The notes beneath the pieces are model-generated. The model saw nothing but the letters and a program-made list of their open reading frames with translations. It ran no database searches and was not told where the DNA came from. A DNA stretch of 64,000 nucleotides from Flavobacteriales bacterium UBA1494 (GTDB taxonomy: Bacteria > Bacteroidota > Bacteroidia > Flavobacteriales_E > Vicingaceae), in the NCBI GenBank assembly GCA_905182175.1, contig CAJJAT010000013.1, positions 1 through 64,000 of the forward strand, given 5' to 3'. The position numbers and the translations under genes are program-made. Position 1 is the stretch's first letter. Each line of letters opens with the position of its first letter. Below, in pieces: positions 1-64,000 of the stretch.

Positions 1-57
1 AAACAAAACAACCCATACCCTTGGTTAATTGTCAAGCTTACCCTACCATTAAACCCT

Positions 58-158
58 GTTTGTTATGTAACTTTATCTCTGTAATTCATATGATTAAGAA
101 ATGATACTGAATCTAGACCTACCATTCATTAAACGTGGTTTGTTATGTAACTTTATCT
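58..158 (+). repeat. Pair of 21-bp direct repeats upstream of the aminopeptidase gene
   Basis: An identical 21-base sequence beginning GTTTGTTATGTAACTTT occurs at 58-78 and again at 138-158, exactly 80 bases apart. Each copy is preceded by a related CTACCATT-containing stretch (44-51 and 119-126), so the duplicated unit is longer than the perfect core. The second copy lies just upstream of the start of the M24 aminopeptidase gene. It could be a duplicated promoter/operator or the scar of a small tandem duplication; nothing in the sequence decides between them. Confidence 0.7.
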
Positions 159-189
159 TTCAATGTTAGATTTACTCAGTGTATCCAGA

Positions 190-1596
190 ATGAAAAGATT
201 TTCAACTACTTTCTTGTTGTTTTTGACAATTCTCACGGGAGGTTTCTCGCAGGAGGATAAAATAACGTTAACTGAGCGAAAGGACTACTATCAATATGAT
301 CAAGATTTTCTTCCTGCATCTTTTCATAATGCGAGAAGAGACTCGTTAAGAAGCTTAATGCCTAGCAATTCCGCCTTTGTAGTGTTTGCAAGTCCAGAAC
401 GGAAAAGATCGAATGATGTGTACTATGAATACCATCAGGATCCAAATTTTTACTATTTGAGTGGTTTGCGCGAACCAAATGCAATGCTAATTATTTATAA
501 AGATGTTAAAAATTTTGGCGATTTTTCTACAGATGAAATTCTGTTCATGCAGGAACGGAATCCTTCCACCGAATTATGGAATGGTAGGCGATTAGGTGTG
601 GAAAAGGCAACAGAAAATCTTTCGATTGACTTTATATTGAGGAACATAGATTTCATGGATTTTGATGCTAAACTCGACAGCTTACGGGCAATTTTTTTCG
701 AAAAGCCTCTTGCATTGGAGAATAAAAATACCTTAACATCAGATAATATTACAGGTCTTTATAGCGCTTTTGAAAGTAAAAACACCGTTAAAATGAAACC
801 AAAACAGGAAATTGGTGGATTTATGATGGCGCAACTTAGACAGGTGAAAACACCCGAAGAAATAAAATTATTACGGAAGGCAATTTTGATTACCTGCGAA
901 GCGCAAAATCAGTTGATGCGAGAAATTGATTTGGACATGACCGAATATCAGACAGAAGCAATCATTGAATATGTTTTTAAAAAAAATGGTGCTGAATATC
1001 CGGGTTTTCCGTCGATTCAAGGTAGTGGAGAAAATTCATGTATATTACATTATACCTCTAACAGAAGACCATTTATAAATGGGGGGTTATTAGTGAGTGA
1101 CGTTGGCGCCGAGTATCATGGGTATACTGCTGATGTAACTCGCACTATTCCTCCTTCGGGTAAGTTTACAAAGGAGCAAAAACAAATTTATGAGTTGGTA
1201 GTTAAGGCACAATCTGCAGGCATAGAAGCAGCACAAGTTGGAATGAGTTTTTGGCATCCGGGCAAAGTTGCAACGGAAATTATTTCTGATGGTCTTATGA
1301 AACTTGGAATAATTGAAGAAAGTTATGATGTGAAAAAATATTTTATGCATGGTACTTCTCACTATTTAGGACTAGATGTGCATGATGCAGGAATATATAC
1401 TCCCTTAGAAGCAGGAAATGTGATCACCGTTGAACCTGGAATTTACATTGCAGAAGATAGTGAATGTAATCCTAAATGGTGGAACATAGGAGTGCGAATT
1501 GAAGACGATATTCTAATAACGAAGGATGGTCCTGAAAATCTTTCTATTAGTTCTCCTAGAACCGTTAACGAGATTGAAGTAATGATGCAAAAATGA
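190..1596 (+). CDS. Secreted Xaa-Pro aminopeptidase (peptidase M24B)
   Basis: Metallopeptidase that removes N-terminal residues preceding proline, related to PepP. The usual order is present: an N-terminal creatinase/AMP_N-like domain over roughly the first 180 residues, then the pita-bread catalytic domain. The five metal ligands are visible as the Asp of SDVGAEY, the Asp of TADVTRT, the His of MHGTSHYLG, the Glu of TVEPGIYI and the Glu of VRIEDD. The ATG at 190 is preferred over an in-frame ATG 27 bases upstream because it begins a clean signal peptide (MKRFSTTFLLFLTILTGGFSQ-type), so the enzyme is probably exported. Its length is normal for the family. It is monocistronic; the next gene has its own promoter-like box. 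Confidence 0.88.
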   Translation: MKRFSTTFLLFLTILTGGFSQEDKITLTERKDYYQYDQDFLPASFHNARRDSLRSLMPSNSAFVVFASPERKRSNDVYYEYHQDPNFYYLSGLREPNAMLIIYKDVKNFGDFSTDEILFMQERNPSTELWNGRRLGVEKATENLSIDFILRNIDFMDFDAKLDSLRAIFFEKPLALENKNTLTSDNITGLYSAFESKNTVKMKPKQEIGGFMMAQLRQVKTPEEIKLLRKAILITCEAQNQLMREIDLDMTEYQTEAIIEYVFKKNGAEYPGFPSIQGSGENSCILHYTSNRRPFINGGLLVSDVGAEYHGYTADVTRTIPPSGKFTKEQKQIYELVVKAQSAGIEAAQVGMSFWHPGKVATEIISDGLMKLGIIEESYDVKKYFMHGTSHYLGLDVHDAGIYTPLEAGNVITVEPGIYIAEDSECNPKWWNIGVRIEDDILITKDGPENLSISSPRTVNEIEVMMQK

Positions 1597-1627
1597 AATT
1601 AAAGAAAGTACTAATTTATTTGTATTC

Positions 1628-1662
1628 TTGAGTAGTTAGAAGGAATATTTTATTTAAATTTG
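1628..1662 (+). promoter_or_regulatory. Candidate promoter for rpmG
   Basis: A TAAATTTG at 1655-1662 matches the Bacteroidota -7 consensus TAnnTTTG and lies 26 bases before the rpmG start. A TTG at 1628-1630 could serve as the -33 element, although the 24-base spacer is a little long for the consensus. Assigned from motif match and position only. Confidence 0.35.
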
Positions 1663-1688
1663 CCCTCCCGTAAATAAAGCACACGATA

Positions 1689-1877
1689 ATGGCGAAAAAA
1701 GGAAAAGGTAATAGAATTCAAGTAATCTTAGAGTGCACTGAGCATAAAACAAGTGGTCAGGCTGGTACTTCAAGATATATTACCACGAAGAATAGAAAGA
1801 ATACTCCTGAAAGAATGGAGATTAAAAAATATAACCCGATTTTGAAGAAAGTGACGGTTCATAAAGAAATCAAGTAA
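1689..1877 (+). CDS. rpmG: 50S ribosomal protein L33
   Basis: Small basic protein of the large ribosomal subunit, 62 residues and full length for the family. The diagnostic L33 core is clear: an N-terminal beta strand with VILECTEH, then [11 protein letters not shown], and [15 protein letters not shown] at the C-terminus. The zinc-binding cysteines of the C+ form are absent (only one Cys), so this is a C-minus L33. It is followed after 10 bases by the DUF4295 gene, a pairing typical of flavobacteria. In many relatives rpmB (L28) precedes rpmG; here the upstream gene is an aminopeptidase instead. Confidence 0.96.
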
Positions 1878-1887
1878 ATTTTAAGTC

Positions 1888-2040
1888 ATGGCTAAGAAAA
1901 CAGTAGCATCCTTGCAAAAAGGTGAAGGAAAGTCATTCACCAAAGTAATTAAAATGGTGAAGTCTCAAAAAACTAACTCTTATACGTTTAAAGAAGAAAT
2001 GGTTCCTAACGAAGCGGTGGCCGACTACTTTAAAAAGTAA
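1888..2040 (+). CDS. DUF4295 family small protein
   Basis: A 50-residue lysine-rich protein starting MAKKTVASLQKGEGKSFTK and ending DYFKK. This short family occurs almost exclusively in Bacteroidota next to the L28/L33 genes. It is 10 bases downstream of rpmG and ends just before a strong intrinsic terminator, so the two form a bicistron. A ribosome-associated role is inferred from the location and the basic composition; no function is established from the sequence. Confidence 0.85.
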   Translation: MAKKTVASLQKGEGKSFTKVIKMVKSQKTNSYTFKEEMVPNEAVADYFKK

Positions 2041-2063
2041 GATAAGGGTATTTATAAGTTAAT

Positions 2064-2097
2064 AGGCTTCTTTCATTTCATGAGAGAAGCCTTTTTT
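2064..2097 (+). terminator. Intrinsic terminator after rpmG-DUF4295
   Basis: AGGCTTCT at 2064-2071 pairs with AGAAGCCT at 2085-2092 and is followed by TTTTTATTTTT. The hairpin covers an in-frame upstream ATG of ftsY at 2080, so that ATG is very unlikely to be the real start and ftsY must have its own promoter or rely on read-through. Confidence 0.85.
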
Positions 2098-2109
2098 ATT
2101 TTTAAAATT

Positions 2110-3066
2110 ATGGGTTTATTCGGCTTTTTCTCAAAAGAAAAAAAGAAAGATCTTGACGATGGATTGAGTAAGACGAAAGAAACTTTCTTTGGAAAGTTAA
2201 GTCGTGCTGTAGTTGGAAAAACCAAAGTTGACGAAGAGGTACTTGATAATCTAGAAGAGATATTAATAACTTCTGACGTTGGTGTTAATACTACTTTGAA
2301 AATTATTAAACGAATCGAGGCCAGAGTTGAGAAGGATAAGTATGTTGGGACCAATGAACTGGATGAAATTTTAAGAGAGGAGATTGAAGCTCTATTGCAA
2401 GAGAACAATTCAACAGACTACGAAGAGTTTACGTTACCAAATGATACAAAACCATACGTCATTATGGTGGTAGGGGTGAATGGAGTTGGCAAAACTACTA
2501 CCATAGGTAAATTGGCGTACCAATTTAAAAAAGCTGGTAAAAATGTTGTTTTAGGTGCAGCAGATACGTTTAGGGCAGCTGCTGTTGACCAGTTACAGAT
2601 TTGGTCTGAAAGAGTTGGCGTACCTATGGTAAGTCAAGGTATGGGTGCAGATCCTGCATCAGTAGCATTTGATACTCTTCAATCTGCTGTATCGTCTAAC
2701 GCTGATGTAGCTATAATTGACACAGCGGGCAGATTACACAACAAGATAAACTTAATGAATGAATTAAACAAAATCAAAAGGGTGATGCAGAAAGTTGTTC
2801 CTGATGCCCCTCATGAGATTCTGCTGGTTTTAGACGGTTCTACAGGTCAAAACGCATTCGAACAAGCCAAGCAATTTATAGCAACAACGGAAGTAAATGC
2901 TCTGGCATTAACTAAACTTGACGGAACAGCAAAAGGCGGCGTGGTGATTGGAATTTCAGATCAGTTTAAAATTCCTGTAAAGTACATTGGTGTGGGAGAA
3001 GGTGTAGATCACTTGCAAGTATTTAACCGGAAAGAATTTGTTGGAAGCCTTTTCAATAAAAAATAA
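2110..3066 (+). CDS. ftsY: Signal recognition particle receptor FtsY
   Basis: SRP GTPase that docks ribosome-nascent chain-SRP complexes at the inner membrane for co-translational insertion. From the ATG at 2110 the protein is 318 residues: a short amphipathic start (MGLFGFFSKEKKK), the helical N domain to about residue 100, and the G domain. GTPase motifs are intact: G1 GVNGVGKTT at about 122-130, DTFRAAAVDQL, G3 DTAGR at about 204-208, and G4 TKLDG at about 268-272, followed by GVGEGVDHLQ near the end. There is no long acidic A domain, as is usual in this phylum. An alternative start at 2080 lies inside the upstream terminator hairpin and is rejected. rimO follows after 95 bases, as in other flavobacteria. 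Confidence 0.96.
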   Translation: MGLFGFFSKEKKKDLDDGLSKTKETFFGKLSRAVVGKTKVDEEVLDNLEEILITSDVGVNTTLKIIKRIEARVEKDKYVGTNELDEILREEIEALLQENNSTDYEEFTLPNDTKPYVIMVVGVNGVGKTTTIGKLAYQFKKAGKNVVLGAADTFRAAAVDQLQIWSERVGVPMVSQGMGADPASVAFDTLQSAVSSNADVAIIDTAGRLHNKINLMNELNKIKRVMQKVVPDAPHEILLVLDGSTGQNAFEQAKQFIATTEVNALALTKLDGTAKGGVVIGISDQFKIPVKYIGVGEGVDHLQVFNRKEFVGSLFNKK

Positions 3067-3161
3067 AACTGCGCTATGGGTAGTGGAAAAATTTAGTATC
3101 TAAATAAATTGTCTTCTTAAATTCTATTTTAGTCAGACAAGTATAATTTCAAAATTGAGTA

Positions 3162-4469
3162 ATGAAAACTAAGACATTAAAAAAGAATAAAATAAATGTT
3201 GTTACACTTGGATGTTCAAAAAATATTTTTGACTCTGAGGTAATGATGACGCAGTTGCAGGCGAACAATTACGAAGTTGAGCACGAGAGTAAAGTTGAAG
3301 ATGCAGAGATTGTAATTATTAATACTTGTGGATTCATAGACAATGCAAAACAAGAATCTATTGATACTATTTTGACTTATTCGGATGCAAAGACAGCGGG
3401 AAAAGTAGACAAGGTTTATGTTACTGGTTGCTTATCTGAGCGATATAGAGAACAGCTGGAAAAAGAAATTCCTAATGTGGATGCGTTTTTTGGAACTAGA
3501 GAATTACCAAGACTTTTAAAGACTTTAAAGGCAGATTACAAAAAAGAACTAATTGGGGAGCGTTTAATTACAACACCAAATCATTACGCATATTTTAAGA
3601 TTGCAGAAGGTTGCGATAGACCCTGCTCGTTTTGTGCAATTCCATTAATGAGAGGTAAGCACGTGAGCACACCAATAGAAGAATTGGTATTTAACGCAAA
3701 GCAGTTGGCCGCTCAAGGAGTAAAGGAACTAATTTTAATTGCTCAAGATTTGACCTATTATGGTCTTGATATTTATAAAGAAAGACGTTTAGCTCAATTA
3801 ATAGATCAGCTTGCAGATATTGAAGGAATAGAATGGATTAGATTGCACTATGCATTTCCCACAGGTTTTCCTATGGATGTTTTGGATGTTATGAAACGCA
3901 GAAAAAATGTTGCCAATTACATTGACATTCCATTACAGCATATCTCAGATAACATGTTGAAATCGATGAGAAGAGGAACTACGATGTCTAAGACCAACGC
4001 TCTAATTAAGGAATTTAGAAAAGCTGTTCCGGAAATGGCAATTCGTACAACTTTAATTGCAGGCTATCCTGGAGAAACAGAAGAAGATTATCAGCAGATG
4101 GAAGATTGGGTGAAAGAAATGCGTTTTGATCGCTTAGGAATTTTTACGTACTCTCATGAGGAAAACACTCATGCTCATAAATTGGATGACGATGTGCCAG
4201 AAGAAGTAAAGCATCAGAGAGCAAATCGAATTATGGAAATTCAAAGCTTAATTTCTTTTGAAATGAATCAAGAGAAAGTGGGGAACACCTATAGAGTCTT
4301 ATTCGACAGAGCAGAAGGAGAATATTTCATTGGTAGAACCGAGTTTGATTCTCCGGAAGTTGATAATGAAGTTCTGGTTTTAAAAGATCAGTTTGTAAGA
4401 ATTGGAGATTTTGCTGACGTTAAAATTCATAGGGCTGAAGAATTTGACCTTTATGGTGACGTTGTTTAG
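3162..4469 (+). CDS. rimO: Ribosomal protein S12 methylthiotransferase RimO
   Basis: Radical SAM enzyme that adds a methylthio group to a conserved aspartate of ribosomal protein S12. The N-terminal UPF0004 domain has its cluster cysteines in TLGCSKN, NTCGFID and TGCLSER. The radical SAM CxxxCxxC motif is present as CDRPCSFC around residue 150, and a TRAM domain occupies the last ~65 residues. At 435 residues it is full length. It is distinguished from MiaB by the IPLMRGKHVSTP stretch and by the ftsY neighbour. A hairpin terminator follows. Confidence 0.95.
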   Translation: MKTKTLKKNKINVVTLGCSKNIFDSEVMMTQLQANNYEVEHESKVEDAEIVIINTCGFIDNAKQESIDTILTYSDAKTAGKVDKVYVTGCLSERYREQLEKEIPNVDAFFGTRELPRLLKTLKADYKKELIGERLITTPNHYAYFKIAEGCDRPCSFCAIPLMRGKHVSTPIEELVFNAKQLAAQGVKELILIAQDLTYYGLDIYKERRLAQLIDQLADIEGIEWIRLHYAFPTGFPMDVLDVMKRRKNVANYIDIPLQHISDNMLKSMRRGTTMSKTNALIKEFRKAVPEMAIRTTLIAGYPGETEEDYQQMEDWVKEMRFDRLGIFTYSHEENTHAHKLDDDVPEEVKHQRANRIMEIQSLISFEMNQEKVGNTYRVLFDRAEGEYFIGRTEFDSPEVDNEVLVLKDQFVRIGDFADVKIHRAEEFDLYGDVV

Positions 4470-4496
4470 CATCATTTAAAAAGATTAATCTTAGAA

Positions 4497-4520
4497 AGGA
4501 GCGTATATCGCTTCTTTTTT
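4497..4520 (+). terminator. Intrinsic terminator after rimO
   Basis: AGGAGCG at 4497-4503 pairs with CGCTTCT at 4509-4515 (one G-U pair) over a five-base loop, followed by a run of six T. It lies 28 bases after the rimO stop. Confidence 0.75.
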
Positions 4521-4674
4521 GTTTTAGATTCATTGCTGTTTTAATCAAAACTTGCAGATTGATCTAGCTTAATTTAAATCTGTTGCTAAGTATTAACGGC
4601 CTTTTATAATCTGGATTGAATTTTGATCATTGTTAACTTGAATTATAACTTTTTACCGAACTTTAAGCTCAGAT

Positions 4675-6291
4675 ATGAAAGCAGATTGCATACCCTTTGA
4701 GGACACTGGATACTTTTCCAATATAATATTAGATTATTTAAGCGAAAAGAGTAAGATGGGGCCTTTTTACTCTTACAATCCAACTATTAACGGGTTTAAA
4801 GAAGCGATCGAGAAAAGACATTTTTCCGATTTAAATAGGGAAATATTGGTTGAAGCTTTGCAAGGTCAATATCAGAAGGATTCAATTAAGCTAAAAGGTG
4901 ATAGTCCTGTAACGATAAATATGGATTTACTCCTAGATTCGAACACATTCTCGGTAACAACTGGTCATCAACTTTGCTTGTTTACTGGTCCATTGTATTT
5001 CATTTATAAAATTGTGAGTACTGTAAAGCTTTGTAAGGAATTGAGTATACAGTATCCTGAACAAAATTTTGTTCCGGTATATTGGATGGCAACTGAAGAT
5101 CATGATTTTGAAGAAATTAATCATTTTAAAGTTGAGGGTAAAAAGTTTACGTGGAAAACTGATCAGAAAGGAGCTGTTGGCCGAATGAAAATTGCGGAAT
5201 TAAAACAAGTGTTTGACGAGTTCTCTGATTGGCTTCCTGAATTGTCTAACAACGCGAATGAATTAAGGCAACTTTTTGAAAACACTTATCTTAAACATTC
5301 AAATCTTGCGGCTGCAACTCGATATCTTGTTCATCAGTTGTTTGAGTACTCAGGTGTCATAATTGTTGATGGGGACGACAAAAAATTAAAGACATTATTT
5401 GCTCCTACCGCTAAGCGAGAGCTGATAGAACAATTTTCGTCAGAAAAGGTAAATGAACAGAGTGAGAAACTATCCCAAAATTATAAGATTCAAGTTAACC
5501 CTCGAGAAATTAATTTATTCTATTTGGTCGATGGTTTACGAGAGCGCATAGTTAAGGAGAATACGTTCTATTCTGTAAACGATACATCACTAACCTTTAC
5601 AGAAGATGAAATCTTAATTGAACTTCGCGATTTTCCTGAACGATTCAGTCCAAACGTTATTTTACGTCCTGTATACCAAGAATCGATTTTGCCAAATCTT
5701 GCCTATATTGGCGGCGGCGGGGAATTGGCTTATTGGTTTCAATTAAAAACTGCTTTTGATGCAGTAAGTATACCATTACCCGTATTAATTCTCAGAAATT
5801 CAGTAGCTTGGTTAAATAGTAAACAATCGAAAGTTTTAGCTCAATTAGATATCTCAAACAAGCAATTCTTTTTGAAAAAAGAGGTGTTATTGAAAGAGTG
5901 GGTAAAGCAAAATTCATCAATAGATTTAGAGTTAAAAGCTCAAAAAGTAAAAAGCGATGAGTTTTTTAGTTCCCTTAGAAGCTTAGCTGGAGAATTAGAT
6001 GCAAGTCTAAACGACCATGTTGCTGCAATAGCGACTAAACAAAGTAACGCTTTAGCAAAACTATCTGAAAAAATGATTCGCGCAGAACGAAGGAAATCTA
6101 GAGAGGCAAAAAATAAAATAGACTTTTTAAAAGATAATTTGTTTCCGAATAACGGATTGCAAGAAAGAACTCTCAATTTTTCGGAGATTTACTTATTACA
6201 TGGAAAAGAAATGATTAATATTTTACATGATAATTTTGTTGTCCCCGCAAATCAGTTTTTAATTATACAGGGTAAACAAACAATCATTTGA
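4675..6291 (+). CDS. bshC: Bacillithiol biosynthesis cysteine-adding enzyme BshC
   Basis: Catalyses the last step of bacillithiol synthesis, joining cysteine to glucosaminyl-malate. At 538 residues it is full length. Recognisable family blocks are VTTGHQLCLFTGPLYFIYKI near residue 100, PVYWMATEDHDFEEINHF, the central RPVYQESILPNLAYIGGGGELAYW and the C-terminal coiled coil around residues 395-475. Bacillithiol is the main low-molecular-weight thiol of many Bacteroidota. The gene stands alone, with its own 200-base upstream region after the rimO terminator. bshA and bshB are not in this window. Confidence 0.93.
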   Translation: MKADCIPFEDTGYFSNIILDYLSEKSKMGPFYSYNPTINGFKEAIEKRHFSDLNREILVEALQGQYQKDSIKLKGDSPVTINMDLLLDSNTFSVTTGHQLCLFTGPLYFIYKIVSTVKLCKELSIQYPEQNFVPVYWMATEDHDFEEINHFKVEGKKFTWKTDQKGAVGRMKIAELKQVFDEFSDWLPELSNNANELRQLFENTYLKHSNLAAATRYLVHQLFEYSGVIIVDGDDKKLKTLFAPTAKRELIEQFSSEKVNEQSEKLSQNYKIQVNPREINLFYLVDGLRERIVKENTFYSVNDTSLTFTEDEILIELRDFPERFSPNVILRPVYQESILPNLAYIGGGGELAYWFQLKTAFDAVSIPLPVLILRNSVAWLNSKQSKVLAQLDISNKQFFLKKEVLLKEWVKQNSSIDLELKAQKVKSDEFFSSLRSLAGELDASLNDHVAAIATKQSNALAKLSEKMIRAERRKSREAKNKIDFLKDNLFPNNGLQERTLNFSEIYLLHGKEMINILHDNFVVPANQFLIIQGKQTII

Positions 6292-6659
6292 TTTATATCG
6301 TTCATATATCGTATTATTTGAACAACTTATAGAAGTACTATTTCTACTCGTAGTTGAAATTATTGATTTCAACTCTATTTAGAAGGCAACATGGGATAAG
6401 TGATGTTTTAGGTTAATTTAATTTTTAACGAGCAGCGCCCAAAACAGTATTTATTCATTGCCGAAGTTTTATAGGAAACCTTTTGTGCTGAACAAAAAAG
6501 TCATTCAATAGGAAGTTATACTTTCTTTTATGGTATCGAAAAGTAAAGAGCTTTGCGCTCAATGCCAAGTAAAGACTAGAGGCAAAAAAGCTCTAGATTG
6601 GACAGGGAAACGTGGTAAACAGAAGATGTTTGTAGTATGGTTGTTAATTTATAATGAAA
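6292..6659. other. Intergenic region without a convincing gene
   Basis: This AT-rich stretch lies between the converging bshC and the hypothetical gene at 6660-7139. A 45-codon open frame (6530-6667, plus strand) with a Cys-x2-Cys near its start is present, but it runs into the end of the neighbouring gene and shows no recognisable family. No terminator hairpin or RNA gene was seen. Confidence 0.5.
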
Positions 6660-7139
6660 CTATTTAGGCCATTGCACTGATTCGTCTGCATTGAAAAAAG
6701 GGCCCCATTGAATTTCTGAAACAGCATCTTCATCCAACCAAAAATTAATTCCTAAACTATCACTACTAATTAATTCGTGAGTTGGTGCTTCCTCCATGGG
6801 AGCAGGTTCATGCTTGAAGTCTGTTGCGCCTATTTTTTCAAGAGTGGAGATCACTTGAAGTTTATTTTTACCAAAGAAAATGTGCCCTTCCAACTCAAAC
6901 CTGTCATGGTCAACCTCAATGGTTACTAGTCTCCAATCGTCAGCAGCATCAAAGCTTAGCGATAAACATTCGTCATCATAATACCACACTTCCGCTTCAG
7001 AGTCTTCAGATTCGGTCATGTAAAAAACATCAGTTTCAGAAGGTTTACCTAAAATTAGCTTTACTTGGTTTCGGTCCATTCCGAATTTAATAACTCCTAG
7101 TCCTATTCCGGGTTTAATGTCTTTGATATCCTTTCTCAT
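6660..7139 (-). CDS. Hypothetical protein with SmpA/OmlA-like repeat pattern
   Basis: A 159-residue acidic protein without a signal peptide. The N-terminal segment LGVIKFGMDRNQVKLILGKP has the form 'short strand, G-M, helix, LGKP' seen in SmpA/BamE-like folds and in several small cytosolic protein families. A similar second half (HIFFGKNKLQVISTLEKIGA) suggests an internal duplication of that fold. The start at 7139 (MRKDIKD) is chosen because the longer in-frame start at 7178 lies inside the terminator hairpin of the upstream alcohol dehydrogenase. I do not recognise the family with certainty; it could equally be an immunity-type or stress protein. Confidence 0.6.
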   Translation of the reverse strand: MRKDIKDIKPGIGLGVIKFGMDRNQVKLILGKPSETDVFYMTESEDSEAEVWYYDDECLSLSFDAADDWRLVTIEVDHDRFELEGHIFFGKNKLQVISTLEKIGATDFKHEPAPMEEAPTHELISSDSLGINFWLDEDAVSEIQWGPFFNADESVQWPK

Positions 7140-7167
7140 GAAGCAAAGGTAAACTAAAGAAATAAAA

Positions 7168-7194
7168 AAGGACTGCAATAAAGTTGCAGTCCTT
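7168..7194 (-). terminator. Strong hairpin terminator after the alcohol dehydrogenase gene
   Basis: AAGGACTGCAA at 7168-7178 and TTGCAGTCCTT at 7184-7194 form a perfect 11-bp stem over a five-base loop. Read on the minus strand it is followed by TTTTTTATTTC, a good terminator for the gene at 7214-8374. The plus-strand side also has a T-rich tail, so it may work in both directions. Confidence 0.85.
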
Positions 7195-7213
7195 CTAATT
7201 TTTTTGTTCTTAA

Positions 7214-8374
7214 TTAGTACGCCATCGTTACAATTTTCTTTGCGTCTTTTGGGGTTAGTTTTCCGTGCTCTCCAATACCACTTAACCCTCTTTCCTCAAA
7301 GCGTTTTTCAATTTCCTCACCTGTACCTTCATAATTCTCTATGTATTCAGAAAGTTTGGTTTTGATGCCAATTGAATGAAAGAATTCTGTTGTTTTTTGA
7401 ATTGCGGTTTTTGCTTTTGAATTATCATCGCCATTTTTTATTCCCCAAATTCTTTCAGCATATTGGACAAGTTTTTCTTTTTTACTTTCGATATTATAGC
7501 AATAATGACTTTCAGTCAATATTGCTAAAGTTCTGGCGTGGTCAATGCCATAAAGTGCTGTTAATTCATGACCCATTACGTGAATCGCCCAATCATTTGG
7601 CACTCCTTTTTGAATTAAACCATTTAATGCCATGGTGCAATTCCACATAAAATTAGCTGCAGTTTTGTAATCTTTTGAGTTTTTCATTAACCTAGGAGCA
7701 ATTTCAATAATACTCAGCATAATACTCTCGGCAAAACGATCCTGTAAAATTGCATCTACCGGATAAGTCATGTACTGTTCCAATACGTGAGTAAAAGAAT
7801 CAGCTAATCCGTTTGCTAATTGTCTTTCTGGAATGGAGTATACTACTTCAGGATCTAAGATTGAAAATTGAGGAAATAACCCTGCTCCTCCCATTGGGAA
7901 TTTTTCCTTGTATTCAGCCCTAGTGATCACCGCACCAGAATTCATTTCGGAGCCTGTTGCCGGTAAAGTTAATACGGTACCAAACGGCATTCCTTTTAGA
8001 GTTGGGCGTTTGTTGGTCAAGATTTCCCAAGGATTATTACCTTCATAAAGAGCTGCTGAGGATAAAAACTTTGTACCGTCAATTACTGAGCCTCCACCCA
8101 CAGCCAATAAATAAGTGATATTTTTTTCTTTAATAACTTTTAATGCTTGAATTAATACTGAATATTCAGGGTTTGGAGGAATACCACCAAATTCTTCAAC
8201 TTCGTAACCGGATAGGTTTTTCATTACCTTTTCATAAATACCGTTTTTTTTAATGCTTCCGCCTCCGAAAAGTAAAAGTATTTTAGAGCCTTTAGGAATT
8301 TCAGTGCTAAGCCTCGCGTAATTGTCTTTTCCGAAGATTATTTTTGTTGGATTTTTAAATTCAAAATTATTCAT
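7214..8374 (-). CDS. Iron-containing alcohol dehydrogenase (BdhA/YqhD type)
   Basis: Group III NAD(P)H-dependent dehydrogenase that reduces aldehydes or ketones to alcohols. The N-terminal Rossmann-like domain carries LLFGGGSIKKNG (typical of BdhA/YqhD enzymes) and the nucleotide-binding GGGSVIDGTKF. The C-terminal metal domain has the four ligands: Asp and His in GLADSFTHVLEQY and two His in HVMGHELTALYGIDHARTLAI. The length of 386 residues is standard. The GGGS motif and overall form suggest NADPH preference and aldehyde detoxification, but substrate cannot be read from the sequence. It is monocistronic, closed by a strong terminator. Confidence 0.92.
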   Translation of the reverse strand: MNNFEFKNPTKIIFGKDNYARLSTEIPKGSKILLLFGGGSIKKNGIYEKVMKNLSGYEVEEFGGIPPNPEYSVLIQALKVIKEKNITYLLAVGGGSVIDGTKFLSSAALYEGNNPWEILTNKRPTLKGMPFGTVLTLPATGSEMNSGAVITRAEYKEKFPMGGAGLFPQFSILDPEVVYSIPERQLANGLADSFTHVLEQYMTYPVDAILQDRFAESIMLSIIEIAPRLMKNSKDYKTAANFMWNCTMALNGLIQKGVPNDWAIHVMGHELTALYGIDHARTLAILTESHYCYNIESKKEKLVQYAERIWGIKNGDDNSKAKTAIQKTTEFFHSIGIKTKLSEYIENYEGTGEEIEKRFEERGLSGIGEHGKLTPKDAKKIVTMAY

Positions 8375-8521
8375 GGTCTGTCTGTTTTTAAGGAAACGAT
8401 ATAAATCGTAAAGAGTTCTGTATTCGAACTAAGACTACTTTAAAAGTAACTCTTTATGATCGCAAAATTATTCATTCTTATACCTTCCAACGGGTTTTAA
8501 ACAGCTATTTTTGAAAGAAAA

Positions 8522-9304
8522 ATGATGGAGGAGAAACTGAAAGCATTTGAGCGATTGTTAAATATAATGGACGAATTACGAGCGAAGTGTCCTTGGGATA
8601 TGAAGCAGACGATGGAGAGTTTACGTTATTTAACGATTGAGGAAACCTATGAGCTTTCTGAAGCTATTGTTGAAGGGGATTTAGAGGAAATAAGAAAGGA
8701 ATTAGGAGATGTAATGTTACATTTAGTTTTCTACGCTAAAATAGGAGAGGAGAAAAATGCTTTTGGAATGGCAGAAGTATTAAACGGGATTTGTGAAAAG
8801 TTAATTCATCGGCATCCACATATTTATGGCGATGTAATAGTGGCAGACGAGAAGGAAGTAAAGGAGAATTGGGAAAAGATTAAGTTAAAAGAGGGAGGAA
8901 ACCCAAATCGCTCGGTATTGGAGGGTGTTCCGAAGTCTCTTCCTGCTTTAGTAAAAGCAATTCGCATTCAAGATAAAGCAAGGGGAGTTGGATTTGATTG
9001 GGAAAAATCTGAACAGGTTTTTGAAAAAGTAGAAGAGGAAATAGAAGAGTTAAGACAAGAGGTTGAAGCGAAAAACGTCGATAAAGAAAAGGTAGAAGCC
9101 GAATTCGGTGATGTACTTTTTTCTATGATCAATTACGCTCGTTCTATTGGGGTAAATCCTGAGGATGCTTTAGAAAAGACCAATAAAAAATTCATCAAAC
9201 GGTTTAAATATCTTGAAACTGAATCTAAGAAAGATGGCAAGCAAATGGGAGAGATGAGTTTAGCTGAAATGGATGAATACTGGAACAAAGCAAAGGCACT
9301 CTAA
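8522..9304 (+). CDS. mazG: Nucleoside triphosphate pyrophosphohydrolase MazG
   Basis: House-cleaning enzyme that hydrolyses (d)NTPs to NMP and pyrophosphate. The protein (260 residues) has two MazG domains: the first with EETYELSEAIVEGD and ELGDVMLHLVFYAK, the second with EEEIEELRQEVE and EFGDVLFSMINYAR. The Mg-binding EExxE and ExxD patterns are present in both. The N-terminal PWDMKQTMESLRYLTIEE block is the family signature. Two adjacent ATGs (8522, 8525) are possible starts. It is divergent from the alcohol dehydrogenase gene. Confidence 0.94.
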   Translation: MMEEKLKAFERLLNIMDELRAKCPWDMKQTMESLRYLTIEETYELSEAIVEGDLEEIRKELGDVMLHLVFYAKIGEEKNAFGMAEVLNGICEKLIHRHPHIYGDVIVADEKEVKENWEKIKLKEGGNPNRSVLEGVPKSLPALVKAIRIQDKARGVGFDWEKSEQVFEKVEEEIEELRQEVEAKNVDKEKVEAEFGDVLFSMINYARSIGVNPEDALEKTNKKFIKRFKYLETESKKDGKQMGEMSLAEMDEYWNKAKAL

Positions 9305-9308
9305 TTAA

Positions 9309-10203
9309 TTGAAAACATCAAAAATATTATTGTTTTTATCGTATTAATGTTTGTCGATTCAAATTTTTTCAAGCACAAGGAAATGGTGCAGTAGAATTAC
9401 AAGTAAACTCAGGCTCAGCGACACCTATTGGTACATTAGGAGAATCAAAAGACAATAATTTTGGTTTGGCGCAAACTGGCAGAATGTTCGGATTGAACTT
9501 GTAGGTGCCAATAGACCAAAAAGTGCTATTAACTTTTGGTTTCTCGAACATTGGTATGAAATTAGATAGAGCAGGATACGACGATTACACCGAAGAAGTA
9601 ATTCGGGATATGCTAATAAAGGAACTTTACATTACACGTAGTTTTAATACAAAAGCGAATATGGGAGATAGACAAATAATAATTTTGTAGGAGGTCTTAA
9701 TTTTTATTTTTTTTTACGAAAAAGTAGAGGTGTATTATAACCTTGCAGTGTCATATTATTGGCTCACCGTCCCTGACATTTCAGTTACTGTTAATGATTC
9801 GCTTTATTCTGTGGCTACTTCGCAAAGAGCGGAAGTAGAATCTAATTTTGGTTTTCACGTTAACACAGCAGTTAAGTTTAAAGGCAGTGAGCAGGTGAAA
9901 CTAAATTTTCATACAACTCATACCAACTAAGTTTTTTATTGCTGTATGCTATTGCAAAATCAATTAGTTTTAAACGTAGAATTGGTAAATGCCGAATATT
10001 TAGATAACGAGCAAACGAGGAACAATGTGTGCGACATTAGATGACTATATCGGTATTGTTGTTGGTTTGCTTATTCATACGATGTCAAAGGAACTGGCGT
10101 AAATCAAGACAAAGAGATGTTTAGCATCCGTGAGCGTGGGAAGAATGTTTTCACTGCATTAAATTTTACTACAGGGATACAGTTTAGGTTATCGAAAGAA
10201 TAG
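9309..10203 (+). pseudogene. Degraded outer-membrane beta-barrel protein gene
   Basis: One frame can be followed across the region with stops and small frameshifts. A signal-peptide-like segment (NIIVFIVLMFV) shifts frame in a poly-T run near 9363 into QAQGNGAVELQVNSG. In-frame TAG codons follow at 9502 and 9688, with two compensating shifts near 9690-9730 (GGLNFYFFLRKSRG is recoverable in another frame). More barrel-like sequence follows to 9930. After further damage the gene ends in TALNFTTGIQFRLSKE and a stop at 10201-10203. The alternating hydrophobic strands and the final strand fit a small barrel of the OmpA/PorT type. The family is inferred from these features only. Confidence 0.75.
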
Positions 10204-10291
10204 AAAAGGCTGGATAATATTTAAGTTGCAGTTTGATAAACTCCAATATGAAAATTTATCTTCTTAATTAATTCCTATTTGGCTTACTGTA

Positions 10292-12163
10292 CTACGCCCG
10301 TTCAGATAATTCTAACCACCTCAATTCCTTTGCCTCAATATTTTCAATTACAGTACCAATCTCTTTTGAAGAATTCATTAACGTTTCAGCATCCGCAGTA
10401 GCTTCATTCATTTTTTCCGTTAATTCAGTTTTCTTTACTTCTAATTTTGCAATTTCTTTTTCTAATTTGTTAAATTCTCTTCGTTCGTTATAGCTGAGTT
10501 TTTCAGTGTAGTTATCCGTCTTTTTTTCAACTTCTTTCGGGGCTTGAACAGCCTTTGGACTTGCTGCATTTCCTCCTTCCGCTTTCTGTATTTCTATGAT
10601 TTCACTGTATGATTTATTATAATCTTTTATCTGACCCTCGCCTTTGAAATAGAAAATATGATCAGCAAGGTTATCCATGAAGGCTCTGTCGTGAGATACA
10701 ATCATTAAACATCCTGGAAACTCTCTTAAGAAATCTTCTAAGATTTGAATTGTTTTTATATCTAGATCATTTGTTGGCTCATCTAGAATTAGAAAGTTTG
10801 GATTACTCATTAAAATGGTAAGCAAATACAATCTCTTTTTTTCTCCACCACTTAGTTTCGAAACGTAAGTGTATTGTTGTTTTGGTGGGAATAGGAATTT
10901 TTCAAGCAGTTGAGATGCGGTAATTTTTCTTCCTTTTTCTAGCGGAATAATTTCGGCAATATCTTTAACTACATCAATAATTCTTTTGTCCTCTGAAGGT
11001 TGAATTCCTTTCTGCGTATAATAGCCAAATTGAACGGTTTCTCCCGTTATAATTTTTCCGCTATCAACTTCTTCTAGCCCCATTACTAGGTTAAGAAAAG
11101 TAGTTTTTCCAACCCCATTTTTACCTGCAATCCCAATTTTATCACCTTTTTTAAAGGTATAGTTGAAGTCATCAACTATTTTTAAAGTATCAAATGACTT
11201 TTTAACGTGGTGTAATTCTAAAATTTTACTGCCTAAACGCTCTGATTTAATAGAAAGCTGCATTTCATCTTTATTGATTCGCTGCTTGGCTTTCTTTTCA
11301 GTATCGTAAAATCTATCTTCTCTTGATTTTGCCTTAGTTGCCCGAGCTTTTGGCATTCTTCGCATCCACTCAATTTCCTTTCGGTACAAGTTTTTGGCTT
11401 TACCAATCTCGGCTGTCAGATTTTCTTCACGTTCTGCCTTTTTTTCAATAAAATACTCGTAGTCTCCTGTATACCTGTGTCCGAGTCCGCCGTCTAATTC
11501 TAAAATCTGATTACACACTCTGCTTAAAAAGTAACGGTCGTGAGTAACTAAAAATAGACTGATGTTGGGGCCTGCTAAGTACTCTTCCAACCACTCAATC
11601 ATAGAAATATCTAGGTGGTTAGTAGGTTCATCTAAAATAAAAACGTCTGGCTCATCAACAATCAGTTTTATTAAGGCAATTCTCTTTTTTTGTCCACCAG
11701 AAAGTAAATCGATTGGCTGATTCTTACCCAGACTATCCATTCCGAAAATACTAAGTAACTTGTCTATCTTGGCTTCGTAATCCCAGGCCTTACTAGCATC
11801 CATAAGATTCAATGCTTTTTGCATGGCATCGTCATCCATAGGGTTTTCTATAGCAAATTCGTAACTATTTAAGGCGCGTACAAAATCATTGTCTGATCCG
11901 TACAGTACTTCTTTTACTGTATTGAATTCATTGAAAGGATTGTCTTGACGCAAGTAGCCAATTGAAATTCCATTTCGCCAGACTACATTTCCACTATCGG
12001 GCATTACATCACCAGATAGCATTTCTAGCAAGGTTGTCTTCCCTTCACCATTTTTTGCTACAAGCGCCATTTTCTGACCCTGTTCTAATCCAAACGTAAC
12101 GTCTGCAAATAATATTCTTTCGCCAAATCTTTTGGCAATGCCTTCTACTGAGAGTAAGTTCAT
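10292..12163 (-). CDS. ABC-F family ATPase (Uup-like)
   Basis: Soluble tandem ATPase without membrane segments; ABC-F proteins act on the ribosome E site or, for Uup, in tolerance of DNA transposition intermediates. Two nucleotide-binding domains are seen. The first has Walker A AKNGEGKTT, signature LLSGGQKKR and Walker B FILDEPTNHLD. The second has GKNGVGKTT, KLSGGEKKR and LILDEPTNDLD. A charged C-terminal coiled coil (about residues 540-620) matches Uup. The first Walker A has Ala in place of the leading Gly. The length of 623 residues is normal. The gene begins three bases after the TPR lipoprotein stop, so the two are probably co-transcribed. Confidence 0.9.
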   Translation of the reverse strand: MNLLSVEGIAKRFGERILFADVTFGLEQGQKMALVAKNGEGKTTLLEMLSGDVMPDSGNVVWRNGISIGYLRQDNPFNEFNTVKEVLYGSDNDFVRALNSYEFAIENPMDDDAMQKALNLMDASKAWDYEAKIDKLLSIFGMDSLGKNQPIDLLSGGQKKRIALIKLIVDEPDVFILDEPTNHLDISMIEWLEEYLAGPNISLFLVTHDRYFLSRVCNQILELDGGLGHRYTGDYEYFIEKKAEREENLTAEIGKAKNLYRKEIEWMRRMPKARATKAKSREDRFYDTEKKAKQRINKDEMQLSIKSERLGSKILELHHVKKSFDTLKIVDDFNYTFKKGDKIGIAGKNGVGKTTFLNLVMGLEEVDSGKIITGETVQFGYYTQKGIQPSEDKRIIDVVKDIAEIIPLEKGRKITASQLLEKFLFPPKQQYTYVSKLSGGEKKRLYLLTILMSNPNFLILDEPTNDLDIKTIQILEDFLREFPGCLMIVSHDRAFMDNLADHIFYFKGEGQIKDYNKSYSEIIEIQKAEGGNAASPKAVQAPKEVEKKTDNYTEKLSYNERREFNKLEKEIAKLEVKKTELTEKMNEATADAETLMNSSKEIGTVIENIEAKELRWLELSERA

Positions 12164-12166
12164 AGT

Positions 12167-13195
12167 TTAGTTATTCAATCTGCTTAAGCCTTGTGCAGCG
12201 AAGTCATAGCTCGGATCAATTTCTAATGCTTTTCTGTAATCCTTGGCAGCATTATTTATGTCTCCTAACATTTCGAAGGCATAACCGCGGTTATAGTAGG
12301 CTTCTTTGTATCTTGGATCTGCCTGAATAGCATCCGTAAAATATTGTTGTGACTCTCGGTATAGTTTTAAATAGAATAGATGTACAAAACCCATGTTGTA
12401 ATGTGCCTCTCTAAAGTCAGGGTGTTGCTTAATAGCCACAGTGTAGGTGTACATTGCTTCATTGTACATTTCATGTTCTTGCTCAAACATACCTTTACTG
12501 TACAACACTCTTTTTTCATATGGTTTAATTAGCAAGGCATTGTTAAAATAGTCCAAAGCTATAGGATCATTTTTCTCACTGTACACTAAACCAAGTTCTA
12601 AATATGCATTAAAGTAATCAGGGTCTTGTTCTACAGCTGTTTGGTAGCTGCTTATAGCTGTTGTTGTATCTCCTGTTTCTAAAAAGTTATATCCCTTTAA
12701 GTAATATGCTTCAGCATTGTATAAATTGTATTTAATCGCTAAATCCGCATATGCTATCGATTTAGTGTTGTTACGGGCGACTAAGAATAACTTGCTATAT
12801 CCTATTTGCACCTCAGAATTTTTAGGATATAACTTATTAGTTCTATCCAATATATTTTGACTGAGTTCCAATTTTCCGCTTTTGGTTAAAAAATCAGACT
12901 GTTTTAATAGAGTAGGAAGGTAAGTTGTATCCATCTCGAACGCTCTGTTTATATCTTGCATCGCTTCTTTAGGGTTCTCTTGGTCCAAGTAATAGTCGGC
13001 TCTGGTCAAGTAAAGGTCAATGTTGTTTATGTCTGCTCTAATCTTTTCATTCAACGTATTTAAAATAGAGTCTACAGTCTCAACTGCGGCATCATTTACC
13101 TCGGTAGTTGTAGCAGAAGATTCATTTTTTGCGTCCTCTTTTGGTTGGCAGGCAAAAAGTGCGGTAACTAAAGCGATGTAAAAGTATTGTTTCAT
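12167..13195 (-). CDS. Tetratricopeptide-repeat lipoprotein
   Basis: From the ATG at 13195 the protein (342 residues) has a lipoprotein signal with lipobox LFAC, then a low-complexity linker and about seven TPR units. Clear examples are the repeats around PKEAMQDINRAFEMD, AEAYYLKGYNFLETGD, FNAYLELGLVYSEKND and KEAYYNRGYAFEMLGD. TPRs build a superhelical scaffold for protein-protein contact, so an envelope adaptor role is likely; no partner is visible. The start eight codons upstream is rejected because it lies inside a terminator stem. The next gene, the ABC-F ATPase, follows after three bases. Confidence 0.85.
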   Translation of the reverse strand: MKQYFYIALVTALFACQPKEDAKNESSATTTEVNDAAVETVDSILNTLNEKIRADINNIDLYLTRADYYLDQENPKEAMQDINRAFEMDTTYLPTLLKQSDFLTKSGKLELSQNILDRTNKLYPKNSEVQIGYSKLFLVARNNTKSIAYADLAIKYNLYNAEAYYLKGYNFLETGDTTTAISSYQTAVEQDPDYFNAYLELGLVYSEKNDPIALDYFNNALLIKPYEKRVLYSKGMFEQEHEMYNEAMYTYTVAIKQHPDFREAHYNMGFVHLFYLKLYRESQQYFTDAIQADPRYKEAYYNRGYAFEMLGDINNAAKDYRKALEIDPSYDFAAQGLSRLNN

Positions 13196-13202
13196 GTTTG
13201 TT

Positions 13203-13239
13203 CCAAAAAAAAGTCCCAAATGCAGCTAGCATTTGGGAC
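13203..13239 (-). terminator. Strong intrinsic terminator after recA
   Basis: GTCCCAAATGC at 13213-13223 pairs perfectly with GCATTTGGGAC at 13229-13239 over a five-base loop. On the minus strand the stem is followed by a run of eight T (poly-A at 13205-13212). It separates bcp-recA from the TPR lipoprotein gene, whose start is only eight bases beyond. Confidence 0.92.
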
Positions 13240-13277
13240 AAATTTAACCAAAGGATTAGTCGTTTCTGTCAATAAAA

Positions 13278-14285
13278 CTAAACTTGTTTCATTGCATCTC
13301 TAATTTTTCCTTCTATTTCTTCCATTAACTCAGGATTGTCTTCAATGAGCTGTTTTACAGCGTCTCTACCTTGACCTAACTTTGTTTCTCCATAGCTAAA
13401 CCAGCTTCCGCTTTTCTTTACAACATTAAGTTCTACACCCATGTCAATAACTTCACCTGATTTAGAAATTCCTTTACCATACATGATGTCAAATTCAACT
13501 TTTCTAAAGGGCGGAGCAACTTTGTTCTTTACAATTTTAACTTTTGTTCGGTTACCAATAACTTCCTCACCGTTCTTTATTTGAGAACTTCTTCTAATGT
13601 CAACTCTTACAGAAGAGTAAAACTTCAATGCATTACCACCTGTAGTTGTTTCAGGGTTACCAAACATAACTCCAATTTTTTCTCTCAATTGGTTGATGAA
13701 AATACAAGTACAGCCAGTCTTACTAATTGTTCCTGTCAATTTTCTTAGTGCCTGAGACATTAAACGAGCTTGAAGACCCATTCTAGAGTCACCCATGTCA
13801 CCTTCGATTTCGGCTTTTGGTGTTAAGGCTGCAACTGAATCAATTACAATTAAATCGATTGCTCCCGATCGTATTAAATTATCTGCAATTTCCAGTCCTT
13901 GCTCACCGTTGTCAGGCTGAGAGATAAATAAATTTTCAGTATCAACTCCCAAGCTTTCTGCATAAAATTGATCAAATGCATGTTCGGCATCAATAAAAGC
14001 TGCGATTCCTCCTTGTTTCTGAACTTCGGCAATAGCATGAATGGCTAAGGTTGTCTTACCTGAAGACTCAGGTCCGTAAATTTCCACGATTCTTCCACGA
14101 GGATATCCGCCTACACCTAACGCGATATCTAATGCGACGGACCCTGAAGGTATTGCATCAATATCCTGAACTGGTCTGTCACCAAGTTTCATGATGGATC
14201 CTTTTCCGTAGGTTTTCTCTAACTTATCAATCGTTAGTTGAAGTGCTTTTAATTTTGCAGTGTTTTCTTCTTTCTTTTCAGCCAT
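13278..14285 (-). CDS. recA: Recombinase RecA
   Basis: DNA-dependent ATPase for homologous strand exchange and SOS induction, 335 residues, full length. Walker A is GPESSGKTT near residue 70, Walker [11 protein letters not shown] near 145, the L1/L2 DNA loops surround [16 protein letters not shown] and [18 protein letters not shown], and the C-terminus is acidic and short. It starts 12 bases after the bcp stop, so the two are co-transcribed, and a strong hairpin ends the unit. Confidence 0.98.
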
Positions 14286-14297
14286 GGTATGTTCGGT

Positions 14298-14753
14298 TTA
14301 GTCTTTTAATATTTGTTCTGTGTGTGCTTTTGTTTTTACTTTCTGTATAATTTCTTCAATTTTTCCCTCTTCGTCAATCACAAAAGTTGTTCTGTGGATT
14401 CCATCGTATTCTTTACCCATGAATTTTTTCAGTCCCCAAACTCCGTAATCTTGAATTACCTTCTTATCAGTATCTGCTAGCAAGGTGAATGGTAAATCAT
14501 ACTTAGCAATAAATTTTTGGTGCTTTACTTCGTCATCAGCACTCACGCCAACTACTTCATAACCTCTTTTTTGAAGTTCCGCATAGTTGTCTTTTAAGTT
14601 ACAAGCTTGTGTTGTGCAACCAGGCGTGCTATCTTTTGGGTAAAAGTAAAGCACTATTTTTTTACCCTTATGGGCTGATAGTTGGAAGTTGTTCCCATTC
14701 TCATCTTTTGCGTTTATTTCTGGAGCTTCATCTCCAATGTTTAAGTGAAACAT
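14298..14753 (-). CDS. bcp: Thioredoxin-dependent thiol peroxidase (Bcp/PrxQ)
   Basis: Peroxiredoxin that reduces hydroperoxides with thioredoxin. The 151-residue protein has the Bcp hallmark DSTPGCTTQACNLKDNY, with the peroxidatic Cys in PGCT and the resolving Cys five residues later. FYPKD, GVSADD and the WGLKKFMGKEYDGIHRTTFVID block also fit. There is no signal peptide, so it is cytosolic. It is immediately upstream of recA, coupling peroxide defence with DNA repair in one transcript. Confidence 0.94.
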   Translation of the reverse strand: MFHLNIGDEAPEINAKDENGNNFQLSAHKGKKIVLYFYPKDSTPGCTTQACNLKDNYAELQKRGYEVVGVSADDEVKHQKFIAKYDLPFTLLADTDKKVIQDYGVWGLKKFMGKEYDGIHRTTFVIDEEGKIEEIIQKVKTKAHTEQILKD

Positions 14754-14883
14754 AATGTTGACGGAATTATTGTCGTTATCTTGCCAAGTAAAATAACAAT
14801 TATTTATAGATAAGTTTTATTTTTACCTAAATTATTACAAATTATTCGCTTAATGGTTTAGTATTTATGCGAATTTCAGCAAG

Positions 14884-14891
14884 TATATTTG
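14884..14891 (+). promoter_or_regulatory. Candidate -7 promoter box for nth
   Basis: TATATTTG matches the Bacteroidota -7 consensus TAnnTTTG. It ends only seven bases before the nth ATG, which would give a nearly leaderless transcript. No clear -33 element is seen, so the call is tentative. Confidence 0.3.
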
Positions 14892-14898
14892 TGCTCCT

Positions 14899-15534
14899 AT
14901 GAAAAAGGCGGAAAAAGTATCATTTGTTATTAACAAGCTTCAAGAGTTATATCCTGTAATTCCAATTCCATTAGACCATAAAGATCCTTACACTCTATTA
15001 GTAGCAGTTTTGTTATCTGCACAGTGCACTGATATACGGGTAAACAAGGTAACGCCCGGTTTGTGGGAGTTGGCCGATAATCCAAAAGATATGATGCGGC
15101 GAGATGTGGATGACATTAGAGCAATCATTCGTCCTTGCGGGTTATCTCCTCAAAAGTCAAAAGCCATTCACCGTTTATCGGAAATTATAATGGAAAAGCA
15201 TGGAGGTCAAGTACCTCAAACGTTTGAAGACTTGGAAGAATTACCGGGAGTAGGCCACAAGACAGCTTCAGTTGTAATGGCACAAGCTTTTGGAGTTCCC
15301 GCTTTTCCAGTCGATACGCACATACACCGATTGATGTATCGTTGGAATTTAACGAATGGAAAAAATGTGACAGTAACTGAAAAAGATGCCAAGCGACTGT
15401 TCCCCGAAGAGTTGTGGAACGATTTACACCTTCAAATAATATTTTTTGGAAGGGAATACTGCAAGGCGAGGCCTCATGATCCGTTAGCATGTCCAATTTG
15501 TTCGCAAGTAGGACGAGCAGTGTTGTTTAAGTAG
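14899..15534 (+). CDS. nth: Endonuclease III (DNA glycosylase/AP lyase)
   Basis: Base-excision repair enzyme that removes oxidised pyrimidines and cleaves the resulting AP site. The helix-hairpin-helix-GPD core is intact: LPGVGHKTASVVM with catalytic Lys at about 121, and PVDTHIHR with catalytic Asp at about 139. The length (211) equals that of the E. coli enzyme. The C-terminal iron-sulfur loop is unusual: only Cys188, Cys198 and Cys201 are present. The first gap is nine residues rather than the classical six, and no fourth Cys follows. The cluster may therefore be missing or altered, although catalysis could persist. Confidence 0.92.
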   Translation: MKKAEKVSFVINKLQELYPVIPIPLDHKDPYTLLVAVLLSAQCTDIRVNKVTPGLWELADNPKDMMRRDVDDIRAIIRPCGLSPQKSKAIHRLSEIIMEKHGGQVPQTFEDLEELPGVGHKTASVVMAQAFGVPAFPVDTHIHRLMYRWNLTNGKNVTVTEKDAKRLFPEELWNDLHLQIIFFGREYCKARPHDPLACPICSQVGRAVLFK

Positions 15535-15646
15535 GAGGTATTATAATTTCTTTGTTTAAATAATTGGATTTTAGTTTAATGGAATAGTATTCAGTTAAAT
15601 AGGTTTTCTTATACCTTTTAACAGTTGTTTGATACATTTTTTGAAT

Positions 15647-16595
15647 ATGAAGAAACTGCTAGCATGATTTTTTATTGTTGTTGTATATGAGCAGCAATTA
15701 AAAGCACAAAACTATATTCCATTTCCTACTTCAAATGCTGTTTGGGTGAATTATGAGAACATTAGTTATGGAGCAATCAATCGCAACGGCTGTTACACTT
15801 CTAGGGTATTCACTGCAGACGATACCGTACTAAACAATTAAACTTACACTAGGTTACTGCGCATCTCGAAACAGAAGACTGGTAATTTTGGTTTCCCATT
15901 GAAAAACAGTTGTTTAAGATGTTACACTAGATATTTTAGGCTATTTTAGAAACGACTCAGTGCAAAAGAAAATATGGTTAAAAGTAAAAGAGGTAACAAA
16001 CGAAATTTTATTTTATAATTTTGAATTGTCAGTAGGAGATACAATTCCATTTAGTTTTTGATGATCCATAACCTTTTTCTGTAAATGTGGTTGATTCTAT
16101 TTACACTGAAAATTATGGTGGTTTAGTTAGAACTGTTTATCGAATTGATAGAAATGGGCAATAAAAGGTTCTAAAGTCTATTTAATTGAAGGTGTTGGTA
16201 GTAAAAGTAGTTTCATAAAACCATTAAGGAACTGCAACATTTTTGGACCGACTAGTTTGTTATGTTTCACTGTTGATAGTGTTGTGATTGAAATAAATAA
16301 CAATTTAACAATGCAGCCGCCTTGTTGCTTATTAACAACTATTGGTGTGAAGCCTTCTAGTAGTAAAAAGCAAATTCAATTTTCTCCAAATCCGACTAAT
16401 GGTTTTCTTAATGTTAAAGAAATACATACGGTTGAAGAAATACAATTTTTTGATGTAGCCGGAAAATTAGTTAGGGCGGAAAGCTCCTTTAATGGCAATG
16501 AAATTGATATTTCTATGTTGAAACAAGGACTATATTTATTGAAGGTTAGCTTAAAGAACGGAGAGTTAGTCATAAAAAAGGTCATCAAACAATAG
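15647..16595 (+). pseudogene. Degraded T9SS cargo gene with intact type A sorting domain
   Basis: The original start MKKLLA at 15647 is followed by a TGA six codons in, then more of a signal peptide (FFIVVV...LKAQ) and a secreted N-terminus (NYIPFPTSNAVWVNYENISYG). Further stops and frameshifts occur between 15838 and 16250. The last ~80 codons are open and encode a textbook type A T9SS C-terminal domain: SPNPTNGFLNV, FFDVAGKLV, DISMLKQGLYLLKV and a basic VIKKVIKQ end. The passenger part is too damaged to identify. It was once an outer-surface or secreted protein. Confidence 0.85.
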
Positions 16596-16699
16596 ATTGC
16601 TTTGTTCGTCGAAATGACGGAAAGTACTTACTTCGCAAAAAACCATAAAAAAGCTAATGCCCAAGGAATGAACATTCGCAATTGGAAATTTATGTGTTC

Positions 16700-16897
16700 T
16701 TAATTAAGTACGTTTTCGATATAACCTAAATTTTCAGATTTTCTAATACTCAATGCTTTAGAAAAAGCTAAAATATTTTGAATGGATTGATGTTTGGGCT
16801 GCACACTTTTCTCCTTTTTTTTGTTTTGGAGTTTTCGGTTAAGATTGTTTTCGTCTTCAGTAAGTTCTTGGAAATCAAAATGAGTAAATATTGCCAT
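16700..16897 (-). CDS. Small hypothetical protein
   Basis: A 65-residue basic, hydrophilic protein beginning MAIFTHFDFQELTEDENNLNRKLQ and ending SENLGYIENVLN. There is no signal peptide or membrane segment. The composition and low hydrophobicity suggest a mostly helical cytosolic protein. Short proteins of this pattern occur in other flavobacteria as far as I recall, but I cannot name a function. It lies downstream of the sigma factor gene on the same strand, beyond a terminator. Confidence 0.55.
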   Translation of the reverse strand: MAIFTHFDFQELTEDENNLNRKLQNKKKEKSVQPKHQSIQNILAFSKALSIRKSENLGYIENVLN

Positions 16898-16978
16898 ACG
16901 CAGTGTTTGAATTTAGTTTAAATAAGAACGCAATCGCTTTTCATTTATTGTTCAAATGTTAAAATATATCGAAAACAA

Positions 16979-17027
16979 AAATCCCTGCAACAACCTCGAG
17001 AAATTTCGAAGTGTTTAACAGGGATTT
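16979..17027 (-). terminator. Hairpin terminator after the ECF sigma factor gene
   Basis: AAATCCCTG at 16979-16987 pairs with CAGGGATTT at 17019-17027, with further imperfect pairing inside (TCGA on both arms). On the minus strand it is followed by TGTTTTC. It lies 22 bases after the sigma factor stop. Confidence 0.65.
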
Positions 17028-17049
17028 ATAGCTGTATATGAGTGCTACT

Positions 17050-17634
17050 TTAATTCACGTAGGTAATGTTTTTCTTTTCTGCCATTTTTCGGAGGTTAAT
17101 TAGCGCATAGCGCATTCTGCCTAAAGCAGTATTTATGCTAACGTTTGTTCGTTCTGCAATTTCTTTAAAACTCATGTCAAAATACATGCGCATCATCAAT
17201 ACTTCTTTTTGGTCTTGCGTCAAGTTGTGTACTAACTTCTTAACATCGTCCAGTAATTGGTCTTGTATAGCCGCTTCCTCTACTGTTTTAGATTCGTCTG
17301 GAATGATATCGAAAATATCGAAATCAGGACCTCCGTTGGTGGTAGGGTATTTTTTATTTCGTCTAAAATGATCAATAATTAGATTGTGCGCAATACGATT
17401 CACCCAAGGTAAAAACTTGCCTTCTTCATTATAACCGCCTTTTTTTAAGGTTTTAATTGCCTTCATAAAGGTTTCTTGAAAAATATCATTCGCTAGGGTT
17501 TCGTCACGAATTGTAAACATAATGTACGAGAACACCCTTGTCTTGTAGCGGTTTAATAAGATTTCGAAGGCCGATTCCTTCCCATCAAGATATTGTCTGA
17601 TCAGCGCCTGATCGCTTTGAAATTTAGTTTCCAT
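17050..17634 (-). CDS. RNA polymerase sigma-70 factor, ECF subfamily
   Basis: Extracytoplasmic-function sigma factor, about 194 residues. Region 2 is visible (FSYIMFTIRDETLANDIFQETFMKAI and FLPWVNRIAHNLIIDHFRR), then a linker of about 40 residues and region 4 (LTQDQKEVLMMRMYFDMSFKEIAERTNVSINTALGRMRYAL). No anti-sigma gene is adjacent, unlike typical FecI-type systems, which suggests a general-purpose ECF of the kind found once per genome in this phylum. Two starts, 17640 and 17634, are possible; METKF at 17634 is preferred. It is divergent from uvrA. Confidence 0.92.
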   Translation of the reverse strand: METKFQSDQALIRQYLDGKESAFEILLNRYKTRVFSYIMFTIRDETLANDIFQETFMKAIKTLKKGGYNEEGKFLPWVNRIAHNLIIDHFRRNKKYPTTNGGPDFDIFDIIPDESKTVEEAAIQDQLLDDVKKLVHNLTQDQKEVLMMRMYFDMSFKEIAERTNVSINTALGRMRYALINLRKMAEKKNITYVN

Positions 17635-17848
17635 AAACATATACAGTTTTTGCTTTGTTTGTGATTATTAAAGAAAGCGAGTAAAAAAAAAGTATTGTTT
17701 TGAACTATAGGCGTTGTGTTTGTTTTATTAAATACAAACCAAAACGAAGTAGGGTTGGTATTATTGTGCAATTAAAAATAATAATGCAAAAATACTGAAA
17801 CTACAAGTCTAAATTTACATTTCAAATGTTAAAAAATTGCTAAGAATC

Positions 17849-20650
17849 ATGCCGATACCTGTTGAAGAGTTAGATCCTAAGAAACACATTATAATTAAAG
17901 GTGCGCGGGTTCACAACCTAAAAAACATCGATGTCGCTATTCCGCGAAATAAATTGGTGGTAATTACTGGGCTTTCGGGTTCGGGAAAATCATCTTTAGC
18001 CTTTAGCACGTTATATGCGGAAGGGCAGCGTAGATACGTAGAAAGTTTATCGTCTTACGCTAGGCAATTCTTGGGTAAGGTAGAAAAACCCGATGTTGAT
18101 TATATAAAAGGAGTAGCTCCGGCAATTGCTATTGAGCAAAAAGTGAACACAACCAATTCACGGTCAACGGTAGGCACCACAACTGAGATTTACGATTACT
18201 TAAAATTAATGTACGCCAGAATTGGCAAGACAATATCACCTACAACTGGCAAAGAGGTTAGTCGTGACCAGTTGGAAGATGTTGTTAATTTCATACTCGG
18301 TCTTCCACAAAAGGCACGAGTATATTTAATTGCTCCTATTAATTTAAAGGCGATTAAAAGCTCGGAGAATAAAATTCAATTGTTATTGCAACAAGGATTT
18401 AGTAGAGCGTTGGTGAAAGGGAAGGTTGAAATGCTGGAAGATTTAGTTCCTGACGAAAAGAAATTTAGTATACTAGAGATTATCGTCGATCGTTTTGTAA
18501 TTAACGAAGGAATAGAAGATGAAGAAGGTAGAATTGGGGATTCGGTGGAAACTACTTTTTATGAAGGTAAAAGCAATTGTGTTGTAGCATACGAGGTAGA
18601 AGGGAAGTTGAAAGTTAAAAAGTTCAATAATTTATTTGAAGAAGAAGGGAAAGAGTTTCTAGAGCCATCTGTTCATTTATTTAGCTTTAATAATCCAATA
18701 GGTGCTTGCCCGAAGTGCGAAGGTTTTGGTAAAGTAATAGGAATTGACGAGGACGTTGTGATTCCAAATAAGGCACTTTCTGTGTATCAAAATGCAATTG
18801 CTTGTTGGAAAGGTGAGAAAATGCAGGTTTGGAAAGATTCTTTAATTCGAAATGCTGAGAAGTTTGGTTTTCCAATTCATAAACCAATATTTGAACTAAG
18901 TACAGAGCAATACGAAACGTTATGGACAGGAAATAGGCACTTTAAAGGGTTGGATGATTTCTTCTCTTACTTGAGTTCAAAAAGTTATAAGATCCATTTT
19001 CGGGTAATGTTGGCTCGTTACCGCGGAAGAACTACTTGTCCTGATTGCAAGGGAAATCGTTTGAGGAAGGAAACGAATTATGTTAAAGTAGGAGATAAAT
19101 CAATAAATGACCTAGTAAGTATCTCTATGTATGATTTGGGTACTTATTTTGATGGCTTAAAACTAGACAAGCACGATACAACGATTGCGAAACGTCTGTT
19201 GATTGAGATTAAAAACAGGATCAAGTATTTACAAGATGTTGGAGTTGGTTATTTGAGTTTGAATAGACCTGCAAACACCTTGTCTGGGGGAGAATCTCAA
19301 CGAATAAATTTAGCGACCTCATTGGGAAGCAGTTTGGTAGGTTCTATGTATATTCTAGATGAACCAAGTATAGGACTTCACCCAAAGGATACAGAGCGGT
19401 TGATTGATATTTTGAGGTCGTTACGAGATTTAGGAAACACTGTGATAGTAGTGGAGCATGACGAGGAAATAATTAGAGCGGCAGATGAAATCATAGATTT
19501 AGGTCCTGAGGCCGGAAGCCAAGGGGGGCACCTTGTATTTCAAGGCGATGCAAAAGCGCTTACAAAGGCAAATACCTTAACTTCAGATTATTTAAACCAT
19601 AAAAAAAAGGTTTCCGATAAAACAGAAATACGAACCTCTAACAATTATATTGAGGTATTTGGAGCGAGGGAAAATAACTTAAAGGGAGTGGATTGTAAGT
19701 TTCCACTAAATGCAATGACTGTTGTTTCAGGTGTTAGTGGGTCGGGAAAATCATCTTTAATTAAAAAGATTGTATATCCTTCTTTAATGAAAAAATTAGG
19801 CGGATATGGCGAAAAAACAGGTGTTTACAAGGAAATTACAGGGGCAATAGAATTGCTAAAGGACGTTCAATTTATTGATCAAAATCCTATAGGTAAATCT
19901 TCTAGGTCGAATCCGGTAACGTATATAAAAGCATACGACGAAATTAGAGCGTTGTTTACCTCTTTGGGATTGTCAAAATCTAGAGGATATAAACCTGCTT
20001 TCTTTTCGTTTAATGTAGACGGTGGTCGCTGCGAGGTTTGCCAAGGAGAAGGAGAAATTACTGAAGAAATGCAGTTTATGGCTGACATTCATTTGGTTTG
20101 TGAAGAGTGTGACGGTAAACGCTTTAAGGATGAGATTTTAGAAGTAAAATTTAAAGGTAAAAATGTTGCCGACGTTTTGGATATGACCGTGCAAGATGCG
20201 GTTGACTTTTTCAAATCGTTTGAAGACGATAGAAGTTCGTTAAAAGTAGCAGAACGATTAGCGCCATTGTTAGAAGTTGGTTTGGGATATGTTAAACTAG
20301 GTCAAGCTTCAGGAACACTAAGCGGAGGAGAGGCACAGCGAATAAAGTTGGCGAGTTATTTGGGAAAAGGTGGAACGAATAATCATACTCTTTTTATTTT
20401 TGATGAACCTACTACTGGATTGCATTTTCATGACATTTCTAAACTGCTATACTCCTTTGATGCGCTGATTAAGAAAGGACATTCCTTATTAATTATTGAG
20501 CACAATCCAGAAGTTATAAAACATGCTGATTGGGTAATTGATTTAGGGCCTGAAGGTGGCGACCAAGGAGGGGAGTTAGTCTTTCAGGGAACTGTCAAAG
20601 ACATGATGAAGTCCAAGAAGTCTGTAACTGCAAAGTATTTATCTGTTTAA
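17849..20650 (+). CDS. uvrA: Excinuclease ABC subunit A
   Basis: Damage-recognition ATPase of nucleotide excision repair, 933 residues. It has two ABC modules: Walker [10 protein letters not shown] with signature LSGGESQR and [11 protein letters not shown], and GVSGSGKSS with LSGGEAQR and FDEPTTGLH. The zinc modules are present as [24 protein letters not shown] and CEECDGKR. The [18 protein letters not shown] block near residue 70 is characteristic. The ATG at 17849 is preferred to the TTG at 17837. Its last 12 bases overlap the end of the convergent giant gene. Confidence 0.97.
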
Positions 20651-23600
20651 GAGAATGTTCCCTTTAATAGTGTATATTTTTTCGTTAGGTGCTTTGTAGT
20701 TGAGTACATAATAATAAACACCTGCTTTTAGAGCTTTCCCTTTTTTGGTTCCGTCCCAAGTAGCACTTTGCTGAGAAGAATTGAATACTTTTTCACCCCA
20801 CCTACTGTATATTTCGATAGAATACTTTTCAAGTGTACAGGAAATTGAGGGAGCAAATTGGTCGTTAATCAAATCATTGTTTGGTGTAAACATATTAGGT
20901 ACGGACACTTCACATTTACATTGTTCCGTTACTTTAATTGAATCAACTCTACTGCCACAAGTATTGGTGATTTTTACGTAGTAATTTCCTCCATCTGCTA
21001 TTACATAATCGCGGTTGGTGTTGCCATCTTGCCATAAATAAGTTGAGTTTAATAGAGGTAAATTAAGCTGTATTACTTCCTCCTCATCGCCACAAATTGT
21101 TGCTGAAGATGGCAGGAAAGAAGCTCCGAGAGTATCGAAAGTCTCAATTCGAATTGAATCCCTTGCAGAGCAACCATCAACTGTAAAACTTAACCAATAA
21201 TTGTTTTTTTGGAAAGCTTTGATACTGTTTCCTATTGTACTGTCATTCCATAAATAAGTTGCTGTGAATGAAGGCTGAGAAAGAGTTAAAGTATCACCTG
21301 TACATATGGTTGTGTCAGGACCTAAATTGACCGTTGGTGTGGGTTTAACAATAATATTTATTGAATCTCTGCTTATACAGCCATTGTCTAATAATTCAAG
21401 CCAATAGTCGCCTGAAGAGGAGACAGTAATAAATGTATCAATACTTCCTGTATTCCACAAGTAACTTACAGAAGCAGTTTGGATTGTACTACTGATTCTT
21501 TCACCAAAACAAATTGCCGTGTCGTTGCCAAGCTCTGCAATAGGTTTGTTTTTATATTGAATTGAAATTGAATCTCTAGTTATACATCCGTTAGTAGTAG
21601 TTAATTCTAACCAATAAATACCGGAACTTGAAATAGTATTTGTTGGAGCCGAAGTACTGTCGTTCCATAAGTAACTATAGCTGGGTTCAGCGAAGTCATA
21701 ATCAACAAAATCGCCTTCACAAAGGGTTGTGTCATTTCCTAAAAACAAATTATCTAACGCAGGAATTGATTGGATATTAATGGAGTCTCTACCTGAGCAT
21801 CCATTTGCATTTGTAACTTCAACCCAATACAAACCTTCTTTACCTACTGATAGATTTGGTCCTGTGGAACTATCGGACCACAAGTAGGTTCCGGAAAGAG
21901 TTGTAACATCTAAAACAATGGTATCATTCGGGCATAGTGTTGTGTCAGTCCCTAATTTCAGGCTTAATAGAGGAAAATAATCAATGTTTATGGTATCATT
22001 ATATGAACAATTATTAATCGTTATGATTACTGAGAATCTTCCTGCCTGTTTTACAACAATGGCCGAATCAGAGGCACCATTTGACCATAAGTACGATCCA
22101 CCTAAAGTAGTTGCATCAAGATTAAGAGAATCTCCTATACATAGGGTAGTGTCTGTGCCTATGTTAATTGAGAAGGTTCCTAAACTATTTGTAGGTCCAA
22201 AAATATTTTGAACATTACGTAGTAAAATTCCACTTTGACCAGAAGTGGCTCCATAATTAGACTGTTGGCATGAACTCGGAGATCTGGTTACAATTCCTGA
22301 ACTGCCTGTTTGAATACTGTAGGCTACTGAGCTATGCGGTAGTCCTGTTATTTTAATGATTCCGCTTCCGCCACTACCTCCAGTGCCGAAACAACTAATT
22401 CTGTCAATATTATTTCCTCCATTTCCGCCGTCAACGCTTATGGTAACTGGTGAATTGTAATTGGTTATATCTAAGAGTATTGAACCGCCGGCTCCACCAC
22501 CGCCAGCTCCGTCATTTGAAGCATTTTTGGCAGAAATTCCATTTGAGGAAACTCTCTTGTTCAATGCAATAATTTCATTGGTTTTTATTAAAATAATTCC
22601 ACCACCATTTCCTCCCGAGCTTCCTAGGTTATCATTGGCGTCTCCACTTCCTGCACCACCACCCATAACGGTCCTTTCGGGAAAAGAGGCATAGTCAAAT
22701 GCTGCGCCGCCAATACCTCCAACTGCTGCTGCTCCACAAGTAAACCATTCATTACCGCCGCTTCCACCAACTCCTGCATTTCCTCCACCTGCCCCTCCTG
22801 AATTTGAACTGTTTCCACCACCACCAGCAGTTGAGAAATGTCCTCTACCGTAAAATTTAGCTGAATCGAGCTTGCTAATCCCTTCGCCTTTTTGACCGCC
22901 GTTAAAATTTCCCTTTGGAGCAAAATAATCGGTTTTACCGCAATTTGATGTGTTTTGAGTATACGTGCCCGCAAAAGCTCTTCCACCACGGAAACCTTTT
23001 CCATCTGTATTGATGTCCGCATTTAAAATTAGACTGTTAGTTGCCTCAAAAGCTAAGATTCCACCAGTTTCCCCATCCCAATCTTTTGCGGTTAGTGTAT
23101 CGGTTACTATTGCATTAGCAAATTTTGGGAAGCTCACAACTTGCAGAGAGCCGTTTTCATCATAAGTATTGATGAACTTATTGAAGAAAATGAAAGTATC
23201 CCCGCGGATTTCATTGATAAAAGCCCTTTCATGTAATCCAACTGAATTAATGTTGGATACATCGCCAAAAATGGATCCGTTTGTTGTGTTTGCTGTAGCA
23301 CCTTGCATTTGAGCAATTACAATTTGATCACCTACTTGAAAAGAACTTGGATTTTTTAGCAATAGAGTATCTGCGCAAAACCCAATGCCTAAGGAGTTTA
23401 CTTTCGAATAGTTGTTGATTATTCCTGAAATTAAGTTAGAATTAGGCTGCTGAAATATTACACGAATAGTATCTCTAATGATGCAAATTCCAGAAGTAAC
23501 TTCAGCCCAATATATACCCGTAGCGGTTACTTTTAAGGTTTGTCCATTCGAATTATCTGACCAAAGAACAGTTGCGTTTGGTGAATCTACATTTAAGACT

Positions 23601-25138
23601 AAAGAATCTCCGACTTGCAGAATAGTATCGTTTCCAAAGGAAAAGTTTTCTAAACGAGAGTTTACATAGATAGAATCAACCTTAGAGCAGTTATTGTCAG
23701 TTACTGTTACAGAATAAATTCCGGACTGTTTCACTTTTAGCTCGGATCTAGTTGAATTACTATTCCAAAGGTAGGTTGCACTTGGAACACTTACGCTAGC
23801 AATTAAAGTTATCGAGTCTCCAGCACATAGGTTAGTGTCTGGGCCAATAGATGGTTGAATGTTAGGTCCAAATTGAACTTGTATAGAATCTCTTGATGTA
23901 CAAGCTGACTCAGTACGATCAACCCAATAAAGTCCGGGCTGTTTTATTTTGAGTGTTGCGTTAGTTGAATTGTCAGACCACAAGTAGGTGGCATTGGGAG
24001 TTGTTGCGCTTAAGATTATCGAATCACCAAAACACAATAATGTATCAGCTCCAAGATTTAATGAAGATGCAAGGCTGAGAGTCACGTTTATTGTGTCAAA
24101 CTTTGAGCAGTTGTTTAAATTAACGGTTACTCCGTAATTTCCTGTTTGCTTTACCCATATTCTTGCGGCTGTTTCACCCGTATTCCATATGTACGTAGCT
24201 CCATTCACTGCAGCATTTAATTCAATTGAATCTTCACAAATCGTAATGTCTGTTCCGAGGAAGTTATTCTTCGTACCTATGTTAAACTCAAAAAAGACGT
24301 CAAATCCTGATAAACCTGAAACGGTGGTATCTAATATTATTGAAGGCAAAGATCCTTGAAAATCGGTTTGTTTTATTTGAAGACCGTTTCCAGAATTGCT
24401 CAGGAAATAATAAATCGAATTGTTGCAGAAGTCAGCAGTGACTGTGCCTATTGTAGCGGTTGATGCCTCTGAAACTAAAGTTATTAAACCCGTTCCGTCT
24501 GTTTTAATTTTTTGAAGTCTATTACCATTTCTATTGGTAAACAAAATAGAGGAGTCTTCTTTAATCAGCTTAATATCAAAAATAAAATCACTAGCACTAT
24601 AAATCGTTGTAATATTTACTCCTGTTAATAAATCTGCACGTTTTATACTTCTTGTGCCTGGCGTCAATTCAGACCAATATATAAAATTACTCACATTGTC
24701 AATTTCTATACCAAGAACAGGAGAGCTTGTTGATAGATTAACTAATGAAACTGTGTTAGCACCGTTCGTATCACAAGAAAAAATAGTTGTACCGCCGGGA
24801 AGATAGTAATAAACCTTATTGTTATCTCCGTCAACATTTATAGTTGAGACATTGGTTATGTTAGTTTTTACATCAACTCTGTTTGTTCCTAATGGATTGG
24901 CATCTACTTTTTGTATTTTATTTAAACCTCCTGCTGACCAATATACTTTGCCTGTGTTTTGATCAACCCTTACCCTGCGGATAAGAGTTTGGCCAATCTG
25001 TATGGTGTTTGAAGCGCCAGAAGATTGATTGTAGGAAAAGAATGAATTGTTGTTTTGTGTCCCACAGAAAAATAGATTTTGACCAATGGCATTAAAATAG
25101 AGATTAACCAGTATAACCATTAGAACTCCTCTTTTCAT
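20639..25138 (-). CDS. Giant T9SS type B cargo with YWTD-like, Ig-like and glycine-rich regions
   Basis: Predicted cell-surface protein of 1499 residues. After a signal peptide (residues 1-19) comes a region of about 260 residues with YWTD/LDL-receptor-like strands (VYYYLPGG, FIYWSELTPG). Four repeats of the 'LGxDTxxCxGDSxxL...YLWSDNST...GxYWVxxT...DSI' type follow. Then comes a ~430-residue block with a very glycine-rich core (runs such as GGAGGGNAGVGGSGG), and six more repeats. The C-terminal ~90 residues are a type B (gliding-associated) sorting domain: NMFTPNNDLINDQF, IYSRWGEKVF, WDGTKKGKALKAGVYYYVL. It is the last gene of a six-gene operon and begins directly after the mscS stop. It could be an adhesin; no enzymatic domain is visible. 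Confidence 0.88.
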   Translation of the reverse strand: MKRGVLMVILVNLYFNAIGQNLFFCGTQNNNSFFSYNQSSGASNTIQIGQTLIRRVRVDQNTGKVYWSAGGLNKIQKVDANPLGTNRVDVKTNITNVSTINVDGDNNKVYYYLPGGTTIFSCDTNGANTVSLVNLSTSSPVLGIEIDNVSNFIYWSELTPGTRSIKRADLLTGVNITTIYSASDFIFDIKLIKEDSSILFTNRNGNRLQKIKTDGTGLITLVSEASTATIGTVTADFCNNSIYYFLSNSGNGLQIKQTDFQGSLPSIILDTTVSGLSGFDVFFEFNIGTKNNFLGTDITICEDSIELNAAVNGATYIWNTGETAARIWVKQTGNYGVTVNLNNCSKFDTINVTLSLASSLNLGADTLLCFGDSIILSATTPNATYLWSDNSTNATLKIKQPGLYWVDRTESACTSRDSIQVQFGPNIQPSIGPDTNLCAGDSITLIASVSVPSATYLWNSNSTRSELKVKQSGIYSVTVTDNNCSKVDSIYVNSRLENFSFGNDTILQVGDSLVLNVDSPNATVLWSDNSNGQTLKVTATGIYWAEVTSGICIIRDTIRVIFQQPNSNLISGIINNYSKVNSLGIGFCADTLLLKNPSSFQVGDQIVIAQMQGATANTTNGSIFGDVSNINSVGLHERAFINEIRGDTFIFFNKFINTYDENGSLQVVSFPKFANAIVTDTLTAKDWDGETGGILAFEATNSLILNADINTDGKGFRGGRAFAGTYTQNTSNCGKTDYFAPKGNFNGGQKGEGISKLDSAKFYGRGHFSTAGGGGNSSNSGGAGGGNAGVGGSGGNEWFTCGAAAVGGIGGAAFDYASFPERTVMGGGAGSGDANDNLGSSGGNGGGIILIKTNEIIALNKRVSSNGISAKNASNDGAGGGGAGGSILLDITNYNSPVTISVDGGNGGNNIDRISCFGTGGSGGSGIIKITGLPHSSVAYSIQTGSSGIVTRSPSSCQQSNYGATSGQSGILLRNVQNIFGPTNSLGTFSINIGTDTTLCIGDSLNLDATTLGGSYLWSNGASDSAIVVKQAGRFSVIITINNCSYNDTINIDYFPLLSLKLGTDTTLCPNDTIVLDVTTLSGTYLWSDSSTGPNLSVGKEGLYWVEVTNANGCSGRDSINIQSIPALDNLFLGNDTTLCEGDFVDYDFAEPSYSYLWNDSTSAPTNTISSSGIYWLELTTTNGCITRDSISIQYKNKPIAELGNDTAICFGERISSTIQTASVSYLWNTGSIDTFITVSSSGDYWLELLDNGCISRDSINIIVKPTPTVNLGPDTTICTGDTLTLSQPSFTATYLWNDSTIGNSIKAFQKNNYWLSFTVDGCSARDSIRIETFDTLGASFLPSSATICGDEEEVIQLNLPLLNSTYLWQDGNTNRDYVIADGGNYYVKITNTCGSRVDSIKVTEQCKCEVSVPNMFTPNNDLINDQFAPSISCTLEKYSIEIYSRWGEKVFNSSQQSATWDGTKKGKALKAGVYYYVLNYKAPNEKIYTIKGNILLNR

Positions 25139-26395
25139 CTAACCTATTGCTTTTTTAAAATCAGCGCCACTTGGGCTTTGGAATAGCGATAATTCAAATT
25201 GAGATATAACCGCCAATATGTGATCAAAAATGTCCGACTGAATTCCTTCATAACTTATCCATTCGATGTCATTGCTAAATGCATAAATCTGCAACGGAAT
25301 ACCGTTAGTTGTTGGATCAAGTTGACGTACCAATATAGTTAAGTCTTGATTTATTTTAGGATGATTTTTCAAATAGTTTACTAAATATGCCCTGAAGGTA
25401 CCAATATTTGTGATTCGTCTTCCATTTGAAATCAAAGAAGTATCGATATTATTCTCTTGATTGTATGCTAGTATATCGTTCTCCTTATTCGGAATATAAT
25501 CTTTTAGTAAATGAATTTTTTTAAACTTTTCAATCAACTTTTGGTCTGCAAACTTCACGGTTGATTGGTTGACAAAGATGGAACGGGCAATTCTTCTAGA
25601 ACCTGTTTCTTGCATTCCCCTCCAATTCTTAAATGAATCGGATATAAGAGAGTAGGTAGGAACTGTAGTAATCGTTTTGTCCCAATTTTTAACTTTAACC
25701 GTTGTTAAATTTATTTCAATTACGTCCCCATCAGCTCCAAACTTCTCCATACTAATCCAGTCGCCAACCCTTATCATGTCGTTTGCCGAAAGCTGAATAC
25801 TGCCAATAAAACCGAGTAGCGTATCTTTGAAAACCAGAATTACTACTGCAGTCATAGCTCCAAAGGCACCGAAAAAGAACGTTATTTTAGTTTTGGCTAA
25901 AATAGAAAGGATTATAAGGGTTAGAATAATGGATATAATAATTTTAGCCAGCTGAAAAAAGCTATCTAATGGCTTGTCTTTGAGTGATTCAATTCTGCTA
26001 ACAATTGTTTTGACAACATTTAAAATTCTAAAAAAAAGTATTAAGAAAACGATAATAAAAATAGTTTTACTTAGGCGCTCAAGATAATCGACCCATATCA
26101 ATTCCTGATCTAAAAGTTCAGGAATTACGTAAAAAATGAACATAACAGGAACAAGGTGCGCAAAAGCATAAAAGACTTTATGTTCCACCAATAAATCATC
26201 CCAATCGGTTTTACTCTTTTTTACTAATCGAATAAAAACGGTAAATAGAATGTAACGTGCGACCTTGTCGATTAGGTAAGCAATGACAAGAACCGTAAAA
26301 ACAAGTGCTAGAATAGCTATAAAATTAGACCAGTATTGAGAGAGTCCCGAAGAAATCAATAATTCAATAAAGTTTGACTTAAGTAGTTGTATCAT
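25139..26395 (-). CDS. Mechanosensitive ion channel of the MscS family
   Basis: Inner-membrane tension-gated channel, 418 residues. Four hydrophobic helices occupy about residues 18-185, with the pore-lining helix FFFGAFGAMTAVVILVFKDTLLGFIGSIQL. The MscS beta domain follows (DMIRVGDWISM, GDVIEINLTTVKVKNWD, TTVPTYSLISDSFKNW), and then a C-terminal alpha/beta domain with the inserted LNI/YbdG-like segment. The start overlaps the previous gene by ATGA, and the stop abuts the start of the giant T9SS cargo gene, so expression is coupled with envelope proteins. Confidence 0.93.
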   Translation of the reverse strand: MIQLLKSNFIELLISSGLSQYWSNFIAILALVFTVLVIAYLIDKVARYILFTVFIRLVKKSKTDWDDLLVEHKVFYAFAHLVPVMFIFYVIPELLDQELIWVDYLERLSKTIFIIVFLILFFRILNVVKTIVSRIESLKDKPLDSFFQLAKIIISIILTLIILSILAKTKITFFFGAFGAMTAVVILVFKDTLLGFIGSIQLSANDMIRVGDWISMEKFGADGDVIEINLTTVKVKNWDKTITTVPTYSLISDSFKNWRGMQETGSRRIARSIFVNQSTVKFADQKLIEKFKKIHLLKDYIPNKENDILAYNQENNIDTSLISNGRRITNIGTFRAYLVNYLKNHPKINQDLTILVRQLDPTTNGIPLQIYAFSNDIEWISYEGIQSDIFDHILAVISQFELSLFQSPSGADFKKAIG

Positions 26396-27120
26396 TTTCT
26401 TCTCTTTGTTTTTCTTTCTGGGTTTTCGTGAAAGAAGTACTTCAGGTCTATTGTAAGGTAGTTTCCTAAAATATCGAATTCCGATTGTTTTATAATCTGT
26501 TGATTGTCATCAATTATTCCTGCTTTAGCGGTTGTTATTGCCGTAAATGGCCGTTTGTATGAGAATCCTAAATAATAGAAGCCCTTATCCGCTGTGCGAT
26601 ATTCAAAACCTAAATTAGCAATTAAAGAGGGTAGGACCCAGGAAGTTCTGAATGACCTGTGGTAGTATTGGGAATTGCCGGATTGCCAATCAGATGGCAG
26701 AAAGTCAGCAGTAAGGCCGAATGAAGTATTTAAAAATAATTCTCTTCCCAACTGAACATAGACTAGTCCTGTTATAGGTATTTCGTAAATTACATATGAA
26801 AACTCCTCGTCTATGTTTAGGTCAGAGGAATTGTCGGCTATTTTTAAACCGAAGTTTTTTTTAGAGTAATTAATTCCTGTTTCAAGTGAGACCTGCTTTG
26901 TAAGCCCTTTTCTAATGACCATACCAAAAGCGTAGCCACTTTGCGGTGTAATGGTGTAACTTACATTTTCAACCTCCTGGCTTTGCGGTCCAGTGTTTAT
27001 TATTTCTGAACTCAAGATTGGTTTAAACTGAAGACCAACTGTTGTTACTCTCTCTTGGGCATTTGTAATGACTGTGCAAGAAAGCAGCAAGGCCGCAAGA
27101 AAAAACCTGATTTGATACAT
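26392..27120 (-). CDS. Outer-membrane beta-barrel protein
   Basis: A 242-residue protein with a signal peptide (cleavage after NAQ near residue 21) and about eight to ten amphipathic strands. Examples are TVGLQFKPIL, GYAFGMVIRKGLTKQVSLETGINYS, ITGLVYVQLG, LIANLGFEYR and GFYYLGFSYK. The end, NYLTIDLKYFFHE, resembles a terminal barrel strand, followed by a basic tail. It fits the PorT/OmpW-like small barrels common in this phylum; no specific function is visible. It overlaps mscS by four bases. Confidence 0.8.
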   Translation of the reverse strand: MYQIRFFLAALLLSCTVITNAQERVTTVGLQFKPILSSEIINTGPQSQEVENVSYTITPQSGYAFGMVIRKGLTKQVSLETGINYSKKNFGLKIADNSSDLNIDEEFSYVIYEIPITGLVYVQLGRELFLNTSFGLTADFLPSDWQSGNSQYYHRSFRTSWVLPSLIANLGFEYRTADKGFYYLGFSYKRPFTAITTAKAGIIDDNQQIIKQSEFDILGNYLTIDLKYFFHENPERKTKRRK

Positions 27121-27148
27121 GCCTCAAAGTTACTTTTAAAAACTAGAT

Positions 27149-27478
27149 TTAATCAGCTAATAAACCGCCTACAATACCCAGTCCTACAACAATAATTGAA
27201 ATTATAATTAGGAAGTACCTGAAAAAAAGATCAGGAATAAACTTATTTCGGAATTTACCGATAGTTAGGTAGTTGAGGTTTTTAGCGATGTCAAATTTGG
27301 AGATGTGAATCCCGTAATAAATTCGTTGATCTCCATCACTGTCAATTTGTTTTTCAAACGGCACATTGCTTTCTGCAAGTAAATTTTCAAAGTGAGACGC
27401 ATGCTCAGTTTTACTAAAATAGAAAACCTTCGTATTCCTGTTGGTCGGGTGATCTTGAAAGTTGACTGTTGAGATCAT
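27149..27478 (-). CDS. Small membrane protein, C-terminal anchor
   Basis: A 109-residue protein. The N-terminal ~80 residues are hydrophilic, with a compact alpha/beta look (KVFYFSKTEHASHFENLLAESNVPFEKQID), then one hydrophobic helix (LFFRYFLIIISIIVVGLGIVGGLL) to the end. It is probably a tail-anchored inner-membrane protein. The first residues of the gene overlap the end of the M23 peptidase gene by ATGA, so it belongs to the same operon. No family is recognised with certainty; the soluble half looks like a DUF2007-type 'two-strand, helix' domain. Confidence 0.75.
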   Translation of the reverse strand: MISTVNFQDHPTNRNTKVFYFSKTEHASHFENLLAESNVPFEKQIDSDGDQRIYYGIHISKFDIAKNLNYLTIGKFRNKFIPDLFFRYFLIIISIIVVGLGIVGGLLAD

Positions 27479-28500
27479 AGTTGAGCCACCATTAATTTTT
27501 GACCAATGCGTAAGGTGCGGTTTCGTTTTATGCTGTTAAGACTGCATAGTTCTGTTACGCTAGTGCCATAAAGGATTGCAATTTTAAACAAATTTTCACC
27601 CTTTTTCACTGTGTGAAAGTTAATCCCATCTGGAACAGCGGCAAAACTGTACTTCGTCTTTATTAATTTAATTGAATTTGTCTTTAATTTATTGGTATTG
27701 AAGTCTATAATGCTTTTAGGGTTGAGCGGATTTCCTTTAAACCTTACTTCGAAGTGCAGATGGCTGCCGGATGATCTTCCTGAGCTTCCGCCCAAACCGA
27801 CTACTTGGCCCGCCTCAACAATATCGCCGGGCTTAACTTTTAAGCGGTGTAAATGCGCATATAGGGTTTCTAAGCCATTGTAGTGCCTTATAATAACAAC
27901 TCTTCCATAACCTGGGTGCATTCTTGCAACTCTAACCATACCATCGAAACTCGCGACAACCGGATCCCAAACCTCTAAATCGATATCTATTCCATTGTGG
28001 GATCTACCGCTTCTCCAACCGAAATTGGAAGTTATTAAACCCTTATACGGGTTGTAAAATCGGCATTCGTTAAGGGTGTCTTCTAAAACTAATTTTCTGC
28101 TTTCGCCAACTTTCAAATCGCTAACTACTTTGTTAAAAAGTTGGTACGTATCCCATTTTTTATACATGGAACGAGAAGGATACATACTTGAGTCATAAAA
28201 TCCGGTTAACGAAACGTAAATGTCTTTTTGTAGCTTTTTATTCTCCACGTAATCGCTCAATTCAATGAGCATTCTATCGGGAATGCTATCCAAGGAAAGT
28301 AAGGAGTCAACTAGTTCAATTATCTGCTCACCATTAAGGTTGCTTATATTGTTTGAAGCTGACTTAGAGTTGGTATTTATTACAATGGCAGGAACTATTA
28401 ATTTCTTACTCTCGTTTTTTTGCGCATCTAGTCGAGTAGACGTGACTAGAGCCATGAAAATCAAGATAAACTTTAGGGAGTAATGTTTAGTTATCGCCAT
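27475..28500 (-). CDS. M23 metallopeptidase with C-terminal LysM domain
   Basis: Peptidoglycan-directed zinc endopeptidase or LytM-type activator, 341 residues, with an N-terminal signal segment. The peptidase domain lies at about residues 150-260 and contains the zinc and catalytic motifs: HNGIDIDL (first His and Asp), LYAHLHRL and GSHLHFEVRF. All catalytic histidines are present, so it may be an active hydrolase. A LysM domain (HTVKKGENLFKIAILYGTSVTELCSLN...LRIGQKLMV) forms the C-terminus and should bind peptidoglycan. The gene overlaps its upstream neighbour by 14 bases and its downstream neighbour by 4. Confidence 0.93.
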   Translation of the reverse strand: MAITKHYSLKFILIFMALVTSTRLDAQKNESKKLIVPAIVINTNSKSASNNISNLNGEQIIELVDSLLSLDSIPDRMLIELSDYVENKKLQKDIYVSLTGFYDSSMYPSRSMYKKWDTYQLFNKVVSDLKVGESRKLVLEDTLNECRFYNPYKGLITSNFGWRSGRSHNGIDIDLEVWDPVVASFDGMVRVARMHPGYGRVVIIRHYNGLETLYAHLHRLKVKPGDIVEAGQVVGLGGSSGRSSGSHLHFEVRFKGNPLNPKSIIDFNTNKLKTNSIKLIKTKYSFAAVPDGINFHTVKKGENLFKIAILYGTSVTELCSLNSIKRNRTLRIGQKLMVAQL

Positions 28501-29281
28501 CTAATAGTCCTCCAATTCTTCCTAAAATACTTCCTTCGCCTGTTCGTTTTCCTCCCGTTCTTGGCATGTTGGCGTAAATTCTATCTGCCAATCTGCTAAA
28601 GGGCATAGACTGAATCCAGACATCGCCTGGACCTTGCAAAGTGGTAATAAATAAACCTTCACCACCAAACAGGGAGTTTTTAATTCCTTTTTGTAGTTTA
28701 ATGTCATAATTCACAGAGGAACTTAACGCAACCAAACAGCCTGTATCTACATTTAATGCCTCTCCATGAGTCAAGGATCGTTTCACTACTGTTCCACCTG
28801 CGTGAAGAAAAGCTAAACCATTGCCCTCTAGTTTTTGCATGATAAAACCCTCACCGCCAAAAAAACCAACACCTAACTTTTGTTGAAATTCAATGCCGAC
28901 TGAAACGCCCTTTGCAGCGCATAGAAAAGCTTCTTTTTGGCAAATTATTTTTCCACCAAACTCAAGAAGATGCATTGGAATTATTTTTCCTGGATAAGGT
29001 GCAGCAAAGGTTACTTTCGCCTTAGAGCTGCCTCTCTGAGTGTAAGTTGTCATGAACAAACTTTCGCCCGTCAGAACCCTCTTACCGGCTGAGAAAATCT
29101 TACCTAAAACACTCTCATCTTGTTTCGAGCCATCGCCTAAGATAGTGTTCATTTCTATGCTTTGGTTCATCATCATCATGCTGCCAGCTTCGGCGATGAC
29201 AGTCTCATTTGGGTCTAACTCAATTTCAACGCATTGTAAATCGTTCCCAAAAATCTCAAAGTCTATTTCGTGTGAGTTCAT
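28487..29281 (-). CDS. AIM24/TIGR00266 family protein
   Basis: A 264-residue protein of the AIM24 (DUF124) family, with the typical beginning (FEIFGNDLQCVEIELDPNETVIAEAGSMMMM), glycine-rich beta strands (GVGFFGGEGFIMQKLEGNGLAFLHAGGTV), and end (GGEGLFITTLQGPGDVWIQSMPFSRLADRI). These are TRAP/AIM24-like beta-prism proteins of uncertain biochemical role. There is no signal peptide. It is the first gene of the six-gene envelope operon and is divergent from the SRPBCC gene. Confidence 0.9.
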   Translation of the reverse strand: MNSHEIDFEIFGNDLQCVEIELDPNETVIAEAGSMMMMNQSIEMNTILGDGSKQDESVLGKIFSAGKRVLTGESLFMTTYTQRGSSKAKVTFAAPYPGKIIPMHLLEFGGKIICQKEAFLCAAKGVSVGIEFQQKLGVGFFGGEGFIMQKLEGNGLAFLHAGGTVVKRSLTHGEALNVDTGCLVALSSSVNYDIKLQKGIKNSLFGGEGLFITTLQGPGDVWIQSMPFSRLADRIYANMPRTGGKRTGEGSILGRIGGLLDGDN

Positions 29282-29369
29282 ATTTAAAATAATCAGCAGT
29301 GTAAAAAAACGAAAAATTGTTCTATCTTAGGTTTAGGTTTAATTTTAATTAATAAACAAAGCCAAACCT

Positions 29370-30374
29370 ATGAAATTCTTAAAAGGACTTGTACTTGTAA
29401 TTGTAGTAATTATTGCTTTTGTAGTTATTTATGGAGCAACACAACCTTCGCAAATGGAAGTGAAAGAATCTATTGAAATTAATGCACCTGCAAGTCTCGT
29501 ATTTGAGGAGATTGAAGATTTTGAAGCTTGGGATGATTGGTCTGCTTGGAGTAAAATGGATCCGAATATGGTACAAACTTATGAGGGAGAAATAGGAACT
29601 GTAGGGTATAAGAATTCTTGGGTGAGCAAAAATCAAAAGGTTGGAACAGGAAGCCAAGAAATAATAGAGATTCGTGACAATGAATATATGGAAACCAAGA
29701 TGGGATTCAATGACAATGCGGCTGAAAATTTGGCTTCTTTTACTTTAACTGAAAATGATGGTAAAACAACAGTCGTTTGGTACATGATTGGAGCTGAAAC
29801 ACCCTTTTATTCCCGAATAATCAACACCATATTTAAACCTATGATTGCAGAAAGTTATAAAAGGAGTTTAATAGATTTGAAAAAAATTGTTGAAAGTAAA
29901 ACGATTGTACTACCAAACCCCTTAGGGTTGAAAATTGTTGAGGTGGAAGGAATGTCGATCATATCAATCAAAGATTCCTGTGCAGTCGGAGAAGTGCCAA
30001 CGAGAATGACTAAAATTTATACCGAGCTAGGAATTTTTATGGCAATTAATAACATCGAAACAGCAGGAAATGGCCTAGCGCTATATTATGCTTATTCTCC
30101 TGAAAAAGTAGTTTTTGAACCAGCATTTCCCATAATAGGGGAGGTTGAAGGAACGGATAGAGTTAAGGTTAAAAAGGGACCCTTTGGAAGGGCCATAAAA
30201 GCAATACATGTTGGAGATTATGAAGGGTTATCCGAAGTGCGTTTGGGCATTAAAGAGTATGCTAAGAAAATGAATGTTGAATTAACCAATTCCTATTGGG
30301 AGGTCTATTTTAATCAATCGGGAGAGATAGAAAAAGCCCAATCGGAGACACATATTTATTATTCTGTAAAATAG
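29370..30374 (+). CDS. Membrane-anchored SRPBCC / GyrI-like domain protein
   Basis: A 334-residue protein with an N-terminal membrane helix (FLKGLVLVIVVIIAFVVIYG). It has a START-like SRPBCC ligand-binding domain to about residue 165 (IEINAPASLVFEEIEDFEAWDDWSAW) and a GyrI/effector-binding domain from about 175 to the end (SIISIKDSCAVGEVPTRM, HVGDYEGLSEV, NSYWEVYFN). The combination suggests binding of a small hydrophobic ligand, but no ligand can be deduced. The gene is single and divergent from the AIM24 gene. Confidence 0.88.
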   Translation: MKFLKGLVLVIVVIIAFVVIYGATQPSQMEVKESIEINAPASLVFEEIEDFEAWDDWSAWSKMDPNMVQTYEGEIGTVGYKNSWVSKNQKVGTGSQEIIEIRDNEYMETKMGFNDNAAENLASFTLTENDGKTTVVWYMIGAETPFYSRIINTIFKPMIAESYKRSLIDLKKIVESKTIVLPNPLGLKIVEVEGMSIISIKDSCAVGEVPTRMTKIYTELGIFMAINNIETAGNGLALYYAYSPEKVVFEPAFPIIGEVEGTDRVKVKKGPFGRAIKAIHVGDYEGLSEVRLGIKEYAKKMNVELTNSYWEVYFNQSGEIEKAQSETHIYYSVK

Positions 30375-30498
30375 AATAGTATAATTAAGTATTCGGGATT
30401 ACTGATCACAACTTTTGGACAACAAATGGTGTTTTCTTAGTGTAGGCAAGAAATAATTTTTGACTCAACCAATCTAAGCACTTAAAATAAAATTTACG

Positions 30499-31422
30499 AT
30501 GACGAACTACTTGTTCTTATTTCTCTCACTTATAGCATTTGTTGCTTGCGAGCCGAAGATTAAAGTTGAAGAATTGAATACAGCAAACGCGAGCGACGAC
30601 GGTGATTTTAACAAAAGCTATTGGGAAGATGGCAAGGCTGAGATTGCCGTATACGATTTAGTACAAAATAGATACAATGGGTTACACCCCGGAAAACTAG
30701 TAAGTGTATTTGTTTTGGAAGATTTTATTACAGACAAACATGTTAAAAATGAGCGGTATATTAGTAAAAGTTCAACTCAAGTTTTGAAAAACATTAGAGT
30801 TTCAAAATTTACAACTGGCATTTACGATTACTCTTTGCATTCAACTGTCTTTACGCCTCTAAATCAAAAACAATTTCCAACCTTAAAAGTCGTGAATACC
30901 ATGCAAGAGTGGTGCGGATCTACTTTCTTGCAGCTTAATTATGAAAAGGATGTCTACATTGCTCAACAGAGGTCTTATTTCGAGGCTGAGGGCGATCGGC
31001 AGTTAACAATACCTAGTGCAATAATAGAAGATGCTCTCATGAATCAAATCAGGCTAGATTATAGAGCACTACCGCTGGGAATTTTCCCAATAATTCCTAG
31101 ATTGGAATACATTGCATTGAAACATAAAGACCTTGTATCTTTAAAGGCTGAAGGAAGTCTAAATGTTTACCGTGAAAATGATTTTTCTGGAGAACACCTT
31201 TTAAAGTATAGCTACCGAGTTAAATCTCAGAGTAGAGTAGTAGAGTTAGTTTTTGAAAAGGCAGCACCGTATACTATTGTAGGGTTTAAAGAAAGTTACC
31301 CTTCTGCTTTTGACGGAGAAATTAGAACGACCACTGCAACATTAATTTCAAGCGAAAGACTAGCTTATTGGGAAATGAACTCTCCTAAAGACACTGAAAT
31401 CAGGAATAAAATAGGTCTCTAA
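30499..31422 (+). CDS. Conserved Bacteroidota lipoprotein of unknown function
   Basis: A 307-residue lipoprotein: signal peptide with lipobox IAFVAC at about residues 12-17. The mature part has blocks such as SYWEDGKAEIAVYDLVQNRYNGLHPGKLVSVFVLEDF, TGIYDYSLHSTVFTP and MQEWCGSTFLQLN, a pattern I associate with a conserved but uncharacterised Bacteroidota family. There is no recognised catalytic motif. It lies just upstream of tRNA-His on the same strand but has no coupling to it. Confidence 0.78.
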   Translation: MTNYLFLFLSLIAFVACEPKIKVEELNTANASDDGDFNKSYWEDGKAEIAVYDLVQNRYNGLHPGKLVSVFVLEDFITDKHVKNERYISKSSTQVLKNIRVSKFTTGIYDYSLHSTVFTPLNQKQFPTLKVVNTMQEWCGSTFLQLNYEKDVYIAQQRSYFEAEGDRQLTIPSAIIEDALMNQIRLDYRALPLGIFPIIPRLEYIALKHKDLVSLKAEGSLNVYRENDFSGEHLLKYSYRVKSQSRVVELVFEKAAPYTIVGFKESYPSAFDGEIRTTTATLISSERLAYWEMNSPKDTEIRNKIGL

Positions 31423-31472
31423 ATTTTATTTTATTTTTTGATTTAGTAGAACTTATTTTCAATCCATTTTTC

Positions 31473-31480
31473 TATATTTG
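31473..31480 (+). promoter_or_regulatory. Candidate -7 promoter box for tRNA-His
   Basis: TATATTTG matches the Bacteroidota TAnnTTTG -7 element, 46 bases before the tRNA. No convincing -33 TTG is found at the usual distance. Weak on its own; position makes it plausible. Confidence 0.4.
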
Positions 31481-31525
31481 CAAACCGAAAGAATTTTGGA
31501 AACTTGCAACTTATTGCAAAATTAT

Positions 31526-31600
31526 GGTGGTTGTAGCTCAGTTGGTTAGAGCACTGGTTTGTGGTGCCGGGGGTCGTGGGTTCGAATCCCATCATCCACC
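31526..31600 (+). tRNA. tRNA-His (anticodon GTG)
   Basis: Cloverleaf: acceptor GTGGTTG (31527-31533) with CATCCAC (31593-31599); D-stem GCTC/GAGC; anticodon stem CTGGT/GCCGG with loop TTGTGGT and anticodon GTG at 31561-31563; T-stem GTGGG/CCCAT with loop TTCGAAT. The G at 31526 is the templated G-1 expected of tRNA-His, facing C at 31600. One acceptor pair is a T-T mismatch (31531 against 31595). CCA is not encoded. Confidence 0.95.
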
Positions 31601-31610
31601 CTTTAACATG

Positions 31611-31642
31611 AAAACCAAGTCTTTCAAGACTTGGTTTTTTTG
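31611..31642 (+). terminator. Intrinsic terminator after tRNA-His
   Basis: AAAACCAAGTC at 31611-31621 pairs with GACTTGGTTTT at 31628-31638, and the T-run continues to 31641. It lies ten bases after the tRNA. Confidence 0.88.
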
Positions 31643-31705
31643 TACCATTTTTTTATATGAAGCTCCCATCAAATTAAAATTAATAGAATTTAAAAGATAC
31701 TTTTT

Positions 31706-31721
31706 CTTTTAATGGAGGGTC
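31706..31721 (+). repeat. 16-bp repeat, copy 1
   Basis: CTTTTAATGGAGGGTC occurs here and again at 47300-47315, both in non-coding DNA and in the same orientation, each preceded by a T-rich stretch and followed a few bases later by CAAATG. The nature of the repeat is unknown. Confidence 0.55.
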
Positions 31722-31840
31722 CATATAAGACAAATGGTCGTTCCTCAAGAGTTTCTATTACTTACTTGAAATGGCAATAGCATAAAAAGTTGGTTCATAA
31801 ACAATCTTAGTTAGAGTAGAAGACCTGTTAGTTTCTATGG

Positions 31841-33100
31841 CTATAGCTTGATTCCTAACAAAGTTACGTCATCTGTTTGCTCAGAATCTCCCTTCCAAAG
31901 GTTGAAATTGTAAGTAAGAATACTTTTCTGTTCCCTTAATTTTTCATTTTGTATTGAAAGGAGCAAATTTGTGAAATTTAGTGAGTTAAAACATTTATCA
32001 GAAGGGCCTCCAAACTGATCAGTGTATCCGTTTGAGCTGAGATAGAGCATATCTCCTGATTTATATTTTATTGTATGCTCTTCTATTTCAAATTTTTCAT
32101 TCTTACAGCCAATAGCAAATCTACTTCCCATTACCTTAAAGAGCGGCTTTCCGGTTCTTTGAGAGTACTTTTTAATTTTTTCACAGACAACCGTATCTAC
32201 TTTGTTTGTTATTAAATAGAGTGGGCTTTTAGCGCCCGCGTAGGTAATTGACTTATTTTTTTGGTCAATCGCACAGATTACAACGTCCATCCCAACTTCA
32301 TTGTGTGTTCTTTCATGCTCTTCCATAAAAATCAATACCAGTTCATTTGCTTTCTCCAATATCTCTTTTGGCTTTCGTAACCCGTAGTGCTGAACAGTTA
32401 AATTTAGTACATTATAAAAACAGATTGATAACAATGAGCCCTGTATGCCATGACCTGTGCAATCTACCACAGCAATTAATTGAATATCTCCAAAATTTTG
32501 AATCCAATAAAAATCTCCCGAAACACTAAATTTAGGTTGGAAGTAGATGAAATTATCAGGAAAAAGATGACTTATTTCAGATTTTCTAGGTAAAATAGCA
32601 ATTTGAACATTAGCTGCTGATTGCAGATAATCTGTCCATTTTTTTTTAGCGGCAGAGTCTTCTAGAGCAAGTTCTTTTATTGCTTTTGTAATTACATCTT
32701 TAGTACTATCCTCAGATAATTTATGGAACTTTTCTATTTTTTTAAAGTGCAATTTAATAACAGATAAAAGTTCTTTGGGCTCAAATGGTTTCGTAAGGTA
32801 GTCTTCGGCACCCAGATTCATCCCTATTCGTATATCGGATACTTGAGACCTCGCACTCAGAAAAATAAAGGGAATAAAGGATAAGTCAGAATGATTTTGA
32901 AACGCTTTGATGGTATCTATTCCGTCCATTTGTTTCATTATCATGTCACAGACAACAAGATCTGGAGAAGATTCAATCGCTTTTTTAAAGCCTTCTTTAC
33001 CATTCCTTGCTTGAATAACTTTATAATCTGATATCGCAAGTATTTCTGAGAGCGTTTCTCTTATATTGGCCTCGTCTTCTATAATTAGAATCTTTTTCAT
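31841..33100 (-). CDS. Response regulator with PP2C (SpoIIE/RsbU-type) phosphatase output
   Basis: Signal protein of 419 residues: a receiver domain at 1-120 with phosphoacceptor Asp52 (VVCDMIMKQMDG) and Lys in TKPFEPKE, a short helical linker, then a SpoIIE-type Ser/Thr phosphatase domain from about 185. Metal-binding patterns are SGDFYWIQ, VVDCTGHG, SSNGYTDQ and TDDVTLLGI. Family knowledge: such proteins dephosphorylate anti-anti-sigma factors or other partners when the receiver is phosphorylated. It lies downstream of the kinase/LytTR cluster on the same strand, with 208 bases between. No anti-sigma or STAS gene is nearby. Confidence 0.93.
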   Translation of the reverse strand: MKKILIIEDEANIRETLSEILAISDYKVIQARNGKEGFKKAIESSPDLVVCDMIMKQMDGIDTIKAFQNHSDLSFIPFIFLSARSQVSDIRIGMNLGAEDYLTKPFEPKELLSVIKLHFKKIEKFHKLSEDSTKDVITKAIKELALEDSAAKKKWTDYLQSAANVQIAILPRKSEISHLFPDNFIYFQPKFSVSGDFYWIQNFGDIQLIAVVDCTGHGIQGSLLSICFYNVLNLTVQHYGLRKPKEILEKANELVLIFMEEHERTHNEVGMDVVICAIDQKNKSITYAGAKSPLYLITNKVDTVVCEKIKKYSQRTGKPLFKVMGSRFAIGCKNEKFEIEEHTIKYKSGDMLYLSSNGYTDQFGGPSDKCFNSLNFTNLLLSIQNEKLREQKSILTYNFNLWKGDSEQTDDVTLLGIKL

Positions 33101-33308
33101 ATCGAAAATTTTAACTTTACAATGTTAGGATGCATCAGATGAAGATGAAACAGCAGATTTCCGAATGACTGCTTTTGCTTACCCAAAGTAAAGTGAACAT
33201 TAATTTATTACAGGTGCTTTTTTTGGGCTAAAATTTATACTGTGCGATAGTATGTTATCTTTAACAATCCAATATGGACCATTTCTGCGTTAATTTAGCA
33301 TTGGAAGT

Positions 33309-34055
33309 TTACTCATACTTTAAAAGTTTCAATAACTCGTCCTTCTTACGAGTTGCAACTGGTACTGTAGATCCATCCGATAAAACTAAATATCCCCCTT
33401 TACCTCGAACATATCTTTCAGCGAATCGGAGGTTTACAATGCCTGATTTGTGAACTTTAAAGAAACCATTGTTAATTAAAGCAACTTCAAATTCTTTCAT
33501 TGGTTTTGAAACCAACATCTTTTTGTTATCTATTAAGTGAAAAAAACAATAGGCTCTTTCGGCTTTACATTGTATTATTTGCTCAAAAGGTACCAGTTCA
33601 AGGCCCTCTTCTGTCGGGATAGTGAGTTTTTTAAAGCGTTCTTTATAAGCAGAAGATTTACCACTCTGTGGACCCAACATTTTTTCCCGCTTATTTATTC
33701 TTAATTGAATAATTTTTAAAATTTCTACAGGATCAAATGGTTTTAGAATATAATCATCTGCTCCCAAATTCATCCCATATCTGATTTGTTCTTTTTCCAC
33801 CTTAGCAGTTAGGAATAAAAAAGAGGGCATAATTTTACTGGCATACTTTTGGGTAATTAATTCCAACAATGCAAATCCATCTAATTCAGGCATATTTACA
33901 TCACACAAGACTAAGTCAGGCTCTTTTTCTAATATCACAGCGTAACCTAATTTTCCGTTGCTTGCAGTGAATACATCATACCCACTAAATTCTAGAATTT
34001 CCTGTAGGGTTTCTCTAATGTTAATCTCATCCTCAACTATTACAATTCTGGTCAT
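33309..34055 (-). CDS. LytTR-family response regulator
   Basis: DNA-binding response regulator of 248 residues. The receiver (1-122) has the acidic pair ED at 8-9 region, phosphoacceptor Asp52 (LCDVNMPELDG), Thr in FLTAKVEKEQ and Lys in LKPFDPVE. The LytTR domain covers about 150-248, with FFKVHKSGIVNL and the VPVATRKKDELLKLL end. LytTR proteins bind pairs of 9-bp direct repeats; two such repeats lie in the divergent promoter region upstream of this operon (41367-41396). The gene overlaps the kinase by ATGA, so kinase and regulator are probably a cognate pair. Confidence 0.94.
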   Translation of the reverse strand: MTRIVIVEDEINIRETLQEILEFSGYDVFTASNGKLGYAVILEKEPDLVLCDVNMPELDGFALLELITQKYASKIMPSFLFLTAKVEKEQIRYGMNLGADDYILKPFDPVEILKIIQLRINKREKMLGPQSGKSSAYKERFKKLTIPTEEGLELVPFEQIIQCKAERAYCFFHLIDNKKMLVSKPMKEFEVALINNGFFKVHKSGIVNLRFAERYVRGKGGYLVLSDGSTVPVATRKKDELLKLLKYE

Positions 34056-36397
34056 CTTTTTTGTTTTTGTATGGTGATAGTAAATGTAGAACCTTCTCCT
34101 ATTATACTTTCAACATTTACTCTACCACCCATTAATTCTAGGTAAGCTTTTACAATAGAAGTTCCTAGACCTGTTCCATTAATATCGCCCACATTATCAG
34201 CTCTGTAAAATGGTTCGAAAATGTTACTGATGTCACTTTCTGGAATCCCTATTCCAAAATCTTGAATGGTAATGGTTAACATATCTTTTTTATATTCGAC
34301 GTGAACCAATGGCGTTTTATTTGTTAAAGAATACTTGAATGCGTTTGAAACTAAGTTCGAGAATGCGTTTTCAAACAGTTTAGGATCTAATTCGTACATC
34401 GATTTATGGCCATCAGAAGTTACATAAATCTCTCTGCCATCTGTCTGAATTTCGTTGTGTTTTTGTATTATTGATTGTATTAAGACTAATGCGTCTACCG
34501 ATTGAAGATTTGGCTTCAAGGTTCCCGAATCGTTCTTCCCTAAAATTAAAACATCATCCATTAGGTCAGTCATTCTTTTCACCTCAGTTTGTATTCTCTG
34601 GTATACTCGTTCAAACTTTATTTTAAAATCCGGTCCTACTTCTTGAATTTGCATCTCCAACAACCCAATGTTTGATAGAATAACTGTGAGTGGTGTTCGA
34701 AATTGGTGTGAAGCGGTCGATACAAACTGAGATTTCAATTTACTGAGTTCTTTTTCTTTTTGATAAGCGATTTCAATTTTGTTCTTTGCTTTTTCTAGGT
34801 CCTTTGTTCTTTTCAGCACTTTAATCTCTAACTCCTCGTTCATACTTCTTAAAGTTTGCTCACTTATTTTTTTTTGAGTGACGTCTTTGATTAAAAGCAG
34901 TATATTTTCAAAGCCAATTGATTCATTCATTGATGAAATATCCAAAGTATACCATTTTGACCTATTCTTAAATTCCAAATTGGGCGATTTACCATTGTCA
35001 ACAAAATTTTGAATAGCTTCAACAACAAATGGCACAACTTTTTTCTCAAAAAAGGAATGAACAGTCAATTGTTTAGTTTCAGAACGAGATATATTAATTA
35101 AAGCAAGTTTGTTGGCGTATAACACATCTAGGTGTTTATTAACCTTTAAAACAGCCTGTGGTAGTTCTTCTGCCAGTAATCTAAATTTCGCTTCACTTTT
35201 AATTAACTCATTTTCTTTAATTTTTGATTCAGTAATGTCTAAACAAGCAACTGTTAAGTTTTGGAGCTGGGTTTCATTACTCGTCATTACTTTTCCTAAC
35301 AAAAAGAGGACTTTTTCCTTTCCATCCGGTGTAATTATGCGAGCTTCAAAAGAAAAATTTTGGTTTAATTTTATCGCATCAAATATTTCTTTTTTAGCTC
35401 GCAGTCGATCTGAGTGATGGAAAAAATTTAAATAATTCTGAAATGAGATCCCAATAACATCTGATTTGGTAATACCATAGATATTAGCTAATGTGTCTGA
35501 CCATTTTATCTCATTGGAGTTTGTTTCGTAATTTAAAGTTCCAACTCCAGCCATTTTTTGAGTTTCCTCCAAAAGATTGTTGCGCTCTTTTAGTAACTCC
35601 TCAAGTTTCTTTTTCTCTGAAACATCTCTTATTATACTTTCTATCCCAATAGGATTCTTCTGGTCATCGTAATATAATTTGGACGTTAACGAAATGGTTT
35701 TTTTCCTCCCATCTTTTGTAACTATTACTGTATCTAATTCCGTTAAATATTTTAGCTCCTTAAGTTTTTTGATATGCGCTGTTCTTTTATCTGCGCTACC
35801 GCAACAAATATCAGCACTACCGCACAAAACACTCATATCCTTACCTATCAAATCTTCTGGTTTATAGCCGTAAATAGTTTCTACCGATGGACTAATGATT
35901 TCAATTTTCCCCGAAAAGCTCGATCGAGATAAGACATCTGACATAGAATTAAAAATATCTCTGAACTGGCTTTCACTTCTTGTTAAATTATTTTGTATTA
36001 ATTCCTTTTCTTTATTTAATTGGTATCCTTCTATAGCTAAAGCAACTATTATAATAATGTTACTTGGATCGAAGGGTTTGGTAATGCACTTGTGCACTCT
36101 AGTTTCGTTTATGGCTTCTTTCAACACATTAATGTCTGCGTAGCCCGTGAGTAATATAGTTGGTATTAAAGGGGCTTTTTTCTTTATTTTCGCTAAGACC
36201 TGTAAGCCCGTCATCTTCGGCATTTGCTGGTCAGAAATAACTAGATCAAAAGATTGCTCGTCAAATAAACGCAGGGCTTCTTCTGCACAATTTGAGGTAA
36301 CTATGTTGTATTCTTTTCTAAGCAATGCATGTACTATTCTCAAACTGAATTCATCATCATCAACATATAAAATTGAGTGTTCTTTTTCTTGAGCCAT
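34052..36397 (-). CDS. Hybrid sensor histidine kinase REC-PAS-PAS-PAS-HisKA-HATPase
   Basis: A 781-residue cytosolic kinase with no membrane helix. An N-terminal receiver (Asp56 in VISDQQMPKMTG) is followed by three PAS domains: about 145-265, with C-terminal PAC SLTSKLYYDDQKNPIGIESIIRDVSE; about 280-395; and about 400-515. Then come HisKA (STASHQFRTPLT, His near residue 560) and HATPase, with N-box NAFSNLVSNAFKYS and G boxes DFGIGI and GTGLGTSIVK. The first PAS holds a Cys-rich stretch, VLCGSADICCGSADKR. It overlaps the LytTR regulator by ATGA and begins one base after the broken receiver gene. Confidence 0.94.
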   Translation of the reverse strand: MAQEKEHSILYVDDDEFSLRIVHALLRKEYNIVTSNCAEEALRLFDEQSFDLVISDQQMPKMTGLQVLAKIKKKAPLIPTILLTGYADINVLKEAINETRVHKCITKPFDPSNIIIIVALAIEGYQLNKEKELIQNNLTRSESQFRDIFNSMSDVLSRSSFSGKIEIISPSVETIYGYKPEDLIGKDMSVLCGSADICCGSADKRTAHIKKLKELKYLTELDTVIVTKDGRKKTISLTSKLYYDDQKNPIGIESIIRDVSEKKKLEELLKERNNLLEETQKMAGVGTLNYETNSNEIKWSDTLANIYGITKSDVIGISFQNYLNFFHHSDRLRAKKEIFDAIKLNQNFSFEARIITPDGKEKVLFLLGKVMTSNETQLQNLTVACLDITESKIKENELIKSEAKFRLLAEELPQAVLKVNKHLDVLYANKLALINISRSETKQLTVHSFFEKKVVPFVVEAIQNFVDNGKSPNLEFKNRSKWYTLDISSMNESIGFENILLLIKDVTQKKISEQTLRSMNEELEIKVLKRTKDLEKAKNKIEIAYQKEKELSKLKSQFVSTASHQFRTPLTVILSNIGLLEMQIQEVGPDFKIKFERVYQRIQTEVKRMTDLMDDVLILGKNDSGTLKPNLQSVDALVLIQSIIQKHNEIQTDGREIYVTSDGHKSMYELDPKLFENAFSNLVSNAFKYSLTNKTPLVHVEYKKDMLTITIQDFGIGIPESDISNIFEPFYRADNVGDINGTGLGTSIVKAYLELMGGRVNVESIIGEGSTFTITIQKQKR

Positions 36398-36398
36398 A

Positions 36399-36767
36399 TT
36401 AAGATTGTATTACTGATTTTATGGTCGCGTTTAATTTTTCATAATTCCAAGGTTTAGGAATAAATTCTAAGAGCATGTATTTTTCTTTTGCTTCCTTTAC
36501 TTCATTTGTCTCTTCAAATCCCGAAAACATTATTCTGGAAGGGCGAGTTTGAGGAAATTGTTCAAAAATCTGTCTTAGTAATTGGAAACCCGTCATTTAT
36601 GGCATTCTTTGATTCGTTATTAACACATCAGGATCTTTATCTGTTATTATTTTTAACGCTTTTTTATCGTTTGCAGAAGTTAATACAGTGTAATCTCTTC
36701 TAAGAGCAGAACGAAATGTACTTAGGTTTGCTTCCTTATCGTCTATGTATAGCACTGTAGGTTTCAT
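36399..36767 (-). pseudogene. Broken single-domain response regulator
   Basis: A 123-codon frame from MKPTVLYIDDKEANLSTF to the C-terminal FIPKPWNYEKL and IKSVIQS is a complete receiver, except that a TAA (36597-36599) interrupts it exactly where a conserved residue follows MP in QRMPxMTGFQLL. The phosphoacceptor position also reads Asn (ITNQRMP) instead of Asp, so the domain could not be phosphorylated even with read-through. It overlaps the upstream kinase remnant by ATGA (36764-36767). Either a recently inactivated gene or two short pieces; the former is far more likely. Confidence 0.88.
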
Positions 36768-37983
36768 TCTTTCATTTTGTTTAGTAAATAAACTCTAAAA
36801 GAAGTCCCCTCATTACGATTGCTTGTGTAGGTAATAGTTCCGACGAGATTCTCCACAATGCCAAAACTGATGTATAAACCAAAGCACGTGCCTTCACCCA
36901 CTTTTTTGGTGGTTACAAAAGGCTCGAAAATTCGATCGCCCAATTCTTCATTTATTCCGGAACCATTGTCGGAAACTGTAATAGTAGCGCCTTCTCCTTG
37001 ATTGAGTGTAGTTACGTTGGTAATTACCTCTTTTTCAATAGCTTGTTGATATTTCATAACCTGTTTTATGAAACCTGTTGTAGAGAGCATGAGTACCAAT
37101 TTACCTCATTTATATTTTCCTGCAAATTACAATTTAATTTAATTTGTTTCTCACTAATTCGTTTAACTATTTTGAGATTACTTCTTATTACTTCATTTAC
37201 ATTTACCTTAGAGTGTTGGTTACTATCCACTCTTGAAAAACGTCTTAATCCACTAATGATTTCTGGCGTTCTAGGAGCCCCCATCTTTATGTCTTTAATA
37301 GAGGTTATTAAGTTATTTTTTAGGTAGATATATTTAATCTGTCCTTTTAGTATTTCTATTTTTTGAGCCACATCTGGTAGCTGTTTTTCAAAGTCTATGG
37401 TTTCATAATAATCCAACAATTTCAAAAGATTTACAAGATCCAATTCAATACCTATCGCTCCGGCATTTACATAATTGATCGGGTTATTAATTTCGTGGGC
37501 GATTCCTGCTGTTAGCATTCCCAAAGAAACCAATCTATCTGACTGGATTAATTTAGTCTGAGACTGGCTAACTTGCAGAAGTGCTTGTTGCAATCGCTCA
37601 CTCTGCCTTTTAATAGTTAAATGTGTGTTCACCCTGATCAATACTTCGTCGAAATGAAAAGGCTTTTCAATGAAGTCAACAGCAGCGACTTCAAAGGCTC
37701 TTATTTTATCCACTACTTCAGTTAAGGCGCCCACAAAAATTATTGGTATTTCAGCCATATCTCCATGACTTTTTATAACCCTGCAGGTTTCATAACCGTC
37801 CATCCAGGGCACTTGAACATCCAACAAGACTAGATTTGGGGCTTTTGCCTTAATGCTTTTGATTGCTTTCATTCCGCTCATTGCTAGCCGAATGATATAT
37901 CCTTTAGGTTTCAATATACCCGCTAATACTTTTAAGTTTTCAAGGTTATCCTCAACCAACAAAATTTCATCCCTTTCTATCAT
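36764..37983 (-). pseudogene. Frameshifted response regulator-histidine kinase hybrid
   Basis: The first frame (37983 to 37066) encodes a receiver with Asp55 (VLLDVQVPWMDG), a coiled-coil linker and a HisKA domain with GMLTAGIAHEINNPINY (His163). The kinase core then continues in another frame (37099 to 36764) with VSDNGSGI, FEPFVTTKKVGEGTCFGLYIS and a normal HATPase end. Where the N-box (NLLxNA) should be, only damaged sequence is found, so a small deletion accompanies the shift. ATP binding would be abolished. The start overlaps the preceding dead kinase stop as TAATG. Confidence 0.87.
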
Positions 37984-40900
37984 TATTTATCTTCTTTGAC
38001 TAATTCTTCTAAACTTTCTACGTTATATTCTATTGGGTAGTTGCTAATCAGTTTTGATGCCTTTTTATGAGAAGTTGCCAATTGTCGATTGACTACTTCT
38101 AACTCTTCTATGTCACCCAAGATAATACTTTTCTTTATCTTTAAGGTCTATAGGTAGGGCACTTATGCCGTCCATATCTGTTTGTAAATCCGCAACATCG
38201 TTTTCTAATAAATTTTCAAAACCGTAATCGTACTTAACTCCTGTGCAGACTTGAATCTCGTGAAGAACTTCTGACAATTTAAATGGTTTTTAATAAAATT
38301 GTTCTCTTCACAATTAATAAATAATTCTTGTTCTTCATCAAATGTACTTGCGCATATCCCAATTATTCTAACTTTTTTCCTATTCTTCAACTTTCTTATT
38401 TTAGTCGTCGCATCAATTCCGTTTATCGTTAGCATTACCAAATCCATTAAAAACAACATCGGGCAACTATCGTTGAAATGAATGTAATTCATCTTTACCC
38501 TTAATTGCAGATGTTACTTCAAACTCAATGGACCGAAGTAAAATTTCTAGCACTTCTCTATTCTCCAATCTCCAAAATATCATCAACCACTAAAATTTTC
38601 CTAAGTGGTTGACCTTTTTTAATAACTTCTACTTTCTTAAAAGTATCTTCTCTTAGTAAAATTCTGTAATCCACCTCTAAGTACGGAAAAGTTAAGACAA
38701 ATGACGACCCTTTACAATATTTACTTTTTTTTCGTTAAATCTCCTTTTAGCAAACAAGCTAACTTTTTGCTGATTGCGAGGCCTAAAAACAGTTCATCCT
38801 TTTATTTTCATCCTTCGTTTGCTCAAAGAATTGAAAATAATTAACAGATTATCGTCATAAACGCCTAAAAATTTATTATTTTTTGCAATATAAATAATAC
38901 AGTCCTTAAAGCTGGTATTGATTAGTATGCTCTCGTTGTCTGTAAATTTTACTGTATTAGATAAAAGGTTAACTAAAATTTGCCTTACCTTTTTTTCTTC
39001 TACATGAACGAGATAAGGAGGCTCATCCATACATGTTTTAAGTAATTTTAGTCCTTTTTTGCTCAATTCAAATCGAAATATTTCGATTAACTCTTGTAAT
39101 AATTTTACGGGTTCAAAAGTGTTGTAACTGAGTTGCATTTTTCTGGCATCTATTTTTGATAGGTTAAGCACAACGTTAATTAAACCTAAAAGTTGATTTC
39201 CACTCTTGTTGAGAGACTCCAGACTGTTTTGTTGCGCAATTGAAATCCCTTTCTCTCGGGATAGGATTTGTACATGTCCTAAAATTGTATTCATTGGGGT
39301 TCTAATATCATGCGAGATATACGCTAAGAATTTACTTTTTGCATTATTTGCTCGCTTTGCTTTTAGTCTCGCTTCTTTTATTTCTTGTTGAAATTTTTCA
39401 CGTTCGATTATTAAAGTAAGCTGCTCTTGAAGGTCTTTAATAAGTTCATCCAATAAATCAATTCTTTCATTTTTCGAGTTTTTGTAGAAGAACTCGAATA
39501 CTGCAACCACCTCATTTTTATAAGAAACAGGAAAACGGAAGGCTCCAGTTACTCCATATTTGCGTGCTTTTTTCTCTCTTTTGAAATTATTTTTTTATTT
39601 AAAGTCTTTTTTCCAAACTGCTTTTTGCTCCTTCGAAGCGGTTCCTCAAAGCTTTTTTCCTATTAAGTAGTTTGTCTTTTAGGTTGCTTCCTTAAAACTT
39701 CTTCAATCTTTTTTTCCTTTAGTGTACCATATTTCAGACGGATTTAATTTCTCTTTTGCAGAATCTGGATAATGAACATGTCCCACAGGCCAGTTGATAT
39801 ATGCACAGATACTTTGTAAAGCCTCTAGCAGTAATTTGTCTATGTTTTTTGCTTCAATTGCAACTTCAACAAATTTCATTAAATACAACACCTTTGTTTT
39901 CTTTCGCGCTCTTTTTATTAAATCGTCGCCGGTGCTAATGATTCCAATAATACTCCCTTTGTTATCGAAGCTATGAGAAGTATTCCAGGTAATTAATCGT
40001 TCAAATCCGTCTTTACAAAGCGCTAAGTTTTCCGAATATTTCTTATCGTCTTCTAAACTTCCATTAATTATTTCAAGAAATAATAGACAATTTTAGTTGC
40101 AAGACGGTTGGGAACAAAATTAGATGGAAAGTATTTTCCTGTCATCTCTTCCTTTTTGTAACCATACAATTTACAAGCAAAGTCATTGATTATACCTACA
40201 TTGCCTTGCTTGTTTAAAATTAGAATAATAGAGGGTAATGTGTCAAAATAATTTTGGAGATGCTTTTGGTTATTTATGATCAATTTATAGGCATTCACAA
40301 GTTTTTTACGTGTTGCTAAAAGAGTTTCATTTTTTCTTATTGCTTCCGTAATATCTTTATTGGTTCCATCGCATCTAGCGACTTCTCCGTTAGCATCATA
40401 AATAGCTCTAAAAGTGGATTGGACATAGTGTAATTTATTATTTGTGTCCGTAATCTGAAACATAATTTCTTGATTTTCATCCTTAGAAGTAGTAAGTTTA
40501 AATTTCTTGGCTAAAGCAATTAAGTCACCAGGATGCACAAACGTAGTCCATTTAGTATATGTGAATATTTAGTCCGCAGTACATCCATATACTTTTGAGA
40601 TATCTCTAATCCATTTTATTGAATGATCATGAACTAAGATTTTAAAAATTAAAAAAGAAGCAGTCCCATGCTCAACATTAATTGTTCGTTTAAATAATCA
40701 GCCCTCTCCTTGTTCTCTTTTTCTTTAGTTATATCTGCAAAGGAGCCCATATATTAGGTGGCTGCTCCGTTTGTGTCAATGTCAAATACGGACTCTCTGG
40801 AACGTCACCACATCAAACTGCTGTCTGCTTTTTTAAATTGGTATTCGAATTCTAATATTTCATCACCTTTCATTGTTTTAATGTTATTGCTGTGATTAGG

Positions 40901-41098
40901 TGTCGAAAGTATTTTATCTGTGTGGAATAAGTTATAAAAATCTGCCTCTCTTAATTTACTAATAGCTTCAAAAGTGTATCCAGTTAATTTTGTATATCCG
41001 TTATTCACATAAATCTTTTGTCCTTTAATTAGATTGAAAACATATACTCCATTTAAAGAAAACTTTAATAAATTTGCATTAGATACGTTATTGCTCAT
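37983..41098 (-). pseudogene. Extensively degraded large hybrid histidine kinase
   Basis: Successive fragments in one order, different frames, outline one former gene. There is an N-terminal PAS (41098-40805, NGVYVFNL, YVNNGYTKLTGY). A second PAS (about 40800-40540) has stops. A third PAS/PAC unit lies at 40538-40068 (TNKDITEAIRKNE, IINDFACKLYGYKKEEMTG). A GAF-like piece (39891-39703, ICAYINWPVGHVHY) is followed by HisKA and N-box (39510-38794, AYISHDIRTPMNTILGH, QILVNLLSNTVKFTD). A G2 relic GLAISKKLACLLKGDL follows, then a receiver (KILVVDD near 38595, and 38492-38205), and a C-terminal acidic tail to the TAA at 37983-37985. At least six interruptions make it clearly non-functional. Confidence 0.88.
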
Positions 41099-41171
41099 TT
41101 TTATGTTAATTAAATTTCGAAGTAAGTAACAGTTTTACAAATTTTTGTGCTAAAAACTCCATTTTTATAGC

Positions 41172-41294
41172 ACCGTTTGTGTTACATTGAAAACTTGATG
41201 TCTTTTTTGAGAGAAGCGACGATAAAGACTGATTTTTGTCCGCTAAAGGGCTTATAAAGAATAACCAAACAAAATAAATAGTTTAATTAACGTT
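41172..41294. promoter_or_regulatory. Two single LytTR-consensus matches in the divergent intergenic region
   Basis: ACCGTTTGT at 41172-41180 (plus strand) and the complement of ATTAACGTT at 41286-41294 (minus strand) each match the published LytTR half-site [TA][AC][CA]GTTN[AG][TG]. Unlike the 41367-41396 pair they are not at the canonical 12-13 bp spacing with another site, so they are weaker evidence. Confidence 0.35.
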
Positions 41295-41308
41295 TAAATT
41301 TTTTTGCT

Positions 41309-41369
41309 ATCAATAAAGTGACTCCTTTACAATAAAATTAAATCGAAATCAATAAAGTAACACTTTACC
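41309..41369 (+). repeat. Direct repeat ATCAATAAAGT with dyad in the intergenic region
   Basis: ATCAATAAAGT occurs at 41309-41319 and 41348-41358, 39 bases apart. Both copies continue into related sequence (GTGACTCCTTTAC and GTAACACTTTACC). The second copy contains the dyad AAAGT-AAC-ACTTT. It resembles a duplicated operator half-site, in the region between the dead kinase gene and the giant PKD gene. Confidence 0.45.
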
Positions 41370-41396
41370 GTTTATTTGTTTTTTAGCTACGTTTGG
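41367..41396 (+). promoter_or_regulatory. Candidate LytTR binding site (two 9-bp direct repeats, 12-bp spacer)
   Basis: ACCGTTTAT (41367-41375) and TACGTTTGG (41388-41396) both match [TA][AC][CA]GTTN[AG][TG] at every position, and the spacer between them is 12 bases, the spacing described for LytTR sites. The second repeat also contains TACGTTTG, a match to the -7 promoter consensus TAnnTTTG. The site may therefore overlap the promoter of the giant PKD gene, whose start is 55 bases further on. A LytTR regulator is encoded at the end of the divergent operon. Confidence 0.55.
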
Positions 41397-41450
41397 AAAT
41401 TGTACTAATACAAAAGCCTAATTCCCTCCTTAATATTAAGTTTCTTATAA

Positions 41451-44400
41451 ATGTTGATCAATATAGATAGAGTGCAGTATGACAAATTAATCCTTATCCT
41501 TTTACTAAGTTCTGTTACTTCCATTGCACAGGGCCAAAATACGTTGCCCGTTGCCGACTTTCAACTTTCTGCTACTAACGGCTGTGCTCCGTTGTCAGTT
41601 TCAATCATCAACAGTTCTTTAAATGCAGCTCAGTATGAATGGAATTTTGGAAATGGGGGTTCATCAATAGCAGCTCAGCCTTCAATCGTGTATTCTTCCA
41701 AAGGGGTTTATGATGTTAGCTTAATTGTAAAAGATACATTGGGGAACTCAGATACATTGCTGATAATAAATGCAATAACTGTAAATGAAATTCCTATTGC
41801 AGATTTTGACCAAACCATTAACAGGGCATGTTTAAATCAAAATCAGATTAATTTCACCAATCAATCTACTGCGGGGTTAAACTACACCTGGGATTTTGGA
41901 GACGGAAACTCTTCTAACCTGACGAATCCAGTATATTCCTACTCTGACTCAGGTAGTTACACAGTTACTCTCATGATTGCTGATAGTATTGGATGTAGTA
42001 ACTTTAAACAAGCTACCCAAGCGATTAGGATTGTAATGACACCTGAACTTAGCTTTTCAGTAAATGATACCGTTGGGTGCGATACTTCACAAATTTTTTT
42101 ATTTAACTGTTCTGTAGATTCAATAACAAGCTGGCATTGGTCTTTTGGCGATGGAGATACTTCTCTAATAAAGAACCCAACACACCGGTACAAAAATACA
42201 GGTAGGTACGATGTTCACTTAATTACTACCAACCAATTTGGTTGTTCTGATACGCTAAAGAAGAACAATTACATTCAAGTTCTTATCACACCAAACATAG
42301 ATTTTACTTCATCGGTAACAACTGGCTGTGCTCCATTAAGCGTGCAGCTCATTGCAGATAGAACTAATTTTGTGGCATCTTATCAATGGCGATTTAGCGA
42401 CGGGAGGTCACGAAATGGAGATACTGTACAAATAGCTTTTAATAGATCAGGAGAGTATTCAATTACACTAATTTCCACCAATATAAATGGATGTGTTGAC
42501 TCTACTTCAAAAACAAACTACATAACCGTTAGTGGGGGAGCAATCGCATCTTTTTCAACAGATTCTTCAACGCTTTGCAAAAATGGGTCCATTGGGTTCA
42601 TCAATACTTCTCAGCATGCAAACTCCTGTTTATTTTTATGGGACTTTGGTGATAGTGCAACTTCTAGCGCAGAGCATCCTAATCATTCTTTCAATCAAAC
42701 AGGACGCTACACAGTTTCGTTAATTGTTACCGATTCAACCGGCTGCACTAACACTGATTCAGCATTACTTAATATAGAAGACTTACGAGCAGATTTTACT
42801 GTATCAAAAGTAAGAGGATGCCTCCCTTTAACTGCATATTTTCAAAATATTAGCACACCTGCGGACAAGTGGTTTTGGGATTTTGGTGACGGAGATACTT
42901 CTCACCAAGAGAATCCAATGCACTTGTATCAGTCGAGCGGAGAGTTTGATGTTTCATTAGTAATTGAGACTCTTTCTGGTTGCATCGATTCTATTCATTA
43001 CCAGGATTTAATTCTGGCTCACGATGACTCGTTAACAGGTAGCTTAACGGATACCATTACGGGGTGTTTACCCCTGCCCATTGATTTTTCTTCCAATCAA
43101 TTCGGGTCCGGTAGTTGGGTTTGGGACTTTGGAAACGGAGATACTTCTATGTCAAGAAACCCAACCTACACTTATCGGCAACCTGGCATCTTCACTGTTA
43201 CACTTAAAACCACAAGCACTGACGGCTGTCCGGTCTTCGTCGAAAACTATACTACCGTCATGATTCAGAGTATCGTTCCAAAAATAAGTGCGTTGCAGTT
43301 CAACTGTGAACAAGCTACTTTGCAATTGACAGATTCGACAGATAACATAAGTAGTTGGTTTTGGAATTTTGGAGATGGTACTTATTCAACCTTACATAGT
43401 CCCATTCACCAATTTCCCGATACCTTAGTCTACGATATTTCAGTCACTTTAATAAACACAAACGGTTGTATGCAAAGTGTATTTTTTCCTGGTTTTATAG
43501 ACTTTACAAATTGTTTTGTAGGTGGAAAGGTACCTACATTAGAACCGGATTCTGGAGGTTCTGCAAACAGAGGAGATTCCATAAAATCAAGTACAGTGTT
43601 TGCTCAAAGGTGTGCCCCAGAAATTGTGCAACTAACTAATCCAAATATAAATGCCTTTGCTTGGCACTGGGATTTTGGAGACGGAGATACTTCTAATTTA
43701 GAGGACCCACTGCACATTTACAGAATGCCTGGTGTTTATAATGTGCAATTAATTACAGAAGATTCTTTAGGAAGAGATACGATACTTTGGATGAATTATG
43801 TTTCTATAAATGGGCCAATTGCAAATTTCTCGACCACTATACTTGATGATTGCGATAGCGCAACCGCAACGTTTAATAATGTTTCTAAAAGGGCAAATTC
43901 ATGGGTTTGGCAATTTGCAAAGTACAGTGATTCAACTACTAATTCTCCTCAGTATAAGTTTCCATATTCAATTCGGAATCATGTCGTTTACCTACGAGTG
44001 AATGATAGTTCAGGGTGTTCCTCTTCTAAAATAAGTATTTTAAACTTTCCAATAAAACGAATCTCTTTCATCCTTCCTGACTCTGCTTGTGTGGGCGATT
44101 CGTTGTATTTTAGAGCGAGCGATTCTTTATCAACTTATACCTGGTCTTTTGGAGACGGAAGTGCAGACAGTTCTTTTACTCCGATGCATATTTATTCGAA
44201 TGCAGGTGTTTATGCAATTCAAGTAATAAGCACAGATTCTAGGGGGTGTGAAAATATTCACCTTCTTGACTCTATTCGAATAATTGGATCCTCTGCAAAT
44301 TTTCAAATAATAGATACAGTGCAGTGTAAAAATCAACTTTTTGCTTTTGTGCCGCAAGAAACTAGCGCAAATTCATATTTTTGGAATTTTGGGTCAAATT

Positions 44401-47243
44401 TAACAAGCGCAAAGCAACTACCTAGCATAAAATTAAGTCAGGCAGGAAACTACAACATTCGTTTAACTGTCCAAAAGGAAGGTTGTCAAAATACGTTTAC
44501 CAACCCAATTTTGGTTCAAGTAAAAGAGGTCGATGCAAATTTTACAATAACACAACTAAACCACTGTTATCCAATTCAGCTTGGTGTAACTGATACGAAT
44601 TCTAATTCTGCTCAATGGACTTGGGGAATTGATAACACAAAAATTAATAGCTTAAATCAATACTTGTTTGCTACCCTAGATAGTTCCGTTACTGTTTCCC
44701 TTAAAGTTACTGCGCAGAACGGGTGTGTTGACTCCATTACAAAAGTATTCATTCCTACAGCGCTTAACTCAAATTTTAAAATTTCAGATACTCTTGGTTG
44801 TGCACCTTTAAGTGTGAGTTTTACGAACAAAGCTGTACATTCCGTTCACTCCTATTGGAGTTTTGGTGATGGAGATACATCATCAATCGCCAGCCCGAAT
44901 CATACTTATACTAGCGAGGGAGTATACACTGTTCAGTTAATTACGATGAGTTTAGATGGTTGTCGGGATACTACCACCTATCAAAATTCAATTCGAGTTT
45001 CCTCCATTCAAGCTAATTACAGCAACGCATTTAGTAGCTCTTGCGCACCTATGCTAGTAAACTTTGTAGATTTATCAAATCATGCAATTTCATGGAAATG
45101 GAGGTTTGGAGATGGAATGACTTCAACAGCTAGAAACCCCCTTAAAATATACAATAACTCAGGTGGTTTTGATGTCTCCTTATCGGTAACAAACAATGAA
45201 GGGTGTAAGGATACTTTGACGCTGAAGAATGATATTTTTGTTCCTGGGCCCATTACAAATTTTTCGGTATCCGACTCTGTCGTTTGCGGAATAAATCCCG
45301 TACAGTTTACCGACTCTTCAACTGATGCCGCGCAATGGAATTGGTTTTTTGGAGATGGGAATACTTCAAATCAACAAAATCCTGTACACACCTATACCAA
45401 TCCTGGAGCGTATTCTATAACGCTAACAACTACAGATTCTTTTGGGTGCAGCGGATTTTTTACCTGGGCTAAAATGTTAGAAATGAATTATGCGCCTACT
45501 GCAAATTTTCAGATAAAAGATTCAGTAGGTTGCGCCCCATTGGAGTTAGAGTTAGCTTGTCAAAGTACAAATGCTAACCAGTGGGAGTGGAACCTTGGTA
45601 ATGGCTCTGTTTATAAAGATAGTTCACTACGCTATACAGCCTTCAACGCCGGTACTTATTCTATTTTATTAACCGTTAAAAATGAGGCAGGCTGTTCCGA
45701 TAGTACTAGATTTGACAGCTTAACAGTTCTTCGCACTCCAAATTCATATATTCAACCAATTGACCCTATTTGTAGCAATGAAAATCCAGTAAAACTTACT
45801 TCTCAAGAATTGGGCGGAGTCTGGTCTGGATTGAGCATTACTGATAATAATACCGGATTTTATAACCCCAAATTAGCAAATAATGTTGTTGATACTGTTA
45901 TGTATAGTTTTCAAGGTGCCTGTCCGGCAAGCGATACGCTTCTCATTAAAATAAAAGAAGCTCCAGAAGTAGATTTTGTAGCCAATGAAACAGAAGCATG
46001 TGATCAATTAGCTGTAAAATTTGAAACGGTTTTTTTAAAGGAGCTATCTGCTGATTTGAAACCAGTTTATAAATGGCAACAAAATGGGATTCAATTTGGA
46101 AATACCCCGATGGTAAATAAAGTGTTTCAATCTGGTTTGTATTCCATTAGCTTAGAAGTTTTAACGATTAATGGCTGTAGAGATGAAATTAAGAAACCGC
46201 AATTTATTATGGTATTTGACTCTATTCTCTCTAAAACAAACATAGAGAGAGTCTCCGTATTGAATGATCAAGAGGTTTTGGTAGAATGGGAAAAGAATAC
46301 AGACCTTGACTTTACTCACTATGTTTTGTATCGAAAAACAGCTTTAGATAGTGTGTTTAGCGAAATCGCAGCTTTTTCTCATGCGGATCAAATCAGTTAT
46401 CTCGATGATTCATTAAACACAACTGATTCAACTTATTGTTATAAAATTGTTTCTGTAAATAAATGTGGACTTGTAATGACATTGAGTGATGTTTCATTTC
46501 ATTGCACTATAAATGTAACTGCGAATAAAGTAGGGCAAAGTGCTATTGGTGTTCGGTGGAGTAGTTACGTGGGCGGTTCAGTCGAGTTTTATGAGATTTT
46601 TAGATTAGACAAGGTGTTGAATCAATCAAATGTAATTGCACGAGTAAATTCTACCAATTTTGAGTTTACAGATACTTCAGCCTATTGCAATTATGATTAT
46701 AGTTATAAAGTAAAAGCAACAGGTAAAGCTGGACTTATTAAGGGATCTTTTAGCGACACAGCAGAAACAAGAATGGAAGGAATTGCTCAATTCCAGAAAT
46801 CAGAAATTATAAGAGTCGCTGTTGACGATAATAGTTCTGTATTAGTGGAATGGTCACCAGTAAAAATTGCACCTGAATTTGCTACCGGTTACGTAATTCA
46901 TCGCTCTTTAGACAATAAGCTTTTCAGTCCCTTAACTTTTATTCCTATAGGAGATACAAGTTATAACGATAGAGCAACTTCAGTAATAGATGAGCGCTAC
47001 TTCTATCAAATAGAGGTTTTGAATACTTGTGTAAATAAAAATCAATTAACCAATACAGGTTCTTCAATCCTACTAAATTCTACCCAAATTGACAACTACA
47101 CAGGTAAATTAAGGTGGACTGGATACGAAAAGTGGGATGGAGGAGTAAAAAGTTATGAAATTCAGCGCTTAAATGAATTCAATCAATGGGAAACTATTCA
47201 AATCGTTCCGCCCGAGCAACGAGAAATAATTATCAATTTCTGA
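41451..47243 (+). CDS. Giant PKD-repeat surface protein lacking a T9SS sorting domain
   Basis: Predicted extracellular protein of 1930 residues: signal peptide (about 1-29, ending AQGQ), then 17-18 tandem PKD-type beta-sandwich repeats. Each has the WxFGDGxxS core (for example WDFGDGNSS, WSFGDGDTS, WVWDFGNGDTS) and the GxYxVxLxxx strand followed by GCxD. A C-terminal part of about 380 residues looks like fibronectin-III modules (VEWEKNTDLDFTHYVLYRK, VEWSPVKIAPEFATGYVIHR, YEIQRLNEFNQWETIQ). Related proteins end in a type B sorting domain, but here the frame stops in the last FnIII-like module. Another frame continues briefly (SDFHENTKKNLSRLVC), so a frameshift is likely. Adhesion or gliding role is inferred from family. 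Confidence 0.88.
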   Translation: MLINIDRVQYDKLILILLLSSVTSIAQGQNTLPVADFQLSATNGCAPLSVSIINSSLNAAQYEWNFGNGGSSIAAQPSIVYSSKGVYDVSLIVKDTLGNSDTLLIINAITVNEIPIADFDQTINRACLNQNQINFTNQSTAGLNYTWDFGDGNSSNLTNPVYSYSDSGSYTVTLMIADSIGCSNFKQATQAIRIVMTPELSFSVNDTVGCDTSQIFLFNCSVDSITSWHWSFGDGDTSLIKNPTHRYKNTGRYDVHLITTNQFGCSDTLKKNNYIQVLITPNIDFTSSVTTGCAPLSVQLIADRTNFVASYQWRFSDGRSRNGDTVQIAFNRSGEYSITLISTNINGCVDSTSKTNYITVSGGAIASFSTDSSTLCKNGSIGFINTSQHANSCLFLWDFGDSATSSAEHPNHSFNQTGRYTVSLIVTDSTGCTNTDSALLNIEDLRADFTVSKVRGCLPLTAYFQNISTPADKWFWDFGDGDTSHQENPMHLYQSSGEFDVSLVIETLSGCIDSIHYQDLILAHDDSLTGSLTDTITGCLPLPIDFSSNQFGSGSWVWDFGNGDTSMSRNPTYTYRQPGIFTVTLKTTSTDGCPVFVENYTTVMIQSIVPKISALQFNCEQATLQLTDSTDNISSWFWNFGDGTYSTLHSPIHQFPDTLVYDISVTLINTNGCMQSVFFPGFIDFTNCFVGGKVPTLEPDSGGSANRGDSIKSSTVFAQRCAPEIVQLTNPNINAFAWHWDFGDGDTSNLEDPLHIYRMPGVYNVQLITEDSLGRDTILWMNYVSINGPIANFSTTILDDCDSATATFNNVSKRANSWVWQFAKYSDSTTNSPQYKFPYSIRNHVVYLRVNDSSGCSSSKISILNFPIKRISFILPDSACVGDSLYFRASDSLSTYTWSFGDGSADSSFTPMHIYSNAGVYAIQVISTDSRGCENIHLLDSIRIIGSSANFQIIDTVQCKNQLFAFVPQETSANSYFWNFGSNLTSAKQLPSIKLSQAGNYNIRLTVQKEGCQNTFTNPILVQVKEVDANFTITQLNHCYPIQLGVTDTNSNSAQWTWGIDNTKINSLNQYLFATLDSSVTVSLKVTAQNGCVDSITKVFIPTALNSNFKISDTLGCAPLSVSFTNKAVHSVHSYWSFGDGDTSSIASPNHTYTSEGVYTVQLITMSLDGCRDTTTYQNSIRVSSIQANYSNAFSSSCAPMLVNFVDLSNHAISWKWRFGDGMTSTARNPLKIYNNSGGFDVSLSVTNNEGCKDTLTLKNDIFVPGPITNFSVSDSVVCGINPVQFTDSSTDAAQWNWFFGDGNTSNQQNPVHTYTNPGAYSITLTTTDSFGCSGFFTWAKMLEMNYAPTANFQIKDSVGCAPLELELACQSTNANQWEWNLGNGSVYKDSSLRYTAFNAGTYSILLTVKNEAGCSDSTRFDSLTVLRTPNSYIQPIDPICSNENPVKLTSQELGGVWSGLSITDNNTGFYNPKLANNVVDTVMYSFQGACPASDTLLIKIKEAPEVDFVANETEACDQLAVKFETVFLKELSADLKPVYKWQQNGIQFGNTPMVNKVFQSGLYSISLEVLTINGCRDEIKKPQFIMVFDSILSKTNIERVSVLNDQEVLVEWEKNTDLDFTHYVLYRKTALDSVFSEIAAFSHADQISYLDDSLNTTDSTYCYKIVSVNKCGLVMTLSDVSFHCTINVTANKVGQSAIGVRWSSYVGGSVEFYEIFRLDKVLNQSNVIARVNSTNFEFTDTSAYCNYDYSYKVKATGKAGLIKGSFSDTAETRMEGIAQFQKSEIIRVAVDDNSSVLVEWSPVKIAPEFATGYVIHRSLDNKLFSPLTFIPIGDTSYNDRATSVIDERYFYQIEVLNTCVNKNQLTNTGSSILLNSTQIDNYTGKLRWTGYEKWDGGVKSYEIQRLNEFNQWETIQIVPPEQREIIINF

Positions 47244-47299
47244 CTTCCATGAAAACACTAAAAAGAACCTTAGTCGTTTAGTTTGCTAAGTTTCTTTTG

Positions 47300-47315
47300 C
47301 TTTTAATGGAGGGTC
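47300..47315 (+). repeat. 16-bp repeat, copy 2
   Basis: The same CTTTTAATGGAGGGTC as at 31706-31721, located between the end of the giant PKD gene and the small sorting-domain gene. See the first copy for the shared context. Confidence 0.55.
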
Positions 47316-47427
47316 AAAGTCAAATGTAGACGGTTATTGTCAAATCTCATTCGTTGGGAAATTCCTTCTTCTGTAGAAATGTTTACTAGTCTTAAGATTA
47401 CAGTGCGAACAACAGAAGCAATGTAAA

Positions 47428-47895
47428 ATGACCTCACCTATCCGTATTTTTTTATTTTTTTTCAGTTTTGTATTATCTCTTTTATTTTTTTCAATGGGGG
47501 TAAATGCCCAAAATAAGGCAAGCTACTCTATAGAAAATGGAAGCTACAGAGTAGTAGCTGTAAAACACGATAGTAAAAGGATTGAAAGCACCTCTAATAA
47601 CGCAGAGTTATTGAATCCTTCAACGAGTTATTTTCCAAATGCCTTTACCCCAGACCAAGATGGATCAAATGATAAATTTGGAGCAGTAGGAATAAATGTT
47701 GAAAAATACGAGTTGAAAATATTTAACCGTTGGGGAGAATTACTTTTTGAATCGAATAATATAACTCACAAATGGGACGGAACCCACAACGGAACCGCGG
47801 TTGCTGTTGGTGTTTACGTATATACCTTCTTTGCAATTGAAATGACTACTAGAAGAAGTATTTCAAAAACGGGTACGGTAACACTTTTAACATAA
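47428..47895 (+). CDS. Minimal T9SS type B sorting-domain protein
   Basis: A 155-residue protein: signal peptide (FFFSFVLSLLFFSMGVNAQ, cleavage near residue 28), a linker of about 40 residues, then a complete type B C-terminal domain (YFPNAFTPDQDGSNDKFGAVG, YELKIFNRWGELLFES, WDGTHNGTAVAVGVYVYTFFA). There is no passenger domain. It sits between the giant PKD gene, which lacks this domain, and porP/sprF, so it may be the detached tail of a former single cargo or the shell left by loss of a cargo region. It could be secreted alone, or be non-functional. Confidence 0.82.
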   Translation: MTSPIRIFLFFFSFVLSLLFFSMGVNAQNKASYSIENGSYRVVAVKHDSKRIESTSNNAELLNPSTSYFPNAFTPDQDGSNDKFGAVGINVEKYELKIFNRWGELLFESNNITHKWDGTHNGTAVAVGVYVYTFFAIEMTTRRSISKTGTVTLLT

Positions 47896-47910
47896 AATAA
47901 ATCAAATAAA

Positions 47911-48864
47911 ATGAGATACTTTTATTTGTCTATTGTAGGAATCGTCCTTTGTTTAAATCCTGTTAAATCTCAACAAACTCATTTCTCTCAATTTTACACC
48001 ACTTCAATGTATCTCAATCCTTCTTTAGCAGGAATTGAAAAAGAATCAAAACTTACATTGAACTACAGAAATCATTGGCCACAAATTCAAAACTCTTTTA
48101 TAACTCAGAATGTTAGCGTTGAGACAAATTTGTCTCGTTTTAATAATGGGTTGGGAGTAAATGTATATCGCGATCAAGCTGGCGATGGAATGTTAACGGT
48201 GACTTCGTTCAGTGGAGTATATGCTCATGAAATAAAACTAAGTAGAGACCTTTATCTCAGAGTTGGTGCTAAATCTGGATTCGTTCAAAAAAATGTCGCT
48301 TGGGACAAATTGGTTTTTGAAGATATGATTGATTCTCGAGGAGGGATCGAATTCAATACACATCAAAAGTTTGGAGAAGCTATTTCTTACATTGATCTAT
48401 CTTCAGGTATGTTTCTCTATTCTGACAAATATTACGGAGGATTTTCTATAAATCATTTAAATCAAGCCCAAGCCGGCTTAATTAACAAGAATGGTAATTC
48501 AAAATTGCAGAGAAACTATACCATTCATGGAGGAGCCAAATTCCTTTTTAATGGCAACAGCGGTTACAGCATATCTCCAAATGTTATATTAAGTAAGCAA
48601 GGTAACTTTACCAAATTTAATGCAGGTGCATATGTTGAAGCAAACTTTCTAGTGCTTGGACTTTGGTATGCGAGCTCTGAAGCTATAGTAATTATTGTTG
48701 GGGTTAAAACTAAGCGTTTTCAAATTGGATATTCTTATGATTTATATTCTTCTAATGTGATTGGTAAAAGTTTAGGGTCTCACGAGATATCTTATGTACA
48801 TAAATTTAAGAATACAAGTGGTAAGACTAAAAGGTATAGAACTAGTTCTTGTCCTAAATTTTAA
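47911..48864 (+). CDS. PorP/SprF family type IX secretion outer-membrane protein
   Basis: A 317-residue barrel protein with a signal peptide and the family start QQTHFSQFYTTSMYLNPSLAGI, NYRNHWP, then regularly spaced amphipathic strands (LGVNVYRDQAGDGMLT, LYLRVGAKSGFVQKNV, YYGGFSINHLNQAQ, FQIGYSYDLYSSNVIG). Family knowledge: PorP/SprF-like proteins are encoded beside type B sorting-domain cargo and are needed to tether or export that specific cargo. It lies 15 bases after the minimal sorting-domain gene, so they form an operon. It ends in a basic tail. Confidence 0.92.
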   Translation: MRYFYLSIVGIVLCLNPVKSQQTHFSQFYTTSMYLNPSLAGIEKESKLTLNYRNHWPQIQNSFITQNVSVETNLSRFNNGLGVNVYRDQAGDGMLTVTSFSGVYAHEIKLSRDLYLRVGAKSGFVQKNVAWDKLVFEDMIDSRGGIEFNTHQKFGEAISYIDLSSGMFLYSDKYYGGFSINHLNQAQAGLINKNGNSKLQRNYTIHGGAKFLFNGNSGYSISPNVILSKQGNFTKFNAGAYVEANFLVLGLWYASSEAIVIIVGVKTKRFQIGYSYDLYSSNVIGKSLGSHEISYVHKFKNTSGKTKRYRTSSCPKF

Positions 48865-49454
48865 TATTTACCGCAAAGCATTGCACAATAAAGGTACATA
48901 CTGATCGCCATCACCTAATATTTATAACAGAAACTTCTCTTTTTGTATTTAGGGGTATCGACAAATCAAAAATATTTCGTTGCATCCTTTTCATAGTGTA
49001 AAAGTTAGCGTTTACGCAGATGAAAGTTAAGTTGGTGTTTTCTTCCGAATAAAATATATATTGTTGAAATATAAACACCTGATAAATAATTCGGAATGAT
49101 AGGAGATATTAAAAATAATTTATTTGGTACAACGTAAAATCAATCACAACCAGGAATAAAGAATCAAATGGGTATAGGCTAATTTTTAGCTACTTTTAAG
49201 GATCTTGTAGAAAAATAGAGTTTAAAAATTTAGGTTGAAAATGAACTAGGAATTGGAATTGATTTTTTTTTACTAAAACGACTAAAATTATTTTAAAGTG
49301 TAAAACTATAGTGGGATTCACATTTTATTGTGCAAAGAAATACAAGGTGTTTTTTAATGGAGTGCTTCATTTGGGAAATGAATAAATTTACCACCTTGTT
49401 TAATATATTTGTTTAAGGTGGAAGTAGTTTTAGCTTCTAGCTCATATTTTTTTC
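48865..49454. other. Non-coding AT-rich region
   Basis: No convincing gene on either strand. CCACCTT at 49391-49397 can pair with AAGGTGG at 49415-49421 over a 17-base AT-rich loop; its role is unknown. The region follows the PorP/SprF gene and precedes the end of a dead ice-binding-like gene. Confidence 0.6.
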
Positions 49455-51360
49455 CTATTCGGTAAAAAAGAATTTTTTAGTTACCATTAAATAAGAGTAC
49501 AGAATTAAATTAACAAAATACAGTTCACTTGATAAGTTTTCGAAATAGAAAGTAAATGTTTGTCCGGAAATATTCTGCATTTGTTTTACATCCCGACATG
49601 TGAGTTTTAAACCATAAATTTTGAGTTTTTTAAATTATTATTTGCACGAAAAACTGTTTTACCTAAAAATGGATTTGGGTAGATTTCTAAATTAAAATTA
49701 CCTAATCCATTAAACATTTCTGAAACTATATCAGAGTAGCCGGTTTTTCCATCATAATCAATTTGCTTTAAACGATGCTAAGACTAACCCTTTAGCGGGG
49801 AATCATCAATCGTAGAATAGTTCTTGACGTGCGAGCTGTTTCCTGATTAATTTATTTTAAATAGGGAAGAAAAACTAATGCCATCCGCTCTGCGCTCAAC
49901 AGTAAAGTAGTCGTTCTTAATTTCAGCCGTGGTAACCCAATCAAGCCGGACATATGAATTTTTTGCCTCAGCAATAAAACTTAACAACTCGGTAGGTAAT
50001 GTCGCAGTCTGAGTAGCGTTATAGCAAAGTGGGTCATTGAAAATTACTCTAGAGCGAAATCCAACTACTCCCGCTGTTAACAGCATCTTTCCCTCTACAA
50101 ATACAACAGCCTACATACCTCAAGCACATCCATGCGCAAGAATAATACCTTTTATAACGCTAAAAGTTTCAATGGTTGTGGTCCTGCTCGCAACTCCTCC
50201 TCCGGAAAGTCAAATTACATTGCTGCGATGCGCTCCATTAGTGAAAATTACTTTTGATTGTGCAGCTACAGAAAATGCTCCTGCAAATTTAAAAACAAAT
50301 ATTGCACCGAGGTTCTTTTGAGTGTCTTGTAATATTCCCTCCTAAGGATGCTGATCCTGAGATAAAATACACACCTTCAGTCAGGGTTTCTCCAAATCCA
50401 AATCTTGGTGCATGTGTACTAACCGTATTTGGTAAGAGCATCAATTTATTGTAAGCATTGTCTAAGCACGTTTTCGCTTGTACTGAAATTGCATCTGCAG
50501 CATGATTTGATCTCACAATAATTGATGAACCGAATCCACTTATTGAGCAGGAATTTGAACCAATATTACCAACAATACATGGTGTTGCAGTGTCTGTAAC
50601 AGTATCTGCACCGGCAAAAAAGCGAAAAATCACCAGTACTTCAAAAAACATCCATGGCAGCAGCCGGATCGCTAACACTTCTGCATGGTATTGCAATGGT
50701 ATTATTGCTTTTAGCTGCGATATCTACGCCAGCTGCTCCTACTGTTAGCTCTCTTCCTGTGAAATGCATTCGCCCTTCTAAACCGCAATTTGTAGCATGG
50801 GAAATTGCCCCCATGTGAAAATAAAGGGCCCTTTAAAATGCTTCCAGCTCCCACTGAAATGGCACCTTTGGTAATCCAATAAACATTAGCGGTTCGTGTT
50901 TCATTTATTAAAATAACTCTTGACGTTGCACCTATTGTAATTGCTCCAAGGTATTTAATTATAAATACAGCATCTGTATTTCCTCCCTCGTTAAGAGTAA
51001 TTGATCCTACTACAGAGCCAGTGCCCACTATAGAATAAATTCCTAGACTAATCTTTTCACCTGTTCCAAAAGCTGCAGCATGTGTGCCGAGATGAGCAAC
51101 AAAAATATCGTTTATATGAAAATATAATATCATTATATTCACTCTTGCTTAAAGTGTTGTTGCATTACTGTCGTGGACGGTGCCGGTAAAATTTGGCGTT
51201 ATAAACTCTGTTATTACGCCACTATTTGTTTCAATATCGCTGGGAAATATGCCTGAATTTGTTTAGGCCCTCTATCCGGTGAATACCTCAAAAGTTGAAA
51301 TTATAAAGTTTCCCGTCGCATTACTATACATTCCCAAAGTCCAAACAGATTTTTTGTTTA
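49455..51360 (-). pseudogene. Degraded ice-binding-like (DUF3494) T9SS protein, copy A
   Basis: Read on the minus strand, fragments trace two DUF3494 domains. The first includes DSNATTL, HAAAFGTGEKISLGIYSIVG, SITLNEGGNTDAVFIIKYLG and NVYWITKGAISVGAGS (51142-50711). The second includes TPCIVGNIGSN and FGFGETLTEGVYFISGSASLGG (50696-50289) and then, shifted, GAIFVFKFAGAFSVAAQSKV. The linker LPTELLSFIAEAKNSYVRLDWVTTAEIKNDYFTVERRADG (50086-49847) and a type A sorting domain (LEIYPNPFLGKTVF, ISGQTFTFYFENL, YFVNL, VTKKFFFTE) end at TAG 49455. Several frameshifts and stops make it non-functional. Confidence 0.85.
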
Positions 51361-51622
51361 ATATCTTGGAGGAACTTTACGAGTTGATTTAAAGAGGAGA
51401 TTAGATGAATAGCAGGCGGCTTTTTTTATTCTATCTTTTATGCAATAAATGGGGCTAAATAGACAGAAAAGAGGATATTCGTTTCTTTGTTTCAATAAAT
51501 TCTGTTGCAAGTATACTTTACCACATCTTCTAGATGATGCTTTATAGATTTCTATAACTAATATTAAAAAAATCACGAATGGTTGTAGGTAGTTAAAACG
51601 TTGTAGGAAGATAATGGAGGTG

Positions 51623-52972
51623 TTATTGAACCTTGGTTATCGATAGTATTCTATTGCCAATAGATATTCTACCATCATCAGAAGTCTGTGAATCTATTTT
51701 CCATCTAACTTCAATAGACCTCCCGGCTATTACGTTTGCAAAACCTTGTAAATGAATCACAGATCGGTTGTAAAATGATCTGCTAGAGTTTGGTATTAAT
51801 ACCCCATCTCCATAAAGACTGAAAGTTCCTTTATGATAAATATCGACCTGTGAAGTTGTTGATCCTGCTTGATATATTGTTCCGTTAACAGTGCAACCTA
51901 CGGCAGTAAAACCAGTAATAGCTCCTAAATCAGTGCCGATATTCCCATTATAAGTGGAGGCTCCTGTGTTTGCTACTCCTCCAGCACCTGTAAATATCAA
52001 AAAATTTGACAAGGATCTTAAATTGATAAAGGAAGGATTTGCAGTAGTCGAAATTGTACCTGGTCCGAAAGAAACAGCACCGGCTTTGGTTAACAAAGGC
52101 CCGGACAAAATACAAGAAGTTCCTACAGCAATTGCTGCACTATTGGAAAATATAGTTCCTTGAATGGTAGTTGACGCCCCTAAACCTACGGCATCTTGTG
52201 CCAGCCAAAAAACATTATGATCTGCAGCACCGTTTATTAATGTAACTGTAACTCCTGCCGCGGTATTAAATGCTGCAGTTGCTCTTATAACAAATAAAGC
52301 GTCAGGATCACCACCTCCATCTAAAGTAAGAGCGCCTGCAATAGATACAGCTCCTGTTAATGCGTAAACTCCTGGCACAAGAGTTTCTCCACTCCCAAAA
52401 GTAACGGGATGCGTTGTGTTGGTTGCCGGTATAGCAATTATATCATTATAAATGGAATCTAAATCCAATTTTGCAGTGGTTGTGTTAAAGCCGGTTGTGA
52501 TAACTGCGTCAGGTACGTCACATTCACCATTAAAAGTGACCATATAAGTTCCATCGCCTGCAATGAGTGACATCCCCGGCACTAGTGTATCTGATGTTGA
52601 GTTAGCTGTGGTATCTCCGCCTTCACTAACAGTGTCGTAATCATAGTCTTTAGTACCAAAGGCAATCCATGCTGTGCCATCCCAATAATAGTATCCTGGC
52701 GATACACTGTTGGGAGCAACTCCTGCAGTAGCTTTATTGTAAACTAAAAGCGAAGTCGCAGGCGTGGTAACAGGCAATGCACTGTTTGTTGCGGTAAGAT
52801 CAATACGGGGAATAAGTAAGCCCTTATTGTTGCTTGGAGAGGCATCAATATCCAACATTGAGGACGAATTAGGTACTGCTCCTGTATTACTAATACCTAT
52901 GTTTTGGGCTGAAGCTCCATTAATAATAAAGGTTAGTGCAATCAAAGTAAAAAGGGGGGTATAATTTGTCAT
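51623..52972 (-). CDS. Secreted ice-binding-like (DUF3494) protein
   Basis: A 449-residue protein with a signal peptide (cleavage after ASAQ, near 23). The N-terminal region is of the surface/tail-fibre type (GISNTGAVPNSSSMLDIDAS, GLLIPRIDL, YYYWDGTAWIAF). A DUF3494 domain lies at about 130-320 (FGSGETLVPGVYALTGAVSIAG, LTLDGGGDPDALFVIRATA, NVFWLAQDAVGLGASTTIQGTIFS). A partial second copy follows (FLIFTGAGGVANTG, GNIGTDLGAITGF), then a C-terminal beta region. DUF3494 proteins bind ice, but other binding roles exist. It has no T9SS sorting domain and overlaps the preceding gene by ATGA. Confidence 0.85.
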   Translation of the reverse strand: MTNYTPLFTLIALTFIINGASAQNIGISNTGAVPNSSSMLDIDASPSNNKGLLIPRIDLTATNSALPVTTPATSLLVYNKATAGVAPNSVSPGYYYWDGTAWIAFGTKDYDYDTVSEGGDTTANSTSDTLVPGMSLIAGDGTYMVTFNGECDVPDAVITTGFNTTTAKLDLDSIYNDIIAIPATNTTHPVTFGSGETLVPGVYALTGAVSIAGALTLDGGGDPDALFVIRATAAFNTAAGVTVTLINGAADHNVFWLAQDAVGLGASTTIQGTIFSNSAAIAVGTSCILSGPLLTKAGAVSFGPGTISTTANPSFINLRSLSNFLIFTGAGGVANTGASTYNGNIGTDLGAITGFTAVGCTVNGTIYQAGSTTSQVDIYHKGTFSLYGDGVLIPNSSRSFYNRSVIHLQGFANVIAGRSIEVRWKIDSQTSDDGRISIGNRILSITKVQ

Positions 52973-54306
52973 GGATTATTTATTATTATTTTGTGTGTGA
53001 TTTTTTTTTCAGAAGTTCTTATGACAACCATGCAAACTCCGTCCGGCTGTTTTAACCCTTCGAATGCAATTTGATTTTTTCCGGCAAAGGATACAATGGC
53101 TTTACTCGCAATTAAGATGCCCAATGCATTGTATAGAGCAACAGAGAATTTTAAAGGAGTGTCAGTTGCAATAAATACCTTAATATTTTGCTCATCAGGA
53201 TTGAAATAAGCGTATGTACTTAGGTGTTTTATGTTATAATTGCATTCTCCAAAGACAATTACCTTTGAGGTGGTCTTGGTGCCATTAAGATCTGTCTGTT
53301 TTAAGCGATAATATGACCATCCCTTTAAAGGGCTAAAGTCAATTGTTGAGTACTTTAAAGTTGTTGTACTATTTCCTGCACCATCAATTCTTGATATTGA
53401 AGTGAAATTAATTCCATCAGCAGAACGCTCAACATTAAAGTAGTCATTGTTAATTTCAAGAGCAGTAACCCACTTTATTTTGATGGTTTCGTTCAAACAT
53501 TCTCCCGTAAAGGTTAAGAGAGATATTGGTAATGGCATAGACTCGTCGACAAGTGCCCACCATTTAGACCTGCCCAATAAAACCTCAGATTGTGAAGTAA
53601 CTGTGACATTGTTAAAAGCAATATCTGCTGTTCCTAAAGGATCTAATGGGAGCCAGTTTGCGGCTGTATTGTCCCAATATTGTGCACGTAAGTTTTCTTC
53701 TGCAATTGTGTTGCCCGTGATGGTAGCGTCCCATTCTGCAGTGGCATAACTGAAAATAAGGTCTGATAAATTAGGTCTGGTTGCAAAAGAAGCGTCCGTA
53801 GCATCTATTTGAAAAAAACGATCTACTCCAAATGCCGAGTTATCATTTCCTGAGCCAAGATAATTCGTAGGAAACATAGTTTGAGGTACAACTGTGCCTG
53901 CAGTTGGCAGGCTTGCACTGTTAACCCCTGATCGAAATGTACTGAAAATGAGACTTCCATTACCTACAGCGTCCGATGTTGTAAAAGTTAAGGGTAGATC
54001 GAGCGTTATGCCAAGACCAAAAGGAACAGTAAATGTAGCAGCAGTATTGCCAACTTTCCATTTCACCCGATTGTTGCCGATAGTGCCTTCTGAGATTATC
54101 CAACCAGTATTGCCAATTCTAGTAATGGCATCATTTGAAACATTATCTATGACTAAGAAAGATCCCCTATTTATGTTGATAAAACTTGCATTATTAATGA
54201 CAATACGAGCTTGAGAGTTCGCACTATGATTACTTACCCCTAAAAAAAGAAGAAACAAGTAATATAAAGTACTGGAATTTAAACAATTATGTATATTTTT
54301 CCTCAT
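52969..54306 (-). CDS. T9SS type A cargo protein adjacent to the ice-binding-like gene
   Basis: From the ATG at 54306 (445 residues): signal peptide ending NSQ, a beta-rich N-terminal part of about 250 residues (SFININRGSFLVIDNVSND, VKWKVGNTAATFTVPFG, FFQIDATDAS), then the linker LPISLLTFTGECLNETIKIKWVTALEINNDYFNVERSADGINF that is common before T9SS tails. The C-terminal domain reads SVALYNALGILIASK and ends KKITHKIIINNP, a somewhat atypical type A signal. The start 14 codons further upstream lacks a good signal peptide. The linker is close in sequence to that in both dead DUF3494 genes nearby. It is the first gene of the pair. Confidence 0.82.
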   Translation of the reverse strand: MRKNIHNCLNSSTLYYLFLLFLGVSNHSANSQARIVINNASFININRGSFLVIDNVSNDAITRIGNTGWIISEGTIGNNRVKWKVGNTAATFTVPFGLGITLDLPLTFTTSDAVGNGSLIFSTFRSGVNSASLPTAGTVVPQTMFPTNYLGSGNDNSAFGVDRFFQIDATDASFATRPNLSDLIFSYATAEWDATITGNTIAEENLRAQYWDNTAANWLPLDPLGTADIAFNNVTVTSQSEVLLGRSKWWALVDESMPLPISLLTFTGECLNETIKIKWVTALEINNDYFNVERSADGINFTSISRIDGAGNSTTTLKYSTIDFSPLKGWSYYRLKQTDLNGTKTTSKVIVFGECNYNIKHLSTYAYFNPDEQNIKVFIATDTPLKFSVALYNALGILIASKAIVSFAGKNQIAFEGLKQPDGVCMVVIRTSEKKITHKIIINNP

Positions 54307-54348
54307 TAGGAGGTAGAACATTAAAGCGATTAGATATACTTCTTTCAT

Positions 54349-55224
54349 TGTGTCGTGTTCGTGTATTTTGACCTTTGCAAATGGAATGCCGGTTCACCCG
54401 AAATACACTTAAAAGTCTATTTTTAATCATCTTATGATTTCACCTTACTTGAATTTATACCTAAAAATGGACAGTTATTCCAGATTATGGAATTATTTCC
54501 AGTAAAATAGACGGAGTACGTTTTTTGGGAGAGAAAATTATATCAGTCTATCTCTTGTAGCGCTTTTTTTTGTAGATGAGCTACCAAGTTTTCTACTGAT
54601 TAAAAGAAAATATTTTGTTTTTCTTAAAATAGGGAAAATACAAGCCAAAGGTTATATCCATAGCTGGTTATAGCGTTCGTTACCTAATACTAAAGTTAAT
54701 AATTAGTGATAATTCATGTGCCTCAGGTATTTTGAGTGCGTGGATACAGAATTATAGCATTTGAACAAATAATTATTAAGCTCTAATGTTTCACTTTTAG
54801 AAGTCGTGCAGCGGTTGTGCCTTTTGGAATAGGTTACAATCGTTTTTGCGTGAGGAATGTTTAGCTGTTGCATGAAATGCGGTCATAGTATAAATCAAGC
54901 ACGCAAATCCTTGATTCAAAAGGTTTTAGAATGATCCTTTATGATAATAAGTAAAGTAGAAAATATTTTTGATCAAATTATTTGATTGTTTGCAACGGTT
55001 GGTCAAATAATGGAAGTACGAAGGATCATTTTTTTTCAATAGTCTATTTATTATTACAAGCATGTTATATTTCTGTAGTAAATTAAGAGTTAGGTTAAAG
55101 ATAGATAAAGTTTAAATTTTTGATAGCATTATTTTATATTCTTAAGGCCTTATGAGAAGAATAAGAAGTGTGTTGTTCCTGCTAAAATCAAGGACTCTTT
55201 TTAGTGGGTGTTTGTTCTACTAAT
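54349..55224. other. Non-coding region between the ice-binding locus and an IS remnant
   Basis: No open frame of credible composition and no clear family. The AT-rich sequence upstream of 54306 must contain the promoter of the two-gene ice-binding locus, but no unambiguous TAnnTTTG box was found. Confidence 0.55.
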
Positions 55225-56110
55225 GTTTCCAATCATAATTGCATCGTTAAAAATATTTTTTGCACTTACGGTATAATGTGTTCTTTTTGTTTATAACAAG
55301 CTAATATAATCACTTAGACAATATTTTAATTGCTCGGCTGAAGTGAATTAATAGTTACAGATACTCTCGTGTTTTATTGTTCTAAAAAGGCTCTTAGCGG
55401 CTGTGTTATCGAAACAGTTTTCTTCTTTACCCATGTTTTGCGTTACTTTCATATTTTATCGTAAACAGATAACGCTTTATTCGAAGCCTTTAGAACTCCT
55501 TGATTTTAGTAAAACAGAAAACCAACCTTTGCTTTTGTTAAATTCATTGCTGAAAGCCATGAATGGCCAATTCTATTCTTTGCTTTCACATCTTTACTCG
55601 ATGTCGAATAAACTAACCTTTTGTTCGCGAAGGCAATTATCGTTGCAAACCCCGGCCATTCAACGTTTACTTTGATGTATGTAATGTCTAATGCCCATTT
55701 TACAACAATTTCCTTTCTTCAGTTTATCTATCTAAAACGTAATTAGTGATCGAATAAGAGCAATTTGAGTCTATTATAATTACAAGTGTCTTCTGTAAAA
55801 CATATTTTAACTTTAGTTCTTTTATTTAAATAGTAACCTAGGACCGCAGATATAAATTGTCTATTCGTAGTGTATTTTGAATAAGTAAACTACAGGTATC
55901 TAAGTATTATGCGTCAACGACTAATTACACCGTCTTTTACACTATACTCCCCGTAAATAAATCTAGCACTTTTGCCTGCTTAAAGCAACTCAACGATACT
56001 AGTTTTAAATTCTTTTTGCAAAAAGTCTTTCTATAACTATAAATATATAGTTGCAGCCCATATAACGCAATTATCAATACTAAATACTTCAGTGTCTTAA
56101 ATAGACACTC
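55225..56110 (-). mobile_element. Degenerate IS3-family insertion sequence
   Basis: On the minus strand an orfA-like helix-turn-helix remnant (EFKTSIVELL, AGKSARFIYGEYSVKDGVIS) lies around 56030-55910. An orfB integrase-core remnant follows: KWALDITYIKV, then FATIIAFANKRLVYSTSS near 55720-55590. The catalytic-end signature GKEENCFDNTAAKSLFRTIKHE (compare the usual GNCxDNAxAESFFxTLK) lies near 55440-55370, then SAEQLKYCLSDYI and a KRTH-like end. The middle of orfB is missing and stops are frequent. GTGTC-type sequences near 56090-56103 may be a former end. Non-functional. Confidence 0.75.
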
Positions 56111-56457
56111 AAATTTGAAACAATAGCGATTTATTGTGGTTGATATCGCTAAAATAGATTAACAAACGAAATATATTAAAGTAAGAACCCAATAGCGGAT
56201 GAAGTATATTGCTTTACTTGGTATGAGCTGGTATTTTTCGAATTTTGTGTTTAGTGTTTTGCCAGACTGACCGTTCAGAGAGAATCTCTATTGAAAAGCA
56301 CAGAAATAAAATCTAACCACTTTGATTAGTAGAATAATGGTGTAAGTAATGTTTCAAAAACGGCACCTAACTATATAAATGAATAGTAGCTTTTCATTTG
56401 TACGATTATAGTAACGTATCAAATTTAGTTGCAATAGTTAATCGTTTTTCTAATGTA
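56111..56457. other. Non-coding region
   Basis: Nothing recognisable on either strand between the IS remnant and the end of the second dead ice-binding-like gene. Confidence 0.5.
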
Positions 56458-58367
56458 TTAGTCCCAAATAAATAATTTGTTGGTTGTTATAACACTGCTT
56501 TCTTGAATCAATTTAAAAAAGTACACACGCCCAGTTAAATCATTGCAATGCAGAGTAAACATTTGTACAGGCATTTACCGAATTTTTTTTACCGTCTGCC
56601 CATATGAATTGGATTTTGTCAACTTTGAGCTGTTAAAATATTCAGCGGTATGGAAAATTGTTTTGACTGAAAAAGGATTTACGTAGACAGTCAGATTATG
56701 ATCATTTAGCTTCTTGAATCTTTCAGTTAAAAATCTAGAATAGCCGGTTTGCTCATTGTAATCAGTTTGTTTTAGAGGATAATAAGCCCGTCTATTTAAA
56801 GGTCTATGGTTAAATGTTATATAGCTAAATTTTTGCGTGCTATTCCCGGTACGATTTACCTTAATAATTGAATTGAAATCAACTCCATCAACAGAGCGTT
56901 CAATAGGAAAGTAGTCATTATTAATTTCGGCAGTAGTAATCTCATTTAGCAGGATAGTTAACTCTTTTAATGTAGAGGTAAAATGAAGTATATAAATGGT
57001 TTAAGAATAAAAATTAGAACTGTTAAAGCAAAGGGGATCATTATAAAATACGCCCGTACTAAATCCGATTCCTCCACTCGTAAAAAGCATTCTTCACTTT
57101 ATATTCGTCCTTGCCGCTGCGCTGCACACTCCATCATGAGAAAATAGTGTTCTTTTAATATAACGATAAGCTTCAACACTAGCTGCACCTGAAGCAGGTC
57201 CTGCTGATATAAGCCAAATAGCAGTACAACGCTGGGTTCTATTTTGAAGGTTACTAATGACGAGGCTGCGACAGAAAATGCTCCTTTACACTTAAAATAA
57301 ACACAGCATCCGCGTCTCCTTCTCTATCAAGAAAAATTGTTCTGCCCGATGAACCTGCGGAATCAATGTAGTATATCCTTTGGTGTTAAGGTTTCACCTG
57401 ATTCAAAAGCTGGAGGATGTGTAAATACAGCATTTGGGATAACCGTAAGAAGCGTATAGGCAGCATTTAAATCTACTTTAGCTTGCAACCTTATGGCATT
57501 CTTATTGTAAAAAGACCCAACAATTGTTCAAGTTTCAAAACTACTAATGGTTCCTTCGCTTGTGCCAATGTCTCCAATAAATCCCGATGAAGCAGCGTTT
57601 GCGATGGCTACAGCGCTAGTAAAAAGACCAAAACTTTTAGCACTATCAAAAAAATCAACAACTAGAGCGGGATGGCAACCACCAACGCAATAAAATTTAA
57701 TGTTGATTGGACCTGAAGTGACAATAGAAATGCATTCATCGTCAATAGATATAGCACTTTTTGAGGTAAGCATTCTTCCTTCTATCTACAATTTACGCTT
57801 GTTGTAATAGCAACGGGATGAGCAAATAAAGTTCTTTTTATTAGACTTCTTGCTTTCACAGAAATAGTGACTTTAGCCATTCAGAAAATGTTACAAGCTA
57901 GAGTTCCGTTACTCAGAACAGCCTGCGATCCTCAATCGAACGTTAGGGCTCCAGCAAATTTTATTGTGAGTACAACATCAGGGTTTCCTTTCCCGACAAG
58001 AGTAAGCGTTCTATTTGCTGCACCTGTGCTGCTTATTTAATAAACGCCTTGACTTATGGTTTCATTAAATCCAAAAGTTGGAGAATGTTTGCAATGGTCG
58101 GTTGGTAACAAAAATATTGCTGAGGTGAATATACACTCTTAGTAAATCTATTCTGGCAAAATTGGTTGTAACGTCAGTATTGTATTTGGCTCCATTATAA
58201 ATGCTAGTTATTTGACCAACAATTTTACTTGCATCTCCTGTAAATTGTTGTGTATTTGAAAACGCTCCGGTTCCAGTGCAAGCTCCAAAAGAAGAAAGAG
58301 TTTTTAATTGAAGCTTTTGACAATAGATTAGACTTTGTAAAATTAAAAGCAATCCACCTTTAACCAT
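56458..58367 (-). pseudogene. Degraded ice-binding-like (DUF3494) T9SS protein, copy B
   Basis: A signal peptide (MVKGGLLLILQSLIYC) begins at 58367. The first DUF3494 domain is traceable through GTGAFSNTQQFTGDASKIVGQITS, GNPDVVLTIKFAGAL and FAHPVAITT. The second runs through LFTSAVAIANAASSGFIGDIGTS (57773-57528), LQAKVDLNAAYTLLTVIPNAVFTHPP and ESGETLTP. The linker TTAEINNDYFPIERSVDGVDF and a type A sorting domain (LTVYVNPFSVKTIF, GRVYFFKLIQESSVITTNKLF) end at TAA 56458-56460. At least five frame changes or stops occur. The architecture equals that of copy A, so the two are paralogues. Confidence 0.85.
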
Positions 58368-58938
58368 GTTTTGATTAGCCGCTCCATGTTAATTAACTAT
58401 TAGATGCCAAAATAATCTCAAAGCTTGAATAGATTTCAAAAACATTCAACTTCCTAATGTGCATTCAGGATTTTCCAATGTTTTCAAAAATTTATAAATT
58501 ATATAAATACTGGAGATTGATTTCATAATGAAAACGAAGTGGAAAATATTTGTGCTTTTTTGTATATCTAAAATTCAATTAAATAAGCAGAATTTCAGTT
58601 GATTTAAGCTGCTTCTTAAAAAGAGAAAAGTAGAAGAGTTTCTTTAAGGTTTGTTGCAATTTCCAAACAAAAAAATGATTGCGGTGAGCTATTAATTCCA
58701 TATATATTGAAACATTGTTTCCCTAAAAATAGAAAAAATAAAATTGTTTCTCGAGGGTATTCTCATAGCGCACATTAATTGGTATAATTCTCGATTTTTT
58801 TGTAAAAAATAAACCTAGATCAATGTAGGTTTAAACATTTCGGGTATTAATTCGCAGGCAGCATATTTAGTAAAAAACCAATGTCTAAGGTTATCGAAAA
58901 TTGGAGTGGCTATTTAAATAGGTGTAAGGGTTGGAAAA
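58368..58938. other. Non-coding AT-rich region
   Basis: No gene, RNA or terminator recognised. It separates dead copy B from the small repeat-bearing secreted protein; the promoter of copy B would have been here. Confidence 0.55.
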
Positions 58939-59511
58939 TTAGTTTGAGTTATTTTTAGAAATTTTATTTACTTCATTCAATTCAATTTCTCTCAGTCTGT
59001 TTTTAGTGTATCTTCGGTTGAACTTATAATATTTTAAATCATTGTCTATTTCAATGATAGCAATAGGAAAGTCGTGTACACTGTAGTCCATATCTTCCGT
59101 TTCTTGATTTAGAGTGATATCAAATTTATAGCGTTTTGTAAAATGATCTAAATCTTCTGTTTTATAAGTTTTAACGATTACTCTTTTAGCAACATATCCC
59201 TCTTTCTCAAATTGAAGAGTATAGTGCTTTTCGCAATCTGCGGTAAAAACAAACTTTCCATTATTTTTTGTTTTATATTCTGATAAACAGACATTATCAT
59301 CAAAAACTTTTACAATTACGTCTTTGGCTTTTTTACCGTCTATAAATATCTTGCCTACAAATTCGGAGCTACTTAAGTGCTTTGTTGTGTCTTGAGTTGT
59401 TGTGTCTTGCGTTGTTGTGTCCTGATATAATGAATTTTGGGCTGTTGCGCTCGTGACACTAAGCAGAAGTAATGAGAAGACGACTAGCAAGTAATAGGAT
59501 TTTAATTTCAT
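58939..59511 (-). CDS. Secreted protein with CarboxypepD_reg-like fold and TTTQD repeats
   Basis: A 190-residue protein. The start at 59511 (MKLKSYYLLVVFSLLLLS) gives a good signal peptide, with cleavage after TATAQ. A Thr/Asp/Gln repeat (QDTTT three times) follows, then a beta-sandwich of the carboxypeptidase-regulatory type (FVGKIFIDGKKAKDVIVKVFDDN, YKTKNNGKFVFTAD, YTLQFEKEGYVAKRVIVKT). A charged helical end (NRRYTKNRLREIELNEVNK) contains no sorting domain. Such proteins are usually periplasmic or surface exposed. It is alone in a largely non-coding stretch. Function unknown. Confidence 0.75.
   Translation of the reverse strand: MKLKSYYLLVVFSLLLLSVTSATAQNSLYQDTTTQDTTTQDTTKHLSSSEFVGKIFIDGKKAKDVIVKVFDDNVCLSEYKTKNNGKFVFTADCEKHYTLQFEKEGYVAKRVIVKTYKTEDLDHFTKRYKFDITLNQETEDMDYSVHDFPIAIIEIDNDLKYYKFNRRYTKNRLREIELNEVNKISKNNSN
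59382..59424 (-). repeat. 15-bp tandem repeat, about three units, inside the secreted protein gene
   Basis: Units of the form TTGTTGTGTCTTGAG start at 59382, 59397 and 59412, the last incomplete, differing by one or two bases. They encode the QDTTT pentapeptide repeat just after the signal peptide. Length changes in units of 15 would keep the frame. Confidence 0.8.
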
Positions 59512-59539
59512 AGTTCCTTGTTTTTTATTTTGAATCAAA

Positions 59540-60635
59540 GAGTGCAGAACTAGACTAGGGGAGTATCAAATTTTAACTACCCTGGCTCTAGAGTATTTTA
59601 CATTTTCTTATCTCATGGTGGGCTGTCGAGTGATAAAATTTACCTCAATAAATTACAATCGATCCAAGCATTATTTACCGTTACCAACATCTGATTATAT
59701 GTAACATATCAACATTTTTTTGGGATTAACGTTACAACTCGATTTATTTCCATTATAACTGACTTTGAGAGCATTTGCTTTATACATCTACTTGCTATCG
59801 TTAGCTCCTTCTGTTGACTTTTAGGCATTAACGCTAAGTTTCAATTTTACTTCTTCGTTTTCTGTCATATTACTATTTTTAGTTCTTATTGTCATTTGCT
59901 CCATAGAACAACTAGATTTTAAATTGTCGGAAAAATAGGTTTTTGAACCTTTGTAATAAACAAATACTCCATTAGAAAGATTTCATAGCGAGAGAAACTG
60001 CCATTCTGATAAAATGAGTTAACTAATGCCATTTATTAGGTTTATCCCTGACCGGTTACTTTCTTAAAGAGTTCATAAAAAGATCAAAAGCAATAAAGTA
60101 AAGATCCTGTTAACAAAAACCTTAGAGTCGGTGTTATTAATTTTTTAGTTCATAATTTGTTCTTTTCATTTACATATAAATCTAATATACAGATTAAATT
60201 AAAATTTTTGAATTAAGTAATGTCCAAACGTGAATATTCAATTTCCCAATGTATTAGATGTCTTTCTTTGCACTGCAATAATTGTTTAAATTACTTACTT
60301 TAAGTAACGTTTTAAGAAATACGGACGAGGAAAAATGGAACATAAGAAGAAATTTCTTTTGTTTATTTGAAATCGGAAAGCATAAAAAGCTTCAAATTTG
60401 ATACACATTTAATCTTTTTTATTTTGTGTTTAAATAGAAGTTGAGAGATTTTCTTCTAGGTAGGTGCTTTTAAGAAAGGCCATTCAAAAGTAGGGACGTT
60501 TATATTTTTGATTTACGGACTATCGTCTCATCAAACAATTCTATCTTTACAACCTAAGGAGTCAAGGTATAATTTAAAGTAGTACTTTCAAATAGGGTCT
60601 AATTACTTAAACAGAGTATAATCATCTGTTAGCAA
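59540..60635. other. Mostly non-coding region with a possible short gene relic
   Basis: A minus-strand open stretch near 59820-59970 reads GVFVYYKGSKTYFSDNLKSS and ends VKLKLSVNA before a stop, as a fragment of a secreted protein might, but it has no start and no identifiable family. The rest is AT-rich and empty. Confidence 0.35.
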
Positions 60636-60868
60636 TCATAAGAGGCTTTTAGCCTGTCTATAAAGTGCGGTGTCGCTTCCTTGCCCGTCTTCAAACGCTT
60701 CTACATATTCCTCAACAAAAGACTTTAACGACACTTCGTTATTGCTAACACTAAATAAATCCAGTACTTGCTGTGCGGCATCATCTGAAGATATTCCGTC
60801 ATGTAAAACTCTGTATAGTATTTTTTTAATTTCTATTTTTATAACCGTAATGGTTTTATTTTTAACAT
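60636..60868 (-). pseudogene. Small hypothetical gene with a frameshift at its start
   Basis: The minus strand is open for about 75 codons ending at the TGA 60636-60638 and reads like a real helical protein: IKKILYRVLHDGISSDDAAQQ, VLDLFSVSN, SLKSFVEEYVEAFEDGQG, LYRQAKSLL. It has no in-frame ATG, GTG or TTG at its beginning. An ATG at 60868 would fit if one A were added to the A-rich run just after it. It is either recently inactivated by a one-base deletion, started at a rare codon, or affected by a sequence error. The family is unknown. Confidence 0.4.
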
Positions 60869-60876
60869 TAAATGTT

Positions 60877-61341
60877 ATTTAATTGAAATTGGATGAATAA
60901 ACTAGTGATGTTCTTTCTTTTATTTTGAGATTATTACATTATTTATGGTCCGGCACTGGTTAATTTTATTGCGTGATTTCCATTTAAAAACTTTCAAATA
61001 CGTTCTAAAATGCACGTGGTGTTTTAACTTTAATGTTCCATTTAAATGTAGGCATAACTTTTTTAAAATTAGATGATTATTCCTGTTTTTAGACTACTTT
61101 TTGGATTTAGCACTGCAGTTAGGTTAACATTTAAATGATGATTCCAATCAATAAAACCGTCAATTACAATCTTCGTTACCACTTAATTTCTTTACTATCA
61201 AGTTTGAAACAGTAATAGAAATGGTTGACTCTTACTTTGCTTATTGTGGTAATCTTTCCGACCGGAGTTTGGTCAATACTTTTAGATAGTTACAAATTAC
61301 GTTCATCTCCTATTTCTGCTATTGCCACAACTTTTTGCATA
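60877..61341. other. Non-coding region downstream of the polyamine operon
   Basis: AT-rich sequence with no credible open frame, RNA or terminator hairpin found between the small relic and the end of the deoxyhypusine synthase-like gene. Confidence 0.5.
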
Positions 61342-62322
61342 CTACCAGCCCAGGAGATATGCGAAAACTAACGGAGCCACTATACTTGCATCAGATTCAA
61401 TAATAAACTTAGGCGTATCTATTCCCAGCTTACCCCATGTAATTTTTTCGTTAGGCACTGCTCCCGAATACGAACCATAACTTGTTGTTGAATCACTAAT
61501 TTGACAGAAATAACTCCAAAACGGGGTCTTTTCCATTTTCATATCCTGATACAACATAGGAACAACGCATATGGGGAAGTCTCCCGCTATGCCACCTCCA
61601 ATCTGGAAAAACCCAATTCCCTCTTCTCCAGCATTTTCAATGTGCCATTTTGCTAAATATTGCATGTACTCTATTCCCGATTTAATAGTAGTTGGCACTA
61701 ATTGTTCTTTTATACAATACGAAGCGAAAATATTACCCATTGTAGAATCTTCCCAACCTGGCACTACAATTGGCAAATTCTTCTCTGCTGCAGCTAACAT
61801 CCAACTGTCTTTCGGATCTATCTGGTAGTACTCTTCCAGTTTGCCCGATAACAGCAATTCATACATGTACTCATGTGGGAGATACCGTTGGCCGTTTTGT
61901 TCAGCATTTTTCCAAAGTTCCAACATTGGGTATTCTAGTCTTCGAAATGCTTCTTCTTCAGGAATGCAGGTGTCAGTGACCCGATTCAGACCTCTTTCCA
62001 TTAGTGCCCATTCTTGTTCAGGAGTTAGGTCTCTGTAATTTGGAACCCTTTCATAATAGTCATGCGCTACAAGATTCATAATATCTTCCTCTAAGTTAGC
62101 GCCTGTGCAAGAAATGATATGGACCTTATCTTGGCGTATCATCTCAGCTAACGATTTACCAAGCTCAGCAGTGCTCATTGCTCCCGCAAGTGTAATCATC
62201 ATCTTTTTGCCCTCGTTTAAATGTTGTTGGTAGCCTTTTGCAGCATCTACCAAAGAGGCTGCATTAAAATGCTTGAAATGTGTTTCTACAAACTGCCCTA
62301 CAGGACCTGTTTTATTGATCAT
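61342..62322 (-). CDS. Deoxyhypusine synthase-like protein (polyamine metabolism)
   Basis: A 326-residue Rossmann-fold enzyme of the deoxyhypusine synthase family, which uses NAD and spermidine or a related polyamine. The N-terminal HFKHFNAASLVDAAKGY, GAMSTAELGKS and HIISCTGANLEED, and the central IVVPGWEDSTMGN and FFQIGGGIAGDF, are typical. The catalytic Lys of the WGK motif is conserved (ITWGKLGI, about residue 298), followed by ESDASIVAPLVFAYLL. Bacteria lack eIF5A, so members probably make homospermidine or another polyamine rather than hypusine. It overlaps speB by four bases, the third gene of the operon. Confidence 0.88.
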   Translation of the reverse strand: MINKTGPVGQFVETHFKHFNAASLVDAAKGYQQHLNEGKKMMITLAGAMSTAELGKSLAEMIRQDKVHIISCTGANLEEDIMNLVAHDYYERVPNYRDLTPEQEWALMERGLNRVTDTCIPEEEAFRRLEYPMLELWKNAEQNGQRYLPHEYMYELLLSGKLEEYYQIDPKDSWMLAAAEKNLPIVVPGWEDSTMGNIFASYCIKEQLVPTTIKSGIEYMQYLAKWHIENAGEEGIGFFQIGGGIAGDFPICVVPMLYQDMKMEKTPFWSYFCQISDSTTSYGSYSGAVPNEKITWGKLGIDTPKFIIESDASIVAPLVFAYLLGW

Positions 62323-63176
62323 GATGTGTGGAATTTATAACTTAATAATTTATAAAATAATTTAGCAGCTAGGAAGTCAGGTGCCTGTAACCCCTTAATT
62401 GGCGCCAATTCTACAATATCGAAACCAACTACATTTTTGGCTTTGAAAATTTTTCTCAGGTATTCAATGGTCGTATTCCACAGCAATCCTCCGGGTTCCG
62501 GAGTCCCTGTTGAAGGCATAATAGAAGGGTCAAAAACATCTAAATCTATCGTTAAATAAACATCCTCTGTTAATTGCTTAATAGATTCCTCCATCCAATC
62601 TGTTTGACCAAAAATATCTTCGGCAAAGTAACAGTGACTTTTTCTTAAAAAAGGGATTTCAGAACGATCCATACTTCGTATCCCAACTTGAACTAGGTTT
62701 GTATCCTTGCTTGCTTGATGAAGTGCACAAGCATGATTGTATGGCGAGCCATCGTAATGATCCCGCAAATCGGCATGTGCATCTAATTGAAGTACAGATA
62801 AGTTTTTGTAGTGTTCTTGATGCGCTTTGATAATACCAATACTTACTGAATGTTCTCCACCAAAGAAACTTAAAAATTTATTCGATTGCAGTAGTTCAAC
62901 AGTTCTGGCATATACCGCTTTAAAAACAGCTTCAGGAGATTCTTTTTCAGTTATTTCAGGCAAAATATGAATTCCTTTTTTAGATACTTCAGAGTCTGTT
63001 TCAATATCATACAGTTCCATATTTTCAGCGGCAAACAAAAAGGATTCAAATCCTTTGTCCGCTCCTTTTCCCCAAGTACTTGTTCCATCGTAAGGAATAG
63101 ATTGTATCCAAATTTTAGCGGTGTCTTTCTTACAAAGTTTGGCATCTATTCCTGCAAAATTGCGTGTTTTATTCAT
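62319..63176 (-). CDS. speB: Agmatinase / ureohydrolase
   Basis: Hydrolyses agmatine to putrescine and urea; the upstream speA supplies agmatine. The binuclear manganese ligands are visible: GGEHSVSIGI, QLDAHADLRDHY (DAHAD) and TIDLDVFDPSIMP. The EPGGLLW and GFDIVELAP blocks also fit. The 285 residues are full length for the arginase/agmatinase family. The start overlaps the end of speA by eight bases, and the stop overlaps the DHS-like start by four, so translation is coupled. Confidence 0.92.
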   Translation of the reverse strand: MNKTRNFAGIDAKLCKKDTAKIWIQSIPYDGTSTWGKGADKGFESFLFAAENMELYDIETDSEVSKKGIHILPEITEKESPEAVFKAVYARTVELLQSNKFLSFFGGEHSVSIGIIKAHQEHYKNLSVLQLDAHADLRDHYDGSPYNHACALHQASKDTNLVQVGIRSMDRSEIPFLRKSHCYFAEDIFGQTDWMEESIKQLTEDVYLTIDLDVFDPSIMPSTGTPEPGGLLWNTTIEYLRKIFKAKNVVGFDIVELAPIKGLQAPDFLAAKLFYKLLSYKFHTS

Positions 63177-64000
63177 ACCCTAAAATTTTAAACATTTCTT
63201 CAGCTGATTGCTCATTACGGTATACATAATCAATAATATTTCCTTGTTTATCTCTATCGATAATTACATGTTTAGGAGATGGAATTAGACAATGTTTTAT
63301 CCCTCCATATCCGCTAATCGCATCCTGATATGCTCCTGTATGAAAAAAGCCGAGATATAGAGGCTCTTTATCTTTATCAGAATATTTAGGCAATATAACT
63401 TCTTGGTTAAAATCTTCAGAATTATAATAATCTGAATGGTCACAACTAATTCCACCAATATTAGCCCGACCGTATTCATTCTGCCACTTATTAATTGGCA
63501 ATAAAATAAATTTTTCGTGTATGGACCATGCATCGGGTATTGTATTCATTAAACTATTGTCAATGAGGTACCAGTTCTCCGAGTCATTTTGCTGTTTTTG
63601 CTCTAAAACTTTAAATATTATGGCTCCACTTTCCCCAACGGTATATTTCCCAAACTCGGTGTAAATGTCAGGCTCTTTAACTTTTTCGGTCTTACAAGCT
63701 TCACTAATGTTTGAAATAATTTCGTTTATGATGTATTCATAATCGTAATCAAAACCTAAATTATTTCGAATCGGAAAGCCTCCTCCAAGGTTGAAAGAAT
63801 CTAATGATTTACTCCTTTTCTTCAAGTCGATGTAGAGCATTAAAGCGCGTTGAAATTCACCCCAATAGTAAAGACTGTCCTTTATTCCTGAATCAACAAA
63901 AAAATGAAGCATCTTTAGTTCAACAGTTTCGCTCTTTTCGATGAAATTGGTGTAAAAGTTCATCATTTCCTCCTGTCGAATTCCGAGCCTTGACGTATAA
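63169..64000 (-). CDS. speA: Arginine decarboxylase, C-terminal part (cut by window edge)
   Basis: PLP-dependent fold III decarboxylase converting arginine to agmatine. The visible C-terminal ~277 residues include SRLGIRQEE, LHFFVDSG, FNLGGGFPI, TEFGKYTVGESGAIIFKV, ISCDHSDYY, YLGFFHTGAYQD and GYGGIKHCLIPSP, which is the SpeA-type C-terminal beta barrel. The frame stays open to the last base of the window and the N-terminus, including the PLP lysine, lies outside. It is the first gene of the polyamine operon here, and its end overlaps speB. Confidence 0.9.
   Translation of the reverse strand, partial: YTSRLGIRQEEMMNFYTNFIEKSETVELKMLHFFVDSGIKDSLYYWGEFQRALMLYIDLKKRSKSLDSFNLGGGFPIRNNLGFDYDYEYIINEIISNISEACKTEKVKEPDIYTEFGKYTVGESGAIIFKVLEQKQQNDSENWYLIDNSLMNTIPDAWSIHEKFILLPINKWQNEYGRANIGGISCDHSDYYNSEDFNQEVILPKYSDKDKEPLYLGFFHTGAYQDAISGYGGIKHCLIPSPKHVIIDRDKQGNIIDYVYRNEQSAEEMFKILGYE

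Follow-up and report, generated by a model that had tools for sequence, protein, structure and literature searches.

The pair of half-sites in front of a giant PKD-repeat protein gene of Flavobacteriales bacterium UBA1494 probably belongs, as a true but weak case, to a family of promoter switches that has been conserved, and sequence comparison makes it likely to be a LytTR binding site of an activator-type promoter. The predicted site (41366..41398, + strand of the 64,000-nucleotide stretch of DNA that was analysed, hereafter the window) consists of ACCGTTTAT at 41367-41375 and TACGTTTGG at 41388-41396, with a 12-bp spacer and a period of 21 bp. These half-sites, their coordinates, and their spacer had been given in a preliminary description of the window, and all were exact on re-checking. 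At loci that encode orthologues of the nearby LytTR regulator, two ACGTT-cored half-sites 21 bp (two helical turns) apart, followed 31–32 bp later by a Bacteroidota -7 box, are a recurrent arrangement, and in the sequence comparison such sites precede genes of signalling proteins and of type IX-secreted surface proteins.

Downstream of the site lies an intact operon on the + strand, which encodes, in order, the giant secreted PKD-repeat protein (41451..47243; 1930 amino acids, with 15 Pfam PKD_4 stretches), a protein with a CHU_C type IX sorting domain (47428..47895), and an outer membrane protein of the PorP/SprF family (47911..48864). The operon that diverges from the same region on the - strand was said to encode a kinase and a LytTR regulator. 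This holds for the kinase next to the LytTR gene, which is intact, but the first gene of the operon, encoding a hybrid PAS/histidine kinase (38000..41098), is a pseudogene with at least three frame changes and internal stops. It is followed by a receiver-kinase gene (36767..37983) that is frameshifted near 37.1 kb. Downstream of these two broken genes are the genes for the intact receiver-PAS kinase (34052..36397; receiver, PAS, HisKA, and HATPase domains), for the LytTR response regulator and presumed activator (33309..34055, overlapping the kinase gene by 4 bp; Pfam Response_reg 1.1e-25, LytTR 3.2e-13), and for a receiver-SpoIIE (PP2C phosphatase) protein that is a predicted target (31841..33100). 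Neither the pseudogene that heads this operon nor the strongest site of the window, which precedes the SpoIIE-type gene, featured in the preliminary description. The regulator reads FFKVHKS at the position of FhRhHRS, the DNA-contact motif of LytTR domains (PMC4227749). The first divergent kinase is intact in two relatives, G005 and G007 (936 and 758 amino acids), and the loss of the sensor is possibly under way here, with both leading genes (36767-41098) frameshifted; these frameshifts were read from the assembly and may be true decay or errors of assembly. The genome as a whole codes for about a dozen LytTR domains. Two LytTR-domain matches (G000:C14:136530-136790 and C9:100780-100965) contain an in-frame stop each and may be pseudogenes.

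In this single genome, the evidence for the pair alone is weak. Half-sites occur 97 times in the 64 kb on both strands (1.5 per kb); about 0.08 pairs with a 12-bp spacer would be expected in the window by chance and one is observed, and at all other spacings between 5 and 25 there is at most one pair. When the 352-bp intergenic region was shuffled with its dinucleotides preserved, four or more half-sites were found in 64 of 5000 shuffles and a 12-bp pair in 7 of 5000. Over the whole 3.33-Mb genome, the exact consensus pair occurs three times, compared with six occurrences of the reversed pattern, so the genome scan that the preliminary description proposed shows no enrichment above chance. Within the pair, the first half-site is poor (ACCGTTTATTT vs the consensus TTACGTTGGGAA) and the second is strong (TACGTTTGGAA). 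The further matches at 41172 (+) and 41286 (-) that had been counted in the same region are present, but they score below 8 in the matrix of conserved sites, look like chance occurrences, and were rejected as sites.

The arrangement is kept in two relatives. Both G005, of the same genus (regulator 64 per cent identical), and G007, of the same family (55 per cent), retain the gene order that diverges from the PKD giant, with an intact first kinase. In G005, the intergenic region reads AACGTTAAT-N12-CACGTTAGG, with ACGTT cores 21 bp apart and with the place, period, and strand of the site in the window. In G007, it reads TACGTTGGG-N12-CACGTTGGG on the opposite strand, again with ACGTT cores 21 bp apart, and the site faces the kinase rather than the PKD gene. 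The whole intergenic regions of the window and G005 align no better than shuffles; therefore, only the site and the -7 region carry signal.

The 21-bp period is shared across the regulator-orthologue loci, although many of the relatives are represented by fragmentary metagenome assemblies. Eight intergenic [AC]CGTT pairs have a period of 21 (corresponding to six independent sites, as L073 and L105 are the same G007 locus and a palindrome in L089 was counted on both strands), compared with 0–1 at each other period from 10 to 35. With a half-site matrix, 42 pairs were found at period 21, vs 3–12 at other periods. The resulting site consensus is TTACGTTGGGAA-N9-TTACGTTGGGAA; directly behind one LytTR gene (L095:10894-10989), at least four half-sites stand in register at 21-bp steps. 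In leave-locus-out rescoring, 39 of the 40 training sites stayed at 12 or above. Wherever the gap between the LytTR and SpoIIE genes is at least 60 bp, every non-duplicate relative has a sense-strand site of at least 12 bits and none has an antisense one; the two loci with a gap of 31 bp or less have no site in the gap. A search of 46 family genomes with the refined consensus, allowing up to three mismatches, did not rise above the reversed control, as each genome has too few genuine sites and these are too degenerate. A profile that includes the -7 box outperformed this search, and in the window's genome its best two matches, as well as three of the five at E-values of 0.1 or less, fall on this contig.

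The distance between the repeat and the -7 box is similarly constrained. Of 45 sites, 20 are followed at exactly 31 bp, and four more at 32 bp, by the start of a TAnnTTTG-like box (counted as TA plus at least three of TTTG, and not part of the matrix), compared with a mean of 0.24 at other distances. The count of 20 comes partly from orthologous SpoIIE promoters, and the 31-bp distance is also found before genes for subtilases, OmpA, CHU_C/IgGFc-binding, PKD, and receiver proteins and kinases. Given that the Flavobacterium -7 box spans -12 to -5 (PMC9723704), the repeat pair is centred near -60, as are AgrA sites (PMC4227749). Known LytTR sites have 12-bp spacing and lie just upstream of -35 (PMC6193735, PMC4227749), with the repeats of LytTR Regulatory Systems about 10 bp upstream of it (PMC6193735). 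The repeat just upstream of the promoter region, at a fixed -7 distance, is thus arranged in the standard geometry of a LytTR activator, and activation is the likely mechanism. At the PKD giant, the -7-like box (TAATATTA, 41431..41438, +) is weak and begins at 32 bp, one base off the usual 31; in G005, the homologous position has TAATATTG and keeps the 31-bp distance. With a +1 near 41443, as proposed, only about 8 nt would remain up to the ATG at 41451, and translation could instead start at an in-frame GTG (41472).

We scored the window with a 39-bp matrix whose training set excluded it. The six best matches (33159, 28.2; 60222, 21.4; 58451, 19.8; 60243, 17.4; and 51310, 15.7, all on the - strand; and 41366 on the + strand, 12.7) are all intergenic, the next scores are 10.9 and 7.2, and the reversed window sequence has no match at 12 or above. 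The PKD-giant site is the best + strand match in the 64 kb and the lowest-scoring of the set, being outscored at four minus-strand places, which lie upstream of the SpoIIE-type regulator, two decayed ice-binding genes, and a small secreted-protein gene. Specifically, the strongest predicted LytTR-type site of the window (33159..33191, -) is situated between the stop of the LytTR gene and the start of the SpoIIE-regulator gene and has a -7 box (TAACATTG) 31 bp downstream. At 60222..60275 (-), three half-sites at period 21 account for two overlapping matrix matches, with a -7-like TATATTAG at 32 bp; there is no intact open reading frame directly behind them, and the small secreted-protein gene (59538-58942) lies about 0.7 kb further on. 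Another predicted site (58451..58483, -) is upstream of a decayed, frameshifted ice-binding-like/type IX gene (58388 to 56578), and a second decayed gene of the ice-binding-like kind (51148 to about 49600) has a weaker one in front of it (51310..51342, -); both genes bear type IX tail fragments. Neither the intact paralogue (51623-52972) nor its upstream neighbour (52969-54348) was found to have a LytTR-type site before it.

In relatives, the genes behind the sites encode either secreted proteins (CHU_C, Por_Secre_tail, SprB, PKD, subtilase, or OmpA) or signalling proteins that belong to these LytTR systems. In several divergent pairs of genes (L089, L092, L100, and L103), each gene is faced by a site of its own; of the two opposed sites in L103, one belongs to a PKD giant and is followed at 31 bp by a -7 box, and the other belongs to a CHU_C gene. 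The orthologous G059 operon has a site in front of its genes for a haem-NO-binding (HNOB) protein and a kinase (L082:12210-12946), which suggests gas sensing as a lead on the input signal. Sites scoring at least 18 occur at 125 per Mb in orthologue loci vs 7 per Mb in a control set, in which several loci come from genomes that also carry the regulator; at the other LytTR loci of the window's genome that were checked, no site reaches 18. Within the family, profile matches are better in genomes that have the orthologue than in those that lack it (Mann–Whitney test; P-value = 8e-6), a comparison that includes the E-values of matches in G046 and G061 (L207 and L209) that have a conserved leader in common, lack the usual -7 position, and were excluded from the regulon. 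For the three genomes outside the training set only, the P-value is 0.003, which is soft, as the rank of G046 rests on a non-regulon match.

The regulator combines a receiver with a LytTR domain, the sites are direct repeats with a spacer of about 12 bp, and a cognate kinase is encoded alongside, all of which characterize LytTR response-regulator activators; from co-occurrence and architecture, we infer that the LytTR protein of 33309-34055 would bind the pair. The earlier proposal of a LytTR-type site at the pair, linked with this regulator and with the T9SS adhesin operon, thus gains support from synteny, period, and the held-out matrix. Its suggestion of possible control of the regulator's own operon is likewise consistent with sites that face signalling genes, including the LytTR operon in several relatives.

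It could be that the family regulon is real but that the 41367 pair, as a chance match or a decayed one, is not bound any more in this genome. The weak first half-site, the weak -7 box, and the lowest score of the set fit such a reading, as does the decay of the adjacent sensor and target genes, and an exact pair arises by chance about 0.08 times per window. We nevertheless consider it unlikely: G005 has its site at the same place, period, and strand even though the whole intergenic region aligns at shuffle level, the PKD operon is intact, and among the intergenic shuffles only 19 of 5000 reach the score of the PKD-giant site and 1 of 5000 reaches that score together with a -7 box at 31/32 bp. 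It is less probable still that the regulon is shared by another regulator that reads the site, be it an unrelated factor or another of the genome's dozen or so LytTR proteins. The sites cluster at the loci of one orthologue group, inside its operon, none lies near the other LytTR genes checked, and both comparisons of genomes with and without the orthologue point to this regulator.

The preliminary description saw a -7-like box overlapped by the second half-site and took this to favour repression or a competing polymerase contact; on the repressor reading, the second half-site would itself be the -7 box, and LytTR binding would block the polymerase. In the window, TACGTTTG indeed matches TAnnTTTG, but it is the only + strand half-site there that embeds the box. 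The relatives read ACGTTGGG or ACGTTAGG at this position, not TTTG, and a separate -7-like box follows the repeat at 31 bp (32 bp at the PKD giant), as expected of an activator. On the relatives' sequences and this downstream box, the second half-site was rejected as the -7 box, and repression of this kind is highly improbable.

Under the favoured reading of the pair as an activator site, PAS-type kinases of the same operon would phosphorylate the LytTR regulator, a dimer of which would bind the repeat centred near -60 and recruit RNA polymerase. The activated targets would be the SpoIIE-type gene and the operon of the PKD giant, CHU_C, and PorP proteins, joined in several relatives by the kinase operon itself. 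As read from the sequence, the switch is partly decayed in this genome: the first sensor kinase and two target genes are broken, and the PKD site is weaker than the SpoIIE site. The remaining PAS kinase (34052-36397) would therefore be the input here.

The predicted system resembles the LytTR activators AgrA, ComE, and HdrR/BrsR (LytTR Regulatory Systems) in its LytTR domain, two direct repeats with a 12-bp spacer upstream of -35/-33 and centred near -60, and autoregulation (PMC6193735, PMC4227749). It differs from them in its half-site (TTACGTTGGGAA), the fixed 31-bp distance of its Bacteroidota -7 box, its predicted targets (type IX-secreted proteins and a SpoIIE-type regulator), and its two-component rather than membrane-inhibitor input. 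The LRS-like operons of Bacteroides thetaiotaomicron and B. ovatus also combine a LytTR protein with direct repeats in Bacteroidota, with an 11-bp spacer and a position 11 bp upstream of a TGTA-19-TATCTTTG promoter (PMC6193735). Their half-site is TCCGGTATTCA, however, their regulator is membrane-embedded, and only autoregulation has been proposed. A further point of reference is PorX of Porphyromonas gingivalis, which, to our knowledge, has no LytTR domain. PorX/PorY-SigP likewise exerts two-component control over type IX secretion genes in Bacteroidota (PMC4800418, PMC8265659), but it acts on machinery genes via an ECF sigma factor, whereas cargo and adhesin genes are the predicted targets here. 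We rejected control of the PorXY-SigP type here: the regulator is a LytTR protein, and the sites face secreted cargo and signalling genes. No comparable system was found among open-access titles and abstracts on LytTR with type IX secretion, Flavobacterium, Bacteroidetes, P. gingivalis, or H-NOX.

A motif that is weak in one genome can thus turn clear through comparison. With an operator at a fixed -7 distance, predicted targets in uncultured marine Flavobacteriales can be narrowed to a short list, and LytTR activation can be tested directly on the unusual promoter of Bacteroidota. The timing of T9SS adhesin display in Bacteroidota is poorly understood, and the known PorXY-SigP route concerns the machinery. 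We tentatively hypothesize that, in several genera of Flavobacteriales, an undescribed LytTR/SpoIIE signalling module may govern how adhesins and proteases exported by the type IX system are displayed, independently of the secretion machinery. Under this hypothesis, its sensors would be interchangeable (PAS/GAF kinases and, in one relative, a haem-NO-binding protein), and in this genome the module may be undergoing dismantling from its sensor end.
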